The notes below the pieces were generated by a model. The model was not told the origin of the DNA and searched no databases. It was given only the letters and a program-made list of their open reading frames with translations. This document shows, one piece after another, positions 1 through 64,000 of a DNA stretch of 64,000 bases (position 1 is its first letter; every line of letters begins with the position of its first letter). Origin of the DNA: Calidithermus chliarophilus DSM 9957 (GTDB taxonomy: Bacteria; Deinococcota; Deinococci; Deinococcales; Thermaceae); contig NZ_KE387023.1 in assembly GCF_000430045.1 (NCBI RefSeq), positions 1,799,461-1,863,460 of the forward strand, given 5' to 3'. The position numbers and the translations under genes were made by a program.

Positions 1-26
1 GCGAGGAATAGCGTAGAGAGGTGCCG

Positions 27-57
27 ATAGCTGGTAGCCCATAGCCGATAGCTAGGC
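27..57. repeat. Heptad repeat tract 1
   Basis: Degenerate 7-nt units of the type GCCGATA/GCTGGTA, the same family as the tracts at 487, 1790, 4440 and further on. It lies at the window edge, so its full extent is unknown. Confidence 0.7.
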
Positions 58-67
58 GTGGAACATT

Positions 68-96
68 CGCTCACCGTTCACGGTGAGCGCCTTTTT
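68..96 (+). terminator. Intrinsic terminator, plus strand
   Basis: A perfect 9-bp stem (68-76 with 81-89) has a TTCA loop and is followed by five T at 92-96. It would end a plus-strand transcript that begins before the window or in the repeat tract; no gene for it is visible here. Confidence 0.7.
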
Positions 97-160
97 CTCT
101 GCTTGCTGGTGGGGGAGGGGCGGTTTGCGGTGCTTTGATTTGGCGACCGCGGTTCCGCCG

Positions 161-332
161 TCGGAGGGTGTAGGGGAGGCCATTCCACGTGGCGAGGGCA
201 TCGCGGTACGCGATCCGGCATACGCCGGAAACCTGCTCCCCCTCGCACCCTCCGAGGGACTCGCGGACATGCCGCCGGGCCTCAGTGCCCGCGTGTGCGG
301 GGGTGCGGGCCGCACCTTGACCCGGCGGCATG
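161..332. other. Highly structured non-coding segment, candidate ncRNA or palindromic element
   Basis: Between the terminator at 96 and the repeat at 487 I see no credible gene. The segment folds into nested stems: 161-170 pairs with 246-255 (10 bp) and encloses an 8-bp palindrome at 185-192 and hairpins at 200-214 and 215-228. A second domain pairs 268-279 with 321-332 (12 bp, perfect) and encloses hairpins near 288-301 and 302-316. It does not match the conserved cores of RNase P RNA, tmRNA, SRP RNA or a riboswitch as I remember them. It could be an ncRNA on either strand or a MITE-like element. The rest, 333-486, is GC-rich with nothing recognisable. Confidence 0.4.
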
Positions 333-486
333 CTCGTCTGCGCCACCTCCCTCACCCCCTCCCGCGTGAGCCGCACACCCCGGCCGGGGCGGGGCAGCGA
401 CCACCGAACGCCCGTCCCTTGGGGCGTGGGGCTGTAGTTGGCTTACGGGCCGGGCACAACCCCAGTGGATGATCGATTTCAAAAGG

Positions 487-546
487 GCGTTCGGCTATCG
501 GCTATCGGCTATCGGCTATCGGCTATCGACTATCGACTATCGACAC
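487..546. repeat. Heptad repeat tract 2
   Basis: About eight tandem units of CTATCGG changing to CTATCGA, directly downstream of the acyl-CoA dehydrogenase gene. The period is exactly 7 nt over most of the tract. Confidence 0.85.
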
Positions 547-549
547 CCC

Positions 550-1671
550 TCAGCGATACAACTCCCTCGAGATTACCAACCGCTGAATCTCGCTCGTGCC
601 CTCGTAGATCTCCGTGATCTTGGCGTCGCGGTAGTAGCGCTCGGCGCGGTATTCGCGGTGGTAGCCGTAGCCGCCCAGCACCTGCACGGCGTCGCGGGTG
701 ACGCTCACGGCGGTGTCGGAGGCGAAGAGCTTGGCGGTGGAGGCCTCGAGGGTGAAGCGTTCGCCGCGGTCTTTCTTGGCGGCGGCCTCGAGGGTGAGGG
801 CGCGGGCGGCGGCGATCTTGACGTGCATGTCGGCAAGCTTGAAGCCGACGCCCTGGAACTCGCGGATCTTCTGGCCGAACTGGGTGCGCTCGCCGGCGTA
901 GGACCTGGCGATGTCGAAGGCGGCGCGGGCCATGCCCACGGCCTGGGCGGCGATGCCGATGCGGCCGGAGTCGAGGCCGGCGAGGGCCTGGGCGAGGCCG
1001 CGGCCCTCCTGGCCCAGCAGGTTCTCGTCGGGGACGAACACGGCGTCGAAGTGGACTTCGGTGGTGTGGGCGGCGTGGAGGCCCATCTTGTGTTCGGGGC
1101 TGCCGAAGCTGAGGCCGGGGGTGCCCCCCTCCACGATGAAGCTGCTGATGCCCGTGTCGCCTCGAGCCATCACCACGTACACCTGGGCCTGCCCGCCGGA
1201 GGTCACCCAGCTCTTGACCCCGTCGAGCTGCCAGCCGCCGCTCACCTTGCGGACGGCGAGCTTCATGGAGGCGGGGTCGGAGCCGGCGTGGGGTTCGGTC
1301 AGGCAGAAGGCCCCGATCCACTCGCCCCGGGCCAGGGGCACGAGGTACTTCTTCTTCTGCTCGGGGGTGCCGAACTTGTTGAGCATGTACTGCGGGAGGC
1401 CGCTGGTGACGGAGAGGATGACGGCCACGCTGGGGTCGGCGGCGGCGATCTCCTCCATGGCCAGCACCCAGGTCACGCTGTCCAGGCCCGCCCCGCCCCA
1501 CTCCTCGGGGGTCGTCATGCCCAAAAGCCCGAGCTCGGCCAGGGTTCTGAGCTGCGGCCAGGGATACTCGCCCGACGCGTCGTACTGCGGGGCCTTCTCC
1601 CACAGCACCTCGCGGGAGACCTGCCGCACCATGTCCAGGACCATCTTCTGGTCGTTGGTCAAGACTGCCAT
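550..1671 (-). CDS. Acyl-CoA dehydrogenase (short-chain/butyryl type)
   Basis: FAD-dependent enzyme introducing a trans-2 double bond into acyl-CoA in fatty-acid beta-oxidation or branched amino-acid breakdown, passing electrons to ETF. The 373 residues match the usual family length. Visible signatures are CLTEPHAGSD (flavin/substrate site, about residue 122), the ERTQFGQ motif (about 266) and near the C-terminus IYEGTSEIQR, whose Glu is the catalytic base in this family. The start is ATG; a -10-like TACGAT lies 7 nt upstream (1679-1684 on the other strand), so the mRNA is probably leaderless. It is monocistronic between two heptad repeat tracts. Exact chain-length preference cannot be read from sequence. 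Confidence 0.93.
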   Translation of the reverse strand: MAVLTNDQKMVLDMVRQVSREVLWEKAPQYDASGEYPWPQLRTLAELGLLGMTTPEEWGGAGLDSVTWVLAMEEIAAADPSVAVILSVTSGLPQYMLNKFGTPEQKKKYLVPLARGEWIGAFCLTEPHAGSDPASMKLAVRKVSGGWQLDGVKSWVTSGGQAQVYVVMARGDTGISSFIVEGGTPGLSFGSPEHKMGLHAAHTTEVHFDAVFVPDENLLGQEGRGLAQALAGLDSGRIGIAAQAVGMARAAFDIARSYAGERTQFGQKIREFQGVGFKLADMHVKIAAARALTLEAAAKKDRGERFTLEASTAKLFASDTAVSVTRDAVQVLGGYGYHREYRAERYYRDAKITEIYEGTSEIQRLVISRELYR

Positions 1672-1765
1672 GATACCTATCGTATCACGCGCCTGGTGAA
1701 GAAAAAGCGTAATACGTGCCCGGGGAAGGGGAGGGTACCGGGTGGCAGGGAAGGGCGTAGGAGGC

Positions 1766-1906
1766 TGGTGGCTCGGGGTGAGAGGAACCCCTCCCCGTCG
1801 GCGTCGAGGGTCTAGGGCCGGGGGTCGAGGACCAAGGCGTACGACGTACGACCCGCGCCGGGCGTTCGGCTATCGGCCATCAACTATCGACCATCGACCA
1901 TCGACG
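1766..1906. repeat. Heptad repeat mosaic 3
   Basis: Composite tract: a CCCCTCCCCG(T)CGG block, a TCGAGG-rich block, ACG-rich heptads (GTACGAC units), then CTATCGG/CCATCGA heptads that run into the 3' end of the cysteine synthase gene and supply its stop codon at 1884. 1672-1765 holds only the dehydrogenase promoter. Confidence 0.85.
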
Positions 1907-2840
1907 GCCTGGCCACGCTCGAGCCCTCCTCCTCCGCGTAAAGCGCCGTGGTGAGGTACTTCGAGCCCGAGTCCGGGCTGATGCAGACCACGCGCTTGCC
2001 CTCGCCCAGCTCCCTCGCCACCTGGAGGGCTCCCCAGACGATCCCCCCGCTGCTCATGCCCAGGAAGAGGCCTTCCTCGCGGGCGAGGCGGCGGGCGAGG
2101 GGGAAGGCTTCCTCCTCCCACACCTGGATCACCCGGTCGAGCATGCGAACGTCGAGGTTGGGCGGGATGAAGCCGGGGCCCATGCCCTGGAACTGGTGCT
2201 GGCCCATCTGGCCGCCGGAGAGCACGTTGGAGCGGCCCGGCTCGCAGGCGATGACTTGCACGCCGGGGACGCGCTCGCGCAGGTAGCGCCCCACGCCCAT
2301 GATGGTGCCCCCGGTGCCCGAGCCGTAGACGAAGGCGTCGACGCGGCCGTCCATCTGCTCGAAGATCTCGGGGCCGGTGGTCTCGTAGTGGGCCTGGACG
2401 TTGGCGGGGTTGTCGAACTGGTCGGGCATGTAGCCGCCGGTCTCGAGCGCGATCTCCTGGGCCTTCTCGCGGGCGGCCAGCATGCGCCGCTCGGGGTCGG
2501 TGAGCACCAGCTCGGCCCCGTAAGCCCGCAGGGTGCGCTTGCGCTCCTCCGACATCTGCGCGGGCATGCACAGGATGAGCCGGTAGCCGCGGCTGGCGGC
2601 GATCATCGCCAGGCCGATCCCGGTGTTGCCGCTGGTCGGCTCGACGATGACCTGGCCCGAGCCGGGCTTCAAGATGCCGCGCTCCTCGGCGTCGCGCACC
2701 ATGTACCACGCGGCGCGGTCCTTGATGGAGCCGCCGGGGTTGGAGCCCTCGAGCTTCACGAAAACCTCGGCCATGCCGGGCTCGACCACCCGGCGCAGCT
2801 TGACCAGAGGGGTCTTGCCGATGGCGTCCTCGATGAACAT
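1884..2840 (-). CDS. cysK: Cysteine synthase (O-acetylserine sulfhydrylase family)
   Basis: PLP enzyme making L-cysteine from O-acetylserine and sulfide. Seen: IGKTPLV near the N-terminus, PLP-lysine in GGSIKDR (Lys40), TSGNTG substrate loop, GSGTGGT phosphate-binding loop, and the C-terminal SGG serine region. I chose the internal ATG at 2840 because a TATGCT -10 box ends 7 nt before it (leaderless pattern) and because family members start close to the IGKTPL motif; an upstream ATG at 2852 would add four residues. The last codons (SMVDGR then TAG) are encoded by the adjacent heptad repeat, so the native C-terminus has probably been replaced or extended. CysK versus CysM specificity is not resolved. 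Confidence 0.92.
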   Translation of the reverse strand: MFIEDAIGKTPLVKLRRVVEPGMAEVFVKLEGSNPGGSIKDRAAWYMVRDAEERGILKPGSGQVIVEPTSGNTGIGLAMIAASRGYRLILCMPAQMSEERKRTLRAYGAELVLTDPERRMLAAREKAQEIALETGGYMPDQFDNPANVQAHYETTGPEIFEQMDGRVDAFVYGSGTGGTIMGVGRYLRERVPGVQVIACEPGRSNVLSGGQMGQHQFQGMGPGFIPPNLDVRMLDRVIQVWEEEAFPLARRLAREEGLFLGMSSGGIVWGALQVARELGEGKRVVCISPDSGSKYLTTALYAEEEGSSVARPSMVDGR

Positions 2841-3000
2841 GCCCCCTAGCATACGTCGGGCACGGGCCGGGGGGGTGCGGGGGCCTACAAAAACCGAAAG
2901 GGCACGGCGGTAACCATTCCCCGCGGGCTAGGGTGGTAAACTCAGGCGTTTGAGTGCCTGCGGCAAGATTCTTCCCACGCCAGGCACGACAGGTGTACCG

Positions 3001-3471
3001 ATGATTGCAACGCAAGACCACGTGGTGACCATCCGCTACGTCCTCACCGTCGGGGGCGAAGTCATCGACCAGGGCGAGCTGCCCTACCTGCACGGCTACG
3101 GCAACATCATCCCGGGCCTCGAGGAGGCCCTGGAGGGCAAGCAGGTCGGCGACTCGCTCCAGGTCAGCGTGCCCCCGGAGAAGGGCTACGGCCTCGAGGA
3201 CCCCGAGGGCGTGCGGGTGGTCCCCCGCGACCAATTCCCCCCGGACGCCCCGCTCGAGCCCGGCGCCCAGCTCTACGCGCAGGACATGGACGGCCAGGTA
3301 CTGCCCTTCTGGATCATGGAAGTCGACGGGGACGAGGTCACCATCGACTTCAACCACCCCCTCGCCGGGGAGACCCTCAACTTCGACGTGACCATCTCGG
3401 GCATCCGCGCGGCCACCTCGGAGGAGCTCGAGCACGGCCACGTGCACGGGCCCGAGGGCCACGTGCACTAG
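3001..3471 (+). CDS. slyD: FKBP-type peptidyl-prolyl isomerase SlyD
   Basis: Prolyl isomerase and folding chaperone with metal-binding tail. The 156 residues follow the Thermus SlyD pattern: FKBP half, inserted flap (IF) domain, then VDFNHPLAGETL closing the FKBP fold, and a His-rich end (HGHVHGPEGHVH) that would bind Ni or Zn. Start chosen at ATG 3001, with AGGTG upstream and agreement with Thermus proteins. A TTG at 2950 sits exactly 7 nt after a TAAACT box (2937-2942), so a leaderless form with 17 extra residues is possible; otherwise 2950-3000 is a 5' leader containing a GTGCCTG/CAGGCAC hairpin. Confidence 0.93.
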   Translation: MIATQDHVVTIRYVLTVGGEVIDQGELPYLHGYGNIIPGLEEALEGKQVGDSLQVSVPPEKGYGLEDPEGVRVVPRDQFPPDAPLEPGAQLYAQDMDGQVLPFWIMEVDGDEVTIDFNHPLAGETLNFDVTISGIRAATSEELEHGHVHGPEGHVH

Positions 3472-3490
3472 GAAGCGCCGGTAGCTGAGC

Positions 3491-3531
3491 GCGGAAGGGG
3501 CGAGCCACTGGCTCGCCCCTTCCGCTACAAT
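3491..3531 (+). promoter_or_regulatory. slyD terminator-like hairpin fused to leaderless promoter of the R2-like oxidase
   Basis: 15-bp perfect stem 3491-3505/3511-3525 directly after slyD, lacking a U-tract. The next six bases, TACAAT (3526-3531), form a -10 box whose last base is 6 nt before the ATG at 3538. One 41-bp segment thus both ends slyD and starts the next gene. Confidence 0.6.
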
Positions 3532-3537
3532 CACCCC

Positions 3538-4362
3538 ATGCGACAACTGGCGACCAGCCGGCCGGGGCGGGCCGAGGACGGCTTCGTGACGCAGCTCTAC
3601 CACAAGGCCAAGCGCAACTTCTGGGACCCGCAGGCGCTCGAGTTCGACCAGGACCGGCAGGACTGGCAGGGTCTGAGCCCGGACCAGCGGGAGGTGCTGC
3701 TGCACCTATCGGCCCTGTTCGTGGGCGGGGAGGAGGCCGTAACCCTCGACCTCGCGCCCTTCCTGTGGCGGGTGAGCCGGGACGGCCGCTACGACGACGC
3801 GCTGTTCGTGGCCGCCTGGACCCTCGAGGAGGCCAAGCACGCCGAGTTCTTCGACCGCTTCCACCGCGAGGTGGTGGGCACGGCGCCCGAGCTGGCCGTC
3901 TACCACCTGCCCTCCTGGCAGAAGATCTTCTACGCGGCCCTGCCCGATGCCATGAACGCCCTCGTCGCCGACGCCAGCCCCGAGGCCGAGGTGCGGGCTC
4001 TGTGCACCTACAACCTCGTCGTGGAGGGAATCCTCGCCGAGACGGGCTACCGGGCCTACCGCGAGGTGCTCGAGCACGGCGCCATCCTGCCGGGCCTGCG
4101 CGCGGGTCTGACCCACGTCCAGGCCGACGAGGGCCGCCACATCGCCTACGGCCTGCACACCCTCGGCAAGCACCTCCAGGCCCACCCCCACACCCGCGCG
4201 GTGCTCGAGGACGTCCTGGCCGAACTGGTCCCCGCCGCCCTGGGCGTGGTGGAGGAGATCTTCGCCGCCCACGACCCCATGCCCTTCGCCCTCGAGCAGG
4301 AACTGTTCGTGGACTACGCCTTCCGCCAGTTGCAGCACCGGCTGGAGGCGCTGGAGAGATAG
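3538..4362 (+). CDS. R2-like ligand-binding oxidase (Mn/Fe, R2lox)
   Basis: Ferritin-fold protein related to ribonucleotide reductase R2 that assembles a Mn/Fe cofactor, binds a fatty-acid-like ligand and makes an intramolecular ether cross-link. The 274 residues carry all six expected metal ligands: Glu65, Glu98, His101, Glu163, Glu198 and His201. Val68 and Tyr158, matching the Val72/Tyr162 cross-link pair of the Geobacillus protein, are also present, which argues for R2lox rather than true R2. There is no R1 gene nearby. The start is ATG with a leaderless promoter. The physiological reaction of R2lox is not known. It is monocistronic and convergent with the next gene. Confidence 0.88.
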   Translation: MRQLATSRPGRAEDGFVTQLYHKAKRNFWDPQALEFDQDRQDWQGLSPDQREVLLHLSALFVGGEEAVTLDLAPFLWRVSRDGRYDDALFVAAWTLEEAKHAEFFDRFHREVVGTAPELAVYHLPSWQKIFYAALPDAMNALVADASPEAEVRALCTYNLVVEGILAETGYRAYREVLEHGAILPGLRAGLTHVQADEGRHIAYGLHTLGKHLQAHPHTRAVLEDVLAELVPAALGVVEEIFAAHDPMPFALEQELFVDYAFRQLQHRLEALER

Positions 4363-4371
4363 GGGTGCGCG

Positions 4372-4589
4372 GCTTGTGCCTCGTGTCCTGTGGTAAGCCC
4401 CTCCCCGCGCCCGGGGAGGGGGTATCCCCCCAGCCCCCCTTGCTAAGGGGGGTAGAGACAGGCGTCTGGCGTTTGGCGTTTTGCGTCTCGCGTACGACGT
4501 AGGACGTACGACGTACGTTGGGCGTTCGGCGTTTTGCGTTTGGCTATCGGCTATCAGCTATCGGCTATCGACCATCGACCATCGACCCA
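4372..4589. repeat. Heptad repeat mosaic 4
   Basis: Fullest example of the family: a CTCCCCGCGC...GGGGAGG hairpin, a CCCCCTTGCTAAGGGGG hairpin, then GCGTTTG/GCGTTTT heptads, ACGTACG/ACGTAGG heptads, GGGCGTTCGG, and finally CTATCGG, CCATCGA heptads. It fills the whole gap between two convergent genes. Confidence 0.9.
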
Positions 4590-4590
4590 T

Positions 4591-5181
4591 TCAAGCCCGC
4601 AACCCCTTCGACAGCGGTTGCCCCTTCGGCAGCCAGAAGGCGAGGTACTCGTGCTCGAGCCGCATCAGCAGCCGCAGGCCCTCCTCGGTCTCGAAGCGCA
4701 TGAACAGGGGCAGGCTGAAGCGCGCCTCGCCGCGCTCGATGCGGAAGTTCTCGTAGGTGTAGGCCATGTAGAAGTCCTGCTCGCTGTGCATGAGGCGGTC
4801 GGTGTAGAAGACGACGGTTTCGCCGTAGCCCTTGGTGGCCTTGCTCATGTCCTCCCAGAAGATCCCCTGGGCCTCGACCTCGCTCAGGTACTCCCCGCTC
4901 ACCATGCCCAGGCGGCCGTAGAAGGCGGCGGGGAAGTCCTTGAACTCGTAGTAGAGCCCCTGGGGGCCGTGCCAGAGCTTGATCAGGCCGTTCTCATAGC
5001 AGCGCCCCTGGGCGCTCTCGCGGGCGAACTCGCGGGCCAGGCTGAGGTGCTCGAGGTCGGGGAAGGAGCCCATCTCTAAACCCTCGAACAGCAGGCGCTG
5101 CGGGTCGATCACCAGGTCGCGCGGGCGCGGCAGGGCGGGCTTGGGGGTGCGGGTTTTGCTCTTGCTCGAACGCAGGGCCAT
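4591..5181 (-). CDS. Conserved-looking protein of unknown function
   Basis: The 196-residue protein has no motif I recognise. The N-terminal 25 residues are basic and Pro/Ser-rich; the rest is a soluble, aromatic-rich alpha/beta-like sequence with many Tyr and Phe (for example GLYYEFKDFPAAFYGRLG, about residues 75-92). Start ATG with a strong AGGAGA ribosome site 3-4 nt upstream. Codon use is like its neighbours, so it is a real gene. It is co-directional with, and about 100 bp downstream of, the menaquinone methyltransferase gene, so the two may be co-transcribed, but nothing shows a shared function. Confidence 0.75.
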   Translation of the reverse strand: MALRSSKSKTRTPKPALPRPRDLVIDPQRLLFEGLEMGSFPDLEHLSLAREFARESAQGRCYENGLIKLWHGPQGLYYEFKDFPAAFYGRLGMVSGEYLSEVEAQGIFWEDMSKATKGYGETVVFYTDRLMHSEQDFYMAYTYENFRIERGEARFSLPLFMRFETEEGLRLLMRLEHEYLAFWLPKGQPLSKGLRA

Positions 5182-5282
5182 TCTTCTCCTTAGCTCTTGG
5201 GGCTCGAGGCCGGCGGGCGCGAAGGGTCTCTTTTCCTTACGCGGGGATTCCGGCCGGCGGATCTACCGGACGGGGTAGCGGC

Positions 5283-6020
5283 TCACTTCTCGCCGACGTG
5301 CAGGGCGGCGATGCCGCCGGTGAACAGCTTGTGGCGCACCCGGAAGCCCGCCTGCTGCATCATCCGGGCGAGGGTTTGGGGGTCGGGGAAGCGCTCGACC
5401 GAGGCGGGCAGGTAGCGGTAGGCGGCGGCGTTGCCCGAGATGAGGCCGCCGACGAAGGGCAGGATGCGGGTGAAGTAGAAGCGGTAGAGCACGCCCAGGC
5501 CGCTCTTGGGGGGCGGGGGGAACTCGAGGATGCACAGCCGCCCGCCGGGCCGCAGCACCCGGTAGAGTTCGGCCAGCGCCCGCTCGTAGTCGGCGAAGTT
5601 GCGGAAGCCGAAGGCGATGGTCACGGCGTCGAAGTGCCCGTCGGGGAAGCTCAGGTTGAGCGCGTCGGCTTCCTGGAAGCGCACCTCGAGCCCGGCCCGC
5701 CGGGCCTTGGCGCGGGCGCGCTCGAGCATGGGCGGGGCGAAGTCGCCGCCGACCACCTCGGCGTGGGGGGCGCTCTGCTTGAGCAGCAGGGTCAGGTCGC
5801 CGGTGCCGCAGGCCAGGTCGAGCACTCGCCGGGGGCCATGCCCCAGGGCCTCGCGCACCGCGGCGCGGCGCCAGCTCTGGTCCACCCCGGCCGAGAGCAC
5901 GCGGTTGAGCAGGTCGTAGCGCGGGGCGATCTCGCTGAACATCTCCCGGACGGCCTGGGGGTCGCGTTCGCGGCCAGGTTCGGCAGGGAGCTGGGTTTTG
6001 CGCTCGCTCTTCGGCAGCAC
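5283..6020 (-). CDS. menG: Demethylmenaquinone methyltransferase
   Basis: SAM-dependent C-methylation of demethylmenaquinone, the last step of menaquinone synthesis. The 245 residues match UbiE/MenG: FSEIAPRYDLLNRVLS (family signature), VLDLACGTGDLT (SAM motif I), IAFGFRNF, and a GGRLCILEF post-I segment. Start set at GTG 6020 because TACACT (6027-6032 complement) ends 6 nt before it, a leaderless arrangement; a TTG at 6038 lies upstream of this promoter box. Menaquinone is the expected quinone in Thermaceae. Confidence 0.93.
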   Translation of the reverse strand: MLPKSERKTQLPAEPGRERDPQAVREMFSEIAPRYDLLNRVLSAGVDQSWRRAAVREALGHGPRRVLDLACGTGDLTLLLKQSAPHAEVVGGDFAPPMLERARAKARRAGLEVRFQEADALNLSFPDGHFDAVTIAFGFRNFADYERALAELYRVLRPGGRLCILEFPPPPKSGLGVLYRFYFTRILPFVGGLISGNAAAYRYLPASVERFPDPQTLARMMQQAGFRVRHKLFTGGIAALHVGEK

Positions 6021-6113
6021 CGAACGAGTGTAGCACAAGGGGTTAAGGGCAAACGATACCCAGGACAGCTTGCGGGAGAGCCTGCCGCCCGGAGGGGGTT
6101 TTATACCAGATTC

Positions 6114-6147
6114 GGTCAGTCCGTCGCCGGACGGCGACGGACTGACC
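6114..6147. repeat. 34-bp perfect inverted repeat
   Basis: 15-bp arms (6114-6128 and 6133-6147) around GGAC. No T-tract follows on either strand at once, so it is not a clear terminator. It lies just ahead of the 58-bp inverted element at 6168, between menG's promoter and recN's 3' end; 6033-6113 shows nothing else. Confidence 0.7.
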
Positions 6148-6167
6148 CGACCGAAGGGAGTGCTCTG

Positions 6168-6225
6168 GGATTCAAAAAGATAACCTCTGGGATCTTTGGA
6201 TTTGGATGATTATCTTTTTGAATCC
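6168..6225. repeat. 58-bp inverted-repeat element, copy 1
   Basis: Perfect 16-bp arms 6168-6183 and 6210-6225 (GGATTCAAAAAGATAA and its complement) around a 26-bp AT-rich core. About 75 bp including GTGCTCT on the left closely match the copy at 9007-9064. AT-rich compared with its surroundings. Could be a MITE or a terminator for recN. Confidence 0.8.
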
Positions 6226-6252
6226 GGTATTATGGGCTCGAGCGCCGGTGAG

Positions 6253-7818
6253 CTACCGCGCTTGCAGCAGCTCGCGGGCGTGCTGCATGGCGGCGTCGGA
6301 GTAGGAGCCCGAGAGCATGCGGGCCAGCTCGCGCACCCGCTCCTCGCCCCCCAGCGCCTGGATCTCCACCCGGCCCTTGTTCTTGACCACCCGGTAGTGC
6401 TGCTGGGCCTGGGCGGCGATCTGGGGGAGGTGGGTCACCACCAGCACCTGCCGGCGCTTGGCCAGCCGGGCCAGCCGCTCGGCCACGCGCCAGGCGGCCT
6501 CCCCGCCCACCCCGGCGTCCACCTCGTCGAAGACCACGGTGTCGGCCTCGCTGCCCGTGAGCAGCGCCAGCGCGAGCATCACCCGCGAGAGCTCGCCGCC
6601 CGAGGCGGCCTTCTCCAGCGGGGCCAGCCCCTGCCCGGGGTTGGCGCTGAAGAGGAGCTGCACCTCCTCGAGCCCCTCCGGCCCCGGCTCGTTGAGGGGG
6701 ACCAGGCCCACCTCGAAGCGGGCCTCGGGCATCCCCAGGAAGCGGATCTCCTGCGTGGCCTTGGCGCTGAGGTCGCGGGCGGCGGCGCGGCGGGCCTCGG
6801 AGAGGGCCTCCCCGGCCTGCGTCAGCTCGGCGTGGGCCTTCGCCACCTCGCCCGCCAGGGCGGCCAGCCGGTCCTCGGCCCCCTCGAGCTCGGCCAGCTC
6901 GCGGCGCGACTCCTCCGCGAAGGCCAGGATGCCCTCCACCCCCTCGCCGTACTTGCGCTCCAGCCGCTCGATGAGGGCCAGGCGCCCCTCGACCTCCTCG
7001 AGGCGGGCGGGGTCGGCCTCGAGGCCCTCGAGGTAGTCCTCCAGCTCGCGGGCGATGGCCCGCAGGCTGTCCAGGGCGGCCTCGAGGTCGTTGCCCAGGC
7101 TCTCCAGGCCGCTGTCGTAGCGGGCGGCGCTGCGCAGCTCCTTGAGCGCGGCCCCCACGATCCCCAGCCCGTCGCCCTCGCCGCTGAGCCCGCCGGCCGC
7201 CGCCCCCACCCGCTCGCGCAGGGTCTCGAGGTGGCGCAGCCGCTCGACCTCGTTCTCCAGGCGCTGCTTCTCGCCGGGCTCCAGCCGCGCGTCGTCGATC
7301 TCCTTGAGCTGGAAGCGCAGCACGTCCAGCCGCCGCTCGCGCTCCCGCGCGGCCTGGGAGAGCCGCTCCTGCTCGGCCAGCAGGCCCCGCCAGCGGGCGT
7401 AGCGCTCGCGGTAGGCCTCGAGGGTCGCCCCTTCGATGAGGCTGTCCAGCAGGCCGCGCTGCGCCTTGCGCGAGGCCAGGGCCAGCGCCGCGTGCTGGGC
7501 GTGGATGGCGAGGTGCTCCCCCGTCGCCTCGGCCAACTCGCGCAAGGAGACCACCTCGCCGTCCAGCCGCGGCGTGCTGCGCCCCCCCGCGACCCGCCTC
7601 GAGAAGACCCGCCCCCCGAACCACGCGGTCACCAGGAGGCTGTCGGCCCCGGAACGGATCATCCCCTCGGCCTTCTCGCCCAGCAGCAGCGACAGCGCGT
7701 CCACCAGCACGCTCTTGCCCGCCCCGGTCTCCCCGGTGAGCACCGTGAGCCCCCGGTCGAAGTCCAGGGCCACCGATTCCAGGACGGCCAGATTTTGCAC
7801 CTCGAGCCTTTCCAGCAT
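6253..7818 (-). CDS. recN: DNA repair protein RecN
   Basis: SMC-like ATPase that handles DNA double-strand breaks with RecA. 521 residues, normal for RecN. Walker A GETGAGKS at about residues 29-36, long Glu/Arg/Ala-rich coiled coils in the middle, and C-terminal SGGELSRVMLAL signature followed by VFDEVDAGVGG (Walker B). Start set at ATG 7818, 7 nt after a TAAACT -10 box (leaderless); the in-frame TTG/GTG codons further upstream would put non-family sequence ahead of MLERLEVQNLAV. It is divergent from the sulfurtransferase, with a repeat mosaic between. Confidence 0.95.
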   Translation of the reverse strand: MLERLEVQNLAVLESVALDFDRGLTVLTGETGAGKSVLVDALSLLLGEKAEGMIRSGADSLLVTAWFGGRVFSRRVAGGRSTPRLDGEVVSLRELAEATGEHLAIHAQHAALALASRKAQRGLLDSLIEGATLEAYRERYARWRGLLAEQERLSQAARERERRLDVLRFQLKEIDDARLEPGEKQRLENEVERLRHLETLRERVGAAAGGLSGEGDGLGIVGAALKELRSAARYDSGLESLGNDLEAALDSLRAIARELEDYLEGLEADPARLEEVEGRLALIERLERKYGEGVEGILAFAEESRRELAELEGAEDRLAALAGEVAKAHAELTQAGEALSEARRAAARDLSAKATQEIRFLGMPEARFEVGLVPLNEPGPEGLEEVQLLFSANPGQGLAPLEKAASGGELSRVMLALALLTGSEADTVVFDEVDAGVGGEAAWRVAERLARLAKRRQVLVVTHLPQIAAQAQQHYRVVKNKGRVEIQALGGEERVRELARMLSGSYSDAAMQHARELLQAR

Positions 7819-7876
7819 CGCCCCTAGTTTAACGGGCGCCGATAGGCGTGACTGATAGTGGGTGACCAAAGGCGGG

Positions 7877-8022
7877 TGGTGTGTGGCTCGTGGTGAAAAG
7901 AGCTCCCCCTGCCCGCGGGGAGGGTTTATCCCCTCTGGCCCCCCTTGCTAAGGGGGGAACAAGGCGTCTTGCGTCTTGCGTTTGGCTATCCGCTATCGAC
8001 CATCGACCATCGACCATCGACC
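7877..8022. repeat. Heptad repeat mosaic 5
   Basis: Same module order as tract 4: GTGGCTCGTGG, CCCTGCCCGCGGGGAGGG hairpin, CCCCCCTTGCTAAGGGGGG hairpin, GCGTCTT/GCGTTTG heptads, then CCATCGA heptads. It separates the divergent recN and sulfurtransferase genes and ends next to the leader AAGGTAAC that precedes the latter. Confidence 0.88.
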
Positions 8023-8040
8023 TTAAGGTAACTTGTTCCC

Positions 8041-8874
8041 ATGCACCCCCTGGTAACCGCCGAATGGCTCCTCGAACACCTCCAAGACCCCGACCTGCGC
8101 GTCGCCGACGTGCGCTTCTCGCTGGCCGACCCCCTGGCCGGGCGCATGGCCTACCTCGAGGCCCACATCCCCGGCGCCGTCTACCTCGACCTCGAGACCG
8201 ACCTCTCCGGCCCCGTGCGCCCCGACCGCAAGGGCGGCCGCCACCCCCTGCCCGACCCGCAAGCCCTGGCGGCGACGCTCGGGGAGGACGGGATCGGCGA
8301 CGAGCACTTCGTGGTGGCCTACGACGAAAACGGCATGTTCGCCCCGCGCCTGTGGTGGCTGCTGCGCTGGCTGGGCCACGAGCGGGTGGCCGTGCTCGAC
8401 GGGGGCATCAGGGCCTTCGTGGCGGCGGGCGGCTCCCTCACCGCCGAGCGGCCCGAGTACCCCAGGGCCACCTTCACCCCCCGCCCGCAGGCGGGCTGGG
8501 TCGTGTCGGCGGAGGAGGTGGCCTCGAGGGGTGCAGGCACCGTGCTCATCGACGCCCGGGCCCCTGAGCGCTACCGGGGCGAGGTCGAGCCCATCGACCC
8601 CGTGGCCGGGCACATCCCCGGTGCCATCAACCGCAACTGGGCCGACAACTTCGAGCCCGACGGCCGGCACAAGTCCCCCCAGGCCCTGCGCGAGCGCTTC
8701 GCGGCGGGCGAGGGCAAGGAGCTCATCCTCTACTGCGGCTCGGGCGTGAGCGCCTCCGCCAACCTGCTGGCGCTCGAGGTCGCCGGGATCAAGGGCGCCA
8801 AGCTCTACGCGGGCTCCTGGAGCGACTGGGTGAGCGACCCCTCGAGGCCCGTCGCCAAGGGGGAAGAGGGCTAG
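8041..8874 (+). CDS. Sulfurtransferase, thiosulfate/3-mercaptopyruvate type
   Basis: Two rhodanese domains in 277 residues; transfers sulfane sulfur to cyanide or thiols. The N-terminal domain (about 1-135) is catalytically empty. The C-terminal domain ends in the active loop YCGSGVSA with Cys232; the CGSGV loop resembles mercaptopyruvate sulfurtransferases more than thiosulfate ones (CRKGV). The leader AAGGTAAC.TGTTCCC just before the ATG is nearly identical to that of the RsmF gene at 10506. Its stop codon overlaps the stop of a convergent VOC gene remnant by 3 bases. Confidence 0.9.
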
Positions 8875-8998
8875 GTCTCCCGCGCGTAGTACTCCCACTT
8901 GATCCCGTCGGGGTCGCCGAAGGCGATGTAGGGGAAGCGCATCCCCAAGAACTCGTCGGTCTTGGGCCCGATCACCTCCACGACCGTCAGGGAGGGGT
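8871..8998 (-). pseudogene. Truncated VOC/glyoxalase-family gene, 3' remnant
   Basis: The complement of 8871-8998 is open and reads as the C-terminal half of a VOC domain: VVEVIGPKTDEFLG, then RFPYIAFGDPDGIKWEYYARE and stop. This closing DPDG(N/I).(W/I)E(Y/L) pattern is typical of the glyoxalase fold. The reading frame ends abruptly at the left edge of the 58-bp inverted element (9007-9064), and the N-terminal half is not found beyond it, where the SDR gene begins. It looks like a gene interrupted and partly deleted when the element or a rearrangement arrived. The stop TAG overlaps the sulfurtransferase stop. Confidence 0.7.
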
Positions 8999-9006
8999 GT
9001 GCTCTA

Positions 9007-9064
9007 GGATCCGAAAAGATAGCCTCTGATGGTCTTTGGATTGGACGATTATCTTTTTGAATCC
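9007..9064. repeat. 58-bp inverted-repeat element, copy 2
   Basis: Imperfect arms 9007-9021 and 9049-9064, same core and same right arm (TTATCTTTTTGAATCC) as copy 1 at 6168. The two copies lie in the same orientation 2.8 kb apart. This copy abuts the VOC remnant on one side and the SDR stop codon on the other, and may end SDR transcription. Confidence 0.8.
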
Positions 9065-9068
9065 GGCA

Positions 9069-9926
9069 TCAGCCCTTGCGGCCGTACAGGCGCCGGACCA
9101 GCCCGCCCAGGATCATCTCGTCCAGCAGGCGGTCGGGCAGGAAGCGCGCGAAGAAGATCCCGGCCTTCGCGTCGCGGCCCACCACGTAGCGGGTGCGCGG
9201 GCGCGGGGCGGTGAGGGCGTGCTCGACCGCTTTGGCGACCTCGAGCGGGGGCAGCCCCTTGCCGTCGATGCCCTCCACGTAGCGGATCAGGCCGTCGATC
9301 GCCTTGCCGTAGAGGGCGCGGGCCTCGGGCGGCAGCTTCTCGAGCAGTTCGCGGCCCCAGTTCACCCCCTTGCCCCAGATGGGGGTCTGGATGTTGCCGG
9401 GCTCGACGACGCACACCTCCATCCCCCAGGGCTTGAGCTCCCGCCGCAGCGCGTCGGAGAGGGCCTCGAGCGCGAACTTCGAGGACGAGTAGGGCCCGAA
9501 CAGCGGGGCCGCGACCCGGCCCGAGATCGAGCTCATGTTGACCACGCGCCCCCGGCCCTCCCGCAGCAGGCCCAGGAAGCCCTGCAGCACCGCCACCTGC
9601 CCGACCACGTTGACCTCGAGCTGCCGCCGCAACTCCTCGAGGGGGAGGAACTCGAGCGGCCCCGCCATCGCGATCCCCGCGTTGTTCACCAGCCCGTCGA
9701 GCCTGGGGGTGTGGGCCCGGACGGTCTCCGCCGCGCGGGCGATGCTCTGGGTGTCGGTCACGTCGAGCAGCACGGGGTGCAGGAGGCCCGTGGCCTGCCG
9801 GGCCAGGCGCTCGCCGTCCTCGAGCCTGCGCACCCCCGCCCAGACCGTGTGCCCTTTCCCCGCGAGGTGGAGCGCGCAGCACTCCCCGATGCCCGTGGAA
9901 GCCCCGGTGATCAGGAAGTGCTTCAC
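9069..9926 (-). CDS. Short-chain dehydrogenase/reductase
   Basis: NAD(P)-dependent oxidoreductase with Rossmann fold. From the GTG at 9926: ITGASTGIGE cofactor loop at residues 6-15, LVNNAGIAM at about 82, and the catalytic Ser-Tyr-Lys set (NMSSISG, then YSSSKFAL). 285 residues, slightly long, with a basic C-terminal tail as in membrane-associated SDRs. The GTG start overlaps the acpS stop codon in GTGA, so translation is coupled. The substrate is unknown; pairing with acpS hints at lipid metabolism but does not prove it. Confidence 0.9.
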   Translation of the reverse strand: MKHFLITGASTGIGECCALHLAGKGHTVWAGVRRLEDGERLARQATGLLHPVLLDVTDTQSIARAAETVRAHTPRLDGLVNNAGIAMAGPLEFLPLEELRRQLEVNVVGQVAVLQGFLGLLREGRGRVVNMSSISGRVAAPLFGPYSSSKFALEALSDALRRELKPWGMEVCVVEPGNIQTPIWGKGVNWGRELLEKLPPEARALYGKAIDGLIRYVEGIDGKGLPPLEVAKAVEHALTAPRPRTRYVVGRDAKAGIFFARFLPDRLLDEMILGGLVRRLYGRKG

Positions 9927-10288
9927 AGCGCCTCCAGGACCACCACCGCCGTGGCGTGCTCGTGCTCGTGCGCCAGCGAGACGTGGGCCCGCCAGCCCTC
10001 CCGCTGCATGCGCTCGGCGATGCGTGGCGCGAAGTTCAGCGCCGGGCGCGGCCCCTTCATCTCCACCCACACCTCGCGCCAGCCGTGGTTCTCCGGCCAG
10101 CACTTCTGAAAAGCCTCCTTGGCCGCGAAGCGGGCCGCCAGCGAGAGCATGGGGTCGGCCTTGGCGAGGCAGTACGCGATCTCCTCGGGGGTGAAGTGGC
10201 GCTCGAGAAAACGCTTGGGGTGGCGTTCATACACCCCACGCAGCCTCGAGACGGAGGCGATGTCGGTTCCGACGGCGACGATGGGCAT
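9923..10288 (-). CDS. acpS: Holo-[acyl-carrier-protein] synthase
   Basis: Transfers phosphopantetheine from CoA to the acyl carrier protein. 121 residues with the two Mg/CoA-binding signatures of AcpS: VGTDIA close to the N-terminus and RFAAKEAFQK in the middle. Start at ATG 10288, the first position giving a family-type N-terminus; upstream codons run into a heptad repeat tract. First gene of a two-gene unit with the SDR. Confidence 0.92.
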   Translation of the reverse strand: MPIVAVGTDIASVSRLRGVYERHPKRFLERHFTPEEIAYCLAKADPMLSLAARFAAKEAFQKCWPENHGWREVWVEMKGPRPALNFAPRIAERMQREGWRAHVSLAHEHEHATAVVVLEAL

Positions 10289-10319
10289 GGAGTCATAGTA
10301 AGGAGGCGAAATGCTGAAC

Positions 10320-10484
10320 GCCAAGCGCCGGGCGCGGGGCGCGGGTCGTACGTCGTACGCAAAACGCAAGACGCAATACGCAAAACGCTTTGGCCCCCGG
10401 CCCTCGACAAGGGGGCTACCACGAGCCACTAGCTATCAGCTATCGGCCATCAGCTATCGACTATCGACTATCGACCACCGACAC
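10320..10484. repeat. Heptad repeat mosaic 6, left half inverted
   Basis: The ACG/GCG heptads (GTACGTCGTACGC, CAAAACG, CAAGACG units) are in the opposite orientation to mosaics 3-5, while the CTATCGG/CTATCGA heptads on the right keep the usual one. It fills the divergent gap between acpS and the RsmF gene. This shows that modules move or flip separately. Confidence 0.88.
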
Positions 10485-10490
10485 CCGTAA

Positions 10491-11867
<1,377 letters not shown>

Positions 11868-12095
11868 GTCGGTGGTTGATGGCCGGGCGCGGGTCGTACG
11901 TCGTACGCAATACGCCTAACGTCGAACGCCCAACGCCGAACGCGAGATGCGAGACGCAAAACGCCTTGTCACCCCCCTTAGCAAGGGGGGCTGGGGGGGG
12001 ATAACCCCACACGAGCCACAAGCTGACGGCTGACCGCTGAAAGCTGATGGCTGATGGCTGATAGCTGATAGCTGACCGCTTACGGCTTACTGCTA
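11868..12095. repeat. Heptad repeat mosaic 7
   Basis: GTCGTACGTCGTACGC and CAATACG/AACGCC heptads, CCCCCCTTAGCAAGGGGGG hairpin, then about ten AGCTGAT/GGCTGAC/CGCTTAC units. Convergent gap between rsmF and aroB. The last units form the end of aroB, including its stop at 12080. Confidence 0.9.
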
Positions 12096-13123
12096 ACCCG
12101 CTCGAGAAACTCCCCGTAAGCCTGCCGCAGCACTTCTTCCTCCACGGGCTGCACTGCTAGGTGGCCGGGCTCGAGGGGGATGACCCAGTGCAGGTTACTG
12201 CCCAGTTTTTTCTTGTCGCGGGCCATGTAGGGCCAGACCTCGTCCCAGCTCAGGGGGGGCAGGGGAGGGGGTTGGAGCCAGCGCAGCAGCGCTTCGACCC
12301 AGGGCGTCAGGTCGGTGCCGCCGTGGGCCTTGCCCAGCAGGGCGGCGTAGAGCAGGCCGTAGGCGACGGCGGCGCCGTGGGAGAGGGCGTGGTGGGTGGC
12401 GGCCTCGAGGGCGTGGCCCAGGGTGTGGCCCAGGTTGAGCTTCTTGCGCTCGCCCTTCTCGTAGGGGTCGGCCTCCACGACCCGCACCTTCACCGCGACG
12501 GCGCGCTCGAGGTACTCCTCCAGCCCCGGCCAGTCGGGGCGCACGGGCTCGAGGCGCATCAGCACCTCGTCGCCGGCGATGATCCCGTGCTTGAAGGCCT
12601 CCACCAGCCCCTCGCGGAAGAGGGAGGGGGGGAGGGTGGCGAGGCTGTGGAGGTCGAGGTAGACGGCCTTGGGGGTGTGGAAGGCTCCCACCAGGTTCTT
12701 GCCCTCCTCGAGGTTGATCCCGGTCTTGCCGCCCACGCTGGCGTCCACCATCGCCAAGGTGGTGGTGGGGAAGCTCACGTAGGCGACGCCGCGCAGGTAG
12801 CTCGCGGCCACGAAGCCGCCGAGGTCGGTGAGGGTGCCCCCGCCCACGACGTACAGCGTGGCGTCGCGGGGCAGCCCGAGCCCGGCCAGCCAGGAGAGCA
12901 CCCGGCCGTACGTCTGGAGGGTCTTGGCCGCTTCGCCGCCGGTCAGCCCCAGGCGGTGGGGGATGGCCAGGGCCCCCGCGAGCTCGAGGGCGTACCCCTC
13001 CACCGCCCGGTCGTAGAGCAGGGCTTTGGGGCCCGGCCCGGCCTCGGCTTTGGCCTGTTCGGTCAGCCCGCTGCCGAGGTAGAGCGGGTAGGCCGGGTTC
13101 TGGTCAACGGTCAGCTTCCGCAT
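12080..13123 (-). CDS. aroB: 3-Dehydroquinate synthase
   Basis: Second step of the shikimate pathway: DAHP to 3-dehydroquinate, NAD and divalent metal dependent. 347 residues. Visible: VVGGGTLTDLGGFVAASYLRG and the GGKTGINLEEGKNLVGAFHTP active-site block, then LNLGHTLGHALEA with metal ligands. The start codon lies inside the 3' end of aroK (20-nt overlap), so it is coupled as the last gene of aroC-aroK-aroB. The final codons and TAA come from heptad repeat sequence. Confidence 0.95.
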   Translation of the reverse strand: MRKLTVDQNPAYPLYLGSGLTEQAKAEAGPGPKALLYDRAVEGYALELAGALAIPHRLGLTGGEAAKTLQTYGRVLSWLAGLGLPRDATLYVVGGGTLTDLGGFVAASYLRGVAYVSFPTTTLAMVDASVGGKTGINLEEGKNLVGAFHTPKAVYLDLHSLATLPPSLFREGLVEAFKHGIIAGDEVLMRLEPVRPDWPGLEEYLERAVAVKVRVVEADPYEKGERKKLNLGHTLGHALEAATHHALSHGAAVAYGLLYAALLGKAHGGTDLTPWVEALLRWLQPPPLPPLSWDEVWPYMARDKKKLGSNLHWVIPLEPGHLAVQPVEEEVLRQAYGEFLERVSSKP

Positions 13124-13667
13124 AGTCCCACAGCTTCTCGATGAGCTCCTGCACCACGTCGTGCACCTCGCGCCCGTCGGTCGAGGCGTGGATGGTGGCC
13201 TGCCGGTAGATCTCCTGCCGCTGTTCCATGAGCTGCCGGATTCGCGCCAGGGGGTCGGCGTCCATGAGCAGGGGGCGCTGCCCGGGGCGGCGGCTGACGC
13301 GCTCGAGGATGGTCTCGGGGCTCGCCCACAGCGCGATCACCGGCCCCCGCGCCAGCAGCCGCTCGCGGTTCTCGGGCCGGGTGAAGGTGCCCCCGCCCAG
13401 CGAGAGCACCAGGTAGTCCTTCTGCACCAGCTCGGCCACCGCCTCGCTCTCGAGCCGCCGGAAGGTCTCCTCGCCCAGGTGGGTGAAGATGTCGGGGATC
13501 GAAAGGCCGGTCTCGCGCTCGATGTAGCCGTCGAGGTCGATGAAGTGCAGCATCAGCTCGCGGGCCAGCTCGCGCCCGATGCGGCTCTTGCCCACCCCCA
13601 TGAAGCCGGTCAGGGCGATCCAGGTGGCCGGACGGTCCACCTCCAGGACGCGGGGCTGGTCCATCAC
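13104..13667 (-). CDS. aroK: Shikimate kinase
   Basis: Phosphorylates shikimate at O3. 187 residues: Walker A GFMGVGKS at about 21-28, shikimate-binding DLDGYIE (Asp) , GGG motif in LSLGGGTF, and the lid-region Arg in GQRPLL. Consecutive GTG (13667) and ATG (13664) are both possible starts. Middle gene of the aro operon: 28 bp after aroC and overlapping aroB. Confidence 0.95.
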   Translation of the reverse strand: MMDQPRVLEVDRPATWIALTGFMGVGKSRIGRELARELMLHFIDLDGYIERETGLSIPDIFTHLGEETFRRLESEAVAELVQKDYLVLSLGGGTFTRPENRERLLARGPVIALWASPETILERVSRRPGQRPLLMDADPLARIRQLMEQRQEIYRQATIHASTDGREVHDVVQELIEKLWDYAEADR

Positions 13668-13695
13668 GCACCCCCTCTCGAGCCGGTCGGTGCCA

Positions 13696-14847
13696 TCAGT
13701 ATGCCAGTACCCGCTCTTTGTAGCGCTCCACCCGCTCGACGAGCTCGTCCAGGGTGTCCCCGCCGAACTTCTCCAGGTAGGCCTGCGCCAGCACGATGCC
13801 CACCACGGCCTCGAGGATCACGCTCGCGGCCGGGACGGCGGTGGTGTCGCTGCGCTCGCGGGCGGCGTCGGCGGGCTCATGGGTCACCACGTCCACGGTG
13901 GGCAGCGGCCGCATCAGCGTGGCGATGGGCTTGAGCGCGGCCCGCACCACCAGCTCCTCGCCGTTGGTCATGCCGGCTTCGAGGCCCCCCGCCCGGTTGC
14001 TCCGGCGGTAGTAGCCCCGGCCCTCCTCCCAGTAGATCGGGTCGTGGACCTCCGAGCCCGGCTTCATGGCGTTGTCGAAGCCGGTCCCGATCTCCACCCC
14101 CTTGATGGCGGGCACGCTCATCGCCATGTGCGCGATGCGCCCGTCGAGCTTGCGCTCCCAGTGCATCTGCGAGCCCAGCCCCGGCACCAGCCCCTTGAAG
14201 CGGGCCTCGATGACGCCCCCCAAGGTGTTGCCGGTGGCCTTGGCCTCGTCCACCCGGCGGATCACCTCGGCCTCGCTCTGGGGGTCGGTCATGCGCACCG
14301 GGCTCTCCTCGACGTGCTCCTTGAGGTTCCAGTCGAAAGGGGTCGCGCTCCACACCCCGGCCATCCCGGCCACGTAGCCCACGCTCTCCACCCCGAAGAA
14401 CGACAGCAGCTTGTGGGCGATGGCGCCCACCGCCACCCGGGTGGCCGTCTCGCGGGCGGAGGCGCGCTCGAGCACGTCCCGCAAATCCTTGTGACCGTAC
14501 TTGATGCCCCCCGGCAGGTCGGCGTGGCCGGGGCGGGCCGCCGTGAGGGCCTTCTTGCGCGGCTCGTTGCCCGGGGCCGGGTCCATGATCTCGGTCCAGT
14601 TGCGGTGGTCGGCGTTGCGGATCACCAGGGTCACCGGGGCCCCGGTGGTTCGCCCCATCCGCACCCCGCTCATCAGCTCGGCGGTGTCGGTCTCGATCAC
14701 CATCCGGCGCCCGCGCCCGTACCCGCCCTGCCGCTTCTTCAGCCAGGGGTTGATGTCCTCCGCGCTGAGCGGCAGTTGCGAAGGGAGTCCCTCCACGATC
14801 GCGGTGAGCTGAGGCCCGTGGGATTCACCCGCAGTCAGAAAACGCAT
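13696..14847 (-). CDS. aroC: Chorismate synthase
   Basis: Makes chorismate from EPSP, using reduced FMN. 383 residues with the three family signatures: GESHGPQL at the N-terminus, GRSSARETA-like segment (here ERASARETATRVAVGA) and RSDTTAVPAASV near the C-terminus. Leaderless start: TAGGCT box (14854-14859 complement) 6 nt before the ATG. First gene of aroC-aroK-aroB, downstream of the pilus operon as in Thermus. Confidence 0.96.
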   Translation of the reverse strand: MRFLTAGESHGPQLTAIVEGLPSQLPLSAEDINPWLKKRQGGYGRGRRMVIETDTAELMSGVRMGRTTGAPVTLVIRNADHRNWTEIMDPAPGNEPRKKALTAARPGHADLPGGIKYGHKDLRDVLERASARETATRVAVGAIAHKLLSFFGVESVGYVAGMAGVWSATPFDWNLKEHVEESPVRMTDPQSEAEVIRRVDEAKATGNTLGGVIEARFKGLVPGLGSQMHWERKLDGRIAHMAMSVPAIKGVEIGTGFDNAMKPGSEVHDPIYWEEGRGYYRRSNRAGGLEAGMTNGEELVVRAALKPIATLMRPLPTVDVVTHEPADAARERSDTTAVPAASVILEAVVGIVLAQAYLEKFGGDTLDELVERVERYKERVLAY

Positions 14848-14864
14848 GCCAAGAGCCTAACACA

Positions 14865-14900
14865 CCAAAAAGCGAGGGGGGCAGGCCTGGCCTGCCCCCC
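14865..14900 (-). terminator. Terminator of the pil operon
   Basis: GC-rich palindrome 14876-14900 directly after pilQ; on the minus strand it is followed by TCGC and five T (14867-14871 complement). It separates pilQ from the aroC promoter. Confidence 0.8.
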
Positions 14901-14913
14901 ATCGGCTCAGCTT

Positions 14914-16398
14914 TTAGCGGGCATCGCTGATGATGTTGGCGGTGATGATGATCAGTAGCTCCTCACTGCTGACGGTGCTGGTGCGCTGCTTGAAGAGCAG
15001 GTCGAGGATGGGGATGTCGCCGAGTATGGGAACCTTGTTCTCCTCGTTGACGGTGTTTTGCTGGACCACTCCACCGATCACTACGGTCTGGCCATCCTTG
15101 ATGCGCAGCTTGGTACGGTCGGAGCGGGTCTTCACCTCGATGCTGTTGGCGATAGGGCCTTGCCTGGGCTGCTCCCCGGTCTGGGTGAAAACCTCCAGGG
15201 TGATCTGCCCGTCCGCGGTGATCTGCGGGACGACGCGCACGAGCAGGCCCACGTCGAACTCGCGGGTGGGTTCGCCCTGCACCTGCGGGGTGACGATGAG
15301 CCTCGAGCCCGACTTGACCTCGAAGTTGGGGTAGTTGTCCTCGACGATCTGGGTCACGTCGCTCAGGCGGCGGGCCAGGCTCTGCTGCTCGAGGATGTCG
15401 AGCACCGCCCGGATGTTGAGCGCGGCCAGGCTCTTGGAGGCGTCGAAGATCAGGCTCAGGGCGCCGTCGATGATGCTGCCGACGAGGTTCCCCCCGCTCA
15501 AGCTCTCCCACTTGATGCCGAAGCTGCTGACCACGCTGCTGTCCACCGACTGGATGCGCACCTTGAGCTGCACCTGTTTAACCGGCACGTCGAGCTCGCG
15601 GATGAGGGCTTCCACGCGGGCCATCTGCTCGGGGCTGGCGGTCACGATCAGGGTGTTGGTGCGAACGTCGGCGGTGAAGAAGGCCGTGCTCTGGGCTTGG
15701 GGCTGGGCCTGAGGCTGGGTTTGGCCCTGGGCCTGCTGCCCGTTGCTCTTGCCCTCGAGCGCCGAGCTGAGCACCTCGGCCATCGCCTCGGCGCGGGCGT
15801 GGGCCAGCTTGAAGTTGCGGGTAATCCGGTCCACCTGCGCCTGGGGCCGGTCGATCTGGGCGAGCAGGGCGGCGATCTCGGAGTGCTGCTTCTCGGTCGC
15901 GGTGATGAGCAGGGTGGGCTGCCCGGGCGCGACGGTCACGCGGATGCCGGGGATTTCGGCCTCAAGGAAGCTCTTGAGCGCGGTGGGGTTGCCGTTGATG
16001 GCGTAGCTGCGGCGCACGGTGGGCTCTTCCGTGGGCGTGGTCGGCTGCTGCGCCGTCTTGGGCACGTAGCGCGAGACCACTTCCGGAGAAGCCACCAGCA
16101 TCACGTTGTTCTCCAGGAGGATGTAGTCGAGCTTGCCGTCGCCGTAGGTGTTGATGAGCAGGTCCCAGACCTGGCGGAAGGGCTTCTTCTCCAGCGAAAC
16201 CCGCACTAAGGTGGCCGGGATGTCCCGCAGCAGAGGGGTAAGGCCCACGCTGGTCGCCGTGCTGCGCAGGGCGTCCTCCAGCGGGATGCCGTTGGGGGCG
16301 ATCAGGTCCACCGCCTGGTCGAAGCGGGCGTCCCTGGGGAGGCTACCCGCGAAGGCCAGGCTCAGGAGTAAGACGATAAGGGACAGGATTCGTTGCAT
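14914..16398 (-). CDS. pilQ: Type IV pilus/competence secretin PilQ
   Basis: Outer-membrane secretin through which the pilus, and DNA in natural transformation, passes. Signal peptide at 1-17. N-terminal periplasmic repeats (about 20-220) include a Gln-rich linker (about 215-240); the secretin domain is C-terminal, with VPILGDIPILDLLF as the family signature. At 494 residues it is much shorter than the Thermus thermophilus PilQ (about 757 as I recall), missing periplasmic N-domains. Last gene of pilMNOWQ. Confidence 0.92.
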   Translation of the reverse strand: MQRILSLIVLLLSLAFAGSLPRDARFDQAVDLIAPNGIPLEDALRSTATSVGLTPLLRDIPATLVRVSLEKKPFRQVWDLLINTYGDGKLDYILLENNVMLVASPEVVSRYVPKTAQQPTTPTEEPTVRRSYAINGNPTALKSFLEAEIPGIRVTVAPGQPTLLITATEKQHSEIAALLAQIDRPQAQVDRITRNFKLAHARAEAMAEVLSSALEGKSNGQQAQGQTQPQAQPQAQSTAFFTADVRTNTLIVTASPEQMARVEALIRELDVPVKQVQLKVRIQSVDSSVVSSFGIKWESLSGGNLVGSIIDGALSLIFDASKSLAALNIRAVLDILEQQSLARRLSDVTQIVEDNYPNFEVKSGSRLIVTPQVQGEPTREFDVGLLVRVVPQITADGQITLEVFTQTGEQPRQGPIANSIEVKTRSDRTKLRIKDGQTVVIGGVVQQNTVNEENKVPILGDIPILDLLFKQRTSTVSSEELLIIITANIISDAR

Positions 16399-16413
16399 AA
16401 GCTATCACCGCCT

Positions 16414-17523
16414 CTAGGGGTTCACCAGTTCGAGCGTAAGGCTTTCCGACCCCTGCACCAAGAGGGCTTCGCGGGCTGTTAAGGTTTTAAGAAGGACCTC
16501 GCTCTCGGGGAAATTGCGCCCCACCGGGAGCACGAAGAAGCCGTTCTTGCCCTGGAAGATGCCCACGCTCGTGGGGCCGAGCACCACGCCGACGAGCCGC
16601 AGGTTCTGCTCCTGCACGAAGCGGGTCAGGACCGAGACCACCGGGGTTTTGACGACGGGGGTGGTGGCCGGCGTGGTGGGCGTGGCCTTGGGCTCGAGCG
16701 TCGGGTTGGGCTGTCCCTGCTGGCCGACGGGAGGGAGGCTGGTGCTGCCGCCGAGGTTGGCCTCGCCGGGCTGGGCCACCTGCGGCTGCGTGGGCTGGGT
16801 GGCCTGGGCGGTGGGGACTTCGCGGTCGAGCGGGGCGAGCCGCAGGGGGAGAGCCCCGCCGCTCAGGCTGGGGGCCGGGGCCGGCGTGCTCGCCCCGGCA
16901 CGGGGGTTGGCGGCCGGAAGCCGGGCCTGGCTGCCGCTGCCCGCGGGGGCCGTGGTGGGCGTCGCGGTGGGGCGAGGGGTGGGGGCCGGAGCCGTCACCC
17001 GGATGTTGGGCGAGGGAAGGGGCGTCTGCACCGGGCGAACTTGCACCCGGGGGCCGCTGGGGATGGCCCGGGTCGGGGGCGGGGTCTGCGCCACCACGGG
17101 TGGAGGGGTGGGCTGGGTGGCGGTGGCGGTGACGGTAGGCTGCTGGCTGGGCGGGACCTCCTCCGGGAACAGCGGCATGAAGGGGTTGGGAGGTGCCTGC
17201 ACCTGCAGGCGGCCGGGGGCCGTGGGCCCGGGGCTGGCCTGGGCCGGCTGGGCCGGACCGCTCTGGGCCTCGGGGGCAGGGCTTTCGCCGGGCGTGGTCT
17301 CGGCCTTGAGGAAAGGCAGCGGCACGACCTCGAGCGAGCGCGCGGGAACGGTTCCCTCCGGAGGGGTCACGGGGGTGGTGGGCGTGACCGCAGTGTCCGC
17401 CGGCTGCCCCACCTGGCTCGCCACCAGGTACCACACCCCGACGAGCCCGGCGAACAGCAGGCCCGCCAGGGCCACCTTGGTGGACTGGGGGAGTTTGCGG
17501 AGGGTGTTGCCGAGCTGGTTCAT
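16414..17523 (-). CDS. pilW: Pilus assembly protein PilW/PilP-like, Pro/Thr-rich
   Basis: Position between pilO and pilQ corresponds to Thermus pilW (PilP analogue). 369 residues: one N-terminal membrane helix (about 17-37), a very long Pro/Thr/Ala/Gln-rich linker (about 38-280) able to span the periplasm, and a small C-terminal beta domain (about 290-369: LRLVGVVLGPTSVGIFQGKN) like the PilP domain that contacts the secretin. Overlaps pilO by 4 nt. The linker is low-complexity, so homology is visible only at the ends. Confidence 0.82.
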   Translation of the reverse strand: MNQLGNTLRKLPQSTKVALAGLLFAGLVGVWYLVASQVGQPADTAVTPTTPVTPPEGTVPARSLEVVPLPFLKAETTPGESPAPEAQSGPAQPAQASPGPTAPGRLQVQAPPNPFMPLFPEEVPPSQQPTVTATATQPTPPPVVAQTPPPTRAIPSGPRVQVRPVQTPLPSPNIRVTAPAPTPRPTATPTTAPAGSGSQARLPAANPRAGASTPAPAPSLSGGALPLRLAPLDREVPTAQATQPTQPQVAQPGEANLGGSTSLPPVGQQGQPNPTLEPKATPTTPATTPVVKTPVVSVLTRFVQEQNLRLVGVVLGPTSVGIFQGKNGFFVLPVGRNFPESEVLLKTLTAREALLVQGSESLTLELVNP

Positions 17524-18107
17524 TGCTGCCCTCCCTGCGGCGCCGCGGCCTGACCGGTGTAGACGTAGACGGTCATGGTCATGCTGCTGTTGATGATGGG
17601 GTTGCTGCTCTCAGCGCCCACCGTCAGGTTGAGGCCCGCGACGGTGGCGAAGCGCTGGAGGTTCTCGAGCTGCTTCAGGAAGGTGAAGAGCTCGGGGAAG
17701 GGCGACTCGACCTGCATCGCCAGGTTGATCGTTCGCACCCCGGCCACCTCGCTGCCGCCGGTGGTGCGCCCGATGGTCTTGAGCGTGACCCCGCTGCGGC
17801 GGGCGAGCTGGGTGAGAAGGGTGAGCACCTGGGAGAGGTCCTCTTGCGGGGGCAACTCGCGGAAGAAGCGCTGGCGCTGGAGCTCGAGGTCGAGGATGGT
17901 CGCGCGCAGTTGGGGCAGCGCCCGCTCGGCCGCCCGTCCCCGGTCACGCTGCACCGAGAGCTCGGCGATCTGGCTGCGCAGCAGGCCGATCTCCGAACGC
18001 ATGGGCTGAATCAGGAAGAAGTACAGCCCCAAAGCCAGCAAAAAGGAGGCCAGGATGATGATGATGGCCCATTCGCGTTGGCCGAGCCTAGCGAGCACCT
18101 TGTCCAC
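17520..18107 (-). CDS. pilO: Type IV pilus inner-membrane protein PilO
   Basis: 195 residues: short cytoplasmic start, one membrane helix (about 13-35), coiled coil (about 40-85) and a periplasmic ferredoxin-like domain. With PilM and PilN it forms the inner-membrane alignment complex. Its start overlaps the end of pilN by 20 nt and its end overlaps pilW by 4 nt. Confidence 0.9.
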   Translation of the reverse strand: MDKVLARLGQREWAIIIILASFLLALGLYFFLIQPMRSEIGLLRSQIAELSVQRDRGRAAERALPQLRATILDLELQRQRFFRELPPQEDLSQVLTLLTQLARRSGVTLKTIGRTTGGSEVAGVRTINLAMQVESPFPELFTFLKQLENLQRFATVAGLNLTVGAESSNPIINSSMTMTVYVYTGQAAAPQGGQQ

Positions 18108-18792
18108 CTCCTGTGGCGCTGCCCTGCGGGGCGGAGCTGGTGCTGCCGGGCGCGGGCTGCGCGCCCGGGACGCTGTCCACCAGCCCGACCGTGGCGGAGA
18201 AGGTGTAGACCCCCCGCTGCAGGTCGAGGCTGGAGTCGCGGAAGTTGATGCCGAAGCGCGGCGAGGACTCGAAGGCGTCGACGAAGCGGATGAGCTCGCG
18301 CTCGTTGAGGGCTTCGCCGCGCAGGTCGAACTCCACCCGGGCGCTCTTGCCGTCGTAGGCCCCGGCCTGGGCGGCGGTCTGGGACTCGGCGGGCGTGAGC
18401 AGCTTGGTGCCGATGCTCTTGAGGTTGACCCCGAAGGCGCTGCCGCTGGGGGCGCTGCTGGAGCGGGGGATCTGGTTGATGACGGCCGCCAGGTAGTCCG
18501 ACCAGTTGACCTTGCTCTGCTCGAGCTGGCTGCGGATCGCGATCACCTGCTGGAGCTCGGTGCGCTGCTGCTCGAGGCGGCGCTGTTCGGCGATGAAGCG
18601 TTGCAACGAGTTGACCTCGATCTGAAGCTGTTCTTGTTCCCTTTGGAGCGCGTTGCGCTCGGAAAGGGTGGAGAAGTAGAGGTAAGCCGTGATGCCCAAC
18701 GCCAGCCCGGCGAAGCCGACGGCGGCCAGTCGCCACCACCCCGGCTCGACCCGGCGGCGCAGGGTCTTGGGCAGCAGGTTGAGCTTAATCAA
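18088..18792 (-). CDS. pilN: Type IV pilus inner-membrane protein PilN
   Basis: 234 residues starting MIKLNLLP, the conserved cytoplasmic peptide that docks onto PilM. One membrane helix (about 20-42), coiled coil, then a ferredoxin-like periplasmic domain and a Gly/Ser/Gln-rich tail. Overlaps pilM by 8 nt and pilO by 20 nt. Confidence 0.92.
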   Translation of the reverse strand: MIKLNLLPKTLRRRVEPGWWRLAAVGFAGLALGITAYLYFSTLSERNALQREQEQLQIEVNSLQRFIAEQRRLEQQRTELQQVIAIRSQLEQSKVNWSDYLAAVINQIPRSSSAPSGSAFGVNLKSIGTKLLTPAESQTAAQAGAYDGKSARVEFDLRGEALNERELIRFVDAFESSPRFGINFRDSSLDLQRGVYTFSATVGLVDSVPGAQPAPGSTSSAPQGSATGGGQGAR

Positions 18793-19924
18793 TTGAACCC
18801 ACCCCCCGCATGGCTAAGCCCACCGGCACCACGAACTCGGCGGAGAGGCCGCGCAGGTAGTCCGGATCGAAGCGGCTCTTGTCGTAAGACACGTTTTTCC
18901 AGGGGTCCACCACTTCCAGCGGGATGCCCAGGGTGTCGGCCAGCAGCGGCACCAAGCTGCGCAGCTTGCTGCCGCCCCCCGCCACGAAGCCCTGGTCGAT
19001 GCCCAGGTCGCCGACTTGCACCCGGAAGAACTCGAGGCTGCGCCGCAGCTCGGTGGTGAGCTCGACGAGCACCGGGCGGATGGCGTCGTACATGCGCGCC
19101 GGGTTGAAGCGCTCGCGCTCGGCGTCGAAGTCGAGGAGCAGGTCCTCGTCCTCGGTGGGGATGGTCGCCAGGCCGTAGTTCTTCTTGGCCTCCTCGGCGG
19201 CGGTGCTGTCGAGGTTGAAGGCCTTGGCGATGGCCGCGGTGAAGTCCTTGCCCGAGAGGTTGATGACGCGGTTGAGCAGCAGGCGCTCCCCGCGGGTCAG
19301 CACCAGCGCGCTCGACTCCGCGCCGATCTCGAAGTACAGCGTCACCAGCTCGCGGCCGCCGTCGCCCACGAGCTGCGGCTCGAGCACGCGCAGCCCGGCA
19401 AAAGGCTTGACGTCGATGATCAGTGGCTCGAGGCTCGCGGCCTTGAGGGTCTCGACCAGGCTGGCTACGGTCTCCTGCCGCGCCGCCCCCACCACCACGT
19501 CCATCTGCTCACCTTCCGCTACGCTGTCGAGGGGGTCCAAGGGCGCATAGTCCATCACCACTTCGTCGATGGGGAAGGGGATGTAGCGCTCGGCTTCCCA
19601 GCGCACGGCCTCCTCGAGCTGCTTGGCGGCCATCTTGGGCACCTGCAAGGTGCGGGTGATGACCGCCGAGTTGCTCACCGCCGTTACCACGTAGCGCTTG
19701 CGGGTACGGATCTCCGCCAGCATCTCGCGCAGCTCGTTGGCCAGCGCCTGTGGATCAGCGATGTTGCCCTCCTGGAAGAGTCCTGGAGGGGTTGGCCGGA
19801 TGGATAAGCCCCGCAACGTAGGGGGTGTCCCCGACAACTCTACCAGCTTGAGGTTGGCCGAACCGATCTCGAGGCCCAGGGCCTCGACCCGTGGCTTCAA
19901 CAAGCTGCTAAAGAACTCACGCAC
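18785..19924 (-). CDS. pilM: Type IV pilus assembly ATPase-like protein PilM
   Basis: Actin-like (FtsA fold) cytoplasmic protein that recruits PilN. 379 residues with LGLEIGSANLKLVEL near the start (phosphate 1 loop) and VAGGGSKLRSLVPLL (adenosine loop, about 312-326). Start GTG with AAAGGGGG upstream; a TATACT box lies at 19968-19973 (complement), about 44 nt before the start, so this operon has a normal leader rather than being leaderless. First gene of pilMNOWQ. Confidence 0.93.
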   Translation of the reverse strand: MREFFSSLLKPRVEALGLEIGSANLKLVELSGTPPTLRGLSIRPTPPGLFQEGNIADPQALANELREMLAEIRTRKRYVVTAVSNSAVITRTLQVPKMAAKQLEEAVRWEAERYIPFPIDEVVMDYAPLDPLDSVAEGEQMDVVVGAARQETVASLVETLKAASLEPLIIDVKPFAGLRVLEPQLVGDGGRELVTLYFEIGAESSALVLTRGERLLLNRVINLSGKDFTAAIAKAFNLDSTAAEEAKKNYGLATIPTEDEDLLLDFDAERERFNPARMYDAIRPVLVELTTELRRSLEFFRVQVGDLGIDQGFVAGGGSKLRSLVPLLADTLGIPLEVVDPWKNVSYDKSRFDPDYLRGLSAEFVVPVGLAMRGVGSID

Positions 19925-20049
19925 ACTGCCCCCTTTCGGTCAACATGGGTCTCCAGGACGGTATTTGAGTATAACATTAGCGCAATTCCTGGGACCTTCT
20001 GCTTGCATCAGTGTAACGTACCCCGTTGCGACTGCAATGGTCAAATGAA

Positions 20050-20074
20050 CTCCTGGACGAATCTCGTCCAGGAG
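20050..20074 (-). terminator. Hairpin between homoisocitrate dehydrogenase and pilM
   Basis: Perfect 11-bp stem 20050-20060/20064-20074 with a 3-nt loop, about 55 nt past the dehydrogenase stop. There is no good T-tract, so termination strength is uncertain. Confidence 0.5.
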
Positions 20075-20128
20075 CCAATTTGAGCCTTTGGGAAGGGTTG
20101 TATAAAGAACAAGTTAACGAACCTGGCG

Positions 20129-21136
20129 TTACAGCGCCGCCGCCACGGCCTTGGCGAAGGTTTCGGTGTTGGCGTCGCCTCCGAGGTCGGGGGTGCGGGG
20201 GCCGTTCTCGAGCACCCGGTCCACGGCGCGCTCGAGGCGCCGCGCGGTCTCGTGCTCGCCCAGGTGGTCGAGCATCATGGCCGCGGAGAGGATGGTGGCG
20301 GCGGGGTTGGCGATGCCCTTGCCGGCGATGTCGGGGGCCGAGCCGTGCACCGGCTCGAAGATGGCGTTGTCGAGCCCGATGTTGCCGCTGGCGGCGATGC
20401 CCAGGCCGCCCACCAGCCCGGCGGTGAGGTCGGAGATGATGTCGCCGAAGAGGTTGGTGGTCACCAGCACGTCGAAGCGCTCGGGCCGGATCACCAGTTG
20501 CATCGCGCAGTTGTCGATGATGATGTCCTGGGTCTTGACCTCGGGGTAGTTCTTGGCCTGCTCGAGCACCGTGTTAAGGAACAGCCCCTGGGTCAGCGGG
20601 AGCACGTTGGCCTTGTGGGCCACGTGGAGCTGCTTGCGCGGGCGGGTCATGGCGAGCTTGAGCGCGTACTCGCCGATGCGCGAGCTGGCCTTGCGGGTGA
20701 TCACGGTGTCGGCGATGGCCAGCTCCCCGCCCAGGTAGCTGCGCTCCTGCTCGACGTAAAGCCCCTCGGTGTTCTCGCGCACCACGATGAGGTCCACCCC
20801 CTCGCGCGCCCCGGGCACGGGGTGGTACTTGGCGGGGCGCACGTTGGCGAAGAGGTCCAGGCGTTTACGCAGGTAACGGATGGCGCCGAAGAAGCCCGGC
20901 ACCTTCTTGTTGGGGCTGCTGGCCGCCCCGAACAGGGTGGCGTCGGTGGAGGCGATCTTCTCGACCGTCTCCTCGGGGACTGAGATCCCCACTCTTTCGA
21001 AGGTCTCCCAGCCCGCCTCGGCCTCCACGAAGTCGAGCTTCAGCCCGGTGGCCTCGAGCACCAGCCGGGCGGCCGGGATCACCTCGTGGCCGATGCCATC
21101 GCCTTCGATCAGACAGATTTTGTAGGTGCGGCTCAT
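20129..21136 (-). CDS. Homoisocitrate dehydrogenase
   Basis: NAD-dependent oxidative decarboxylation of homoisocitrate to 2-oxoadipate in the alpha-aminoadipate lysine pathway of Thermus. 335 residues that follow the Thermus HICDH closely: [16 protein letters not shown], then [17 protein letters not shown] (the Arg-rich substrate loop), [20 protein letters not shown] and [18 protein letters not shown]. This distinguishes it from 3-isopropylmalate and isocitrate dehydrogenases. A TAGAAT box at 21154-21159 (complement) is a possible promoter. No other lysine gene is in the window. Confidence 0.9.
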
Positions 21137-21227
21137 TCAAATCACCAGCCGCCATTCTACGCCCTTTTCCGCCGGGCGCATTTCCTTAAACGGCCTGCCC
21201 CTACCACGGCCCCGGCGCCCGGCCGGC

Positions 21228-21701
21228 TCAGTCCGTGTCGAAGCGGATGTCGATGTTCCACTCCTGCCGCCGCTGCCGCCTGGCCTCGAGGCCCAGCTCG
21301 AGCACCAGCGCCGCGATCCCGATGATCAGATAAACGTCGCCCAGGCTGAGCACGCTCTTGGCCCAGTAGACGGGGAGGATATCCCCTAAATAGTAGAAGG
21401 GCGTGTCCGGGGTCATGAGCGAATGCACCGCGTCCGAGCGGGCCGTGAGCTGCTGGGCCATGCCCTCGCGGGCTTCGGGCGGGACGGCCTCGAGCCACAC
21501 CGGCATGTGCCCCCGGTTCGCCACGATGACCAGCGTGTTGAGCGCGAAGCCCAGCCAGACGAACCACAGGCTGCGAAGGCGCAGGTTCGCCAGCAGGCCG
21601 TAGCTCACGCACGCCAGCACGCCCGCCTTCGCCAGCGGCCCCCCCACCTCGGGGCTCAGCCACCCCCGGCCGGTCGAGAAGCCGACGAGGGCCTCGAGCA
21701 A
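21228..21701 (-). CDS. DUF5317-type membrane protein, start uncertain
   Basis: 157 residues from TTG 21701, with three to four membrane helices and a charged C-terminus (ELGLEARRQRRQEW). It resembles DUF5317 proteins, often found beside HD-domain genes. The frame stays open for another 120 nt upstream inside the HD-GYP gene and encodes a further convincing membrane helix (YLASALVGLALALALRV and AGWVFLAGALLEALVG), yet it has no ATG, GTG or TTG there. The true start may be non-standard (for example ACG just after GGGAGG), or the protein may come from frameshifting out of the HD gene, which ends at 21731 in another frame. Confidence 0.7.
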   Translation of the reverse strand: MLEALVGFSTGRGWLSPEVGGPLAKAGVLACVSYGLLANLRLRSLWFVWLGFALNTLVIVANRGHMPVWLEAVPPEAREGMAQQLTARSDAVHSLMTPDTPFYYLGDILPVYWAKSVLSLGDVYLIIGIAALVLELGLEARRQRRQEWNIDIRFDTD

Positions 21702-21730
21702 GGCCCCCGCGAGAAAAACCCACCCGGCCT

Positions 21731-23116
21731 TCAGCTCGACTTTGGCGAAGTCGCCGGGGCGGACTCGGAGCGCGAGGGCAAGGGCAAGTCCAACGAGGGC
21801 ACTGGCGAGGTATAGCTGCGTAGGAAAACCTCCCGGTCCTTCCAGATGGGGTCCTGCAACCAGATCCCCTTAAAGAGCTTAACCAGTTCCGGGTCGAACT
21901 GGTCCCCGGCGAGGTCCTCGAGCTCCTGCATCGCCCGCTGGGGCGACTTGGGGGGCGAGTAAGAACGCCCCGCCGTCATGGCCTCGTAGGCGTCCGCGAT
22001 GCAGACGATACGCGCCCACAGTGGAATGGCGTCCCCTGCCCGGCCCTCGGGATACCCCCGCCCGTCCCAGCGCTCGTGGTGGTAGAGCACGATCGGCAGG
22101 ACCTCCTTGAAGTAGCGGGCCGCCGGCTTGAGGATCTCGGCGCCGCGGGTGGTGTGGCTCTTAATCAGCTCGAACTCCTGGCTGGTCAGCCGGATCGGCT
22201 TGAGCAGCACGTCGTCGGGGATGCCCACCTTGCCGATGTCGTGGATGCGCGCGCCATAGGCGATCTTGCGCCGATCGGCTTCATCGAGGCCTTTGGCTCG
22301 AGCCAGGTCCGTTGCGATCGCCGCGACCCGCTCAGAGTGGAGCCGTGTAAAAGTATCCTTCGCGTCGAGCGCTTGAACGAGGGTGTCGATGGTGGCGTTG
22401 AAAGAGTCCTCGAGTTTGACTTTCTCGTCCCAGTAGAAGCGGGAGAAGTAGAGCAGCAGCATAAAAACAAGTACGGTGTATCCACCCCAATCCCCTACGA
22501 GCGGAGTTCTATATGCACTCGCCAAAAACAAAGCTACGGGAGCAGTGATCAGGTAGCTATAGGAGAGCCAGCTAAAGTTGTCATGCCAAATCTTTATAAC
22601 CGGTACCTTTGACGCAAGGTGAATTACAGCTACTACTAGCCCAACATTGACGACGAAGTAGACGATAGATGCGAGAGCTATCCCAGCAAGAGCGGTAACA
22701 TCAACAGATGCAACCTTTAGTGAGAAGGTTGAGTTGACGAAGAACCAGGTGAAGCTTGCCGCGCTTGCCGCAAGCCCTGTTTGGACACGGTTGAAAAGAT
22801 CCTTATACCAAGGGTATGTGTGGTTGAGTTGCTCATACCGGAAGATAACCAGCAACGTCGGAGCTACCCACGGCGGGAAAAGTATAGCGGTGGCTAGAGC
22901 GACGACGTAGGAGTGTGAGATCCCGGCTTCAAAGGGAAGTTTGACGCCTACTCGCGTAGCAGCTACAAGAAGCAAGCCCCAGAAGAAGATGTCAAAGGCT
23001 GAAACATTGCCTACCTGAGATATGCGGGATAACAAGAGTACGGTTAGCAGCAGTAGTGCCGTCAAACCAAAGATATAGATAAGTACTGGCTTAGGCGGCA
23101 ACGAAGCTTTAGACAT
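21731..23116 (-). CDS. Membrane-anchored HD-GYP domain protein (putative cyclic-di-GMP phosphodiesterase)
   Basis: 461 residues. The N-terminal half (about 1-240) has seven or so hydrophobic helices, a likely sensor. The C-terminal half is an HD-GYP domain: HSERVAAIA, HDIGKVGIPDDVL, HHERWDGRGYPEG (the HD-GYP signature) and ADAYEAMTAGR; the metal-binding His/Asp residues are all present. It would hydrolyse cyclic-di-GMP. The DNA is chimeric: 22460-23116 is clearly AT-rich with unusual codons (AAA, TTA, ATA) while 21731-22440 has the normal GC-rich, CTCGAG-rich style. Overlaps the DUF5317 frame downstream. Confidence 0.88.
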   Translation of the reverse strand: MSKASLPPKPVLIYIFGLTALLLLTVLLLSRISQVGNVSAFDIFFWGLLLVAATRVGVKLPFEAGISHSYVVALATAILFPPWVAPTLLVIFRYEQLNHTYPWYKDLFNRVQTGLAASAASFTWFFVNSTFSLKVASVDVTALAGIALASIVYFVVNVGLVVAVIHLASKVPVIKIWHDNFSWLSYSYLITAPVALFLASAYRTPLVGDWGGYTVLVFMLLLYFSRFYWDEKVKLEDSFNATIDTLVQALDAKDTFTRLHSERVAAIATDLARAKGLDEADRRKIAYGARIHDIGKVGIPDDVLLKPIRLTSQEFELIKSHTTRGAEILKPAARYFKEVLPIVLYHHERWDGRGYPEGRAGDAIPLWARIVCIADAYEAMTAGRSYSPPKSPQRAMQELEDLAGDQFDPELVKLFKGIWLQDPIWKDREVFLRSYTSPVPSLDLPLPSRSESAPATSPKSS

Positions 23117-23149
23117 TGCTCAAGTACTTTAACAGATACTTAAAATAAA

Positions 23150-23181
23150 GTCAGGTGCAAGTTTCACAACTTGCACCTGAC
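23150..23181 (-). terminator. Terminator after the small peptide gene
   Basis: Perfect 14-bp stem 23150-23163/23168-23181 with TCAC loop; on the minus strand it is followed by a T-rich run (TTTATTTTAAG). Lies between the peptide gene and the HD-GYP gene. Confidence 0.85.
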
Positions 23182-23204
23182 TACTCCACTTACTTCTCTT
23201 GCTT

Positions 23205-23294
23205 TTACCGCCACTCAGCGCTAGCACCGGCAGCAAGGCCGAGGGCTACGAGGCTGGAAAGCAGAGCGAAAACTTTGTAGGCGAGCTTTTTCAT
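23205..23294 (-). CDS. 29-residue putative secreted peptide
   Basis: Reads MKKLAYKVFALLSSLVAL followed by GLAAGASAEWR and TAA. It has a basic N-terminus, a hydrophobic core, and a signal-peptidase-like AGASA site that would release only EWR, or none if the peptide stays in the membrane. Evidence that it is a gene: GGGGAGG six nt before the ATG, a consensus promoter upstream and a strong terminator downstream. It resembles the leader part of AgrD-type autoinducer precursors, but lacks Cys and the charged tail, so that assignment is not made. It could be a signal peptide for the neighbouring membrane sensor, a small membrane protein, or the remnant of a longer gene. Confidence 0.6.
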   Translation of the reverse strand: MKKLAYKVFALLSSLVALGLAAGASAEWR

Positions 23295-23347
23295 GGTGAT
23301 CCTCCCCAAGGAACCTAGAACCATTCCGTTCCTGTTCTCTTGAGAGA

Positions 23348-23376
23348 ATCATAAGAAGATCAAGACGCCCGGTCAA
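23348..23376 (-). promoter_or_regulatory. Promoter of the small peptide gene
   Basis: TTGACC (-35, 23371-23376 complement), 17-bp spacer, TATGAT (-10, 23348-23353). This near-consensus sigma-A promoter is the best one in this region; it gives a leader of about 47 nt. A near-palindromic motif lies just upstream at 23401-23421. Confidence 0.8.
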
Positions 23377-23555
23377 GATATATACCGAGTCTATAAACCG
23401 TGCCAAAACGGCGTTCTGGACACGCTTCTTGTCGCCTGGGTAATAAAAGACACCCAGACCGTAACTTACAGCCAGCGGGTCGGGTGTGACATTTGAACAT
23501 CGAGGAGTATAGGGGGGCACTACACTCGCAATGAGGACCCACTGCCCCGTAAACG

Positions 23556-24398
23556 TTACGGGTGTATCTTACTGCTTTCTTCCAACAAAAAGGAAGAGGG
23601 CAGGCCTTTTTGTTGTCCCAGACGTCTTAAAAGCAGGCTATAGGCTGCCTTGTGCTTGGGGTTGGGGTCAAGTAACACCCTTAACCGGGCCTCGAGCCAC
23701 ACCGCCTTACGGTGCAGGCCGTGCAGCCAGGGGTAGTGGGTCTGGCTCACGATCAGCCCGCCACGGTAGCCTTCGGCGATGAAGCGGGGGTCGTTGGGCG
23801 TGGAGGCCCCGCCCAGGTGCAGGACTTTGCGGGGTACCAGGAGCACCTCGAGGCCCTTGCGGCGGGCGCGGATGCCCCACTCGAGGTCCTCGTTGTAGAA
23901 GAACAAGCGCTCGTCCATGCCGCCGAGTTCGGGCAGGAGGTCACGCTTTAAGAGGATCAGGGCCCCGGAGATCCAGCTCACCGCTCGAGGTGCCCGGAGG
24001 TTGAGGTAGTAAGGGGCGTAGAGCGGGCCGAAGGATTGGGGCCGGCCGTGCGGCGTCATCAGGACGGGGCCGGCCATCACGGCTTTGGGGCGGTCGTCCA
24101 GGGCCGCTCTCAGGGCCTCGAGGTCGCCCGCCTCGAGGTACACGTCGCTGTTCATGACCGCGACGTGGCGGCCCGTCGCCGCCTCGAGCCCGCGGTTGAC
24201 GGCGTAGGCGTAGCCCCGGTTGGCGACGCTCAGCGTCTCGACGGCGGGCAGATTCCGGGCGAACTCGAGGCTGCCGTCCGCCGAGGCCGCGTCGACGACG
24301 ATCAGTTGGGCGTGCGGGTAGTGACGCTGCAGGCGCTCGAGGCACTCGGGCAGCACGCGGAGGGAGTTGTGCGAGATCACGACGACCGAGAGTTCCAC
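23556..24398 (-). CDS. Family 2 glycosyltransferase
   Basis: 280-residue GT-A enzyme adding a sugar to a surface polysaccharide or lipid. VVVISHNS at the start, VVDAASADGS (nucleotide site), and MNSDVYLE as the DxD-equivalent metal site, then FFYNEDLEWGIRARRKG with the ED base motif, as in rhamnosyltransferase-like GT2. GTG start 7 nt after a TAAGCT-type box (leaderless). The last 30 codons are AT-rich, part of the same low-GC patch as the peptide gene. 23295-23555 otherwise holds only that gene's control region. Confidence 0.88.
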   Translation of the reverse strand: MELSVVVISHNSLRVLPECLERLQRHYPHAQLIVVDAASADGSLEFARNLPAVETLSVANRGYAYAVNRGLEAATGRHVAVMNSDVYLEAGDLEALRAALDDRPKAVMAGPVLMTPHGRPQSFGPLYAPYYLNLRAPRAVSWISGALILLKRDLLPELGGMDERLFFYNEDLEWGIRARRKGLEVLLVPRKVLHLGGASTPNDPRFIAEGYRGGLIVSQTHYPWLHGLHRKAVWLEARLRVLLDPNPKHKAAYSLLLRRLGQQKGLPSSFLLEESSKIHP

Positions 24399-24418
24399 CG
24401 GACCCAGCTTAACGAAAG

Positions 24419-24444
24419 AGCGGGCCGGAAATTTCCGGCCCGCT
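24419..24444 (-). terminator. Terminator of the tRNA-Cys/tRNA-Val transcript
   Basis: 12-bp stem 24419-24430/24433-24444 four nt after the tRNA-Val CCA end, followed on the minus strand by CTTTCGTT, a weak T-tract. It abuts the promoter of the glycosyltransferase. Confidence 0.65.
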
Positions 24445-24447
24445 TCC

Positions 24448-24524
24448 TGGTGGGCGCGATTGGACTCGAACCAACGACCCCTACCGTGTCAAGGTAGTGC
24501 TCTAGCCATCTGAGCTACGCGCCC
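24448..24524 (-). tRNA. tRNA-Val (GAC)
   Basis: 77 nt with encoded CCA; 7-bp acceptor GGGCGCG/CGCGCCC, D arm, anticodon stem CTACC/GGTAG with loop TTGACAC (anticodon GAC), T loop TTCGAGT. Second gene of a two-tRNA unit. Confidence 0.95.
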
Positions 24525-24538
24525 GTGCATCCCTGCTT

Positions 24539-24613
<75 letters not shown>

Positions 24614-24668
24614 TTGTCGTGCCCAAGTTCGTCCCCGGCTCGGCCTGCCTCGGGGACCGGCATCCGAT

Positions 24669-24697
24669 ACCCTAGCACAGGGATTCGAGGGTGTCAA
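24669..24697 (-). promoter_or_regulatory. Promoter of the tRNA-Cys/tRNA-Val unit
   Basis: TTGACA (24692-24697 complement), 17-bp spacer, TAGGGT (24669-24674). The -10 is about 55 nt before tRNA-Cys. Confidence 0.75.
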
Positions 24698-24794
24698 CGA
24701 AAAGGCTCGGGGTTGAGGCCAAGGAGCGCCGGACGGGGCACAAAAGCCGTCAGACTCCACCTTCCTCATGAGTAAGCCGCCGTATACTGCAACC

Positions 24795-26249
24795 GTGCGC
24801 GAGCTTTTCGTCAAGACCCCGAGGGGGTATCGCTGGCCTTTTTCCAAGGGGTTGCTGACGGAGACCCTGATGAACGCCGGCATGGGCATGGAGGCCGCCA
24901 TGTCGGTGTCCCACACCGTGGAGGAACGGCTCAAGGCCCGCAAGAAATCCGAGATCTCCGCCGCGGCGCTCAAGCGGCTGGTGGTGAGCGAGGTCGAGCG
25001 GGCCTTCGGGGCCGACCTGGCCGCCAAATTGCGCAAGCAGACCCACACCTTCGAGGACATCCTGGTCAAGGAGGGCTACCGGCGGCGGCCCTTCTCCAAG
25101 GGGGTGCTGGCGCGCAGCCTCGAGGACGCCGGCTTCGCGCTCAAGGAGGCCTACGCCCTGGCGAAGGCGCTCGAGACCGACATGCGCCAGGAAGGCCTCA
25201 CCGAGATCACGGCGGAGGAGCTCGAGCGCCGGGTGGTGCGCGAGGTGGAGCGCCGCTACGGCCGCTCGGCCCGCAAGCGCTACGTCGGGCGGCACAACCT
25301 GGCGGGGGAGCTGTTCGTCGAGGAGGCAGAGGGGGAGCCGCGGGTGCCCTTCTCCAAGGGGGTCGTGGCCCAGTCGATGATGGAGGCGGGCCTGGCCCCG
25401 GACGCGGCGTACCGCCTGGCCCGCATCCTGGAGGGCCGGCTGCGCGAGGAAGGCGACAGCATCGTCAGCCGCTCGAGGCTGCGCGAGATGGTGATGCTCC
25501 TGCTCACCGACGAGGCGGGCGAGGACATCGCCCTGCGCTACCAGACCCTGCGCTCGATCAAGCGCACGGTGCGCCCGATCCACCTGCTGATCGGCGGCGT
25601 GACCGGCACGGGCAAGAGCATGCTGGCCTCGGCCCTGAGCTACCGGCTGGGCATCACCCGGCTGATCTCCACCGACACCATCCGCGAGATCCTGCGGGCC
25701 ACCGTGCCCGCCGACTTAGTGCCCACGCTGCACACCAGCAGCTTCGACGCCTGGACCGCCCTGGCTCTGCCCAAGCAGGCCCAGCCCGACGACTCGCTGA
25801 TCCTGCAGGGCTTCCGCGACCAGGTGGCGCGGGTGGCGGTGGGGCTGCGGGCCATCCAGGAGCGCGGGGCCCAGGAGCGCACCTCGCTGGTGGTGGAGGG
25901 CGTGCACGTGGTGCCGGGCTACCTCTCCCACCCCTGGCAGAGCGAGGTGATCCAGATCCCGCTGATGCTGGTGGTCAACGACGAGACCATCCACCGCGAC
26001 CGCTTCACCCTGCGCGAGAAGGAGACCCAAGGCAAGCGCCCGCGCACCGACTACCTGCGGCACTTCGACGAGATCCGCATGATCCAGAACCACCTCGTCG
26101 AGCTCGCGAGCAGCGCGCGCATCCCGGTGATCCCGGGCGAGGACCTGGACCAGGCCATCGAGAAGTGCCTCGAGGTCATCGTCCAGCGGATGCAGGAGGC
26201 CTACCGCCAGACCCTCCCCGAGGTGCGGGGCAGGGGAGGGGCCGCTTGA
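24795..26249 (+). CDS. ATP-cone/2-phosphoglycerate kinase-like protein
   Basis: Three successive ATP-cone modules, each opening with the same motif (WPFSKGLL, RPFSKGVL, VPFSKGVV; about residues 14, 99 and 193), are followed by a P-loop kinase domain with GGVTGTGKS at about 266-274 and STDTIREILR. The kinase part matches 2-phosphoglycerate kinases, which make 2,3-diphosphoglycerate, precursor of the cyclic thermoprotectant in some thermophiles. ATP-cones usually sense the ATP/dATP ratio. Start set at GTG 24795, 6 nt after TATACT; ATG 24768 lies upstream of that box. Overlaps the next start by 4 nt. Confidence 0.8.
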   Translation: MRELFVKTPRGYRWPFSKGLLTETLMNAGMGMEAAMSVSHTVEERLKARKKSEISAAALKRLVVSEVERAFGADLAAKLRKQTHTFEDILVKEGYRRRPFSKGVLARSLEDAGFALKEAYALAKALETDMRQEGLTEITAEELERRVVREVERRYGRSARKRYVGRHNLAGELFVEEAEGEPRVPFSKGVVAQSMMEAGLAPDAAYRLARILEGRLREEGDSIVSRSRLREMVMLLLTDEAGEDIALRYQTLRSIKRTVRPIHLLIGGVTGTGKSMLASALSYRLGITRLISTDTIREILRATVPADLVPTLHTSSFDAWTALALPKQAQPDDSLILQGFRDQVARVAVGLRAIQERGAQERTSLVVEGVHVVPGYLSHPWQSEVIQIPLMLVVNDETIHRDRFTLREKETQGKRPRTDYLRHFDEIRMIQNHLVELASSARIPVIPGEDLDQAIEKCLEVIVQRMQEAYRQTLPEVRGRGGAA

Positions 26250-27256
26250 GGGGCGCGACGCTTCGCTGGCTGGCCCTGGGCCTTCTCCTGGGGAGTGCCC
26301 TCGCCCAGCCCGACGGCTACGCGCTGCGCCTGGAGCAGGCCTGGCGGCTGGTCCAGGAGCGCTACTGGGACAGCGCCTACAACGGCGTGGACTGGGGGGC
26401 GGTGGGGGCGAAGTACCGCGCCCGGCTTCCCGAGGTGCAGAGCTGGGGCGAGCTCTATGGGCTCATCACCGCCATGTACGACGAGCTCGACGACCAGCAC
26501 ACCCGCTTCCTGAGCCCCGAGGAGGCCCGGTACTACCTCGAGGGGATGCAGTGCTACCCCCTGCCCTTCAAGGAAGGGGAGGTGACGGCTCGAGGGCCCT
26601 CGAGCCCCTCCGCCCCTCAGGCCCCGCCCGCCCCTAAGCCCGCCCCGCGCGAAAAACCCCGGCCTTCCCCGGAGAAACCGGCCTTCCCGCCCTCGAGCGT
26701 GGAGTTCAAGGACCGCGTCGTGGTGTTCCGGCTGAGCGACCTGGTCGACGGCAGCGGCGTGCAACTGCTGCGCCGGGCCATCGAGCGCTACGACGCGCAG
26801 GCCATCGGCTACGTGCTCGACCTGCGGGGCAACCCCGGCGGCCTGGCCGTCCGCATGGCCGAGGTCGCGGGCTACTTCATGCGGGGGGTGCCCTGGCGCA
26901 TGGTGACCAAGGGCCTGGGCGTGGCCCCCCTGCCCACCACGCCGCTCTTCGGCCAGCCCCTCACCCAGAAGCCGCTGGTGGTCCTGATCGACGGGGAAGT
27001 GAACTCGGCGGCCGAAGGGCTGGCCGGGGCGCTCAAGAACGCCAGGCGGGCCTACCTCATCGGCACGCGCACCGCCGGCAACACCGAGCTGCTGCTGCCC
27101 TACTGCTTCCCCGACGGGGCGGTGGCGCTGGTGGCCTCGGGGGTGTTGGCCCCCTTCAACGGCCCGACCTGGGAGGGGCGGGGGGTGGAGCCCGACCAGG
27201 TGGTCGAGAAGGACCCGCTGGCGGCCGCGCTCGAGTACCTCAAGCGCCTGCGCTGA
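26246..27256 (+). CDS. S41-family (C-terminal processing protease-like) protein, catalytic Lys missing
   Basis: 336 residues from a TTG that overlaps the kinase stop (TTGA). Signal peptide LRWLALGLLLGSALAQ. N-terminal tail-protease domain (about 25-100), then a Pro/Lys linker (about 115-150) in place of the usual PDZ domain, then the S41 core: VEFKDRVVVFRLSDL, VLDLRGNPGG, and nucleophile Ser254 in DGEVNSAAE. The general base Lys, expected 25 residues later, is Asn279 in GTRTAGN. It is probably exported; either a non-proteolytic homologue or one using another base. Confidence 0.85.
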   Translation: MRGATLRWLALGLLLGSALAQPDGYALRLEQAWRLVQERYWDSAYNGVDWGAVGAKYRARLPEVQSWGELYGLITAMYDELDDQHTRFLSPEEARYYLEGMQCYPLPFKEGEVTARGPSSPSAPQAPPAPKPAPREKPRPSPEKPAFPPSSVEFKDRVVVFRLSDLVDGSGVQLLRRAIERYDAQAIGYVLDLRGNPGGLAVRMAEVAGYFMRGVPWRMVTKGLGVAPLPTTPLFGQPLTQKPLVVLIDGEVNSAAEGLAGALKNARRAYLIGTRTAGNTELLLPYCFPDGAVALVASGVLAPFNGPTWEGRGVEPDQVVEKDPLAAALEYLKRLR

Positions 27257-27294
27257 TTGCCAAAGCCCGGAGGCTGCCGTAGGCTCGGTTCGGC

Positions 27295-27657
27295 ATGATC
27301 GCGGTCGAGGATTTCTTCGTGGCATTGGCGCTGGGGGGTCTGGGATTCGCCGCGGCGCGCTTCACGCGGCTTGGTTGGGGCGTGGCCGGGGTCTGGCTCA
27401 ACCTGCTGTGGTTCATCTACCAGACCTCCTTCGGTTCGGGCTGGGTGAGCTACCACCACGGGCTGGGGGTGGCCTTCGTGCTGGCCGCGGGGTGGGGGCA
27501 GTACGGGCTGGCCTGGGCCCTGGCGCCCTGGCCCCTGCTGATCTACCTGCGCCTCGAGCTCGGCACCTACTGGACCTACCTCCCCAACATGGCCGAGGGG
27601 ATGCTGCTGGGCGCGGCGGCCTACTTGCTCACGGGCTGGGCGAAGAGGTCGCCGTAG
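27295..27657 (+). CDS. Small polytopic membrane protein
   Basis: 120 residues with about four hydrophobic helices rich in Gly, Trp and Leu; no recognised family. ATG start, with a weak TAGGCT box 9 nt upstream. Its 3' end overlaps the convergent C-N hydrolase gene by 37 nt. Confidence 0.65.
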   Translation: MIAVEDFFVALALGGLGFAAARFTRLGWGVAGVWLNLLWFIYQTSFGSGWVSYHHGLGVAFVLAAGWGQYGLAWALAPWPLLIYLRLELGTYWTYLPNMAEGMLLGAAAYLLTGWAKRSP

Positions 27658-28388
27658 AGGTCGCGGCGGCGCTCGGATAGCACCGGGAACTGCTGGCGCA
27701 GGCGCTTGGGCAGGGCAGGGTCGAGCTCGACCACCAGCAAGCCCTCGGCCTCGAGCCGCCCCAGCACCTCGCCCAGCGGGCCCACCGCCAGGCTGGGGGC
27801 CCCGAAGGGGGGCTCGGCATGGTTGACGGCCAGCAGGTAGGCCTGGTTCTCAGCGGCCCGCGCGCGGGCCAGCAGCTCCCAGGCCGCCGCCCGCTCGGCG
27901 GGCCAGGCCGAGGGCACCAGGAAGAGGTCGGCGCCCTGCACGGCGTAGCCCCGGTACAGCTCGGGGAAGCGCAGGTCGAAGCAGATGCTCAGCCCGGCGG
28001 TGAAGCCGCCGAGCTCGAGCGCCACCGGCCTTTCGCCTGGGACCATGGTGCGGGGCTCGTCGAAGGCGGGGATCAGGTGCAGCTTGGTGTAGACCGCGCG
28101 CTCGCCCTCGGGCGCCAGCACCCGCAGGCGGTTGGCGTGGCGCTCGCCGGCGGCCTCGAGCACCCCGCAGGCTACGGTCATCCCGCTGTCGCGGGCGAAG
28201 TCCTGGAGCCGGGCCAGCACCTCCGGGGTCTGGGCGGCGTCCGGGTAGCGGTAGCCGGAGGAAAACAGCTCGGGCAGCAGGGCCAGCTCGGCACCTTGGG
28301 CGTGGGCCTGCTCGAGCCAGCCCAAAGCGGCCTCGAGGGTGGCCTCGGGGGTTTCACGGGTCGCCAGGTGCACCAGTGCGGTCTTCAC
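27621..28388 (-). CDS. Carbon-nitrogen hydrolase (nitrilase superfamily)
   Basis: 255 residues with the complete catalytic set Glu40 (LLPELF), Lys101 (YTKLHLI) and Cys135 (SICFDLRFPE). Such enzymes hydrolyse linear amides; close relatives include omega-amidase (2-oxoglutaramate), but substrate is not readable. Start ATG overlaps the stop of the upstream membrane gene by 4 nt. Confidence 0.9.
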   Translation of the reverse strand: MKTALVHLATRETPEATLEAALGWLEQAHAQGAELALLPELFSSGYRYPDAAQTPEVLARLQDFARDSGMTVACGVLEAAGERHANRLRVLAPEGERAVYTKLHLIPAFDEPRTMVPGERPVALELGGFTAGLSICFDLRFPELYRGYAVQGADLFLVPSAWPAERAAAWELLARARAAENQAYLLAVNHAEPPFGAPSLAVGPLGEVLGRLEAEGLLVVELDPALPKRLRQQFPVLSERRRDLYGDLFAQPVSK

Positions 28389-28687
28389 GGCACGCTCCTT
28401 TGCCTCAGGTAGAGCAGGTAGGGCAGGGCCAGCCCCAGCGCCAGCCCGCCCGCGTAGCCCAGGAAATGCCCCACGAAGAGCTGGGTGAAGGCGAGCACCC
28501 CGCCCACCCAGGCGTACAGCGGCAGCACGAAGGGCCGCTGCCCCTGCGGGTACTGCAGGATGGCCGCGCCCAGCATCACGCCCAGCCCCAGCCCGACGAG
28601 CGGGGGGCTGGAGCGCAGCAGGTAGCCCACGGCGAAGGCCGCCACGCCCAGCAGGGAGAGGGCTTGCGCGAAGCGGTGGGGCGACAT
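28385..28687 (-). CDS. Small membrane protein
   Basis: 100 residues with three or four hydrophobic helices; no family recognised. Start chosen at ATG 28687, since upstream in-frame codons are Arg/Gly/Ala shadow of another gene. Overlaps the C-N hydrolase start (ATGA), so the two are translationally coupled. Confidence 0.7.
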   Translation of the reverse strand: MSPHRFAQALSLLGVAAFAVGYLLRSSPPLVGLGLGVMLGAAILQYPQGQRPFVLPLYAWVGGVLAFTQLFVGHFLGYAGGLALGLALPYLLYLRQRSVP

Positions 28688-28692
28688 AGGCC

Positions 28693-28998
28693 TTACGACT
28701 TGATGAACAGCTTGACCACCACTTGCGAGATCACCAGCGCGACCCCGCCCCACGCGATCTGGGGCTCGCTCCCCGCGAAGCCCATCAGCGCGCAGAACAC
28801 CCCGGCGGCCAGGAACCACGTCGCGTACTTGGGGTTGACCGTGAGGCCCAGCCCCAGCGCCACCAGAAAGCCCGAAGCAGCCGGGGAGAGGGTGCTGCCC
28901 ACCAGCACCACGCCGATCAGCAGCCCCAGCGTGATCACGAGGCCCACGAGATAGGCCCCGGGAAAGGGTTCTTTGTTAACTCTCTCCTTCGACTCCAT
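28693..28998 (-). CDS. Small membrane protein
   Basis: 101 residues from ATG 28998: charged start (MESKERVNKEPFPG) then three hydrophobic helices. No family recognised. Only 5 nt separate its stop from the next membrane gene, so three genes (this, 28385 and the hydrolase) form one unit. Confidence 0.7.
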   Translation of the reverse strand: MESKERVNKEPFPGAYLVGLVITLGLLIGVVLVGSTLSPAASGFLVALGLGLTVNPKYATWFLAAGVFCALMGFAGSEPQIAWGGVALVISQVVVKLFIKS

Positions 28999-29043
28999 GC
29001 CCCGTAGTCTACGCGATCCGGGTGAAGGGGGTGTGGGGAACGG

Positions 29044-29190
29044 GTGGCTCGTGGCTCGTAGGAACCCCTTCCCGTCGGCATCAAGGTCGAGGGCCAAGGC
29101 GTCTTGCGTTTGGCGTTTGGCGTACGACGCAGGACGTACGACCCACGCCCGGCGCCCGGCTATCGGCGTTCAGCATTCCGCATCTCAACC
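29044..29190. repeat. Heptad repeat mosaic 8
   Basis: GTGGCTCGTGGCTCG, CCCTTCCCGTCGG block, GCGTCTT/GCGTTTG heptads, ACGTACG heptads, then degenerate CTATCGG units. It reaches the thrC 3' end; both neighbours read leftwards. Confidence 0.85.
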
Positions 29191-30492
29191 CAGCAGCACC
29201 TGCCTGAGCGCTTGCAACGAGGGCTCGACGGTGGTCACCTGGGTCTCCCGCTGCCAGAGGGCCTCGAGCGCCCCGTCCTTGGGCGCCGGGATGCCCAGGG
29301 CGCTGGACACGGCCTCGGGGAACTTGGCGGGGTGGGCGCAGGCCAGGGTGACGAGGGGGGTGCGGTCGCCGGTCTCGGCGCGGTAGCGGGCCTGGGCCTC
29401 GAGGCCCACCGAGGTGTGGGGGCAGGCCAGGTAGCCGTAGGCCCGGTGGGTCTCGCGCATGCGCTCGAGGGTCGCCTCGTCCGAGACGGTGGTGCCCCAG
29501 AACCACGCCCGCATGCGCTCGGGGCCGAGCAGGTGCAGCAGGCGCTCGAAGTTGCTGGGCGAGCCCACGTCCATGGCGTTGGAGACGGTGGCGATGGTGG
29601 GGTGGAACCCGTAGGCCTCGGCCTTGCCCGCCAGGAAGTCGGGGAAGAAGTGGTTGGCGTTGTGGGCGGCGAGGAAGCGCTGCACGGGCTGGCCCATCAG
29701 AGCGGCAAAAACCCCGCCGGTGAGGTTGCCCAGGTTGCCGCTGGGGACGCAGAAGTTCAGGCGCTGTGGGCTCAGGCCGTGCTCGGCGGCGAGCTGCTGA
29801 GCGGCCCAGAGGTAGTACAGCGCCTGCGGCAGCAGCCGCCCGATGTTGATGGAGTTGGCGCTGCTGAGGGGCAGGTGGGCCAGTTCGGGGTCTACGAAGG
29901 CCTCCTTGACCATGCGCTGGCAGTCGTCGAAGCTGCCCCGCACCGCCAGCGCCCGCACCCCGGGCCGCCGCACGATGAGCTGGCGCTCCTGCACGTCGCT
30001 GACCTTGCCCAGCGGGTAGAGCAGCACCACCTCGATGTTGTCCTGGCCGGCGAAGCCGTCGGCCACGGCGCTGCCGGTGTCGCCGGAGGTGGCGACCAGG
30101 ATCACGCGGCGCTCGCCGCGCCGGCGCAGGAAGTGCTGCATCAGGCGGGCCATGGTGCGGGCCCCGAAGTCCTTGAAGGAGCGGGTGGGTCCGTGGAAGA
30201 GCTCGAGCACGAACAGGTCGTCGCCCAGGCGCACCAGGGGGCAGGGGAAGTCGAGGGCGTCGTGCAGGATGGCCTCGAGCTCGGCCAGCGGGATCTCGGG
30301 CTCGAGCCAGTGGCGCAGGACGCTGACGGCGAGCTCGGGGAGGGAGCGCGCGCTCAGCCAGTTGGCGGAGTCAACGGTCGGAACCCTGTCGGGCACGTAG
30401 AGCCCGCCGTCCGGGGCCAGGCCCTTGAGCAGGGCGTCCTCGAAGCTCAGCGGGGCTCGGTGGGGGTCGCGGGTGCTGTAGTACTGAATCAT
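29185..30492 (-). CDS. thrC: Threonine synthase
   Basis: PLP enzyme turning O-phosphohomoserine into threonine. 435 residues, the long (ThrC2-like) type: DGGLYVPDRVP, PLP-lysine in TRSFKDFGAR (about 107), GDTGSAVADGF, and CVPSGNLGNL near the middle. It starts 16 nt after the hom stop, so hom-thrC is an operon. No thrB follows in the window. Confidence 0.94.
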   Translation of the reverse strand: MIQYYSTRDPHRAPLSFEDALLKGLAPDGGLYVPDRVPTVDSANWLSARSLPELAVSVLRHWLEPEIPLAELEAILHDALDFPCPLVRLGDDLFVLELFHGPTRSFKDFGARTMARLMQHFLRRRGERRVILVATSGDTGSAVADGFAGQDNIEVVLLYPLGKVSDVQERQLIVRRPGVRALAVRGSFDDCQRMVKEAFVDPELAHLPLSSANSINIGRLLPQALYYLWAAQQLAAEHGLSPQRLNFCVPSGNLGNLTGGVFAALMGQPVQRFLAAHNANHFFPDFLAGKAEAYGFHPTIATVSNAMDVGSPSNFERLLHLLGPERMRAWFWGTTVSDEATLERMRETHRAYGYLACPHTSVGLEAQARYRAETGDRTPLVTLACAHPAKFPEAVSSALGIPAPKDGALEALWQRETQVTTVEPSLQALRQVLLG

Positions 30493-30508
30493 CGTGCTCC
30501 TGAGCGGC

Positions 30509-31522
30509 TCAAACTTCTTCCAGCGCCTCGACCTGAACCTCGGGGACGGGGAGCGGGGCCGGGATGGGCAGGTGGCCGGGCTGGCCCGCGACCAGGCGGT
30601 AGAGGTCGCCCAGCACCGCGCTGGCGGTGACGTGGCCGCCCGCCCCCGCGCCGGAGAACACCAGCTCGCCCACCTCCTGGGTGCGGCAGACCAGCGCGTT
30701 GCGGGCGCTGCCCATCAGGGCCAGGGGGTGGCTGGCGGGCAGGCGCACCGGGCGCACCTTGCCCACCCAGCGCCCGTCCTGGGGGAAGAGGCTGCCGACG
30801 AGCCGGATCACCTGGCCGCCGGCGTGGGCCTCGCCAAGCAGTTCGGGGGTGAGCGTTTCGATGCCGCGGGTGTTGGCCCGTACGCCTTCCCAGGCGAGGC
30901 CGGGGTCCACGGTGAGCCTCGAGAGCACCGTGAGCTTGTGGGCCGCGTCGAAGCCGCCCACGTCGAGGGTGGGGTCGGCCTCGGCGTAGCCCTTGTCCTG
31001 GGCCTCCTTGAGGGCCTGGGCGTAGGGGACGCCCGCCTCGAGCCGGTTCAGGATGTAGTTGCAGGTGCCGTTGAGGATGGCGTGCAGCTCGAGCAGGCGG
31101 TTGCCCCACAGGCTTTGCAGTGCCCCGATCACCGGGGTGCCGGCCATCACGCTGGCCTCGTAGTACAGCAGCCCGTCCTCGGCGTAGCCCCTCAGTTCGC
31201 CCCAGCGCTCGGCCAGCAGGGCCTTGTTGGCTGTGATCACCGGGGTGTCGGCCTCGAGCGCCCGCAGCACCAGGTCCCCGGCCAGCTCGGTGCCCCCCAT
31301 CACCTCGACCAGCACGTCGGCCTCGGCCAGGGCGCCGGGGTCGGTGGTGAGGAGGTGGCCGGGGATGCCGGGCCGGGGCTTGCCCGCGTCGCGCACCAGC
31401 ACCGAGACCAGCTCGGCGCGGTAGCCGAAGGCCTCGAGCCGCGCCCGGTGGGCCTCGAGCAGCTCCACCAGGGAAGAGCCCACGGTCCCGGCACCCAAAA
31501 GGGCAATGCGTACCGTCTCCAT
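30509..31522 (-). CDS. hom: Homoserine dehydrogenase
   Basis: NAD(P)-dependent reduction of aspartate semialdehyde to homoserine. 337 residues, without the C-terminal ACT domain. LLGAGTVGSSL nucleotide loop at about 8-18; VEVMGG; NKALLAE with the catalytic-site Lys; AHKLTVLSRLT. ATG 31522 lies 7 nt after TATAAT (leaderless). Divergent from queG with only 18 bp between start codons. Confidence 0.94.
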   Translation of the reverse strand: METVRIALLGAGTVGSSLVELLEAHRARLEAFGYRAELVSVLVRDAGKPRPGIPGHLLTTDPGALAEADVLVEVMGGTELAGDLVLRALEADTPVITANKALLAERWGELRGYAEDGLLYYEASVMAGTPVIGALQSLWGNRLLELHAILNGTCNYILNRLEAGVPYAQALKEAQDKGYAEADPTLDVGGFDAAHKLTVLSRLTVDPGLAWEGVRANTRGIETLTPELLGEAHAGGQVIRLVGSLFPQDGRWVGKVRPVRLPASHPLALMGSARNALVCRTQEVGELVFSGAGAGGHVTASAVLGDLYRLVAGQPGHLPIPAPLPVPEVQVEALEEV

Positions 31523-31540
31523 GCGTGGGATTATATCGGG
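31523..31540. promoter_or_regulatory. 18-bp bidirectional promoter between hom and queG
   Basis: ATTATA at 31530-31535 reads TATAAT on the minus strand, 7 nt before the hom ATG. On the plus strand TTATAT/ATTATA lies 4-5 nt before the queG GTG. Both transcripts would be leaderless and the two -10 elements overlap, so only one polymerase could bind at a time. Confidence 0.6.
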
Positions 31541-32653
31541 GTGGATGGCCGGGAGGTCCTGGAGGGCTACGCGCGGGAGCAGGGCTTCCTGACCGCCTGG
31601 GCCCCCCTCGAGCTGCCCCAACCCGTCCGGCAGCGCTACCGCGACTGGGTCGGGCAAGGAGCCCACGCCGGGATGGGCTACCTCGAGCAGCGGCTGGAGG
31701 AGCGGCTCGAGCCCGCGCGCCACTTCCCCTGGGTCCGCAGCGTGCTGGTGCTGGCCGCGCCCCACGCCTACCCCGACCCCGGCGTGCCCGCGGGTGGCTT
31801 GCGGGCGGGCCGGGTGGCCCGCTACGCCTGGGTGCGCGACTACCACGGCCTGCTCGAGCCCCACCTGGCCGCCCTGGAGGAGCTGGCCCGGCGGGCGGGG
31901 GTGCAGGCCAAGGGGTACGTGGACCACGGGCCGCTGTCCGAGCGCAGCTACGCCGCGCTAGGCGGGCTGGGCTGGATCGGCAAGAACGGCATGTGGATGC
32001 GAATGGGGGAGGGCAGCTACCTCACCCTGGCCGTGCTGCTCACCGGCCTCGAGGCCGCCCCTTTGCCGCTTCACCCCAACCGCTGCGGCCGCTGCGCCCG
32101 CTGCTTCACCGCCTGCCCCACCCAGGCCCTCCCCGGCGACGGCACCCTCGACGCCCGCCGCTGCATCAGCTACTGGACCATCGAGCACCGCGGCCTCATC
32201 CCCCAGGACTTGTGGCCCGGCATCGGCGACTGGCTGCTCGGCTGCGACGTCTGCCAGGAGGTGTGCCCCTGGAACCGCAAGGCCGCCGCCTTCTGGCAGG
32301 GCTTCACGCCCGACCCCGAGCTGGCCCACCCCGACCTTTGGGCCTTCCTCACCCTCTCCGGACGCGCCTTCGCCCGCCGCTTCGAGGGCACCGTCTTCAC
32401 CCGCCCCGGCCGCACCGCCCTCGCCCGCAACGCCCTGATCGTCCTCTCCAACACCGGCGACGACGCCCACCTGCCCTACTTCCGCCGCGCCTTGCAGGAC
32501 ATAAACCCGGCAGTGCGGGCCACGGCCGCGGCAGGCCTGGTGCGCCTGGGGAAGGCAGGGGAAGCCGAAGCCGCGTTGGGCGACCCCGACCCGGAGGTGG
32601 CTCGCTACGTGCAGGAGGCGTTGGAAAAGGTGCCGATAGCTGATGGCCGATAG
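31541..32653 (+). CDS. queG: Epoxyqueuosine reductase
   Basis: Cobalamin and Fe-S enzyme for the last step of queuosine synthesis in tRNA. 370 residues: N-terminal cobalamin-binding domain, DHGPLSERSYAALGGLGWIGKN (active-site Asp region), two [4Fe-4S] clusters from CGRCARCFTACP and CDVCQEVCPWN, and C-terminal HEAT-like repeats. GTG start. The last codons PIADGR and the TAG stop are heptad repeat sequence, a third case of a repeat ending a gene. Confidence 0.93.
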   Translation: MDGREVLEGYAREQGFLTAWAPLELPQPVRQRYRDWVGQGAHAGMGYLEQRLEERLEPARHFPWVRSVLVLAAPHAYPDPGVPAGGLRAGRVARYAWVRDYHGLLEPHLAALEELARRAGVQAKGYVDHGPLSERSYAALGGLGWIGKNGMWMRMGEGSYLTLAVLLTGLEAAPLPLHPNRCGRCARCFTACPTQALPGDGTLDARRCISYWTIEHRGLIPQDLWPGIGDWLLGCDVCQEVCPWNRKAAAFWQGFTPDPELAHPDLWAFLTLSGRAFARRFEGTVFTRPGRTALARNALIVLSNTGDDAHLPYFRRALQDINPAVRATAAAGLVRLGKAGEAEAALGDPDPEVARYVQEALEKVPIADGR

Positions 32654-32894
32654 CTGATAGCCAAACGCAAAACGCAAAACGCCAAACGCCAAACGCCAAA
32701 CGCAAGACGCAAAACGCCAAACGCAAAACGCGGGTCGTACGTCCTACGGCGTACGCAAAAAGCCAAACGCAAGACGCAAGACGCCTTGGCCCCCGGCCCT
32801 CGACGCCGGCGGGCAGGGACGGGGTGGGGTCAACCATGGGCCACTAGCCTCCCGCCGATGGCTGAAAGCTAACGGCTGATGGCTGACGGCTAAC
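32633..32894. repeat. Heptad repeat mosaic 9, inverted
   Basis: Starts inside queG with GATAGCT units, then about eighteen CAAACGC/CAAAACG/CAAGACG heptads (complement of the GCGTTTG units), GTCGTACGTC, a GGCCCTCGACG block, and AGCTGAT/GGCTGAC units. Longest tract in the window, in opposite orientation to mosaic 4. Fills the convergent gap between queG and the phosphoesterase gene. Confidence 0.9.
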
Positions 32895-32899
32895 TACCC

Positions 32900-33607
32900 T
32901 CATCCCGGATACCGCCCCAGCCGGATCACCTCCGCCACGATGGGGGGCAGTTCCCAGGCGGTGAGGTCGAAGATGACCTGGCCGAAGTCGTAGGGCACTT
33001 TGAGGAAGCGGATGTTGAGCTTGCCCTCGAGGTCTTCCTCCAGGATCAGCACGTCGGCGCCCGGTTCGCCGCCCAGGGTCAGGCCCACCGAGCCGGGGTC
33101 GATGAGCAGCCCGTCGCCCACGCGGCGGTAGAAGGGGATGTGCCGGCCGGCGAACACGCCCCAGCGGGTGCGGAGCTTGGTGAACATCTCCTGGATCTCG
33201 CGGACGTTGGCCTCGGTGTCCAGTTTGGCCTCGGGGTCGTCGGGGAGGCCGTGCAGCGCGGTGAGACGGCCGCCGATGAGCTCGATGCGCTGACGGGGGC
33301 GCAGGCCGCGCAGGAATTGGAGCTCGCGCTTGCTGAGCTGTTCGCTGGTCCAGGCCAGGATCGAGTCGGCCACGCCTTCGCGCTGCAGGCCCATCATGGC
33401 GAAGGCCACCTTGAGGTCGGCGGCACCCGGCACGCAGGGGATGCCCTCCTTGTCCAGGCGCCGCAAAACCTGACGGGGGTGGGGCCCATAGCCCACCAGA
33501 TCGCCCACTGCCCAGACCTGGTCCACGCTTTCGTGGCGGGCGGCCTGCAGGGCGGCCTCGAGCGCGGGCAAGTTGGCGTGTATCTCGGCGAGGATTGCCA
33601 GACGCAT
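32900..33607 (-). CDS. Metallophosphoesterase-fold protein with degenerate metal site
   Basis: 235 residues resembling YfcE/MJ0936-type phosphoesterases. Seen: AEIHANLPALEA (the usual first Asp is Glu8, His10 kept), VGDLVGYGPHP (Asp kept), then PGAADLK where GNHD is expected (Asn-His lost), LHGLP, and AGRHIPF where GHTH is expected. With at least three ligands changed it may bind one metal, or be a non-catalytic binding protein. Start taken at ATG 33607 by family fit. Confidence 0.75.
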   Translation of the reverse strand: MRLAILAEIHANLPALEAALQAARHESVDQVWAVGDLVGYGPHPRQVLRRLDKEGIPCVPGAADLKVAFAMMGLQREGVADSILAWTSEQLSKRELQFLRGLRPRQRIELIGGRLTALHGLPDDPEAKLDTEANVREIQEMFTKLRTRWGVFAGRHIPFYRRVGDGLLIDPGSVGLTLGGEPGADVLILEEDLEGKLNIRFLKVPYDFGQVIFDLTAWELPPIVAEVIRLGRYPG

Positions 33608-33716
33608 CGAGGACCATTCTTTCACGGATCGCCGCTTTAGGCACGGTCATTAACGGGGCCGTGGCAGCCGGTTAATGCCACGTAACTCATCGGGAAGGGC
33701 CGGTATACTTCGAACC

Positions 33717-35051
33717 GTGCGTTTTGTCGTGGCTGGGCTGGTCCTGGCCTTCACCCTCCCTCCCTTTCCCCTGGGCTTCCTGGCCCCCCTGCCCCTGGCC
33801 TACTTCCTGTTCCAGGGCGGTTTCCGGGTGGGCTTTCTGGCGGGCCTGGGCTTCTGGGCGCTGCACCTGATCTGGCTCCCGCAGAGCTTCACCCTCAACT
33901 TCGGGCCCTGGGGCGCGGTGCCCTTCATCCCTTTGATCCTGGCTAAGGCGGCGCTGTGGGGGCTGCTGTTCGGCCTTACCGTACGGCGGCCGCTGGCCCG
34001 CGTCGGCGGCTGGCTGCTGCTGGACTACTGGACCACCCTCACCGAGGTCAAGTTCCCCTGGGGCTTCTTGGGCTACAGCATGATCGACGCGCCGGGGCGG
34101 GTGCTGGCGACGCTGGGCGGGGTGTTCCTGCTCACCCTGATCGTGCTCCTGATGGCCTGGGCCGTCGCGCGCAAGCAGTACTGGGCGCTGGCGGCCTGGG
34201 CCTTTTTCTGGGTCATGCCCCTACCCTCCGAGGCCCCGCAGCACCAGGCGCTCCTGGTGCAGGGCAACGTGGACCCCCTGCGCAAGCGCATGGGCCTGCC
34301 CGACGACGAGCTCTACCTGCGCCTGACCCGCGACGGCCTCGCCGAGCACCCCCAAGCCCGGCTGGTGGTGTGGCCCGAGACCGCCGTGTACCGTTTCCCG
34401 GAGGAGCTCGAGGGGGTCATGGGCTCGAGGGAACTGGTCACGGGCTTCAGCAACGGCCCCTCCAACGAGACGCGGCTGTGGCGGGAGGGGGAGGTGCTGG
34501 CGACCCACGTCAAGACCCGCCTCACGCCCTTCGGCGAGACCTACCCCTGGCGCAGGGCGCTGAGCGGGGTCTACACCTTCTTCTTCGAGGCCTTCTTCGG
34601 GCCCGGCAGCAGCTTCGGCGACCGCGAGCCGGGCGGGCGGCCGGTGGCGCTCGAGCGCTACGGCGCCTACATCTGCTACGAGTCGGTCTTCCCCGCCGTC
34701 ACCCGCGACCTGGTGCGCCAGGGCGCCCAGGTGCTGGTGCTGGGCACCAACGACGCCTGGTTCGGCCCCAGCTTCGGCGCCGAGCAGCACTTCCAGATGG
34801 GCCGCATGCGGGCCGTGGAGACCGGGCGCTGGCTGCTGCGCGTGGGCAACGACGGCGTGACCGCCTCGGTCGACCCCTGGGGCCGGGTGGTCAACCGAAT
34901 GAAGCAGCACGTCGAGGGGGTCATGCTCGCCCCTTACGCGCTGCGCGAGGGGCAGACGCCGTACGTGCGCTTGGGGGACTGGGTCGTGGCCCTGGGCGCG
35001 CTTCTGCTGGCTTTCGGCTTGCGAACGGGGCCGAGAATGCGTATGATTTGA
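33717..35051 (+). CDS. lnt: Apolipoprotein N-acyltransferase
   Basis: Adds the third acyl chain to lipoproteins at the inner membrane. 444 residues: six or so N-terminal membrane helices, then a nitrilase domain with catalytic Glu (WPETAVY), Lys (HVKTRLTPFGE) and Cys (AYICYES). GTG start 7 nt after TATACT (33704-33709), so leaderless; the ATG at 33675 lies upstream of the promoter. The tRNA-Leu promoter is inside its 3' end. Confidence 0.92.
   Translation: MRFVVAGLVLAFTLPPFPLGFLAPLPLAYFLFQGGFRVGFLAGLGFWALHLIWLPQSFTLNFGPWGAVPFIPLILAKAALWGLLFGLTVRRPLARVGGWLLLDYWTTLTEVKFPWGFLGYSMIDAPGRVLATLGGVFLLTLIVLLMAWAVARKQYWALAAWAFFWVMPLPSEAPQHQALLVQGNVDPLRKRMGLPDDELYLRLTRDGLAEHPQARLVVWPETAVYRFPEELEGVMGSRELVTGFSNGPSNETRLWREGEVLATHVKTRLTPFGETYPWRRALSGVYTFFFEAFFGPGSSFGDREPGGRPVALERYGAYICYESVFPAVTRDLVRQGAQVLVLGTNDAWFGPSFGAEQHFQMGRMRAVETGRWLLRVGNDGVTASVDPWGRVVNRMKQHVEGVMLAPYALREGQTPYVRLGDWVVALGALLLAFGLRTGPRMRMI
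35019..35047 (+). promoter_or_regulatory. Promoter of tRNA-Leu
   Basis: TTGCGA (35019-35024), 17-bp spacer, TATGAT (35042-35047), overlapping the last codons of lnt. The tRNA starts 36 nt after the -10. Confidence 0.7.
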
Positions 35052-35082
35052 AGTCGCCGGGCCGGTAGGCCCCGGCCACAAT

Positions 35083-35168
35083 GCCGGGATGGCGGAATCG
35101 GTAGACGCACTCGACTCAAAATCGAGCGGTTAACAGCCATGGGGGTTCGAGTCCCCCTCCCGGCACCA
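35083..35168 (+). tRNA. tRNA-Leu (CAA)
   Basis: 86 nt including CCA, with the long variable arm of class II tRNAs. Acceptor GCCGGGA/TCCCGGC, anticodon stem CTCGA/TCGAG, loop CTCAAAA (anticodon CAA), T loop TTCGAGT. Confidence 0.95.
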
Positions 35169-35242
35169 GAATAAGCATCTGTGCTTGCTGGGCGGGTCAG
35201 ACCGGGGGCTGAGGGCCTGACCCTGGAAATACGGAGGAAGCT

Positions 35243-35473
35243 GTGGAAATCCTGCACACCCTGTTCGTGATCGGCTACGTCCTGATAGCCGCCTTTCTGG
35301 TCTACCTGGTGCTCAACCAAGAGCCCAAGAGCGGCGGGGCCGGCGACCTGCTGGGCGGCAGCAGTGACCTCTTCAGCGCCCGGGGCGTCACCGGCGGCCT
35401 CTACCGCCTGACCGTGGTCCTGGGCGTGGTCTTCGTGGTGAGCGCGCTCATCCTGGGCATCTGGCGGATCTGA
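35243..35473 (+). CDS. secG: Preprotein translocase subunit SecG
   Basis: 76 residues with two membrane helices (about 3-25 and 53-74) joined by a Gly/Ser/Asp loop (QEPKSGGAGDLLGGSSDLF), the usual SecG layout. Auxiliary subunit of SecYEG. GTG start with GGAGGAAGC upstream, so this gene, unlike many neighbours, uses a Shine-Dalgarno leader. Followed by a terminator. Confidence 0.92.
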   Translation: MEILHTLFVIGYVLIAAFLVYLVLNQEPKSGGAGDLLGGSSDLFSARGVTGGLYRLTVVLGVVFVVSALILGIWRI

Positions 35474-35482
35474 CCGGAACTG

Positions 35483-35523
35483 GCGCCGGGCGGGGGCGGC
35501 ATGGCACCCCGCCCGGCGCTTTT
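35483..35523 (+). terminator. Terminator of secG
   Basis: 13-bp GC-rich stem 35483-35495/35507-35519, then TTTT (35520-35523), 10 nt after the stop codon. Confidence 0.85.
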
Positions 35524-35942
35524 CCAGCATCTCGGGCAGGGGCCGCGAAACCCTCCGGCGAGGCTGGATCGCCCCAGCGAAGCCGCACCCACAACCCCGC
35601 CCGGCCGGGCCTGGCACCGCCGCAGCGGCGGAGGACGGCGAGCCATAGCCGCGTGAGCGCGTCGTTTTCTGGAAAATACCCTAAAATTCCATAGACACGT
35701 CTGCTTAACCAGGATGGCCGGTTATGTACGCCGACCGGCCATTGGCGGGGAGCCATTAAGGCTTAATCCTCCACCGTTCGGTGGATAAAACGCTCATCCT
35801 GCCCACTGAGCTTGTCACCGCCGTGTCTTGACATATAAGGGTCCGATCTATAGCGTTGAACCAAGTCCAATCCCTAGTGCCTTACTCAGAGATGTGAGCT
35901 ACAGGTGCTCGGGCTATTTGGATTGTCGTTCTGGAGGCTCAG
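35524..35942 (+). promoter_or_regulatory. Long leader region of the peptide ABC transporter
   Basis: No gene in this 419-bp gap. 35524-35650 is GC-rich with small stems (for example CCGCC.GCAG.CGGCGG near 35615) but matches no riboswitch I know. 35650-35940 is AT-richer; TTGACA at 35828-35833 followed by TATAGC at 35849-35854 (15-bp spacer) is a possible promoter, with GGAGG just before the ATG at 35943. Confidence 0.5.
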
Positions 35943-37670
35943 ATGAAGAAAATCCTGGCTCTAAGCATGCTGGCTTTGGCAGGGCTGGCCGTGGCCCAGC
36001 CCAAGGTGTTCAAGGGGGTGGAAGCGGGCAAGGCGGGCGGTAACTACCGCATCTCCGCCATCTCCGACCCCCGCACCTTCAACCCCTTCGTGGCCCGCGA
36101 GACTTCCTCCACCAACGTCATCGCGCTCTTCCTGCCGACCCTCACGGGCTACGACCCCTACGGCCTGAAGCCTGAGGGGCTGCTCGCCCAGTCGTGGGAG
36201 CTTCGCAACAACGGCCTCTCCGTGATCTTCAAGCTGCGCCAGGGCGCGAAGTGGTCGGACGGGCAGACCATCGACGCCGACGACGTGATCTTCAGCGCCA
36301 CCGCCCACGCCGACCCCAAGGTCAACTCCAACTCCCGCAGCTCCTTCGTCATCGACGGCCAGCCGGTGAAGTGGACCAAGGTCGACCAGTACACCGTGCG
36401 CGCCGACTTCCCCAAGCCCTACGCCCCGGCGCTGATCCAGGGGTGGTACATCGCGCCCGAGCACATCTTCGGCGAGGCCTACAAGGCCGGCAAGATCGCC
36501 GAGCTGTGGACCCTCGAGACCCCGGTGAACCGCATCGTCTCGGGCGGCCCCTTCATGCTGGAGTCCTACGCCAAGGGCGAGCGCGTGGTGCTCAAGCGCA
36601 ACCCCAACTACTGGGGCGTGGACGACAAGAACAACGCCGTCGCCTACCTCGAGCGCTACACCTTCATCACCGTGCCCGACCTCAATGCCTCGCTGGCTAA
36701 GTTCCTCGCGGGCGAGACCGACGCCTACAACGCCTCCAACGCCGACCAGGTGGCCCAGATCCTCGAGCGCGTTCGCTCGGGCGGCCTGAAGGGCGAGGTG
36801 TTCCCCAACGCCGACGTGACCACCGGCACCGAGTTCATCGTCTTCAACTGGAACAACAAAGACCCCAACAAGGCCAAGCTGTTCCGCTCGGTGAAGTTCC
36901 GCCGCGCCATGGCCCACCTGGTGGACAAGAAGTCCATGATCGAAGTGGCCCTGGGCGGCCTGGGCCAGCCCATGTGGAGCCCCATTTCCATCCCGGTCAA
37001 GCAGTTCTTCACCGACGACGTGATCAAGTACGAGTTCAGCCCCCAGAAGGCTGCCGCCCTGCTGGCCGAGCTCGGCTTCCGCAAGAAGAACGCCCAGGGC
37101 TTCCTGGTGGATGCCTCGGGTAAGGTGCTCGAGTTCAACTTCGTCACCAACCAGGGCAACAACACCCGCGAGAAGATCGCCCAGATCTTCGCCGAGGACG
37201 CCAAGAAGGCCGGCGTCAAGGTCAACTACCGTCCCGTCGACTTCAACGAGCTCGTGCGCCAGCTCACCCAGCCCGCCGCCGACGGCACCCGCGACTTCGA
37301 CGCCATCCTCATCGGCCTGACCGGCAGCATCGAGCCCGCCTTCAGCCGCAACACCTGGCAGCTCAACGGCTCGCTGCACGCCTGGAACCTGGGCGTCGGC
37401 GGCCAGGCTCCCAAGCAGGTCGAGTCCTTCGAGGTGCTCATCGACAAGCTGATGACCCAGGGCGCGACCACCCTCGACCCGGCCAAGCGCCGCGAGATCT
37501 ACGTGCAGTTCCAGAAGGTCGTGGCCGAGAACCTGCCCTTCATCTACACCGTAGCCCCGGCGTACAACCCTGCCCGCAACGCCCGGTTGGGCGGCCTGTT
37601 CCCCAAGGCGCAGCTCAACTCCATCGTGGGCCAGTTCCCCTACATCGAGACGGTCTTTACCAAGGAGTAA
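35943..37670 (+). CDS. Peptide ABC transporter, substrate-binding protein (family 5)
   Basis: 575 residues. Signal peptide MKKILALSMLALAGLAVAQ; then the SBP family-5 pattern: SDPRTFNPFVARETSS, AKWSDGQTIDADDVIFS (signature) and MAHLVDKKSMIE. Binds oligopeptides or similar solutes outside the membrane and hands them to the permeases encoded next. Lacks a lipobox Cys, so periplasmic rather than lipid-anchored. First gene of the five-gene transporter cluster. Confidence 0.93.
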   Translation: MKKILALSMLALAGLAVAQPKVFKGVEAGKAGGNYRISAISDPRTFNPFVARETSSTNVIALFLPTLTGYDPYGLKPEGLLAQSWELRNNGLSVIFKLRQGAKWSDGQTIDADDVIFSATAHADPKVNSNSRSSFVIDGQPVKWTKVDQYTVRADFPKPYAPALIQGWYIAPEHIFGEAYKAGKIAELWTLETPVNRIVSGGPFMLESYAKGERVVLKRNPNYWGVDDKNNAVAYLERYTFITVPDLNASLAKFLAGETDAYNASNADQVAQILERVRSGGLKGEVFPNADVTTGTEFIVFNWNNKDPNKAKLFRSVKFRRAMAHLVDKKSMIEVALGGLGQPMWSPISIPVKQFFTDDVIKYEFSPQKAAALLAELGFRKKNAQGFLVDASGKVLEFNFVTNQGNNTREKIAQIFAEDAKKAGVKVNYRPVDFNELVRQLTQPAADGTRDFDAILIGLTGSIEPAFSRNTWQLNGSLHAWNLGVGGQAPKQVESFEVLIDKLMTQGATTLDPAKRREIYVQFQKVVAENLPFIYTVAPAYNPARNARLGGLFPKAQLNSIVGQFPYIETVFTKE

Positions 37671-37685
37671 CCCTCCTTGGGCATA

Positions 37686-37709
37686 GGGGGGCGGCATATG
37701 CCGCCCCCC
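37686..37709 (+). terminator. Intercistronic palindrome after the binding-protein gene
   Basis: Perfect 24-bp palindrome centred on CATATG, 15 nt after the stop and 13 nt before the permease start. No T-tract: typical of hairpins that protect the binding-protein mRNA and lower expression of the permeases. Confidence 0.75.
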
Positions 37710-37722
37710 AAACCCTAGAACC

Positions 37723-38724
37723 ATGTGGAACTATATCGCCCGTCGTTTCTTGCAGCTCATACCGACCTTTGTAGGGGCTACGATCCTGGCCTTCGTGATC
37801 ATTCAGATCGCCCCTGGGGACGCGATCACCCGTTTCGAACTGGACCCCACGGTCGAGCGTGAGCAGATCGAGCGGCTGAGGCAGCAGTTCGGCCTCGACC
37901 AGCCGGTCCCCGTGCAGTACGCCAAGTGGCTCAGCGGCGTGCTGTTCCACGGCTACCTGGGGATTTCGCTGGACTACCGCAGCGACGTCTGGAGCGTGAT
38001 CCGGCAGCCCATCCTCAACTCGATGGTGCTGGTGGTGCTTTCGACGCTGCTGATCTTCGCGGTCGCCATCCCCATCGGGGTGTACTCTGCCGTGCGCAAG
38101 TACTCCCTGGGGGACCGCACCCTGACTTTCCTGGCTTTCTTCGGACTGGCCGTTCCCAATTTCTTCTTCGGTCTCATCATGCTCTACTTCGCCATCTGGG
38201 TGAACGACAACGTGGGCAGGCCCATTCTCCCGATCGGGGGGATGACCTCCCAGGAGATCGGCGGGGTGCCCTACCTGGAGGCCCCGTGGTGGCAACGCAC
38301 CCTCGACGTGCTGTGGCACTCCATCCTCCCGGTCATCGTGCTCTCGACCTCCGGTATGGCGGGGCTGGTGCGGATCATGCGCGGGCAGATGCTCGAGGTG
38401 CTCTCGCAGGACTTCGTGCGCACCGCGCGGGCCAAGGGGGTCGCTGAGCGCATGGTGATCTACAAACACGCCCTGCGCAACGCGGTGATCCCCATCGTCG
38501 CGGGGATCGGCGGGCTGCTGCCGGGGCTGATCGCCGGGGCCGGGCTCGTCGAGGTGGTCATGGCCTGGCCGGGCATCACGCCCGCCTTCTTGCAGGCGGT
38601 GTCGGCCATCGACATCTACGTGATCATGGGGCTCATCACCATCAGCACCTTCCTGCTGATCATCGGCAACCTGATCTCCGACCTGCTCCTGGCCTGGGTC
38701 GACCCCAGGATTCGCTACAACTAG
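37723..38724 (+). CDS. Peptide ABC transporter permease, DppB type
   Basis: 333 residues, six membrane helices, N-terminal YIARRFLQLIPTFVGATILAF as in DppB/OppB, and the cytoplasmic EAA loop (VRTARAKGVAERMVIYKHALRNAVIP, about 226-251) that contacts the ATPase. Eight nt before the second permease gene. Confidence 0.94.
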   Translation: MWNYIARRFLQLIPTFVGATILAFVIIQIAPGDAITRFELDPTVEREQIERLRQQFGLDQPVPVQYAKWLSGVLFHGYLGISLDYRSDVWSVIRQPILNSMVLVVLSTLLIFAVAIPIGVYSAVRKYSLGDRTLTFLAFFGLAVPNFFFGLIMLYFAIWVNDNVGRPILPIGGMTSQEIGGVPYLEAPWWQRTLDVLWHSILPVIVLSTSGMAGLVRIMRGQMLEVLSQDFVRTARAKGVAERMVIYKHALRNAVIPIVAGIGGLLPGLIAGAGLVEVVMAWPGITPAFLQAVSAIDIYVIMGLITISTFLLIIGNLISDLLLAWVDPRIRYN

Positions 38725-38732
38725 AGGCGGTT

Positions 38733-40118
38733 ATGACTCGCAAGATCGAAGCCAAGCCGCAAGGAGCAGTGGAAAGCCGGAGCTTCTTCCAGGAGGCCTG
38801 GATCCGCTTCCGCCGTCACCCCCTGGCCCGTCTGGGCGGCGGGGTGCTGCTGGTGCTCTACCTCGGCGCCTTATTCGCCGACTTCTTAGCCCCCTACCCG
38901 GAGACCAAGAGTTTCCGCGACCTGACCTTCTCGCCGCCGACCGTCATCCACTGGCGCGACGACAACGGGCGCCTGACCCGCCCGTACATCTGCGCCGTCG
39001 AGCGCAAGCGCAACCTCGAGACCTTCAAGCTCGAGTTCGTGCAGAACTGCTCCGAGAAGTACGTGATCAACTTCTTCGTGCAGGGGGAGCCCTACAAGTT
39101 CCTGGGCTTCATCCCCGCTAACCTGCGCCTGATGGGCGGGGACTGGCTGCAGAACGAGCAGGCCTACCTCTTCCTGTGGGGTTCCGACGACTTCGGCCGC
39201 GACCTGTGGGGCCGCATCTGGTACGGGGCGCGCGTCAGCCTCACGGTGGGCATCTTCGCCACCGCGCTGGCCCTGCTCATCGGCGTGTTCATGGGCAGCC
39301 TGTCGGGGTTCTTCGCCGGCAAACCCCTCACCCTGAGCGTGGGGCTGTTCAACCCGGCGTACCGCAAGTTCCTCTCCAGCAGCCCGCTGCCCAACCTGCT
39401 CAAGACCCTGGGCTGGCTGGCGCTGTGGGGCGGCCTGGCCTGGCTGATCTGGGTCACGGTCAGCGGGTTCCTGGCGACGAGCCGGGGCCTCGAGGCCGTC
39501 GTCTTCGGGGTGGTGGGGATCGGGCTGCTTCTGGCCATCGGCTACGCCATCCTGTTCCCGGTCATCAAGATCGACCTCGACACCGTCATCATGCGCGCCA
39601 CCGAGGTGCTGGCGGCCATCCCCGACCTCTTCCTGCTCATCACCCTCTCGGTGCTGATCCCGCAGGGCATCCCCCCCGCGATGCGCTTCTACCTGGTCAT
39701 CTGCATCCTCTCCTTCGTCAACTGGGGCGGCCTGGCGCGGGTGATGCGCGGCCAGATCCTCCAACTGCGGGAGATGGAGTACGCCCAGGCGGCCCAGGCC
39801 ATGGGCGCCTCCGACGGGCGGGTGATCACCCGGCACATCCTGCCCGGCACCTTCACCTTCCTGATCGTCAACGTGACGCTGGCGATCCCCGGGTTCATCC
39901 TGGCCGAGTCGGGGCTTTCGTTCATCGGCCTGGGGATCCAGGACCCGGCCTCTTCGTGGGGGCTGCTGCTCAACAAGGCCCAGGCCCAGGGCATCACCGC
40001 CTTCGTGGACCGGCCGTGGATGCTGATCCCGGGGCTGTTCATCTTCGCCGCCATCCTGTGCTTCAACTTCATGGGCGACGGCCTGCGGGACGCGCTCGAC
40101 CCCAGGGCCAAGCGTTAG
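38733..40118 (+). CDS. Peptide ABC transporter permease, DppC type, enlarged
   Basis: 461 residues against about 300 for typical DppC. The conserved parts are GSDDFGRDLWGRIWYGARVSL and the EAA loop AQAAQAMGASDGRVITRHILPG. Two insertions are visible: a soluble one (about 70-135) before the first core helix, and about 90 residues (about 198-285) holding two additional membrane helices between GSLSGFFAGK and the DTVIMRATEVLAAIP segment. The insertions keep host codon style, so they are not recent. Confidence 0.9.
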   Translation: MTRKIEAKPQGAVESRSFFQEAWIRFRRHPLARLGGGVLLVLYLGALFADFLAPYPETKSFRDLTFSPPTVIHWRDDNGRLTRPYICAVERKRNLETFKLEFVQNCSEKYVINFFVQGEPYKFLGFIPANLRLMGGDWLQNEQAYLFLWGSDDFGRDLWGRIWYGARVSLTVGIFATALALLIGVFMGSLSGFFAGKPLTLSVGLFNPAYRKFLSSSPLPNLLKTLGWLALWGGLAWLIWVTVSGFLATSRGLEAVVFGVVGIGLLLAIGYAILFPVIKIDLDTVIMRATEVLAAIPDLFLLITLSVLIPQGIPPAMRFYLVICILSFVNWGGLARVMRGQILQLREMEYAQAAQAMGASDGRVITRHILPGTFTFLIVNVTLAIPGFILAESGLSFIGLGIQDPASSWGLLLNKAQAQGITAFVDRPWMLIPGLFIFAAILCFNFMGDGLRDALDPRAKR

Positions 40119-40295
40119 CGCCGCACGGGTACCCCTCTGCCCGAAGGTGGAGGGGTGCTCGGCTGCCGGGCGGGCGGATTATGATTGGAAAAAGCCTTAG
40201 CTATGGGCCCAAAGCTTTATTTTTCGCCCGCCATGGCGTATAACCTATGCAGAGTTTATGCGGTAGAATGCTGAAGATACACCCAAGGAGTTCGG
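40119..40295 (+). promoter_or_regulatory. Gap with possible internal promoter before dppD-like gene
   Basis: 177 bp, AT-rich in its right part. TAGAAT near 40263-40268 is a -10 candidate and AAGGAG lies just before the ATG at 40296. GGCGGGCG (about 40170) and CGCCCGCC (about 40228) could pair over a long loop. The ATPase genes may therefore have their own transcription start. Confidence 0.4.
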
Positions 40296-42325
<2,030 letters not shown>

Positions 42326-42337
42326 GGGGCGCGACGA

Positions 42338-42370
42338 CCGATAGCCGCTAGCTCATAGCCGAGCGCGAGA
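42338..42370. repeat. Short heptad repeat tract 10
   Basis: CCGATAG/CCGCTAG/CTCATAG units directly after the ATPase gene and just before the terminator. The smallest member of the family in the window. Confidence 0.6.
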
Positions 42371-42376
42371 CCCTGT

Positions 42377-42410
42377 AGGGGCAGGCCCAGAGCCTGCCCC
42401 TGCGTTTTTT
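42377..42410 (+). terminator. Terminator of the peptide transporter operon
   Basis: 10-bp stem 42377-42386/42392-42401 followed by GCG and six T (42405-42410). Confidence 0.88.
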
Positions 42411-42468
42411 AGCCGAAGCCCGGAACCTTTCTCATCGGGCCTTACTGCTGGGGTGTTTTACTTGGCTC

Positions 42469-43686
42469 ATGAGACAGCACCTGTTGGCCGCGCTCGCGCT
42501 CTCTTTGGGGATCTCTCTCGCACAGGAAGCCACCATCTACCGCGGTTTCGCCGAGGTGCGCCAGCCCGTGACACTGCCTGTGGGCGCCTGGACCTGGGAG
42601 CCCTCGCAGGCGGTGGTGCAGAGCCTGATCGCGGGGACGCTCGAGCTCAGCGGCGTGGAGGAAATCTCGCGCCTGGTGCAGGTGCTGCCCCCGAGCAGCC
42701 CCCTGGCCGCGTACAGGGGCAAGAAGGTGCAGTTCTACTGGGAGGGGCAGTGGCGCGAGGCCACCGTCGTCGACCCCGACCGGCCCATCTTCGAGTTCGA
42801 GGGCCGCTACCTCACCGCCCTGCCCGGCCTCATCGCCTACCCCGACCCCAGCGGGCTGCGCCCGGGCCCCGCGGCCCGCGTCACCTTCCGCTACCAGGGC
42901 GGCGGCGCGGCCAGCCTCAGCTACCTCAGCCGGGGGCTGGGCTGGAAGCTGTACTACACCCTCGAGGGCGTGGACCTGACCGGCTGGGCCGCCCTGGAGA
43001 ACAACCTCGGCCAGCCGATGGAGTTCAAGCAGGTCGAGCTCGTCGCCGGGAGCGTGCCGGTGCTCGAGGGCGGCTTCGACCAGCCCGTCCCCGCCCCGCA
43101 GGCGCTGGAGTCGCGGGCGCCTGCGATGGACAAGGCCGGGGCTGAGTTCATGGGCGAGGCCGGGGGCACCTACCGCTACCGGCTGCCCGGGGCCCTCACC
43201 CTCCCGCCCGGTCAGACCGAACTGCCCTTCCTGCAGGCCAAGGTGCAGCCCACCTACACCTGGCGCTGGCAGTCGGGCTTCACCAGCGCCAGCGAGATCA
43301 GCTTTGAGCGCGGCTACCGCTTCGCCGCCCCCGAGAACCTGGCGGGCGGGTTGGTGAGCATCCGCGACCAGGGGGTCTTCGTCGGGCAGGCCTTCCTGCC
43401 GGAAACCCCCAAAGGCGCCCCCGCGGCGCTCACCCTCGGCCCCGACCCCGAGGGCAAGGCCGCCCGCAAGGTCGAGGTGCTGGCCCAGAACCGCTTCCGC
43501 GTGACCACCACCGTCAAGAACCCCAAGAAGTACAGCCTCGAGGTGGAGATGGCCGAATTCTTCCCCCAGCCCTTCACGCTCGAGATCACCGGCGCCGAGC
43601 GCACCCCCGAAGGCTACCGCGCCAGGTTCACCCTGGCCCCCGGCGCCAGCCGGACCCTGACGTACACGGTGACGCTGCCGAAGTGA
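42469..43686 (+). CDS. DUF4139-domain exported protein
   Basis: 405 residues with signal peptide (LLAALALSLGISLAQ). The middle segment YLSRGLGWKLYYTLEGVD followed by LTGWAALENNLGQPMEFKQVELVAGS is the DUF4139 pattern; beta-sandwich-like C-terminus ending SRTLTYTVTLPK. Function unknown in the family. Leaderless ATG, 6 nt after TTTACT (42457-42462). Confidence 0.82.
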   Translation: MRQHLLAALALSLGISLAQEATIYRGFAEVRQPVTLPVGAWTWEPSQAVVQSLIAGTLELSGVEEISRLVQVLPPSSPLAAYRGKKVQFYWEGQWREATVVDPDRPIFEFEGRYLTALPGLIAYPDPSGLRPGPAARVTFRYQGGGAASLSYLSRGLGWKLYYTLEGVDLTGWAALENNLGQPMEFKQVELVAGSVPVLEGGFDQPVPAPQALESRAPAMDKAGAEFMGEAGGTYRYRLPGALTLPPGQTELPFLQAKVQPTYTWRWQSGFTSASEISFERGYRFAAPENLAGGLVSIRDQGVFVGQAFLPETPKGAPAALTLGPDPEGKAARKVEVLAQNRFRVTTTVKNPKKYSLEVEMAEFFPQPFTLEITGAERTPEGYRARFTLAPGASRTLTYTVTLPK

Positions 43687-43696
43687 GGGTGATTTA

Positions 43697-43925
43697 AGCC
43701 GTCAGCGGTCAGCTATCGGCCGTCAGCGAAAGGCTTGTGGCTTGTAGTGAAAAGGGAACCCCACCCCGCGCGCGGGGTGGGTTTATCCCCCTGGCCTCCC
43801 TTGCCAAGGGGGGAACAAGGCGTTTTGCGTCTCGCATCTCGCGTTCGGCGTTGGGCGTTCGACGTTAGGCGTATTGCGTACGACGTAAGACGTAAGACCC
43901 GCGCCAGGCCATCGGCGTACACCAC
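43697..43925. repeat. Heptad repeat mosaic 11
   Basis: GTCAGCGGTCAGC units, GTGGCTTGTAGTG, CCACCCCGCGCGCGGGGTGG hairpin, CCTCCCTTGCCAAGGGGGG hairpin, GCGTTTT/GCGTCTC/GCGTTCG heptads, ACGTAAG/ACGTACG heptads. Lies between two genes that both read rightwards. Confidence 0.9.
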
Positions 43926-43951
43926 ACGACACCTTGCCTTAGATTGATAGC

Positions 43952-45814
43952 GTGCAACCCGAAATCCTCTACCGACTGCGCTTCATTTCCAACCTCACCG
44001 AAGGCCCCGGCAACAAGCCGCTGTTCGTCCTCACCGACATCGAGCGTCCGGAGGGCGATAAGGAGCCGCCCAAGTACCGTCCGCGGCTGGCGCTGTGGGA
44101 CGGCGGGCTCAGGCTGCTGACCCAGGGCGAGGCCCGCAACCCCCAGTGGAGGGGGGAGTACTACTACTTCACCCGCAAGGTGGACAAGGCCAACCAGCTC
44201 TTCCGGATGCCGGTGGGCGGGGGAGAGCCCGAGCAGCTCACCCGCTTCAAGGGGGGAGCGAACAGCTACAAGGTGAGCCCGGACGGCTCGAGGATCGCCC
44301 TCTTGAGCCCGGGCGACCGCGAGCCCCCCAAGCCCGACCAGCCCCAGAGCTTCGCGTCGTGGCCCTTCAAGTTCGAGCAGCGGGGCTTGCTGCAAGACAC
44401 CCCGGCGGCGGTGTGGCTGTGGGAACAGGGGCAGCTACGCCAACTGCACCAGCCCACGCTGGAAGTCACCGAGATGGCCTGGAGCCCCGACGGCCAGCAG
44501 CTCTACTTCGTCTCCTACGGCAGCCTGCAGGAGCGCCTGGAGGGCAAGCAGCGGGTCTACGCGCTCGACCTCCAGGGCCGCGTGCGCGAGCTCTTCGGCG
44601 GGGAGGGGCCGGTCAGCGGCCTCGAGCCCGCCCCCGACGGTTCGGGCCTGGTCTACCTCGCCCACGCCTACGAGCGGGGCTCCGCCACCGACGCCCGCCT
44701 GACCTACCGGCCCTTCGGGGGTGAGCCCAGGGTGCTGGCCCAGGGCAACTTCACCAACACCATCAACTCCGACTGCCGCTACGGCACCTACGCCCAGACC
44801 CCCAAGTTCGGCCCCGACGGGCTGGTGTACGTCGTCGAGACCAAGGAGGGCCACGCCCGCCTGCGCAAGGTTTCGCTCGAGGGCGAGGTCAGCAAGGTAC
44901 ACGGCATCGGGGAGAGCGTGCTGGCCTTCGCCCTGTGCGGCCGCGACCTCTACGTCCTCACCGAGACCGCCACCCAGCCTGCCCGCCTGGGTCGCCCCGG
45001 CGAGACCCTCTTCGACCCCAACGCCGAGGTGCCGCTGACCTTCCCTGAGCCCGCGCCGGTGGCCTACCGCGCCCCCGAGGGCCACACGGTGCCGGGCTGG
45101 GTGCTGCTGCCGGAGGGGGAGGGCCCCCACCCGCTGATCCTCTACATCCACGGCGGCCCCCACACCGCCTTCGGCAGCGCCCCCATGCTGGCGCACCACC
45201 TCTTCCGCGAGGCAGGCTTCGCCGTGGCCTACTGCAACCCGCGCGGCTCGAGCAGCTACGGCGAGGCCTTCGCCGACCTGGGCTACCAGTGGGGCGAGAT
45301 CGACCAAGCCGACCTGCTGGGCTTCCTCGACGCCGTGCTCGAGCGCTTCCCCCAGCTCGACCGCGCGCGCGTGGGCGTGGCCGGGGGCAGCTACGGCGGC
45401 TACATGACCAACTGGCTCACCGCCCGCGTGCCCGAGCGCTTCAAGGCCGCCGTCACCGACCGCAGCATCTGCAACTGGACCAGCTTCTTCGGCGCTTCCG
45501 ACATCGGCCCGCGCTTCGTGCAGCTCCAGCTCGGGGCCAGCGTGTGGGACCGGCCCGAGGTGCTGTGGGCCAAGAGCCCGCTGAGCCTGGTGCACCAGGT
45601 CAGGGCCCCCACCCTGGTGGTCCACTCCGAGCAGGACCACCGCTGCCCCATCGACCAGGGCGAGACCTGGTACACCGCCCTGCTGCACCGGGGCGTCCCC
45701 ACGCGCTTCTTCCGAGTTCCGGAGGAGGGCCACGAACTCTCCCGCTCCGGCCGCCCCGACCGGCGGGTAGCCCGCCTCGAGGCCTACCTGGAGTGGTGGC
45801 GGCAGCATTTGTAG
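43952..45814 (+). CDS. S9-family peptidase (acylaminoacyl-peptidase/prolyl oligopeptidase type)
   Basis: 620-residue cytoplasmic serine peptidase: seven-bladed beta-propeller (about 1-370) that filters small peptides, then an alpha/beta-hydrolase domain with Ser480 (GGSYGGYM), Asp562 (SEQDH) and His594 (EEGHELSR). No signal peptide. GTG start 6 nt after TAGATT (43940-43945), so leaderless. Could help break down peptides imported by the nearby transporter, an inference from position only. Confidence 0.92.
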   Translation: MQPEILYRLRFISNLTEGPGNKPLFVLTDIERPEGDKEPPKYRPRLALWDGGLRLLTQGEARNPQWRGEYYYFTRKVDKANQLFRMPVGGGEPEQLTRFKGGANSYKVSPDGSRIALLSPGDREPPKPDQPQSFASWPFKFEQRGLLQDTPAAVWLWEQGQLRQLHQPTLEVTEMAWSPDGQQLYFVSYGSLQERLEGKQRVYALDLQGRVRELFGGEGPVSGLEPAPDGSGLVYLAHAYERGSATDARLTYRPFGGEPRVLAQGNFTNTINSDCRYGTYAQTPKFGPDGLVYVVETKEGHARLRKVSLEGEVSKVHGIGESVLAFALCGRDLYVLTETATQPARLGRPGETLFDPNAEVPLTFPEPAPVAYRAPEGHTVPGWVLLPEGEGPHPLILYIHGGPHTAFGSAPMLAHHLFREAGFAVAYCNPRGSSSYGEAFADLGYQWGEIDQADLLGFLDAVLERFPQLDRARVGVAGGSYGGYMTNWLTARVPERFKAAVTDRSICNWTSFFGASDIGPRFVQLQLGASVWDRPEVLWAKSPLSLVHQVRAPTLVVHSEQDHRCPIDQGETWYTALLHRGVPTRFFRVPEEGHELSRSGRPDRRVARLEAYLEWWRQHL

Positions 45815-45831
45815 CGCTGAGGGTGATCAGC

Positions 45832-45955
45832 GCTAAGCCGTCAGCTCGTGGCGTGTGGCTAGTGGTTTGTCAAGGGTCAAGGGTCGAGGATCGAGGGCTA
45901 AGGCGTCCCGCGTATTGCGTCTTGCGTACGACGTACGACGCAGGACGTACGCCCC
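45832..45955. repeat. Heptad repeat mosaic 12
   Basis: GTCAGCTCGTGGCGTGTGGC, AAGGGTC/GAGGATC heptads, GCGTATT/GCGTCTT heptads, then ACGTACG heptads that abut the stop codon of the RHH gene. Convergent gap. Confidence 0.87.
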
Positions 45956-46177
45956 TTAGCTCTCTTCTTCCTCGGGCTCGAGGTTCTTGAGCAGGTCCTC
46001 GAGGCTGGCCTTGCCCTCCTCGAGGTCCTGCGCGATCTTCTGGATCGCCAGGCGGACCACCTCCGACTTGGAGACCAGGCGCTCGGGGTTGGAGAGCTCG
46101 TAGGCGGCTTTGGTCAGCAACGCGTCCTGCTCGTCGCTGATGACCACCTGGAGCCTTTTTTTCTCTTTCTTCGCCAT
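45956..46177 (-). CDS. Ribbon-helix-helix (CopG-like) DNA-binding protein
   Basis: 73 residues from ATG 46177: RLQVVISDEQDALLTKAA as the N-terminal strand and helix, LVSKSEVVRLAI as the second helix of the RHH fold, then an acidic tail (LEPEEEES). Upstream in-frame GTG/TTG codons would add an unstructured Gly/Ala stretch. Divergent from murA across a 230-bp AT-rich region with palindromic sites, so it may regulate itself or murA; no antitoxin-partner toxin is seen. Confidence 0.75.
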   Translation of the reverse strand: MAKKEKKRLQVVISDEQDALLTKAAYELSNPERLVSKSEVVRLAIQKIAQDLEEGKASLEDLLKNLEPEEEES

Positions 46178-46410
46178 TGTGCTCCCGCCTGCACCCTGCG
46201 CGGCCTCCGAGCCTGCACCCGTCAACGACCAATCTATTGCATCGTCATGAAGTTGCTCCGAGGGGCTTCATGGGTGCTTAACTCATTAAGCGGCAGTTTA
46301 GCACAGTGCACTAATGCTTGACAACGCAAAAAGCACTACATACACTCAAGTTGAGCATCATGTGTAAGATGCTGAATACATAGGGCCTAGGAATAGGGTG
46401 ATCGATACGT
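46178..46410 (+). promoter_or_regulatory. Divergent control region between the RHH gene and murA
   Basis: murA promoter: TTGACA (46318-46323), 17-bp spacer, TACACT (46341-46346), about 64 nt before the ATG. The leader has a hairpin AGCATC/GATGCT near 46354-46373. The AT-rich stretch contains CAGTGCACTAATGC, a possible operator. Confidence 0.7.
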
Positions 46411-47688
46411 ATGGAACAGGCTATGTGGGTGCGGGGCGGAACGCCGCTGAGCGGCGAGCTTAGGGTATATCCCGCCAAGAACTCGGCGCTCAAGCTCATG
46501 GCGGCCAGCCTCCTGACCGCCGACCCGGTAACGCTGCTGGAGGTCCCGCGCCTGCGGGACGTGGACGTGATGCTCGAGCTGCTGTCCCACCTGGGCACCC
46601 GCTACGCCTGGGAGGGTCGCACCCTGCACCTCCACACCCCTGAAATCACCAACACCGTCGCACCGTACGAGCTCGTCAACAAGATGCGGGCCAGCTTCAA
46701 CCTGCTGGGCGCTTTGGTAGCCCGCGCGGGCGAGGGCACCGTTCCCCTGCCCGGCGGCTGCGCCTTCGGCCCGCGCCCGGTGGATCAGCACCTCAAGGCC
46801 CTGCGCGCCCTGGGCGCCGAGGTCAGCGAGGACTCGGGCTACTTCACCGCCCGGCGCGTGCGCCCCCTCAGCGGGCGGGTGGTCTTCGACATGCCCACCC
46901 TCGGCGGGACCGAACAGGCCCTGCTGGCGACCGCCCTCGGCGGCGAGGCTACCCTGATCCTCACCGCCCAGGAGCCCGAGATCGAAGACCTCTGCTACTT
47001 CCTCAACGCCATGGGCGCCGACATCCGCGGCGTCGGCAGCAGCATCCTCCAGGTCAAGGGGGCGCCGCGCCTGGGCGGCGTGACCTACCGGGTCATCCCC
47101 GATCGCATCGAGGCCGCCACCTTCTTGCTGGCCGCCGCCGCCACCCGCGGCCGCGTCACGCTCACCGACGTCGAGCCGCTCCACCTCGACGCGCTGCTCG
47201 ACAAGCTGGCCCAGGCCGGGCACCGCATCGAGGTCGGCCCCGACTGGATCCGCCTCGAGGCCACCCCCGACCCCAAGCCCTTCAACATCGAAGCCCGCGA
47301 GTACCCCGGCTTCGTCACCGACATGCAGCCGCTGGCGGTGGGCTACCTGGCCGCGGCCCAGGGCAACGCCCTGGTCTCCGACCGCATCTACCCCGACCGC
47401 TTCACCAACGTCCCCGAGCTGCTGCGTATGGGCGCCGACCTGACCCTCAAGGACCGGGTGCTCTCCGTCAACGGCAAGAAGCTGCACGGGGCCACGGTCA
47501 AGGCCACCGACATCCGCGCCGGCGGCGGCCTGGTGATTGCGGCGATGGCCGCCGAGGGCGACAGCCGCATCGAGGGGATGCAGTACCTCGAGCGCGGCTA
47601 CGAACAACTCCCCGAACGCCTGCGCAGCCTGGGGGCCCACGTGGGCCTGGTCACCGACGAGCCCGTGCTGGCCGTCGCGGCCGATTAA
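46411..47688 (+). CDS. murA: UDP-N-acetylglucosamine 1-carboxyvinyltransferase
   Basis: First committed step of peptidoglycan synthesis: adds enolpyruvate to UDP-GlcNAc. 425 residues with Lys23-Asn24 near the N-terminus and the catalytic loop PGGCAFGPRPVDQHL containing Cys117, the target of fosfomycin in this family. Start ATG. Convergent with yidC, sharing a hairpin terminator. Confidence 0.95.
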   Translation: MEQAMWVRGGTPLSGELRVYPAKNSALKLMAASLLTADPVTLLEVPRLRDVDVMLELLSHLGTRYAWEGRTLHLHTPEITNTVAPYELVNKMRASFNLLGALVARAGEGTVPLPGGCAFGPRPVDQHLKALRALGAEVSEDSGYFTARRVRPLSGRVVFDMPTLGGTEQALLATALGGEATLILTAQEPEIEDLCYFLNAMGADIRGVGSSILQVKGAPRLGGVTYRVIPDRIEAATFLLAAAATRGRVTLTDVEPLHLDALLDKLAQAGHRIEVGPDWIRLEATPDPKPFNIEAREYPGFVTDMQPLAVGYLAAAQGNALVSDRIYPDRFTNVPELLRMGADLTLKDRVLSVNGKKLHGATVKATDIRAGGGLVIAAMAAEGDSRIEGMQYLERGYEQLPERLRSLGAHVGLVTDEPVLAVAAD

Positions 47689-47705
47689 CGGTTTCTCGAA
47701 AGGAG

Positions 47706-47730
47706 GAGCGCCCGGGAACCCCGGGCGCTC
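47706..47730. terminator. Hairpin between convergent murA and yidC
   Basis: Perfect 11-bp stem 47706-47716/47720-47730 with AAC loop; TCTCTCGT follows on the plus strand. Serves both genes weakly, as T-tracts are poor. Confidence 0.65.
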
Positions 47731-47744
47731 TCTCGTCGTGGCGG

Positions 47745-49172
47745 CTACTTGGACTTCGCGTTCGCGGTGGCGGGCTTGAGGTCGCCCAGGCTGCGCTTGA
47801 TCAGCCACTGCTGGGCGAGGGTGATGACCATCGAGAGGATCCAGTAGATCGAGACGCCCGAGGGGAAGCTGAAGATGAAGAACACGAACACCAGGTTCAT
47901 GATCATGCCCTGGCGCAGCGCGTCGGGGTTGCCGGCCGCCGAGAGGTAGGTCGAGGCGAGGGTGGTGAGGATGTAGAGGATGGGCAGGATGTAGAAGGGG
48001 TCCGGCAGGGCGAGGTCGGGGATCCAGAGCACGCCCTGGCCGAACTCGTAGTTGGCGATGACCTTCCACAGCACGAACAGCACGGGAAGCTGCAGGAACA
48101 GGGGCAAGCACCCCGCGAAGGGGTTGATCTTGTGCTCCTGGTACAGCTTCATGGTGGCCTCGGTGCGCTTCTCCGGGTTGTCCTTGAACTTCTTGTTGAT
48201 CTCCTGGATCAGCGGCTGGATCTTGTTCATCTCGGCCATGCTCTTGTACTGCTGGTGCATCAACGGCCACAAAAGCAGGCGCACGATCAGGGTGAGGAGG
48301 ACGATGCCGAAGAACCAGCTCCCGGTCCAGCGGTGGCCCTGCTCCATCACCCACAGCAGGGCGAGCGAAAGGCGGCCCCAGATGTCGGGGTTGAAGAGGC
48401 CGGGCAGCTCGAGGTAGCGCTCCACGTGCAGCCGCACCATCTCGTTGAAGCCGCCGTAGGCGCGGAAGGTGGTGGCTTGGCCGGCGGGAGCGCTGATCTC
48501 GAGGGTGGCCGAGTCGCCGCTGGGCGAGCGGGCCAGCTTGGCCTGGTCGAAGCCCTGGACGGGCTGCACGACCATGGCGTAGCCCTTGGTGGGGGAGTGC
48601 TGCCACGCCACGTAGACCGGCTTGCCGCTGCCGCTCTCGGTGGGCTGGGTGTTGCCGGGGGTGAGCCACTTGGTGAGCGGGCGGTCGGTTCCGCCGATGC
48701 CGCTCCAGCTCAGAACCCTGGGGCTGTCCGACTCCACGCTGACCTCGAGGGAGAGGAACAGCGGGTCGATGACGTAGGTGAGCTTGGCGTCGCCCTGGGT
48801 GAAGGTCGCGGTGAGCTTGCCGCCCTTGTTGCCGTTGGGTGCTTGGGTGAACTCGGCCTGCGGGCTGGTGAAGCCGGAGAGGGTGCCCGGCAGGGGCACG
48901 CCCGGGCGCACCAGGTTGAGCTTGCCGTTGTAGTTGCCCTTGAAGTCGGTGCCGCGCACCTGCTTGGGGTACCAGCCGACGATCTGGCCCTGGGTGTTGA
49001 GGGCGACGTCGGCGAGGTTGGTCACGGCGACCTTTTCGTTCTTGCTGTCGCCGTTGACGTCGGCATCGCGCCACTCGGCCTTGAGGGCCAGGGCGGGGGA
49101 GAGGGTGAAGAGCAGACCTAGGGTCAGTCCCAGGGCCAGCTTGGCCAGCCTGGGGCGGCTACTGTGGTTCAT
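47745..49172 (-). CDS. yidC: Membrane protein insertase YidC
   Basis: Inserts membrane proteins alone or with Sec. 475 residues from ATG 49172: N-terminal signal-anchor, a periplasmic beta domain (about 30-250), and the five-helix core (about 255-465) with [19 protein letters not shown], the conserved loop, and [15 protein letters not shown] tail. The start overlaps the yidD stop (ATGA) with GGAGG in the yidD coding end. Last gene of rpmH-rnpA-orf32-yidD-yidC. Confidence 0.94.
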
Positions 49173-49426
49173 CGTTCCTCCGTTGGGGTGGGCCAGACGT
49201 TGAAGCGGGGGCGGTGCTGCGGCACGGGGTCGAGGCCGCCGGGGTGCAGCGGGTGGCACTTCAGCAGCCGCCGGGCCGCGAGGTAGCTCCCCCAGAAGGC
49301 CCCGTGGCGCTCGAGGGCCTCCAGAGCATAGCAGCTACAGCTCGGGTAAAAACGGCAGGTCGGCGGCTTCAAGGGCGAGATGAAGCGCCGGTAAAACCGC
49401 ACCAGACCGATCAGCAGGGACTTCAC
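49169..49426 (-). CDS. yidD: Membrane protein insertion efficiency factor YidD
   Basis: 85 residues: [28 protein letters not shown] with the conserved Cys residues, then [13 protein letters not shown]. Amphipathic membrane-associated helper of YidC. GTG start overlaps the stop of the 32-residue ORF (GTGA). Confidence 0.93.
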
Positions 49427-49521
49427 TCCAGCTCCGTTTCGCGGTGTTCGGCCGTCCTCACCTCTCCCTGCTCGAGGGGCTCGAGCGGGGGGAGGGGGCC
49501 GTTGACCCGCACGCGCGTCAT
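49423..49521 (-). CDS. 32-residue ORF between rnpA and yidD
   Basis: Reads [20 protein letters not shown] then [12 protein letters not shown]. Its ATG overlaps the rnpA stop (ATGA) and its stop overlaps the yidD GTG (GTGA), so ribosomes would pass through all three in turn. Acidic, Pro-rich, no known family. It may be a real micro-protein or only a coupling device that carries ribosomes to yidD. Confidence 0.5.
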
Positions 49522-49958
49522 TGTATCAGCCCGGATTTCTTCAAGGTGAAAGCCAGGTCGCGGTGTAGCTCGGCGTAGGAGGCTGTCGCGGCCTCGGGCT
49601 GGGCCACCACCATTAAGTCGCAGGGGGGCAGCAGCATCCGGCGCAGGATCTCGCGCAGGCGGCGGCGGATCTTGTTGCGCACCACCGCCTTGCCCACCTT
49701 CTTCGACACCACCAGCCCGGCCCGGGCTGGCCCGGCGCGGCTGGGCAGCCAGCGCACCGCGACGAAGCGCCCACGGGCGGCACGGCCCTTCTTGAGGCGG
49801 GCGAAGGCCCACTCGCCCTTCAGGGACTCCAGCCGCGGCCCGGCCTCGAGGCGGGGCTGGGGTGCCGGCTTGGGCGGGGCCTCGAGCGGCAACACCTCGC
49901 CCTCTGAGCGGGCGGGCTCGGGGCGAGGGACACGGCGGCGGGGCTTGAGGGGGTCCAT
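49518..49958 (-). CDS. rnpA: Ribonuclease P protein component
   Basis: Protein subunit that helps RNase P RNA mature tRNA 5' ends. 146 residues; the conserved part starts at [18 protein letters not shown] and includes the RNR-type helix [23 protein letters not shown]. There is an N-terminal extension of about 45 Pro/Arg/Glu-rich residues, as in Thermus RnpA. In Thermus strains rpmH lies inside rnpA; here an in-frame TGA at 49998-50000 prevents that, and the ATG at 49958 is 58 nt after rpmH. Its GGGAGG site is in a hairpin. Confidence 0.92.
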
Positions 49959-49968
49959 AAAAGACAAC

Positions 49969-49997
49969 CTCCCGCTGGCCCGAGGGGCGCGGGAGGG
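49969..49997 (-). promoter_or_regulatory. Hairpin covering the rnpA ribosome-binding site
   Basis: CCTCCCGC (49969-49976) pairs with GCGGGAGG (49990-49997). On the mRNA the arm nearer the start contains GGGAGG, the only Shine-Dalgarno-like site, 9 nt before the rnpA ATG. This would lower rnpA translation relative to rpmH. Confidence 0.6.
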
Positions 49998-50015
49998 TCA
50001 GAAAGTGCTCACGCC

Positions 50016-50156
50016 TTAGCCGGAGACGGAAAGGCGGGCACGGCCCTTGGCCCGGCGGCGGGCGATCACCTTGCGGCCGTTCTTGGTCTTCATGCGCACG
50101 CGGAAGCCGTGAGTCTTGGCGCGCTTGCGCTTGTTGGGTTGCCAGGTGCGCTTCAT
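50016..50156 (-). CDS. rpmH: 50S ribosomal protein L34
   Basis: 46 residues, very basic: [20 protein letters not shown] and RARLSVSG end, the complete L34 pattern. ATG start with GGAGGATTTGC upstream. First gene of the operon. Confidence 0.97.
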
Positions 50157-50197
50157 TGCAAATCCTCCGAACCCGGTGCTAAACCGGCAGCCCAAGA

Positions 50198-50226
50198 AGT
50201 CTATCACATGAACCCACCGAGCGCAA
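50198..50226 (-). promoter_or_regulatory. Promoter of the rpmH operon
   Basis: TTGCGC (50221-50226 complement), 17-bp spacer ending TGTGA, TAGACT (50198-50203). Leader about 35 nt. Confidence 0.65.
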
Positions 50227-50238
50227 AGCCCCGGGGTG

Positions 50239-50299
50239 TTTACGAATCGCGGATCATGTGCTAACGTTATGTCTTGCGGGTTCGACCCCCGCCCACCAC
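50239..50299 (+). promoter_or_regulatory. Promoter and T-arm-like leader of the tRNA-Glu/tRNA-Val unit
   Basis: TTTACG (50239-50244), 17-bp spacer, TAACGT (50262-50267). The following leader contains GCGGG-TTCGACC-CCCGC then CCACCA, a perfect copy of a tRNA T arm, but no 5' half of a tRNA precedes it. It may be a tRNA remnant or a tRNA-mimic leader. Confidence 0.5.
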
Positions 50300-50306
50300 G
50301 CCAAAC

Positions 50307-50382
50307 GGCCCCATCGTCTAGTGGCCTAGGACGCCGCCCTCTCACGGCGGTAACAGGGGTTCGAATCCCCTTGGGGTCACCA
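50307..50382 (+). tRNA. tRNA-Glu (CTC)
   Basis: 76 nt with encoded CCA. Acceptor GGCCCCA/TGGGGTC (one G-T pair type), anticodon stem CCGCC/GGCGG, loop CTCTCAC (anticodon CTC), T loop TTCGAAT. Confidence 0.95.
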
Positions 50383-50387
50383 AAGTC

Positions 50388-50415
50388 ATAAGCCCGGCCT
50401 CAAGGCCGGGCTTAT
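50388..50415 (+). other. Spacer hairpin between tRNA-Glu and tRNA-Val
   Basis: 13-bp perfect stem 50388-50400/50403-50415 with a 2-nt turn, ending one base before tRNA-Val. No T-tract; probably an RNA-processing hairpin. Confidence 0.55.
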
Positions 50416-50491
50416 GGGCGCTTAGCTCAGCTGGTAGAGCATATCCCTTACAAGGATGGGGTCGGGGGTTCGAGTCCCTCAGCGCCCACCA
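50416..50491 (+). tRNA. tRNA-Val (TAC), element-reconstituted 3' half
   Basis: 76 nt with CCA. Acceptor GGGCGCT/AGCGCCC, anticodon loop CTTACAA (anticodon TAC), T loop TTCGAGT. From the anticodon loop on (50447-50491) the sequence is repeated exactly at 58129-58173: the integrative element has split the original gene, and its own att sequence restores the functional tRNA. Confidence 0.95.
50447..50491 (+). repeat. Left attachment repeat
   Basis: 45 bp, from the anticodon loop to CCA of tRNA-Val, identical to 58129-58173. Confidence 0.95.
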
Positions 50492-50503
50492 CGTCACAGA
50501 CGC

Positions 50504-50540
50504 AAAACCCCCTTATGCACTCTTTGCATAAGGGGGTTTT
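50504..50540. terminator. Bidirectional terminator at the left end of the element
   Basis: Perfect 16-bp stem 50504-50519/50525-50540, with A4 at one end and T4 at the other, so it works on both strands: for the tRNA unit and for the element operon. It replaces the native tRNA terminator displaced to 58179. Confidence 0.85.
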
Positions 50541-50541
50541 G

Positions 50542-50561
50542 GGGTGCAATCTGGGTGCAAT
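50542..50561. other. Left arm-type sites (2 copies of GGGTGCAAT)
   Basis: Copies at 50542-50550 and 50553-50561, exactly 11 bp apart, next to the integrase stop codon. The same sequence occurs three times near the right end (57967-57997). Interpreted as integrase arm-binding sites. Confidence 0.75.
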
Positions 50562-50564
50562 CCG

Positions 50565-51815
50565 TCAGTTCAGGGTGCGAGGGGCGGGGTTCAGCAGCTC
50601 GCTCAGGGGTACGGCCACCTCTTCGAGTTCCCACGCTGCTACCGAGCGGTAGATGTCCAGGGTGATCGAGGGCCGGGCGTGTCCCAGCCTGCGGCTCACC
50701 AGTTCGATTTGCCGCGTCTTCTGAGCGAGCAGTGTGGCGTGGGTGTGGCGCATCATGTGCGGGCTCAGGTGGGGCAGCGTGGCCGCTTCGATGGCCCGCT
50801 TCACCTCTTCCTCGGGCTGTCCCTGCATGGCCTTCCGAATCTCCTTGGCCCGCTTGCGGTTATAGGTCTTGATGATCTGGGCCATGTCCCGGTTCACGTT
50901 GCGCGGGTGCAGGGGGTGGCCGGTGCTCGAGGGGAACACCAGCCCCGAATCGTGCCACTCCCTCCCCAGCAAGCGGCGCTCTTCGGCTAGCTTGGCCTTC
51001 CACTCCCCCAGCACGGCGGCCACGTCCGGCCCGAAGCCCACCACCCGGCGGCTGCTGCGGGTCTTGGGGGGGCCGATGTGGACTTGACCGCCCACCACGG
51101 TTAAGGTCTGCTCCACCCGCAGGGTGCGGGCCTCCAGGTCCACGTGTTGCCAGGCCAGGCCCAACAACTCCTCTCGCCTCAGGCCGGTGGCAAAGCCCAG
51201 GTAGAACAGCGGATACAGCCGGTAGGGGCGGGCCACCTCGAGGAAGCGGGCCACGGTAGCGGCGTCCCAGGCATGCACCCGGCGTTCGGCTACGGGCAGG
51301 CGCAACCGCACCGGTTCGCAGGGGTTGCGAGGCAGAACCTCCATCGCTACCGCGTGGTTCAAGGCCGCGCTCAGGGTGGTGAGGGCCATACGCACCGTGG
51401 TAGGCCCCAGACCGCCATCTTGCAGCTTGCGGGCCAGGGCCTCGACGTGATGGGGGCGTAAGCGTTTCAGTTCAAGGCTCCCCAGGTGGGGGCGTATCCG
51501 CTTGAGTCCCTGCTCGTGCTTGAGCCGGGTATTGGGGGCCCAGTTTCGGGCTTTAGCCTGAATCCACGAGGCTACCCACTCGCCCACCGTCAGGCGCTCG
51601 TGCGTGGATAACATCCCCTGGGCGGCAGCTACCTGAAGCTCACGGGCCTTCTGCATGGCCTCTTCCGGGGTGGCCCCGAAGACCCGGCGACGGTCCAGCT
51701 TCCCATCCGGGCGGCGTCCCAGGGTGACTTGCATGGTCCACTTATGCCCGCGCTTGGTGGGTTTGGTGCCCGATCCATGAGGGCGCTTCTCCAAAGGGCG
51801 TTCTCTACTCGCCAT
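50565..51815 (-). CDS. int: Tyrosine recombinase (site-specific integrase)
   Basis: 416 residues, phage-integrase type with three parts: N-terminal arm-binding domain (about 15-75, with RRVFGATPEEAMQKA), SAM-like core-binding domain (about 85-175) and catalytic domain (about 190-400) with Arg in TGLRREELLGL, HMMRHTHATLL (His-x-x-Arg), GHARPSITLDIY with the second His and the nucleophilic Tyr. It adjoins the left att repeat and would catalyse integration into tRNA-Val. The start overlaps the upstream 75-residue ORF by 11 nt. Confidence 0.95.
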   Translation of the reverse strand: MASRERPLEKRPHGSGTKPTKRGHKWTMQVTLGRRPDGKLDRRRVFGATPEEAMQKARELQVAAAQGMLSTHERLTVGEWVASWIQAKARNWAPNTRLKHEQGLKRIRPHLGSLELKRLRPHHVEALARKLQDGGLGPTTVRMALTTLSAALNHAVAMEVLPRNPCEPVRLRLPVAERRVHAWDAATVARFLEVARPYRLYPLFYLGFATGLRREELLGLAWQHVDLEARTLRVEQTLTVVGGQVHIGPPKTRSSRRVVGFGPDVAAVLGEWKAKLAEERRLLGREWHDSGLVFPSSTGHPLHPRNVNRDMAQIIKTYNRKRAKEIRKAMQGQPEEEVKRAIEAATLPHLSPHMMRHTHATLLAQKTRQIELVSRRLGHARPSITLDIYRSVAAWELEEVAVPLSELLNPAPRTLN

Positions 51816-52032
51816 CCCCTACCTCCATCCCCAGGGCCTTCAAACCGGCCTCAAACACCTCCCCCCGCTGTTTCGTGCTCATGGACTCGAGCAGGGCGGC
51901 CACCGGCTTCCGCAGCCGCACCCGCACCCTCGGGTTCACCTCACCCATCTCCAAAGCCTCGACACCGAGGGCCTTTAGGCGGCGCTCTTTGGGCGGCCTT
52001 ACCCGGCTAACGTGGTGCTCTTTGTTCGCCAT
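51805..52032 (-). CDS. Small basic protein, possible DNA-binding regulator
   Basis: 75 residues: MANKEHHVSRVRPPKERRLK, then RVRVRLRKPVAALLESMS and a helix KQRGEVFEAGLKALG. The strand-helix-helix order loosely suggests a ribbon-helix-helix fold, but I cannot confirm it. Overlaps the integrase start, so the two are translated together; could be a directionality or expression factor. Confidence 0.6.
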   Translation of the reverse strand: MANKEHHVSRVRPPKERRLKALGVEALEMGEVNPRVRVRLRKPVAALLESMSTKQRGEVFEAGLKALGMEVGDGE

Positions 52033-52212
52033 ATGAGCATTCTAGCATCGTAGGACTCAATGAAGATACTTCCCTTAATCAACATTAAGGGAAATATGCT
52101 CCCTCTAGAGGTACCAGCCAGGAACCGCGTCCAGAACGGCGTTTCTCGCCTGACCGCGTAAAACGGCTTTTAAGGCCCCTCCCTCGAGGGGGCCGGTGTC
52201 GGACATTGAGGG
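52033..52212 (-). promoter_or_regulatory. Control region of the integrase unit
   Basis: 180 bp without a gene. Palindrome 52071-52079/52084-52092 (TCCCTTAAT with ATTAAGGGA) looks like an operator; TAGAAT (about 52042-52047 complement) is a -10 candidate. At 52129-52149 lies one copy of the near-palindromic motif GTCC(A/T)GAACGGCGTTT, repeated near the right end of the element. Confidence 0.55.
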
Positions 52213-52464
52213 TCAGAGCTGCTCGGAGCCCCAAACCTCCCAGCGGGGATTCTCGGAGAGGTACAGGGTAAAGCCCTGGGCGTAGGGGTTGGACTCCAGG
52301 GCCTCAGCAAGAAGCTGGTGGTACAGGGCGGCTTCTGCATCGCTGAGGGTGGTGGGTGCGTCCTCCCCCTCGTCTAGCGGCTCGGGCCTGTAGACGAGGG
52401 CGATCACTTGGGGGTGAGGGCTTAGGCGGGATTCAAGCTCGGAAACGCGTTTATCCAGGCTCAT
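52213..52464 (-). CDS. Element protein of unknown function
   Basis: 83 residues starting MSLDKRVSELESRLSP, a short coiled-coil, then an acidic part (PEPLDEGEDAPTTLSDAEAAL). No known family. Start overlaps the end of the preceding ORF by 4 nt (coupled). Confidence 0.65.
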   Translation of the reverse strand: MSLDKRVSELESRLSPHPQVIALVYRPEPLDEGEDAPTTLSDAEAALYHQLLAEALESNPYAQGFTLYLSENPRWEVWGSEQL

Positions 52465-52739
52465 AGCAGTACCTTCTTCATCGCTCTGGGTTGCTGTAAG
52501 GCTTGCTCGAGGGCCTGCAACCGGGCCTCGAGGTCGCCCTGCTCGGTGGCCTTGAGGTAGGCCCCGGCGGTGGTTGCCAGGGCACTAATGGCCTTCAGGC
52601 GGGCGTGTACGTCCTGGGCACCGTCCTGGGCGATGGCCTCGGCCTCAAGCAGCATCCCCCACAGCACGGCGCGTAGCTGTCCCAGATCACCGGGTTTACG
52701 GCGGCGTAAGCGCTTAAGTTTCGGCGTGCTCATCGCCAT
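52461..52739 (-). CDS. Element protein, helical, unknown function
   Basis: 92 residues: basic start (STPKLKRLRRRKPGDLGQLR) and then an Ala/Leu/Glu-rich helical body ending in a coiled coil (LEARLQALEQALQQ). General look of a DNA-packaging small subunit or regulator, but no diagnostic motif. ATG at 52739 or 52733. Confidence 0.65.
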   Translation of the reverse strand: MAMSTPKLKRLRRRKPGDLGQLRAVLWGMLLEAEAIAQDGAQDVHARLKAISALATTAGAYLKATEQGDLEARLQALEQALQQPRAMKKVLL

Positions 52740-52748
52740 AATTCAAGA

Positions 52749-53144
52749 CTACCCCCCCTCCCCCCACCGTGCAGCTCCCAGGCCCAGCAACGTCACCAGC
52801 GCGGCCAGGGGCAGCCGGGGGTTCTTGCGCCATCGGCTGACCACCTCGAGAAGCAGCGGGCGGGGGTCGGATGGAGGAAGGGGCAGATCGGTGGGCCACA
52901 GTGCCAAATCGCTCTGACCCCGCTCGAGCACCGGCAGGGCGGCATCGGCCCAAGCGTCCCAGGGGGCTAGCGCGTCCTCGAGGTCGGAGAAATCGTCGAG
53001 TTCGACGGGCTTGAACGGCCCCTCGAACATCCCGGCGGGAAGGCCGTCCAGTGTGGCGCGGAACCGCGACCAGAAGGAAGCCCAAGCCGCACTGTGGGAG
53101 CTACGGGCGTGGGCCTCGAGTCGTGAAAGACGCTCGGCTCTCAT
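52749..53144 (-). CDS. Element protein of unknown function
   Basis: 131 residues, Trp-rich and acidic in the middle (FKPVELDDFSDLEDALAPWD), with a hydrophobic C-terminal stretch (LPLAALVTLLGLGAARW) that may be one membrane helix. No known family. ATG overlaps the upstream ORF stop. Confidence 0.62.
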   Translation of the reverse strand: MRAERLSRLEAHARSSHSAAWASFWSRFRATLDGLPAGMFEGPFKPVELDDFSDLEDALAPWDAWADAALPVLERGQSDLALWPTDLPLPPSDPRPLLLEVVSRWRKNPRLPLAALVTLLGLGAARWGEGG

Positions 53145-53338
53145 AAATCGATCACCTCGAGGGAAAGCGGCAGAAGCAGCGTCCCAGACGGGGTTTCGAG
53201 GGTCAGGAAGGGCTCTCCATTCAGCCCGACGCGGCGAAGCGAGGCAAGCAGCTCATCGGCAAGCCCGGCCTCGAGGACAAGCTTGAGCAGATCCAAACGA
53301 ACGGCCAACTGAGGGAATTTGCGAGGTTCGGCGGTCAT
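53141..53338 (-). CDS. Element protein of unknown function, 65 residues
   Basis: Leu-rich small protein (LAVRLDLLKLVLEAGLADELL) with a beta-rich end. No known family. It overlaps its neighbours at both ends by 4 nt, which supports its reality. Confidence 0.6.
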   Translation of the reverse strand: MTAEPRKFPQLAVRLDLLKLVLEAGLADELLASLRRVGLNGEPFLTLETPSGTLLLPLSLEVIDL

Positions 53339-54036
53339 AGCGATTTGGCGGGGTCAGGCGCGGCCACGGCTGCGGGCTGGGGGCTGAAGGGCCTGGACAG
53401 AAGCCCGTCAAGGATCAGCGCGGCGTAGTCCTCGGGGGCTTGGGGCGGCGAGTAGTCCCAGTTTTTGCCCTCGAATGAGGGACGCTCGAACGCGTTGGTG
53501 GGCTGAAGGCCGGGCGGTAGCTGGAGCAGGGCGCGGGCATCGCCGCCAAGCTCGTCCAGGACGCGCTCGAGGGCGGCAAGGCGCTTGGAGTTCTCGGTGT
53601 CGCCGCCAAGGTGGGGCCACCCACCGGGCTCGAGCTGGGCGAAAAGGCTCAACCACCTCTCGCGGCTCTGCCGCCAACGGGCAACGATGGCCGGCGCTTG
53701 GCGCTGGAGGGCGCTCACGGCTTGCTGTACGCCGAAAAGCAGGGCCGCGAGGTCTTCCCGGTGCTCGGCAATCTCGGCGGCGAGGGTGCGGGCTCGCTCG
53801 AGCAACTCCTGCCGGTGCTCACGGCGCTTAGCCTCAGCAATGCTTTGCTGGACGCTAGTAATCTCCTGCTCAATGGAGCTAACCAAGTCCTGAGCGGCTC
53901 GAGCGCGGGTAAGGTGGTTGAGTTTGGCGTGCAGGTCGGTGCTCTCTGCGGCCTTGCTCTGGGCGGCCTCGAGTTCGGCGCGGGCTGCGGCAAGTTGGGC
54001 TTGTAGGGCGGCGAGTTTGCTTTGCAGATCGTTCAT
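53335..54036 (-). CDS. Coiled-coil protein of the element
   Basis: 233 residues from ATG 54036, preceded by AGAGGAG. Residues about 1-90 form a long Ala/Gln/Glu/Leu coiled coil; the rest is Leu/Ala/Arg-rich with a Pro-rich tail. Such proteins occur as scaffold-like or replication accessory factors in phages and satellites; no family is recognised. A 104-bp gap (54037-54140) before it holds only the ribosome site. Confidence 0.65.
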   Translation of the reverse strand: MNDLQSKLAALQAQLAAARAELEAAQSKAAESTDLHAKLNHLTRARAAQDLVSSIEQEITSVQQSIAEAKRREHRQELLERARTLAAEIAEHREDLAALLFGVQQAVSALQRQAPAIVARWRQSRERWLSLFAQLEPGGWPHLGGDTENSKRLAALERVLDELGGDARALLQLPPGLQPTNAFERPSFEGKNWDYSPPQAPEDYAALILDGLLSRPFSPQPAAVAAPDPAKSL

Positions 54037-54140
54037 TTTGACTCCTCTTGGTGAAGAAAGTGGCTCTGGGTCGGTGTGGGTGCGCTCCATCCCCGGCGAG
54101 GATGGGCGGGGGGCGCGGTGGGTGCAGGTGCGGGCTCACG

Positions 54141-54425
54141 CTAGGCGTCCATCCTGGGGGCGGCTTGTGTCTGGTGGCTACGCAGCAGTATTTCCTCGAG
54201 CTGCCTTGCCACGCGCCCGAACGCGGGCAGTGCCTCGGGTGGGGCGGGGGTACCGCTTTGCAGCGCGTCCAGCACCCGCAGCACCCCAATCCGCTGGTTT
54301 ACAAACCCGGCCAGCAAGTCAGGGCGGTCGTGGGTCAGCAGCAACGTTTGATCGTTCAGCCGCAGAATGTGCCCAAGCAATCGGATGAGTTTATCCGTGT
54401 CGTTCGGCTTCCCCTTTTTACCCAT
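54141..54425 (-). CDS. Element protein of unknown function, 94 residues
   Basis: Basic start (MGKKGKPNDTDKLIRLLGHIL), helical body (LLTHDRPDLLAGFVNQRIGV), no known motif. Overlaps the preceding Pro-rich protein gene by 8 nt. Confidence 0.6.
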   Translation of the reverse strand: MGKKGKPNDTDKLIRLLGHILRLNDQTLLLTHDRPDLLAGFVNQRIGVLRVLDALQSGTPAPPEALPAFGRVARQLEEILLRSHQTQAAPRMDA

Positions 54426-55029
54426 GCTGCACCTCCGATTGCACCTCGGCCAGCACCTCCCGGCGCACCGGGCGGGAGATGGTGCCCGGCCACAGGGCGA
54501 TGATCTGCACCGGCCCCTCGGGGTAGGGGTAGGTGACGGCCAGGCTCTCCAACATTTCCCGCAAGAGGGAGGTCACACCCTCGGGGTCCAGCCCCTCGAG
54601 GCTGCGGTACCCACGGGCCAGGCCACCAATATCCACCCGCAGCCGGGGAGCCTGTAGCTCCACCAGCCGGGCGGCCAGGGCGTCCACCTGGGAGAGTAGG
54701 TAGGCCCAGGGGGTTTTGTCAGTTTTGTCAACGGGGGTCTGAGGGTTTTGCGAAAACTCGGGGTTGGCAGAGGGTTCGGGTTGGCCCTCGAAATTTTGCA
54801 AAACCCCCTGGAGGGGCGTTGACAAAACCGCCAAAACCTCGGGCTCCGGGGTAGGGGGACGGGTTGCGTCCCCCCAAAAATCTTCAAAACCCCTCGAAGG
54901 GGCGTTGACAAAACCGACAAAACCTGGGGTAGGGGGGGTTTTGTCAGTTTTGTCAACGGGGGTAGAGGGGGTTTCCGTGATTTTTTGCTCCGCCTCAAGG
55001 CGGATGTGGCGGGGACGGTAGACCTTCAT
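54418..55029 (-). CDS. Protein carrying PVDKTDKTP repeats; hosts iteron-like DNA
   Basis: 203 residues. N-terminal half is low-complexity: PVDKTDKTP occurs twice (about residues 24-32 and 98-106) around two related blocks, GFVGFVNAPSRGFEDF and VLAVLSTPLQGVLQNFE. The C-terminal half (about 108-203) is an ordinary globular sequence without a known family. The repeats arise from a 21-bp DNA motif used in both orientations and in two frames, so they look imposed by DNA function. Located directly downstream of the DUF3987 gene, with a 4-nt overlap. Confidence 0.65.
   Translation of the reverse strand: MKVYRPRHIRLEAEQKITETPSTPVDKTDKTPPTPGFVGFVNAPSRGFEDFWGDATRPPTPEPEVLAVLSTPLQGVLQNFEGQPEPSANPEFSQNPQTPVDKTDKTPWAYLLSQVDALAARLVELQAPRLRVDIGGLARGYRSLEGLDPEGVTSLLREMLESLAVTYPYPEGPVQIIALWPGTISRPVRREVLAEVQSEVQHG
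54712..54957. repeat. Four iteron-like repeats, candidate replication origin
   Basis: 21-bp motif GGTTTTGTC(A/G)GTTTTGTCAAC at 54712-54732 and 54937-54957 (plus) and, inverted, at 54818-54838 and 54904-54924. The inverted pair sits in two longer related blocks (about 54791-54857 and 54877-54937). The tract is locally richer in T/A runs than the surroundings and lies next to the primase and DUF3987 genes. Confidence 0.6.
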
Positions 55030-56612
55030 CCTTGCCCCCCCCTCAGCTCGGGGTGCAGCCGCACCACCTCGGACGGGCGGCCTCCCAGCGGCCCCGGCTC
55101 CACCTCCACCACCCGCAACCAGCCCAGCCGCTCCAGCAGGGCCAGGGCCTCGCCCAGCCGCTCCCCGTCCGACCAGTAGCGGCTGGAGCGCTGCACCTCC
55201 CGCACCGTCTGGCCGTCCGCCACTGCCCCGGCCTCAATGTCCTCGGCCAGGCGGTGGGCGGCCAGGACGGCCCCGTTCGTCTCGGGAGCGTAGGCCTTGC
55301 GGGCGTGCTCCTCGAGGAACTCCACCCAGTCCAGGGCCATCTGCACCGCCTCCAGGCCCACCGGGGGGAGGTCGCTCAGCAGGCGGTAACGCTCCCCTTC
55401 GCAAATCCACAAATAGTCTTGGGCGGCAACTCCCACCAGATGAAAGACCACCGCCAGCGACGCGGCCAGGCTCCCGTACTTGGCGATGTGGGCGGCGAAG
55501 TGGGGGGTAGCCTCAAGCTCCCTGCCCCTCAGCCTGCGCTCGTGGCCGTCGTGCCACGCGGCGAAGGCTCGCCCCGCCTCGGGGGTGAAGCATACAAGAT
55601 GCGGCTCCAGGTCGTTTTCGTTGTCAGGGGAACGGAACTCGAGACCGTCCAGCCGGGCGAACACCTCATAGGCCCGCTCACGGGCGGCCTTGTCGGGCCA
55701 GGACTGCGGGGGGCTCCAGGGGGGCATCTCGTCGGGCCAGACGAGCAGCTGGAAGCGTTGGAGCATCCCATCGGCGCGGGTGGGGTCGCGCCGCAGGCGG
55801 TCAAAGACGGCCTCCAGGGGCCTGGGCTGGATGGCCCCGACCACGGCCACGCAGGTGGCGGGGATGTGGATGGTCCCTCGACCGATCCGGTCGAAGGTGT
55901 AGCCGGTGAGCCCGTTCCAGGCCGTCAGGAAGAAGCCACGGGCCACCGCGTTTTCTTCTTGCTCGAGGGAAGCAATCCAACTTGCCAGCTCGTCTCGCAC
56001 CAAGACGATGCCCCTGGGGTTGTCGCGCAGCAACTCGCCCAGCTTCTCAACCGTGGCATCCTGCGTGGCATAGCGCTTCTCGGGCAGGCGCTCCAGGGCC
56101 TCCAGCCTGCCCAGCAGGGCGGCGATGTCGGCCTTGCCGGCCTCGCCCTTCTTGGCCCTCTGCGTCGCTCCCTGGAGCTGGGCCTTCAGCAGGGCCTGCT
56201 CGGCGCGGGCCTCAAGCTCGGCCTGCTGGTGGGCCTTGCGGGCCCTGTTCTCCAGCGAGTGCAGGGGGCGCAGGGCCTCGGCCAGGGCGTCGCTCTTTTT
56301 CGCGCCCGGGGGTGCGACGATGGCCCCCCACAGGTTAGGAATGGCCGTCCATTCCGAATATTCGCGGGGGCGGATGGCAACACTGCGCCCAATCAGCCCT
56401 GACAGCCCTACCAGCGCGGGGACGGCCAGCATCTCCAGCGGCAAGCAGGCCCGCTCCGCGATGTCCACCAGCCAGGGGCGGATGCCCTCGGGCAGCATCT
56501 CCGGGGGCAGGGTGGGGGCCTCAGGCAGCTTGCGCGGGAGAGGGTGGCGCTCCGGCCACACCTCAGTGCCCTGCATCTCGGTGGCATTGACGAGCAGCTC
56601 GCGGGGGGTCAC
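55026..56612 (-). CDS. DUF3987-domain protein (replication-associated)
   Basis: 528 residues. PLPRKLPEAPTLPPEMLPEG then WLVDIAERACLPLEMLAV and the P-loop-like APPGAKKSDAL (about 99-109) are the DUF3987 layout; ORFs of this type accompany primases in phages and mobile elements and are thought to be ATPase/helicase-like. The C-terminal part (about 440-520) looks like a winged helix (VREVQRSSRYWSDGERLGEALALLERLGWLRV). Overlaps the primase gene by 4 nt. Confidence 0.85.
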   Translation of the reverse strand: MTPRELLVNATEMQGTEVWPERHPLPRKLPEAPTLPPEMLPEGIRPWLVDIAERACLPLEMLAVPALVGLSGLIGRSVAIRPREYSEWTAIPNLWGAIVAPPGAKKSDALAEALRPLHSLENRARKAHQQAELEARAEQALLKAQLQGATQRAKKGEAGKADIAALLGRLEALERLPEKRYATQDATVEKLGELLRDNPRGIVLVRDELASWIASLEQEENAVARGFFLTAWNGLTGYTFDRIGRGTIHIPATCVAVVGAIQPRPLEAVFDRLRRDPTRADGMLQRFQLLVWPDEMPPWSPPQSWPDKAARERAYEVFARLDGLEFRSPDNENDLEPHLVCFTPEAGRAFAAWHDGHERRLRGRELEATPHFAAHIAKYGSLAASLAVVFHLVGVAAQDYLWICEGERYRLLSDLPPVGLEAVQMALDWVEFLEEHARKAYAPETNGAVLAAHRLAEDIEAGAVADGQTVREVQRSSRYWSDGERLGEALALLERLGWLRVVEVEPGPLGGRPSEVVRLHPELRGGQG

Positions 56613-57472
56613 CGGGCCACCTCCCCGGCCACCACGTCAAGCCAGTCGAGGCCGGGCTTTGGCGGTATCGCTAGCCGCACCTTGCGTCCCTCGGCCAGCA
56701 GCCGCCGGGCCAGCTTGCGGGCGGCCTCGAGTCCTGCCCGATCGTGGTCGGCGCAGATCACCACCTCACGGGCCTCGGCAGGTAGCTGCACCCGCTCGAG
56801 GCCGCCAGCCGATACGCAGGCCCAGCACGGCCAGCCGGTGGACTGGTGCACAGCTAGGGCGGTCTCGACGCCCTCGGCCAGGGCCAGGGGTTGGCCGAGC
56901 TGGTGCTCGTACAGGCGGATAGCCCCGCCCATCGGCTTGCTACCGGCGGCCAGGCGCTTGCTCACCCGCCCTGAGCCATCGGGCAATAGCTCGGTGGCGT
57001 GCAGCCCTACCAGCCCGTGCGTGGGGTGCTCCACGCGGGCCAGCACCAGCGGGGTGCCACCCCACACGGCCAGGCGCAGGGTGGGGGGCGGGGTGAGGCT
57101 CAGCCCTCGAGCCCGCAGGTAGGCCCGCAGGAGGGGATGCCCCGGCGTGGCGCTGCTCCACCACCGGCCCCACCGGGCTACCCGCTCGCCCTCGGGGGTG
57201 GCGGGGGCCGGTGCAGGGCGGTAATAGCCGGGGGCCTCCCAGGGCCGGGCGGTATCGGCGTACAGATCGCGCCACTCGAGCCCCAGAGCCCCAAGCACCG
57301 CGTCGCCGTCGCAACCCGCGAAGCAGTGGAGCAGGATTTTATCGTCGAGGACGCGGATGCTGAGGCTAGGCTTGCGGTCGGGGTGGGCCGGGCACAGGGC
57401 CATCCACCGGCCGGGGCCGGTGGGGTGGACGCGGTGCAGGCGCTCGAGTAGAATATCGACGTAAGGCCCCAT
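56609..57472 (-). CDS. Toprim primase with CHC2-like zinc finger
   Basis: 287 residues: zinc finger Cys27-x2-His30 ... Cys50-x3-Cys54 (CPAHPDRKPSL, HCFAGCDGD) followed by a Toprim domain with LAEGVETALAV (catalytic Glu) and ICADHDRAG (Asp-x-Asp equivalent). This is the primase architecture used by phages and plasmids, lacking the DnaB-binding domain of DnaG. Makes primers for element DNA. Overlaps the DUF3987 gene, so they form a replication pair. Confidence 0.9.
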   Translation of the reverse strand: MGPYVDILLERLHRVHPTGPGRWMALCPAHPDRKPSLSIRVLDDKILLHCFAGCDGDAVLGALGLEWRDLYADTARPWEAPGYYRPAPAPATPEGERVARWGRWWSSATPGHPLLRAYLRARGLSLTPPPTLRLAVWGGTPLVLARVEHPTHGLVGLHATELLPDGSGRVSKRLAAGSKPMGGAIRLYEHQLGQPLALAEGVETALAVHQSTGWPCWACVSAGGLERVQLPAEAREVVICADHDRAGLEAARKLARRLLAEGRKVRLAIPPKPGLDWLDVVAGEVAR

Positions 57473-57483
57473 CTTTTTCTCCT

Positions 57484-57750
57484 TTACTCACCCCCGCCGG
57501 CCCCGGCGGGGTCTTTCGCCGCTCGTGCGGCAGCTAAAGCCTCGCGGCGGATATCACGCCCCTCACGGGCGGCCTGCTCGAGGTAGCGCTCGAGGTCATC
57601 CCGCAAGATGAGGTAGCGCGCTCCCACCCGCAGGCTGGGGAGCGTGCGGATGAGCCCGTAGCAGGTCTCCCTGCCCAGGCCGTACTCGCGGCGCAAAGCC
57701 GCCACATCTAATAGCCGAGTTGCCGTGTGGTGTTGATCCGTGTTGCGCAT
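57484..57750 (-). CDS. xis: Excisionase-like helix-turn-helix protein
   Basis: 88 residues: LLDVAALRREYGLGRETCYGLIRTL then LRVGARYLILRDDLERYLEQA, the winged HTH_17/Xis pattern (MerR-like helix, then the R-wing and the helix DDLERYLE). Expected to bind near the right end and direct excision. First gene of the element operon, 11 nt before the primase gene. Confidence 0.78.
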   Translation of the reverse strand: MRNTDQHHTATRLLDVAALRREYGLGRETCYGLIRTLPSLRVGARYLILRDDLERYLEQAAREGRDIRREALAAARAAKDPAGAGGGE

Positions 57751-58128
57751 GCCCGTAGGGTGCCACGTTTTTTTAGCACGATGGGAGATGCAGAGTTTAG
57801 CGAGGAAATGCTGTTCTGGATGGCGAAAACCCCTGAAGTCTCAGCATTGGGAGGGGTAATGCTGGGCGCTTAGCCCAGCAGTGGCTCTGCCGTCCTGAAC
57901 GGCGTTTATCGCGGTTAGTTGCACCGGTGAACCTCGTCACCCGATCCGAAGAAGCAGTCAAAAACCAGGTGCAATGTGGGTGCAATAAGGGTGCAATGCA
58001 ACCCCCAAACCGCCCCGGTAAGGGGTGGAAAGTGGCGGGAAGAACAAACGGAGTTTTAGCGTCCTGGGCGTGTATTCTGTGGGGTAACCCGGCGTTATAC
58101 AGAACGCTTTGGAAAGCCAAAAATGGCT
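57751..58128. other. Non-coding right end of the element
   Basis: No gene in 378 bp. It holds two overlapping, mutually exclusive hairpins (57842-57848/57858-57864 and 57861-57867/57873-57879), a second copy of the near-palindromic motif at 57892-57912, and three arm sites at 57967-57997. ATTTTTTT-type A/T runs near 57770 may be part of the operon promoter. Confidence 0.6.
57967..57997. other. Right arm-type sites (3 copies of (A/G)GGTGCAAT)
   Basis: Copies at 57967, 57978 and 57989, each exactly 11 bp apart, one helical turn, matching the pair at 50542 and 50553. Confidence 0.78.
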
Positions 58129-58173
58129 CTTACAAGGATGGGGTCGGGGGTTCGAGTCCCTCAGCGCCCACCA
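58129..58173 (+). repeat. Right attachment repeat, displaced 3' half of tRNA-Val
   Basis: 45 bp identical to 50447-50491. This is the original chromosomal 3' part of the tRNA gene; no 5' half precedes it. Confidence 0.95.
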
Positions 58174-58178
58174 ACGAA

Positions 58179-58202
58179 AGCCGGCCTCCGGGCCGGCTTT
58201 TT
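58179..58202 (+). terminator. Original terminator of the tRNA-Val unit
   Basis: 8-bp stem (58179-58186/58191-58198) with TCCG loop followed by T5. Now 7.7 kb from the tRNA it once served. Confidence 0.8.
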
Positions 58203-58225
58203 GTCGTACCTTTGCACCCGAACCT

Positions 58226-60481
58226 TCACCCCGCCGACAGCGGCATCCCCCGCGACTTGGCCTGGTACATGCGGTTGTCGGCCAGGCGCAGCAGGGACTC
58301 GGAGTCCTCGGCGTCGGTGGGGAAGCAGGAGGCGCCGATGTTGACCCCCAGCCGCATCTCCCCGACCTCCAGCGCCCCGATGGCCCGGTGGTAGCGGGTA
58401 CCTGCCGCGACGGCGCCCTCGAGGTTGGCGTGGGGCAGGATGGCGGCGAACTCGTCGCCGCCCCAGCGGTAGAGGCTGTCGCCGTTGCGCCGCTGCTGGC
58501 GTAGGGCCTGCGCTACCGCCTGCAGGGCCCGGTCGCCCTGCTCGTGGCCCAGGCGGTCGTTGATGGCCTTGAAGCCCGAAAGGTCCATCACCAGCAGCGA
58601 GACGGGGTAGGCGTAGCGGCGGGCGCGCTCGAGCTCCTCGCCCAGGCGCACGTCGAAGGCGCGGCGGTTGAGCAGCCCGGTGAGCACGTCGGTGAGGGCG
58701 GCCTCCTCGAGGCGCTGGCGGTAGTGCAGGTCGTGGAGGAGGGTGGCGACGACGGGGGCGAAGAGCTGGGCGGCCCGCAGGGAGTCCTGGTCGAAGGCGG
58801 CGGGGTCGTGGAGGTTGTCGAGATTGAGCAGGGCCAGCACCTCGCCCCCGTAGCGGATGGGCAGGTGGAGGTTGGCCTTGATCTCCTGGACCCGCGCGTC
58901 CCGCATCTTGCTCACGGTAAGGCCGGACTCCAGGCTGGACTCGACGATGGCGCTCGAGCGCACCCTCGGCAGGCCCCGCTCCCAGCTCTCCAGGTCCCCG
59001 TGCCAGGCCTGCTGCTGGCTGAGGCTGAACTCCACGTCGCGCAGGTCCTCCAGGCTGAAGCCGTGCACGGCCCGGAAGACGAAGACCTCGCCCTGCCACG
59101 CCATCAGCGTCCCTGCCTCGGCCCCGGGCACCATGGCGACGGCGGTCTGGAGGATGCGGTGGTAGGCGGCTTCGGGGGAGAGCTCCAGCACCGTCTGCTG
59201 CAACTCCAGCAGGGTCTGGGTGTGCTGCCGCTCGAGCATGCCCTCCAGCGCCAGGCCTACCGCGCGGCAGGCCCGGGCCAGCAGCTCCTTCTCGCTCTGG
59301 CGCCAGCGCCGCTGCCGGCGGCTCTGGAAGCCCAGCATGAAGCGAACTCGAGCCGACCCGGGCAGGGGGATGGGGTGCAGCACCAGCGCCTGCACGCCCG
59401 CGTCCTTGAGCGCCTGCAGGCCCCGCTCGTCGGTGGCGTATTTGTCGTTGAAGACGGGCTGGCCCGTGCGGTGGACCCCCCAGGCCAACCCCTGGCCGAA
59501 GGGGATTCCCTCCTCCAGCAGCGCCCGCTCCTGAGGGTGCACGTCGCCCCAGAACGTCACCGCCCGCAGCCGGCTGCCCTCCTGCCGCACCAGCGCCCCG
59601 GAGTCGAAGTCGAGCACCTGGCCCAGCAGCGCCAGCACCCGTTCGCCCAGCCCGGGGAGGGACTGGGCGGAGTACATCGTGCGGTTGAGGTTCTCCAGCA
59701 GCGAGAGCTCGGTGCGCTCGACCAGCCGGCTCAGGCGGCGGCTGACCCCCTCGGCGAACTCGAGCAGCGCTTGCAGGGCTTCCTCGCCCAGGGGTTCGGG
59801 GTACTCGAGGTTGAGCACCGCCACCGCCTCCCCCTGCTCCACCAGCGGCAGCGCCAGCTCGCACCGCGCGGGGCGGCCGGGCACCGGCACGTAGTCGCGC
59901 TCCGAGGCCACGTCGGTCACGTGGACGAAGCGGCGCTGTGCGAAGGCCCGCCCGACGACCCCGTGCTCGGGGATCGTCCGGTAGTCCTGGGGGAAGCTCC
60001 GGGACGCGGCGACCCGCACGAAGCCCTCGCCCGCGGGGCTGGGCTCCCAGACGCTCACGTTGCCCTGGCCGTAGGCCTCGAGGATGGCCGGCAGCGCCTC
60101 GAGCACCTCGCCGCGGCTGTCCAGGCCGCTGAGTTCCTTCTGGGCCCGGATCAGCAGGTTGAGCAGGCGGGAGGCCCGCTTCTGCTCGTGGAAGGCATGG
60201 CGCAGGCGGGCCCCCAGCCAGGCCGCGAGCAGGCTGGAGACTGCGTAGATCGTGGTCAGCTCGAGCAGGGGCTGGCGGGTGCTGAGCAGCGCGTCCAGGA
60301 GGCTGGCCCCCGCCGCCAGGGGCAGCACCCAGCGGTACCCCAGCACCGAGGTGAGGGTGGCCAGCGCGACCATCATCCAGGCTTCGGGGAAGCCCAGCCG
60401 CAGAACTCCCACGTGGCCCAGCAAATGCAGCACGAGCGCCACGGCGGCGGTTAACCATGCACTCCTGCGCACTGAGTCCAT
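58226..60481 (-). CDS. Membrane GAF-GGDEF protein (diguanylate cyclase)
   Basis: 751 residues: about four N-terminal membrane helices (1-85), GAF-like domains (about 90-265, 270-430 and 435-580), then a GGDEF domain (about 590-750) with the intact WGGDEF active site and the RNGD inhibitory I-site five residues before it, so the enzyme should be active and product-inhibited. Makes cyclic-di-GMP, the presumed substrate of the HD-GYP protein at 21.7-23.1 kb. Monocistronic, just outside the integrative element. Confidence 0.92.
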   Translation of the reverse strand: MDSVRRSAWLTAAVALVLHLLGHVGVLRLGFPEAWMMVALATLTSVLGYRWVLPLAAGASLLDALLSTRQPLLELTTIYAVSSLLAAWLGARLRHAFHEQKRASRLLNLLIRAQKELSGLDSRGEVLEALPAILEAYGQGNVSVWEPSPAGEGFVRVAASRSFPQDYRTIPEHGVVGRAFAQRRFVHVTDVASERDYVPVPGRPARCELALPLVEQGEAVAVLNLEYPEPLGEEALQALLEFAEGVSRRLSRLVERTELSLLENLNRTMYSAQSLPGLGERVLALLGQVLDFDSGALVRQEGSRLRAVTFWGDVHPQERALLEEGIPFGQGLAWGVHRTGQPVFNDKYATDERGLQALKDAGVQALVLHPIPLPGSARVRFMLGFQSRRQRRWRQSEKELLARACRAVGLALEGMLERQHTQTLLELQQTVLELSPEAAYHRILQTAVAMVPGAEAGTLMAWQGEVFVFRAVHGFSLEDLRDVEFSLSQQQAWHGDLESWERGLPRVRSSAIVESSLESGLTVSKMRDARVQEIKANLHLPIRYGGEVLALLNLDNLHDPAAFDQDSLRAAQLFAPVVATLLHDLHYRQRLEEAALTDVLTGLLNRRAFDVRLGEELERARRYAYPVSLLVMDLSGFKAINDRLGHEQGDRALQAVAQALRQQRRNGDSLYRWGGDEFAAILPHANLEGAVAAGTRYHRAIGALEVGEMRLGVNIGASCFPTDAEDSESLLRLADNRMYQAKSRGMPLSAG

Positions 60482-60682
60482 GCAGCGTTTCCTTACCCTA
60501 GAATCTTAGCGCATCTACGGGCTTGTTGGGCTGGTTCTTCCGAACGGGCTGTTCACGAGGCGTTAACCAAGACCTCCTGGCGCGCCCGGTGGTCGTGCGA
60601 ACGAAGCGCGGGCGGGAGGAAGGCCCTCGAGTGCGGCGTGGGCGCTTACAATGATCGAGGGGTGGAACCAATCCCTGAGGTT

Positions 60683-61720
60683 ATGGCGCGCACCAGTTAC
60701 ACCCTCGAAGACGTGGCCCGTGCGGCGGGGGTTTCGCCCAGTACGGTTTCGCGGGTCATCAACGGGACCGCCCGGGTGCGCCCGGGCAAGCTCAAGGCGG
60801 TGCTCGAGGCCATCGAGCGGCTGGGTTACCAGCCCAACCTCATGGCCAAGGGCCTGGCCCAGGGCAAGTCCCTGACCGTCGGCGTGATGGTGCAGGAGAT
60901 CGCCAGCCCCTTCTACGGCGAGATGATCAAGGGCATCGAGCAGGGGCTCGACGGCACGCTCTACCACCCGGTGTTCTCCACCGGGCACTGGCGGGCCGAG
61001 CAGGAGAGGGAGGCACTGCGGGTGCTCAGCGCCCGCCAGATCGACGCCCTGATCGTGCTCGACGGCCTGGTGTCCGAGGAGTACCTCCTGGGCCTGGCCC
61101 GCAAGATGCCGCTGGTGCTGTTCGGCCGCCGGATCCGGGGCTTAGAGCACAACACGCTGCTGGTGGACAACCTGCAGGGGGCCTACCTGGGGACCCGCCA
61201 CCTCGTCGAGCTCGGCCACACCCATATCGTGCACATCGCCGGCCCCGCCTTCCACCTCGACGCCAAGAGCCGCCTCGAGGGCTACCGCAAGGCCCTGGAG
61301 GAGGCGGGGATCCCCTTCGAGCCCGAGCGGGTGATCGAGGGCGACTACGTGGAGCCCTCCGGGATGCTCGCCGTGGAGAGCCTGCTCGCGCGGCGCGTAC
61401 CTTTCACCGCGATCTTCGCCGCCAACGACCAGATGGCCTACGGCGCGCGCCTGGCGCTGTACCGCCGGGGCATCCGCGTCCCCGAGGACGTCTCGCTGGT
61501 GGGCTTCGACGACCTGCCGGGCTCGAGCTACATGACCCCGCCCCTCACCACCGTCCGCCAGCCGACCCTCGAGCTCGGCCGCGAAGCCGCCCGCGCCGCC
61601 TTGCTGATGCTCGAGGGCCAGCCCTACGAACCCCCGCTGTTCGGCACCAGCCTCGTTGTGCGCGAGTCCACGGCGATGCTGCGTCACAGCCGGGTGGCCC
61701 TGCCGAGCCGGTGGTCGTGA
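60683..61720 (+). CDS. LacI/GalR-family transcriptional regulator
   Basis: 345 residues: HTH YTLEDVARAAGVSPSTVSRVINGTARV with hinge helix at about 48-58, then a periplasmic-binding-protein-like core. Start ATG 60683 with CTGAGG upstream; TACAAT at about 60650 is a -10 candidate. No sugar operon is adjacent, so target and ligand are unknown. 60482-60649 shows no gene. Confidence 0.92.
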   Translation: MARTSYTLEDVARAAGVSPSTVSRVINGTARVRPGKLKAVLEAIERLGYQPNLMAKGLAQGKSLTVGVMVQEIASPFYGEMIKGIEQGLDGTLYHPVFSTGHWRAEQEREALRVLSARQIDALIVLDGLVSEEYLLGLARKMPLVLFGRRIRGLEHNTLLVDNLQGAYLGTRHLVELGHTHIVHIAGPAFHLDAKSRLEGYRKALEEAGIPFEPERVIEGDYVEPSGMLAVESLLARRVPFTAIFAANDQMAYGARLALYRRGIRVPEDVSLVGFDDLPGSSYMTPPLTTVRQPTLELGREAARAALLMLEGQPYEPPLFGTSLVVRESTAMLRHSRVALPSRWS

Positions 61721-61726
61721 AGCGAT

Positions 61727-61941
61727 AAGCCCTCAGCCGTCAGTGGTCAGCGGTCAGCCGTCAGCGATCAGCGGGAGGCCTGTGGCCCGTGGTTGCCCCT
61801 CTCCCCGCCGGCGGGGAGGGTTTATCCCCCCCAGCCCCCCTTGCTAAGGGGGGTGACAAAACGTCTTGCGTTTGGCGTTTTGCGTACGACGTAGGACGTA
61901 CGACGTAAGACGCGCGTCCGGCGTTCAGCTATCGGCGTCCC
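61727..61941. repeat. Heptad repeat mosaic 13
   Basis: CAGCCGTCAGTGGTCAGCGGT units, CTCCCCGCCGGCGGGGAG hairpin, CCCCCCTTGCTAAGGGGGG hairpin, GCGTCTT/GCGTTTG/GCGTTTT heptads, ACGTACG/ACGTAAG heptads, and a degenerate GCTATCGGC end. Same order as mosaics 4 and 5. Convergent gap. Confidence 0.9.
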
Positions 61942-61945
61942 GCCT

Positions 61946-63358
61946 TCACTCCACCTCCGCCAGCAACTGCCGGGCCAGCCGCACCCGGTTGCGCACGGCC
62001 TGGGTCTCCTGGCGGTCCTGGGCCAGCCGGCGGCGGGCGAGGCGGAGGTGCTGGTCCTGCGCCTGGGGGGCCACCCCGCCCATCACCCGGCGGCGCTCGA
62101 GGAAGCGGCGGGGCTCGAGCGCCGCCTGGAGCTCGGGGGTGTCGTAGCCCAGGTGGGTTTGCAGGTCGGGGGGGGTGGCCTGGGCCAGGGTGCGGCCCTC
62201 GGCGGCGAGCGCGCCCAGCAGGTTCTTCACCCGGCGGTAGGCCTCGCCCAGGGGCAAGTAGCCCCCGGCCACCAGCACGTCGACGAGCTCGGAGGCCAGC
62301 ACCGCGCGGTCCTCGAGGCCCTTCAGCAGGCTCTCGGGCCGGAATTCGCTCTCCTCCAGGGCCACGCGCATGAGCTCGAGCGCCCCCTCGGCCATCTCGC
62401 AAAGGCGGTCGAGGGGCTCGAGCACCCCTGTGGAGTGGTCGTTGAGGTCGCCGAAGGCGGTGGAGTGGTTGAGCTGGGTCATGAGGCTGGCTCCGCTGAT
62501 GAGCTCGGCGATGTAGACCCGGGCGTGCTCGAGGATGACCGGGTTGTGCTTCTGCGGCATGATCGACGAGCCCTGCGCCACGCGCTCGCCCACCCGGAAG
62601 GCCCCGGTCTCAGCCCAGGCCAGCAGGTCGCGGATGAGGCGCGAGAGGCTTGCGCCCAGCCCGGCGAGGGCCTGGGCGAGCTCGAGGGCCCAGTCGCCCG
62701 CCGCGATGGCGTCGTAGGTGTGCTCGACCACCCCGCCGAAGCCCAGCCAGCGGGCCAGGGCCTCGCGGTCGACGGGGTAGGGGCTGCCCGCCAGCGAGCT
62801 CGCGCCCAGCGGGGAGCGGTCGGTGGTGTCGAGGGCGGCCCGCAGGCGGCGGAAGTCGCGGCTGAGCAGGTTCTCGAAGGCCGCCAGGTAGTGGCCCAGC
62901 GAGCTCGGCTGCGCGGGCTGGTGGTGGGTGTAGGCGGTCATCAAGGTGTCGCGGTGGGCCTCGGCCAGCACCAGCACCCTCTGGCGCAGGCGCAGCAGGT
63001 CGCCCATCACGGCCAGGGCCTGGTCGCGGGCGTAGGCGCGGAAGACGGTGAGGTCGAGGTCGTTGCGCGAGAGGCCCCGCCGCAGGGCTCCGGCCACCTC
63101 GGCCCCGGCGGTCTCGTTGAGCTGGAGGTCGATGGCGAAGAACACGTCCTCGACGAGGCCGCTGAAGGCGGGGAGGGGGAGGGGGCGCAGGAGCTGGAGG
63201 GCCTTCACCGCCTCGGCGGCGTGGGGGACCCGCAGGGCGGCGAGCCCCTTGGCGTAGGCGCTCAGGGCGTCGAGGAAGTGGGGCACCAGCCGCTCGCGGG
63301 CGAAGCGGTAGTGGCGCATCAGGACGCGGCGTCGGTAGGTGGTGTTCCAGGGGGACAT
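61946..63358 (-). CDS. Fumarase/aspartase-superfamily lyase, argininosuccinate lyase-like
   Basis: 470 residues. Family core: TAYTHHQPAQPSSLGHY (catalytic His region, about 140-156) and GSSIMPQKHNPVILE (signature with the catalytic Ser, about 268-282). The general fit is best to argininosuccinate lyase, which forms arginine and fumarate, but the usual N-terminal WGGRF segment is missing and the segment after the signature differs from the classical enzyme, so it may act on another substrate. No other arginine gene is nearby. Confidence 0.78.
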   Translation of the reverse strand: MSPWNTTYRRRVLMRHYRFARERLVPHFLDALSAYAKGLAALRVPHAAEAVKALQLLRPLPLPAFSGLVEDVFFAIDLQLNETAGAEVAGALRRGLSRNDLDLTVFRAYARDQALAVMGDLLRLRQRVLVLAEAHRDTLMTAYTHHQPAQPSSLGHYLAAFENLLSRDFRRLRAALDTTDRSPLGASSLAGSPYPVDREALARWLGFGGVVEHTYDAIAAGDWALELAQALAGLGASLSRLIRDLLAWAETGAFRVGERVAQGSSIMPQKHNPVILEHARVYIAELISGASLMTQLNHSTAFGDLNDHSTGVLEPLDRLCEMAEGALELMRVALEESEFRPESLLKGLEDRAVLASELVDVLVAGGYLPLGEAYRRVKNLLGALAAEGRTLAQATPPDLQTHLGYDTPELQAALEPRRFLERRRVMGGVAPQAQDQHLRLARRRLAQDRQETQAVRNRVRLARQLLAEVE

Positions 63359-63460
63359 AGGTACTCAGCTTTCACTCAGCTAAGGCTCAGGGCTTTCTCA
63401 GGCGCTTACTTCAAACTTTTTGGCGTGAGGGTCACGCCACAACCCCCTCACCTCCCTTGA

Positions 63461-63492
63461 CCGCCGGATCGCCACTCCGGCGGATTTTTTTT
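63461..63492 (+). terminator. Orphan terminator on the plus strand
   Basis: 8-bp stem 63461-63468/63476-63483, A, then eight T (63485-63492). Strong plus-strand terminator, but the only gene to its left reads the other way. A second hairpin GGCGTGA/TCACGCC lies at 63422-63438. Together they could form a short untranslated RNA or an attenuator for the gene at 63558. Confidence 0.75.
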
Positions 63493-63557
63493 GCACCCGT
63501 GCGGACACCCGCTCAGTTTAGCCAATCGAAGGCCCGGGGTGGGGTAACCTGAACCCG

Positions 63558-64000
63558 GTGCGCCTGCGCGTCCGCCACACCACCGAGTACCGCTACCTCG
63601 AGGAGGTCCAGGACTCCTTCAACGAGCTGTGGATGACCCCGGTCGATGATCACCGCCAGTGCCTGCTCGAGCACCGCCTCTTCGTCGAGCCCCTCACCGC
63701 CGTGCGCGGCCGCCAGGACTACTTCCACAACCGCGTGCACGACTTCCACGCGACCACGCCGCACAAGAGCCTCAGGGTCGAGGTCTTCGCCCGGGTGCTC
63801 ACCTTCCCCAGCCCCACCCCCCTCCCGGTGCCGGTGGGGCAGCTCGAGCCCCTGCGCGAGCGCTTCTTCGAGTTCCTGGCCCCCACCGCCCGCGTGCCGC
63901 TGCACCTCGACTGGGGCCAGATGCTCGGCTTCCGCAAGCCCCACGCGGCCGAGAGCCTGCACGGCTACTTGCTCGAGGTCGCCCGCCACCTCTTCCGCTC
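63558..64000 (+). CDS. Transglutaminase-like protein, N-terminal region (cut by window end)
   Basis: Open to the window end from GTG 63558: LRVRHTTEYRYLEEVQDSFNEL and FHNRVHDFHATTPHKSLRVEV are the bacterial transglutaminase-like N-terminal region, a beta-sandwich placed before a Cys-His-Asp transglutaminase core, which would lie beyond 64000. A TAACCT box ends 7 nt before the GTG (leaderless). 148 codons seen. Confidence 0.85.
   Translation, partial: MRLRVRHTTEYRYLEEVQDSFNELWMTPVDDHRQCLLEHRLFVEPLTAVRGRQDYFHNRVHDFHATTPHKSLRVEVFARVLTFPSPTPLPVPVGQLEPLRERFFEFLAPTARVPLHLDWGQMLGFRKPHAAESLHGYLLEVARHLFR

Follow-up and report, generated by a model that had tools for sequence, protein, structure and literature searches.

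An ordered composite family of heptamer repeats with a double-hairpin core in the gene gaps of Calidithermus chliarophilus

The heptanucleotide repeat tracts in a 64,000-nt stretch of the C. chliarophilus DSM 9957 genome (contig NZ_KE387023.1, positions 1,799,461 to 1,863,460; hereafter the window) are copies of one composite family. An initial annotation had described them as degenerate mosaics at 13 intergenic sites whose units change gradually. Instead, zones in a fixed order, joined by conserved phase junctions, surround a non-heptamer core of two hairpins, and both the zone order and the core had been overlooked; neither a free mosaic structure nor independent slippage at 13 places describes the tracts. 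The family is probably a BIME-like, dispersed, composite extragenic repeat which is maintained by slippage and non-allelic recombination and does without a REP-associated transposase.

The 7-nt period itself was confirmed. Self-matching at lag 7 exceeded the threshold at 637 positions of the window, with harmonics at lags 14 and 21, as compared to 0 positions in five second-order Markov simulations; the remaining lags up to 21 yielded 0 to 3 positions in the window. Tandem Repeats Finder flagged the same places as the lag-7 scan. Among the 13 sites listed initially, 11 passed the threshold; the other two, at 27 and 42338, are real tracts that fall short of it in length. The tracts had been said to occupy about 2.2 kb; at threshold they cover only about 1.7 kb, but the higher figure is reasonable when the non-heptamer core is counted.

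The analysis was extended to another 40 stretches of this contig, each 20 kb long, giving a sample of 864 kb including the window. Tracts were read on the strand bearing GGCTATC; orientation was set by words and order was not used, therefore the zone order is not built in. In the 864 kb, 144 merged tracts cover 23.5 kb (2.7%), and 130 of them contain at least four core units. A few of the 144 are probably due to chance; nine lack any family word. Extrapolation from this one sampled contig to 4.69 Mb puts the genome total at an estimated 700 copies or so. The commonest unit classes are AGCCGAT, AAAACGC, AAGACGC, ACGACGT, and AGCTATC.

The full plan is H-F-core-C-D-J-B-A and reaches up to about 340 nt; some copies are incomplete. 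The H zone, first in the plan, consists of [AGCCGTC, AGCGGTC, AGCTATC]n and is followed by the F zone, [GGCTCGT, GGCTTGT]n, which precedes the core. In its first form the core is a very stable, GC-rich double hairpin, CCCTCCCCGC-NN-GCGGGGAGGG followed by ATCCCCCC-AG-CCCCCCTTGCTAAGGGGGG; in its second form, called E, GTCGAGGGTCGAGGGCCAAGG-type heptamers (GTCGAGG-type) replace the hairpins. After the core comes the C zone, [GCGTTTT, GCGTCTT]n, then the D zone, [CGTACGA, CGTAGGA]n ending in CCCGCGCCC, the J zone, GGCGTTC, the B zone, [GGCTATC]n, and finally the A zone, [GACCATC]n. The tracts of the window are:

27..60, minus strand: short AGCCGATAGCTGGTAG-type tract, under the lag-7 threshold
468..564, plus strand: J-B-A tract (GGCTATC x5, GACTATC)
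1800..1917, plus strand: E-D-J-B-A tract, gives the TAG stop to gene 1884-2840 (-)
4371..4587, plus strand: composite element with F 4371-4393, hairpin 1 4398-4421, hairpin 2 4423-4452, C 4461-4492, D 4491-4517, J/C 4520-4544, B 4542-4569, and A 4570-4587
7877..8041, plus strand: F, double-hairpin core, and C-B-A, in a divergent gap
10296..10503, no single strand: two oppositely oriented half elements, D/C/E/F on the minus strand, then B-A on the plus strand
11867..12113, minus strand: composite with H, F, hairpin 2, C, and D, including a 73-nt C module at 11897-11969
29044..29191, plus strand: tract of F, E core, and C-D-B
32620..32916, minus strand: full composite with E core
42338..42390, minus strand: short degenerate heptamer tract, under the threshold
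43697..43917, plus strand: composite with H, F, core, C, D, and B, including the 73-nt C module at 43815-43887
45832..45963, plus strand: tract of H, F, E core, C, and D
61719..61937, plus strand: near-complete composite with H 61719-61774, F 61775-61794, hairpin 1 61799-61820, hairpin 2 61823-61853, C 61861-61884, D 61883-61911, and J/B 61921-61937

Zone pairs were scored against the expected order H-F-E-C-D-B-A, with at least two units required per zone. This order was obeyed by 642 of 692 pairs in the 864 kb, and 50 ran against it. The C-to-D junction was in phase in all 63 cases, B-to-A in 59 of 62, and H-to-F in 39 of 43; from D to the next zone, a shift of 4 nt was kept in 57 of 73. Simple slippage acting independently at every site, with unrelated heptamer repeats as its product, would account for 7-nt units, local runs of a single unit, and unit numbers that vary among copies. 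It is nevertheless highly improbable, because the non-zero phase shift is conserved and a fixed order and a non-heptamer core are shared by more than 100 tracts; as a sole explanation it is refuted by the order statistics.

Gene gaps of at least 60 nt were delimited by simple gene calling based on codons. Tracts were present in 43 of the 71 convergent gaps, in 73 of the 314 tandem gaps, and in 12 of the 100 divergent gaps. All three kinds of gap are thus occupied, as first noted, but that statement hid a strong convergent bias. Orientation along the chromosome was even (65 versus 63). The description of the tracts as lying only between genes was essentially correct: only 4.5% of the bases in tracts fall within called genes, and no overlap exceeds 60 nt. 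Typically, such an overlap is a tract running into a stop codon. On the A side, tracts reach into the end of a converging gene by a median of about 3 nt, and stop codons are supplied by heptamers, for example in gene 1884-2840 (-). The element at 4371..4587 fills the gap between the converging genes 3538-4362 (+) and 4591-5181 (-). Confinement to the gaps between stop codons would result mostly from purifying selection against hits in genes or promoters.

The two-hairpin block has a folding energy of about -31 to -43 kcal/mol. Among 39 distinct stems, 372 of 390 pair positions match, a figure inflated by picking the stems for their pairing score; loops are variable and a few stem changes are compensated, one example being CCCACCCCGC / GCGGGGTGGG in the hairpin-1 stem of the element at 43697..43917. 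The near-invariant stems suggest selection or recent homogenisation and, in combination with variable loops, could reflect selection for function, a point against the reading we prefer. An additional C tract lies upstream of 74 of 80 second hairpins and gives a pyrimidine-pyrimidine-purine layout that would allow an intrastrand triplex. In the third strand of the first hairpin, the decisive position held T and A 20 times each, and A would break the triplet. A scan of the window against Rfam returned tRNAs only.

Two stable hairpins per block, stems conserved in this manner, and the enrichment in convergent gaps are what an element with a selected function would display, be it as a bidirectional transcription terminator, as a stabiliser of mRNA 3' ends where genes converge, or as a DNA-binding site. 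We consider this rather unlikely. From our reading of the alignments, the core is retained in Calidithermus roseus at only about 3 of 13 sites where the source genome has one, which makes an indispensable terminator at each site unlikely; furthermore, many tracts lack the hairpin core, orientation is random, a U run after the hairpins is absent, and enrichment at gene ends is equally expected from selection against insertion elsewhere. For a family maintained by slippage and recombination, a terminating effect of the hairpins would probably be incidental and not the reason for its existence.

C. roseus NBRC 110900 (G001) is the sister genome, in agreement with the placement in Thermaceae made initially; mean identity of aligned DNA is about 86%. 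The D zone was counted as a 17-mer with one mismatch allowed. We found 415 matches in the source genome, 164 in C. roseus, 109 in genome G004, and 19 in G007; some genomes of group g3 contained 1 to 3 scattered matches, and genomes of group g5 contained none. A reversed CGTACGA pattern served as control and gave 0 matches in all of these genomes, those of Calidithermus and the sister genus included. The corresponding control with reversed GGCTATC was dropped, as this unit is its own mirror image. In G004 the tracts are simpler, of the C-D type, and arranged differently.

Orthologous sites were compared in 69 collinear gaps free of masked bases. A tract was present in both genomes in 12 gaps, only in the source genome in 11, only in C. 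roseus in 1, and in neither in 45 (p = 1.6e-6). Orientation was the same at 19 of 20 scorable sites (p = 4e-5), although some of these scores depend on one word, and the same words were enriched in C. roseus gaps opposite tracts as compared to its other gaps (p = 4e-8). The tract sites therefore predate the split from C. roseus. The C. roseus versions are shorter; the ends of a tract are often alignable, but internal modules differ, for example a hairpin core in the source genome and an E core in C. roseus, and the D zone is present or absent. Hence, the sites are ancestral and their insides turn over. Modules may have been lost in C. roseus instead of gained in the source genome.

At the site orthologous to 32620..32916, C. 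roseus carries related heptamers over about 40 nt, oriented as in the source genome. The interval corresponding to 4371..4587 lacks gene 3538-4362 and consists of an 84-nt gap with only CCATCGGCCATCGAC-type units at its right end, and that corresponding to 10296..10503 contains an IS-like insertion and no tract. An artefact of assembly or sequencing would be conceivable for repeats, which are generally hard to assemble, and nothing specific pointing to one was found; it has a negligible probability, given that the same architecture occurs at orthologous loci of the separate C. roseus assembly and also on a plasmid of Meiothermus taiwanensis whose sequence is recorded as complete.

A non-autonomous transposable element, MITE or REP-like and mobilised by a transposase in trans, would explain why copy number differs greatly between species. 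Consistent with it, the tract at 14016-14192 of sampled stretch L020 is without a clear C. roseus counterpart, as expected of an insertion, which counts against the reading we prefer; furthermore, the Meiothermus plasmid carries a copy, and IS200/IS605 transposases are present. However, sites and orientation are common to C. roseus, for which reason recent transposition was judged unlikely; moreover, the elements end in arrays whose length varies, and neither constant termini nor consistent target duplications were seen. The best match to the RAYT model NF047646 in two Calidithermus genomes reached 41.7 bits against a cut-off of 80, so dispersal driven by a RAYT was rejected, and the one Y1 transposase scanned by family belonged to IS200/IS605. 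Overall, we regard a transposable element as unlikely. A phage search at E 1e-5 gave no match and viral contigs contained no exact C-D junction; a phage or viral origin was rejected on these grounds. A single composite on plasmid pMtWR-220 of M. taiwanensis runs F, hairpin 2, C, D, B, as is usual for the family, and plasmids are thus able to carry the element. A plasmid family was rejected, as only this single Meiothermus plasmid was found.

Slippage in 7-nt units together with conversion, as proposed initially, fits better than transposition, given that sites are shared with conserved orientation, that modules are copied among them, that a duplication breaks within a tract, and that no RAYT match passed the cut-off. 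One and the same 73-nt C module lies at 11897-11969 (-) and at 43815-43887 (+). A diagnostic stretch of 41 nt within it has seven copies in the source genome, six of them exact, and was not found in C. roseus, G004, or G007 with up to 3 mismatches allowed; the C. roseus orthologs of both window tracts lack it. In sampled stretch L019, positions 7648-8081 and 8780-9213 form a 434-nt duplication with 99% identity that starts within the C zone of two elements and extends into a gene 3' end; its C. roseus counterpart measures about 78 nt. We infer that the shared module and this duplication are the expected traces of recombination among dispersed tracts, conversion being read here from its products. 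Under the recombination model, array lengths would shift in 7-nt steps by slippage, and copies would overwrite each other through non-allelic homologous recombination or gene conversion, with shared in-phase words offering the homology for exchange. Spread to new sites would be rare and may occur by segmental duplication or through plasmid DNA.

The element has the look of a so far undescribed relative of the mosaic repeats known from bacteria. REP and BIME sequences are dispersed, extragenic, and modular, with palindromic units in hundreds of copies, and related genomes differ greatly in them (PMC2817692). The present family resembles them in its dispersed extragenic location (4.5% gene overlap), its palindromic unit, and its more than 100 copies (about 700 estimated). 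Unlike them, it consists mostly of heptamer arrays in a single fixed order, has in each element a single core of two unlike hairpins in place of alternating, regularly spaced REPs, and has no RAYT over the cut-off. Variable-length arrays as ends and the absence of consistent duplication at orthologous short sites also distinguish it from a MITE or transposable element.

Tandem 7-nt units in intergenic DNA are shared with heptameric short tandem repeats in general. The initial comparison with the cyanobacterial repeats of this kind (STRR) was fair on unit length, but the known STRR units appear to differ from those found here. TAACTGA repeats form intergenic heptamer arrays in Beggiatoaceae, Cyanobacteria, and Bacteroidetes, and some genomes mix in other heptamers; they comprise 2 to 6 units of one word, lie mostly upstream of starts in Beggiatoaceae strain BOGUAY, and differ between two Cyanothece strains mostly in 7-nt length steps, and neither ordered zones nor a hairpin core are described there (PMC4679880). 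TAACTGA is one base off the TAGCTGA phase of the B/H word, and its class is missing from the top 45 unit classes here. In contrast to those repeats, the present family follows a composite plan and prefers 3' gaps, convergent gaps being richest and divergent ones poorest. GGGAATC arrays of Xanthomonas and Nostoc are intergenic 7-nt tandem units of the G-quadruplex type; in related Xanthomonas species they mostly keep the same flanking genes and vary in length and sequence (PMC4692102). The GGGAATC arrays, like the STRR and other heptameric arrays known from filamentous cyanobacteria, are single-word repeats without an ordered composite.

BoxC/PIT is an intergenic, strand-neutral intrastrand triplex motif that is unstable between strains; it is a 37-nt motif and not an array composite (PMC4666352). 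The present element is likewise intergenic and strand-neutral, and its core has the pyrimidine-pyrimidine-purine layout, but about half of the readable third strands of the first hairpin have A for T. The RepRanger survey counts thousands of REP-like palindromes in C. roseus, gives counts only, and apparently mentions neither the element nor its heptamers or their order (PMC12306157); the core hairpins may be among the palindromes counted. In the open-access literature covered by the search, no description of the ordered composite was found. Heptamer arrays and modular extragenic repeats are known, and the ordered composite provisionally appears to be new.

A D-zone 23-mer was additionally searched in GTDB genomes. 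Among the matches listed, which may not include the source genome itself, C. roseus occurred many times, a proteobacterial MAG (G112) repeatedly, and one Omnitrophota MAG (G111) and two actinomycetes with single matches. G112 contains 26 near matches to the D pattern; the D word was missing from 284 further Omnitrophota and from 56 members of the proteobacterium's class, therefore the distant occurrence is sporadic. In the Omnitrophota tract GCGTATT precedes CGTACGA, and an excess of the vocabulary was seen on the contig picked for matching and on none of the others. The distant matches may reflect convergence, transfer, or a coincidence of ascertainment. It is very unlikely that words and order (GCGTNTN, then CGTACGA) derive from a sequence-specific generator arising repeatedly in unrelated bacteria, a reading based on the words and partial order in the proteobacterial MAG and once in the Omnitrophota MAG, and on the TAACTGA repeats of other phyla with their one-base difference from the B/H word. 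As separate observations, G112 (stretches L218-L225) contains an independent dispersed composite of its own with the words GCGTCTC, ACGTAGG, ACGTACG, and CGTACGA, and the low-GC Omnitrophota MAG carries several mixed heptamer tracts at 8184-19422 of L209, with GCGTATT/GCGTGAT, AGCTATCAGCTGTC, and AAGTCCG.

As interpreted here, about 2 to 3% of a bacterial genome would belong to a single family of ordered repeats that recombine and lie at the 3' ends of genes. With two sequenced congeners, slippage, conversion, and deletion become readable for each site, which offers a natural system for measuring non-allelic gene conversion in bacteria. The findings also raise the question why seven-nucleotide units, some of them identical words, recur across distant phyla.

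Several further features were observed. Compared with contig C152 of C. roseus, window positions 58251-61960 are inverted and in a different order, and the tract at 61706-61943 lies at a breakpoint. A second dispersed, MITE-like repeat with inverted ends GGATTCAAAAAGATAATC ... GGCTATCTTTTTGAATCC is located at 8981-9069 of the window, at about 13870-14000 of L020, and at about 15300 of L019, and has matches elsewhere in C. roseus as well. A third repeat of about 130 nt (window 6099-6233) has about ten C. roseus matches with 83-90% identity, and a GC-rich segment at 322-519 has similar copies in three C. roseus contigs.

Follow-up and report, generated by a model that had tools for sequence, protein, structure and literature searches.

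A gene of 29 codons on the minus strand of Calidithermus chliarophilus DSM 9957, within a 64,000-nucleotide stretch of its genome (hereafter the window), was found to be half of a conserved pair, the other half being a protein in which a MASE9 membrane sensor domain is fused to an HD-GYP domain. It was demonstrated that the two genes occur together across species, that the C-terminal residues of the peptide covary with single sensor positions, and that the peptide tail and the sensor form a hypervariable cassette. This joint change of tail and sensor, established from genome sequences alone, suggests a peptide signal, so far undescribed, together with its receptor. It is considered probable that a pentapeptide derived from the precursor signals to the adjoining MASE9 domain and alters HD-GYP activity, the cassette diversifying as in pherotype systems; release, a cell-cell role, the change in cyclic di-GMP (c-di-GMP) and a pilus output are inferences. 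Regarding the separate parts of this proposal, the tail would most likely be a ligand that sets HD-GYP activity, the c-di-GMP change being inferred, and the balance tilts towards a cell-cell signal with private specificity, since fast private diversification and signal–sensor covariation are seen together in pherotype systems; its release and cell-cell role are inferred. An earlier note on this DNA had offered a peptide signal read by the sensor as an attractive but unproven idea, which gains support from the tail–MASE9 covariation and the shared cassette.

The peptide gene (23205..23294, minus strand, 29 codons plus stop) was identified by translation of the open reading frame and by profile matches in relatives, and encodes MKKLAYKVFALLSSLVALGLAAGASAEWR. 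Its first 24 codons (23223..23294, minus strand) specify a conserved, signal-peptide-like leader with A-x-A ahead of the tail, and the following five (23208..23222, minus strand) the hypervariable C-terminal pentapeptide SAEWR, the proposed ligand, with its aromatic residue at position +4. A ribosome-binding site, GGGGAGG, lies 5' of the ATG at 23301..23307 on the same strand, as the earlier note had read it. A longer in-frame start at 23324, which would give 39 aa, was rejected, since conservation among orthologues begins at the methionine of MKK, behind GGAG-type sites. The near-consensus promoter TTGACC-17-TATGAT (23348..23376, minus strand), with 10 of 12 consensus matches, was confirmed; one promoter-like site was found in 2 kb at this locus against 0.6 expected. 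Such a site recurs upstream of the peptide gene in 59/59 orthologous loci read, 50 of them placing it at –79 to –94 from the start codon, compared with 37% of mononucleotide shuffles. Between the peptide gene and the HD-GYP gene, a terminator-like hairpin (23149..23182, minus strand) runs into the T-rich TTTATTTTAAG; the 14-bp terminator previously proposed is present as a hairpin, but the scan gave it 15 pairs, and it lies just outside 23205–23376, the segment to which it had been assigned. Hairpins of this kind occur no more than 110 nt 3' of the peptide gene in 55/59 loci, against 27% of mononucleotide shuffles, and their stem sequences differ between lineages. Judged by the orthologous loci against the shuffles, promoter and terminator at the peptide locus exceed chance.

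The peptide family was read out from profile matches with no pattern imposed on the tail, and 59 of 60 genomes could be read (G079 was left out). All 59 peptides have 28–30 residues (G051 has 28 or 29, depending on the start), so that the outcome which would have refuted the earlier proposal, namely a peptide gene absent, degenerate or truncated from a longer gene beside the sensors, was not seen. The boundary between leader and tail reads A-x-A in 57 of the 59 and V-x-A in two; position +4 of the tail is Trp in 54, Phe in three and Tyr in two. The first five tail residues form 54 different tails among the 59 genomes, none of which contains Cys. In three groups of 24, 18 and 11 genomes, pN/pS was 0.27–0.33 in the leader versus 0.65–0.87 in the tail without +4, and in close pairs (n = 37) leaders differ by 8% and tails by 43%. 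The peptide had no NCBIfam or Pfam match at E ≤ 10. A chance open reading frame or a degenerate gene was rejected in view of the conservation in relatives and the lower pN/pS of the leader; the 29-residue peptide gene reported earlier is real, being half of a conserved pair.

The hairpins behind the gene, together with the Trp codon kept near its end in 54/59 loci, would also suit a cis-acting leader peptide, with attenuation or ribosome arrest controlling the HD-GYP gene and the product itself having no function. This explanation is considered very improbable, since it gives no reason for the covariation with receptor amino acids described below, and since the residues next to the stop codon vary freely except at +4, unlike those of arrest peptides as generally known.

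The search for receptor and peptide covered 61 related genomes at first and then 111 Deinococcota genomes. Among the 111, MASE9 was matched in 60, namely 59 genomes of families f1 and f4 plus one short match in G050, and DUF5317 in 63. A profile of 30 peptides matched 61 of the 111 at E ≤ 0.01; the match in G083 (E 0.0075, inside a 404-residue frame) was set aside, leaving 60 peptide-bearing genomes, all in families f1 and f4 and with a single match each, except for two in G029. The peptide was present in 58 of the 59 MASE9-positive genomes of these families, and in 57 genomes peptide and MASE9-HD-GYP gene lay on one contig; in G017, each was found at a contig end. The earlier note had looked to a co-occurrence of such peptides with HD-GYP genes bearing this sensor, which was thus borne out, and the feature expected of a peptide pheromone, a small precursor gene adjoining a receptor gene across species, was met. 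The sole MASE9-positive genome of the two families without a peptide-profile match (G075) has a receptor frame lacking the N-terminal half of MASE9. Two genomes, G033 and G058, carry the peptide but no MASE9 match, and in these a contig ends 40 and 264 bases, respectively, from the peptide; in G039 peptide and receptor are together while DUF5317 is elsewhere in the genome. The system can evidently be lost, since the receptor frame is truncated or broken in five genomes whose peptide is intact (G022, G024, G067, G070 and G076). As side observations, the receptor gene of G024 contains, in its MASE9 half, a transposase-like reading frame named by eye, and that of G070 is broken by a run of N, the peptide gene persisting in both; the short MASE9 match of G050 (family f3; contig 40, 66038–66358) falls in a 1066-residue frame, without a peptide-profile match. 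A purely local import of the gene pair was rejected, because the pair is common to two families of the order.

The paired protein, of 461 aa (21731..23116, minus strand), was recognized by Pfam matches to MASE9 and HD_5. The MASE9 sensor domain (PF20972; residues 32–227, 22436..23023, minus strand) scored 61 bits against a Pfam cut-off of 24.3, and contains the positions that covary with the tail (54, 57, 103, 113, 153 and 181). The HD-GYP phosphodiesterase domain (residues 246–411, 21884..22381, minus strand) is supported by HD_5 and by matches to solved folds. The motifs expected of HD-GYP enzymes, HDIGK and HHERWDGxGYP, were invariant in 31 aligned orthologues, and by domain and motifs this half is predicted to be a c-di-GMP phosphodiesterase, the hydrolysis of c-di-GMP being inferred. 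An AlphaFold2 model of the receptor reached a mean pLDDT of 84.8, and the closest solved folds of its C-terminal half were HD-GYP enzymes such as 4mcw.

The two halves of this protein differ in their divergence. Between the window and its nearest congener (G000–G001), identity was 96% in the HD half versus 53% in MASE9, in agreement with the earlier reading of a new sensor half of the HD-GYP protein. By sliding identity, the hypervariable cassette extends over the peptide tail, the terminator and the sensor half (about 22486..23222, minus strand, ends approximate). Against Calidithermus roseus, the nearest named relative found, 45-nt identities were 0.38–0.73 between 23250 and 22486 and mostly 0.7–0.98 outside, the valley of the window spanning about 23205 to 22486. 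Five congeneric pairs were compared, chosen for high MASE9 divergence at close kinship and not at random. In four of them, identities dropped to about 0.4–0.7 where the peptide gene ends, stayed low until MASE9 ends and recovered on both flanks; the fifth (G008–G072) had a shallow dip (0.71–0.92) and an upstream flank little better. Among the 10 pairs with HD identity of at least 0.95, one of them identical, MASE9 identity averaged 0.77, and the synonymous difference was 0.47 in MASE9 versus 0.18 in HD. The GC content was 0.49 in the MASE9 half of the window versus 0.64 in the HD half; since MASE9 GC lies below HD GC in 47/52 genomes, low GC alone is no proof of import. The imported island that the earlier note had assumed is upheld only for the cassette itself, which takes in the peptide tail, the MASE9 half and what lies between them (about 22486–23222); the surrounding locus is conserved, and the cassette may have been exchanged or may be evolving very fast. 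Co-diversification of signal and sensor with a conserved leader and output domain, a further feature expected of pheromone systems, was met.

The covariation analysis comprised 52 receptors with 309 variable receptor columns. Seven of the 59 read peptides had no usable receptor frame in the locus and were left out (G017, G024, G033, G058, G067, G070 and G076); the truncated receptor of G022 (383 aa) was kept, and pair counts by residue were taken from a 51-row table without G062. It was verified from these alignments that residues of the tail and individual positions of MASE9 covary more than phylogeny accounts for, most clearly for +2 with 181 and +5 with 57. For +2 and position 181, nMI was 0.71, with the next column at 0.39 (z 6.7, n = 52), Ala pairing with Phe in 23/24 rows and Thr with Tyr in 14/14. 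For +5 and position 57, the charge correlation was r = –0.68, with the next at –0.41; tail Lys or Arg accompanied Glu57 in 16/23 rows, and tail Glu accompanied Arg or Lys57 in 8/12 and never Glu. By plain nMI, column 97 (0.47) stands just above column 57 (0.45) for this residue. At +1 and position 153 the margin was small (nMI 0.68, next 0.56), with Ser–Phe in 23/24, Asp–Tyr in 5/5 and Thr–Leu in 5/5. It was also small at +3 and column 54, where nMI was 0.64 but an HD column reached 0.59; His at +3 accompanied Asp113 in 16/16. At +4, column 331 of the HD half (0.93) scored as high as MASE9 column 103 (0.90), because Phe and Tyr tails are confined to one group of genomes. The window pair itself fits at +2 (Ala with Phe181), is the single Ser–Tyr exception at +1 (Ser with Tyr153) and is neutral at +5 (Arg with Gly57).

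Shared ancestry was addressed in several ways. In simulations along the tree of the HD half, the observed value was matched in 0/2000 for each chosen pair, and the simulated maximum over all columns matched the observed one in 0/600 for +1, +2, +3 and +5. In a 42-genome set the best columns were again 153, 181, 54 and 57, +2 with 181 reaching 0.79. DUF5317 served as a control, available in 42 of the 52 genomes; its best columns gave 0.56, 0.37, 0.55 and 0.37 for +1, +2, +3 and +5, and its best charge correlation with +5 was –0.33 versus –0.68 at position 57. Additionally, the other MASE9 columns remain far below 181 for +2 despite their common cassette history, so shared ancestry is not enough at this position. 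Among 37 pairs with HD identity of at least 0.88, which are not independent, the difference between tails rose with divergence in MASE9 (rho 0.65) but not with that in the HD half (–0.13). A test of independent pairs on well-supported branches did not reach 0.05, with at most eight pairs among those listed and one bad row. As for the leader, the best receptor column of 10 of its 12 variable positions lay in the HD half, as phylogeny gives; leader –18 (with column 18) and –9 (with column 68) found a MASE9 column at z > 4, with gaps to the next of only 0.08 and 0.02.

Co-diversification of an effector and its partner is also known in toxin–immunity pairs, and membrane toxins are known to include short products of this size (about 29 residues) that are cationic and hydrophobic, so a membrane-active or bacteriocin-like peptide, with MASE9 as immunity partner or target, had to be weighed. 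This seems highly unlikely: it is the terminal five residues that covary, the hydrophobic portion being conserved; an enzyme whose HD-GYP motifs are intact would make an unusual immunity protein; and the peptide gene persists in the five genomes with a broken receptor, where a toxin would be punished.

The main rival to a released signal is a retained regulatory subunit, that is, a membrane microprotein that is never released and remains attached to MASE9 within the cell that makes it, its tail seated in the receptor and no cell-cell signal being involved. This was judged unlikely, though far less so than the toxin or the cis-acting leader. The length and hydrophobicity of the peptide would suit a single membrane helix, covariation between tail and receptor is what a fixed interface would give, and the two leader positions with z > 4 could belong to such an interface. 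The topology bears on this question as well. In the model, loops L1, L3 and L5 contain or adjoin positions 54, 57, 103, 113 and 181, and position 153 belongs to a helix. Lys and Arg average 1.65, 2.23 and 2.40 per loop in L1, L3 and L5 and 2.02 at the N-terminus, versus 1.06 in L0, 0.00 in L2, 0.21 in L4 and 0.06 in L6. Since L1, L3 and L5 are positive and the HD-GYP domain is inside, the contact loops seem to be cytoplasmic, which favors retention; a leader with its N-terminus inside would leave the tail outside, so that re-import, a retained peptide or a wrong topology is needed. The genome has 13 matches to oligopeptide-binding proteins (SBP_bac_5) and two to signal peptidase I, so the means for either route, re-import or retention, are present. 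One SBP_bac_5 match lies in the window at about 36168–37340, some 13 kb from the peptide gene. On the other side, such a subunit would have the leader as its membrane part, and leaders hardly differ in close pairs although the membrane domain of the receptor has heavily diverged. Moreover, the best columns for most variable leader positions lie in the HD half, the A-x-A motif is kept before the tail, and fast private diversification of the tail would not be expected of an internal subunit.

The predicted fold of MASE9 resembles the S-components of ECF transporters (FolT, CbiM, RibU and BioY), proteins that bind small ligands, and this was counted in favor of the preferred reading. With Foldseek, the model matched TmRibU at probability 1.00, E 0.034 and a target TM of 0.66, and VIA Z scores were 13.0 for a chain of the folate ECF complex, 12.7 for CbiM and 10.0 for TmRibU, with 10–13 for many S-components. 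Helical bundles can reach Z 13 through arrangement alone, and the likeness, which concerns a model, shows neither homology nor a ligand; moreover, the loop charges of MASE9 and the side of the HD-GYP domain imply a membrane orientation opposite to that of S-components.

Returning to the preferred reading of a released pentapeptide signal, the 29-residue product would be a precursor whose conserved hydrophobic leader brings it to the membrane, where signal peptidase probably cleaves it behind AAGA. The pentapeptide at its C-terminus (SAEWR in the window) would then be a species-specific signal that binds in the MASE9 domain of the protein encoded alongside, with the aromatic residue at +4 as an anchor and positions +1, +2, +3 and +5 conferring specificity, and binding would alter how actively the attached HD-GYP domain hydrolyses c-di-GMP. 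The near-consensus promoter and the terminator behind the peptide gene may ensure that more signal than receptor is made. As in pherotype systems, tail and MASE9 would change jointly, by exchange or by diversification, against a constant background of leader, promoter and catalytic half. No experimental work on these genes came to light.

The third member of the cluster is a DUF5317 membrane protein (21228..21743, minus strand), whose start is unsure and which probably overlaps the HD-GYP gene. DUF5317 was matched in 59 of 61 HD-GYP loci, some genomes being counted twice; its model gave no Foldseek match at E ≤ 0.001. Six neighbouring proteins were scanned, namely DUF5317, an isocitrate/isopropylmalate dehydrogenase (LeuB-like), a glycosyltransferase, an ATP-cone protein, PilM and a secretin, and no exporter, protease or importer was found among these six, a result that also favors the retained subunit. 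In the window, positions 14914–21701 carry on one strand DUF5317, the LeuB-like dehydrogenase gene and then PilM and the secretin gene. PilM was matched in 22 loci (some genomes twice, and many truncated where the locus stops), and it followed the LeuB-like gene in 19/19 loci where both were mapped. Type IV pilus functions are likely outputs, the pilus output and the link from receptor to PilF being inferred. In the part of the published text that was available, impaired c-di-GMP binding by the GSPII-B domain of PilF in T. thermophilus lowered twitching and adhesion by about 40% and did not lower transformation (PMC11731258). If the proposal is true, cell-cell signalling would be tied to c-di-GMP in Thermus, at a locus that adjoins pilM.

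Divergent versions of the cluster were also encountered. Three Thermus genomes (G075, G020 and G036) carry a second, divergent MASE9-HD-GYP locus with DUF5317 nearby, each with its own divergent small reading frame upstream ending GGGWVW, GGGWVW or GGGFVW; in G020 the Pfam MASE9 match of this locus is below the cut-off. In the second locus of G075 peptide and receptor are separated by a TnpB-like reading frame (identified by eye), and in that of G036 a frame change splits the receptor. A tblastn search of plasmids found this gene order in two Bacillota plasmids: in Natranaerobius thermophilus, the reading frame MNKVVLILVTLLGVVLAGGASFTWGGGG followed by MASE9-HD-GYP and DUF5317, both split in the annotation, and, in Subdoligranulum, the reading frame MKKILFALASLCSLVLASGAFFCVR followed by an HD-GYP protein, whose N-terminal half has no Pfam MASE9 match, and then DUF5317. 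Both plasmid peptide frames were picked by eye, and MKKILFALASLCSLVLASGAFFCVR lacks an aromatic residue at +4. Upstream of both lies an unnamed gene (L135, 2325–2990; L136, 1842–2492) the products of which, similar by eye, matched nothing in Pfam; the cluster as found in Bacillota may include this gene. When viral sequences were scanned with the Subdoligranulum receptor, a single match was obtained, in the HD part only. Short DUF5317-like reading frames with NGGxMPV and SPGD motifs were noticed in three phage-like IMG/VR contigs (L132–L134), in two of which (L133 and L134) they lie beside a phosphoglycerate-mutase-like frame, as judged by eye; no HD-GYP protein was seen among the frames of at least 100 aa listed around them. 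Among 14 control genomes, MASE9 and DUF5317 were both matched only in Thermotoga maritima and Thermus composti, and a scan of named genomes gave 31 loci, all of Thermus, Meiothermus, Calidithermus or Thermaceae, so that other phyla are known here only from the two plasmids and the control matches in T. maritima. A wider hypothesis, held only tentatively and with somewhat more doubt than belief, is that of a cross-phylum, one-component peptide quorum sensing, in which a micro-precursor would be read by MASE9 fused to a c-di-GMP phosphodiesterase, with DUF5317 as a partner that perhaps processes or moves the peptide. It would be a main peptide language of the Thermales, found also in Bacillota and perhaps in Thermotoga, with private cassette pherotypes and cytoplasmic reading after re-import.

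A survey of 106 thermophilic eubacteria found no complete peptide quorum-sensing system, with peptide signalling only in Thermotoga maritima, as far as the available portion of its text goes (PMC6022435). In the literature searched, from which most subscription papers fell outside, MASE9 appeared only in an unrelated colorectal cancer context and DUF5317 had no mention; for HD-GYP with a peptide pheromone, and for Thermus with a small open reading frame, the pairing was absent from titles and the beginnings of abstracts among the matches listed. The proposed ligand can be read directly from the genome, as five residues together with predicted contact positions in the receptor, so that inexpensive synthetic peptides suffice to test a sensor whose signal is unknown.

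Among known systems, the Rpf/DSF pathway offers an HD-GYP phosphodiesterase, RpfG, that is driven by a cell-cell signal, as is here proposed; however, the DSF fatty acid is sensed by a separate histidine kinase, RpfC, whereas in the present case a single protein combines sensor and HD-GYP, and a ribosomally made peptide is proposed as the signal. The Agr system (AgrBDCA) likewise has a small, leader-bearing precursor encoded beside its receptor and a hypervariable signal and sensor, but the peptide described here has neither Cys in its tail nor anything after the signal, and an AgrD-type peptide was rejected, since the AgrB family was found in 0/61 genomes and the peptide matches no NCBIfam or Pfam family. 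The Phr and SHP peptides of the RRNPP group, which are exported and re-imported, come from very short precursors in which a hydrophobic leader precedes the C-terminal mature peptide (some five residues long in Phr). The short leader-bearing precursor is alike, and such a route would suit a receptor pocket on the cytoplasmic side. RRNPP receptors, however, are cytosolic TPR proteins, an expectation not met here, where the paired receptor domain lies in the membrane and is carried by a c-di-GMP enzyme. In comparison with ComQXPA of Bacillus, no ComQ-like protein, histidine kinase or response regulator was found among the six neighbours scanned, MASE9 is fused to an HD-GYP phosphodiesterase, the tail has 5–6 residues, and the phylum is another. 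The likeness lies in the architecture of variation: in the portion of the published account that was available, ComX is extremely variable, with Trp near its C-terminus and most variation at the active signal, and the N-terminal domain of ComP is variable (PMC4008528), so that both systems combine a conserved leader, a variable C-terminal signal with Trp, a variable membrane half of the receptor and a more conserved output protein.
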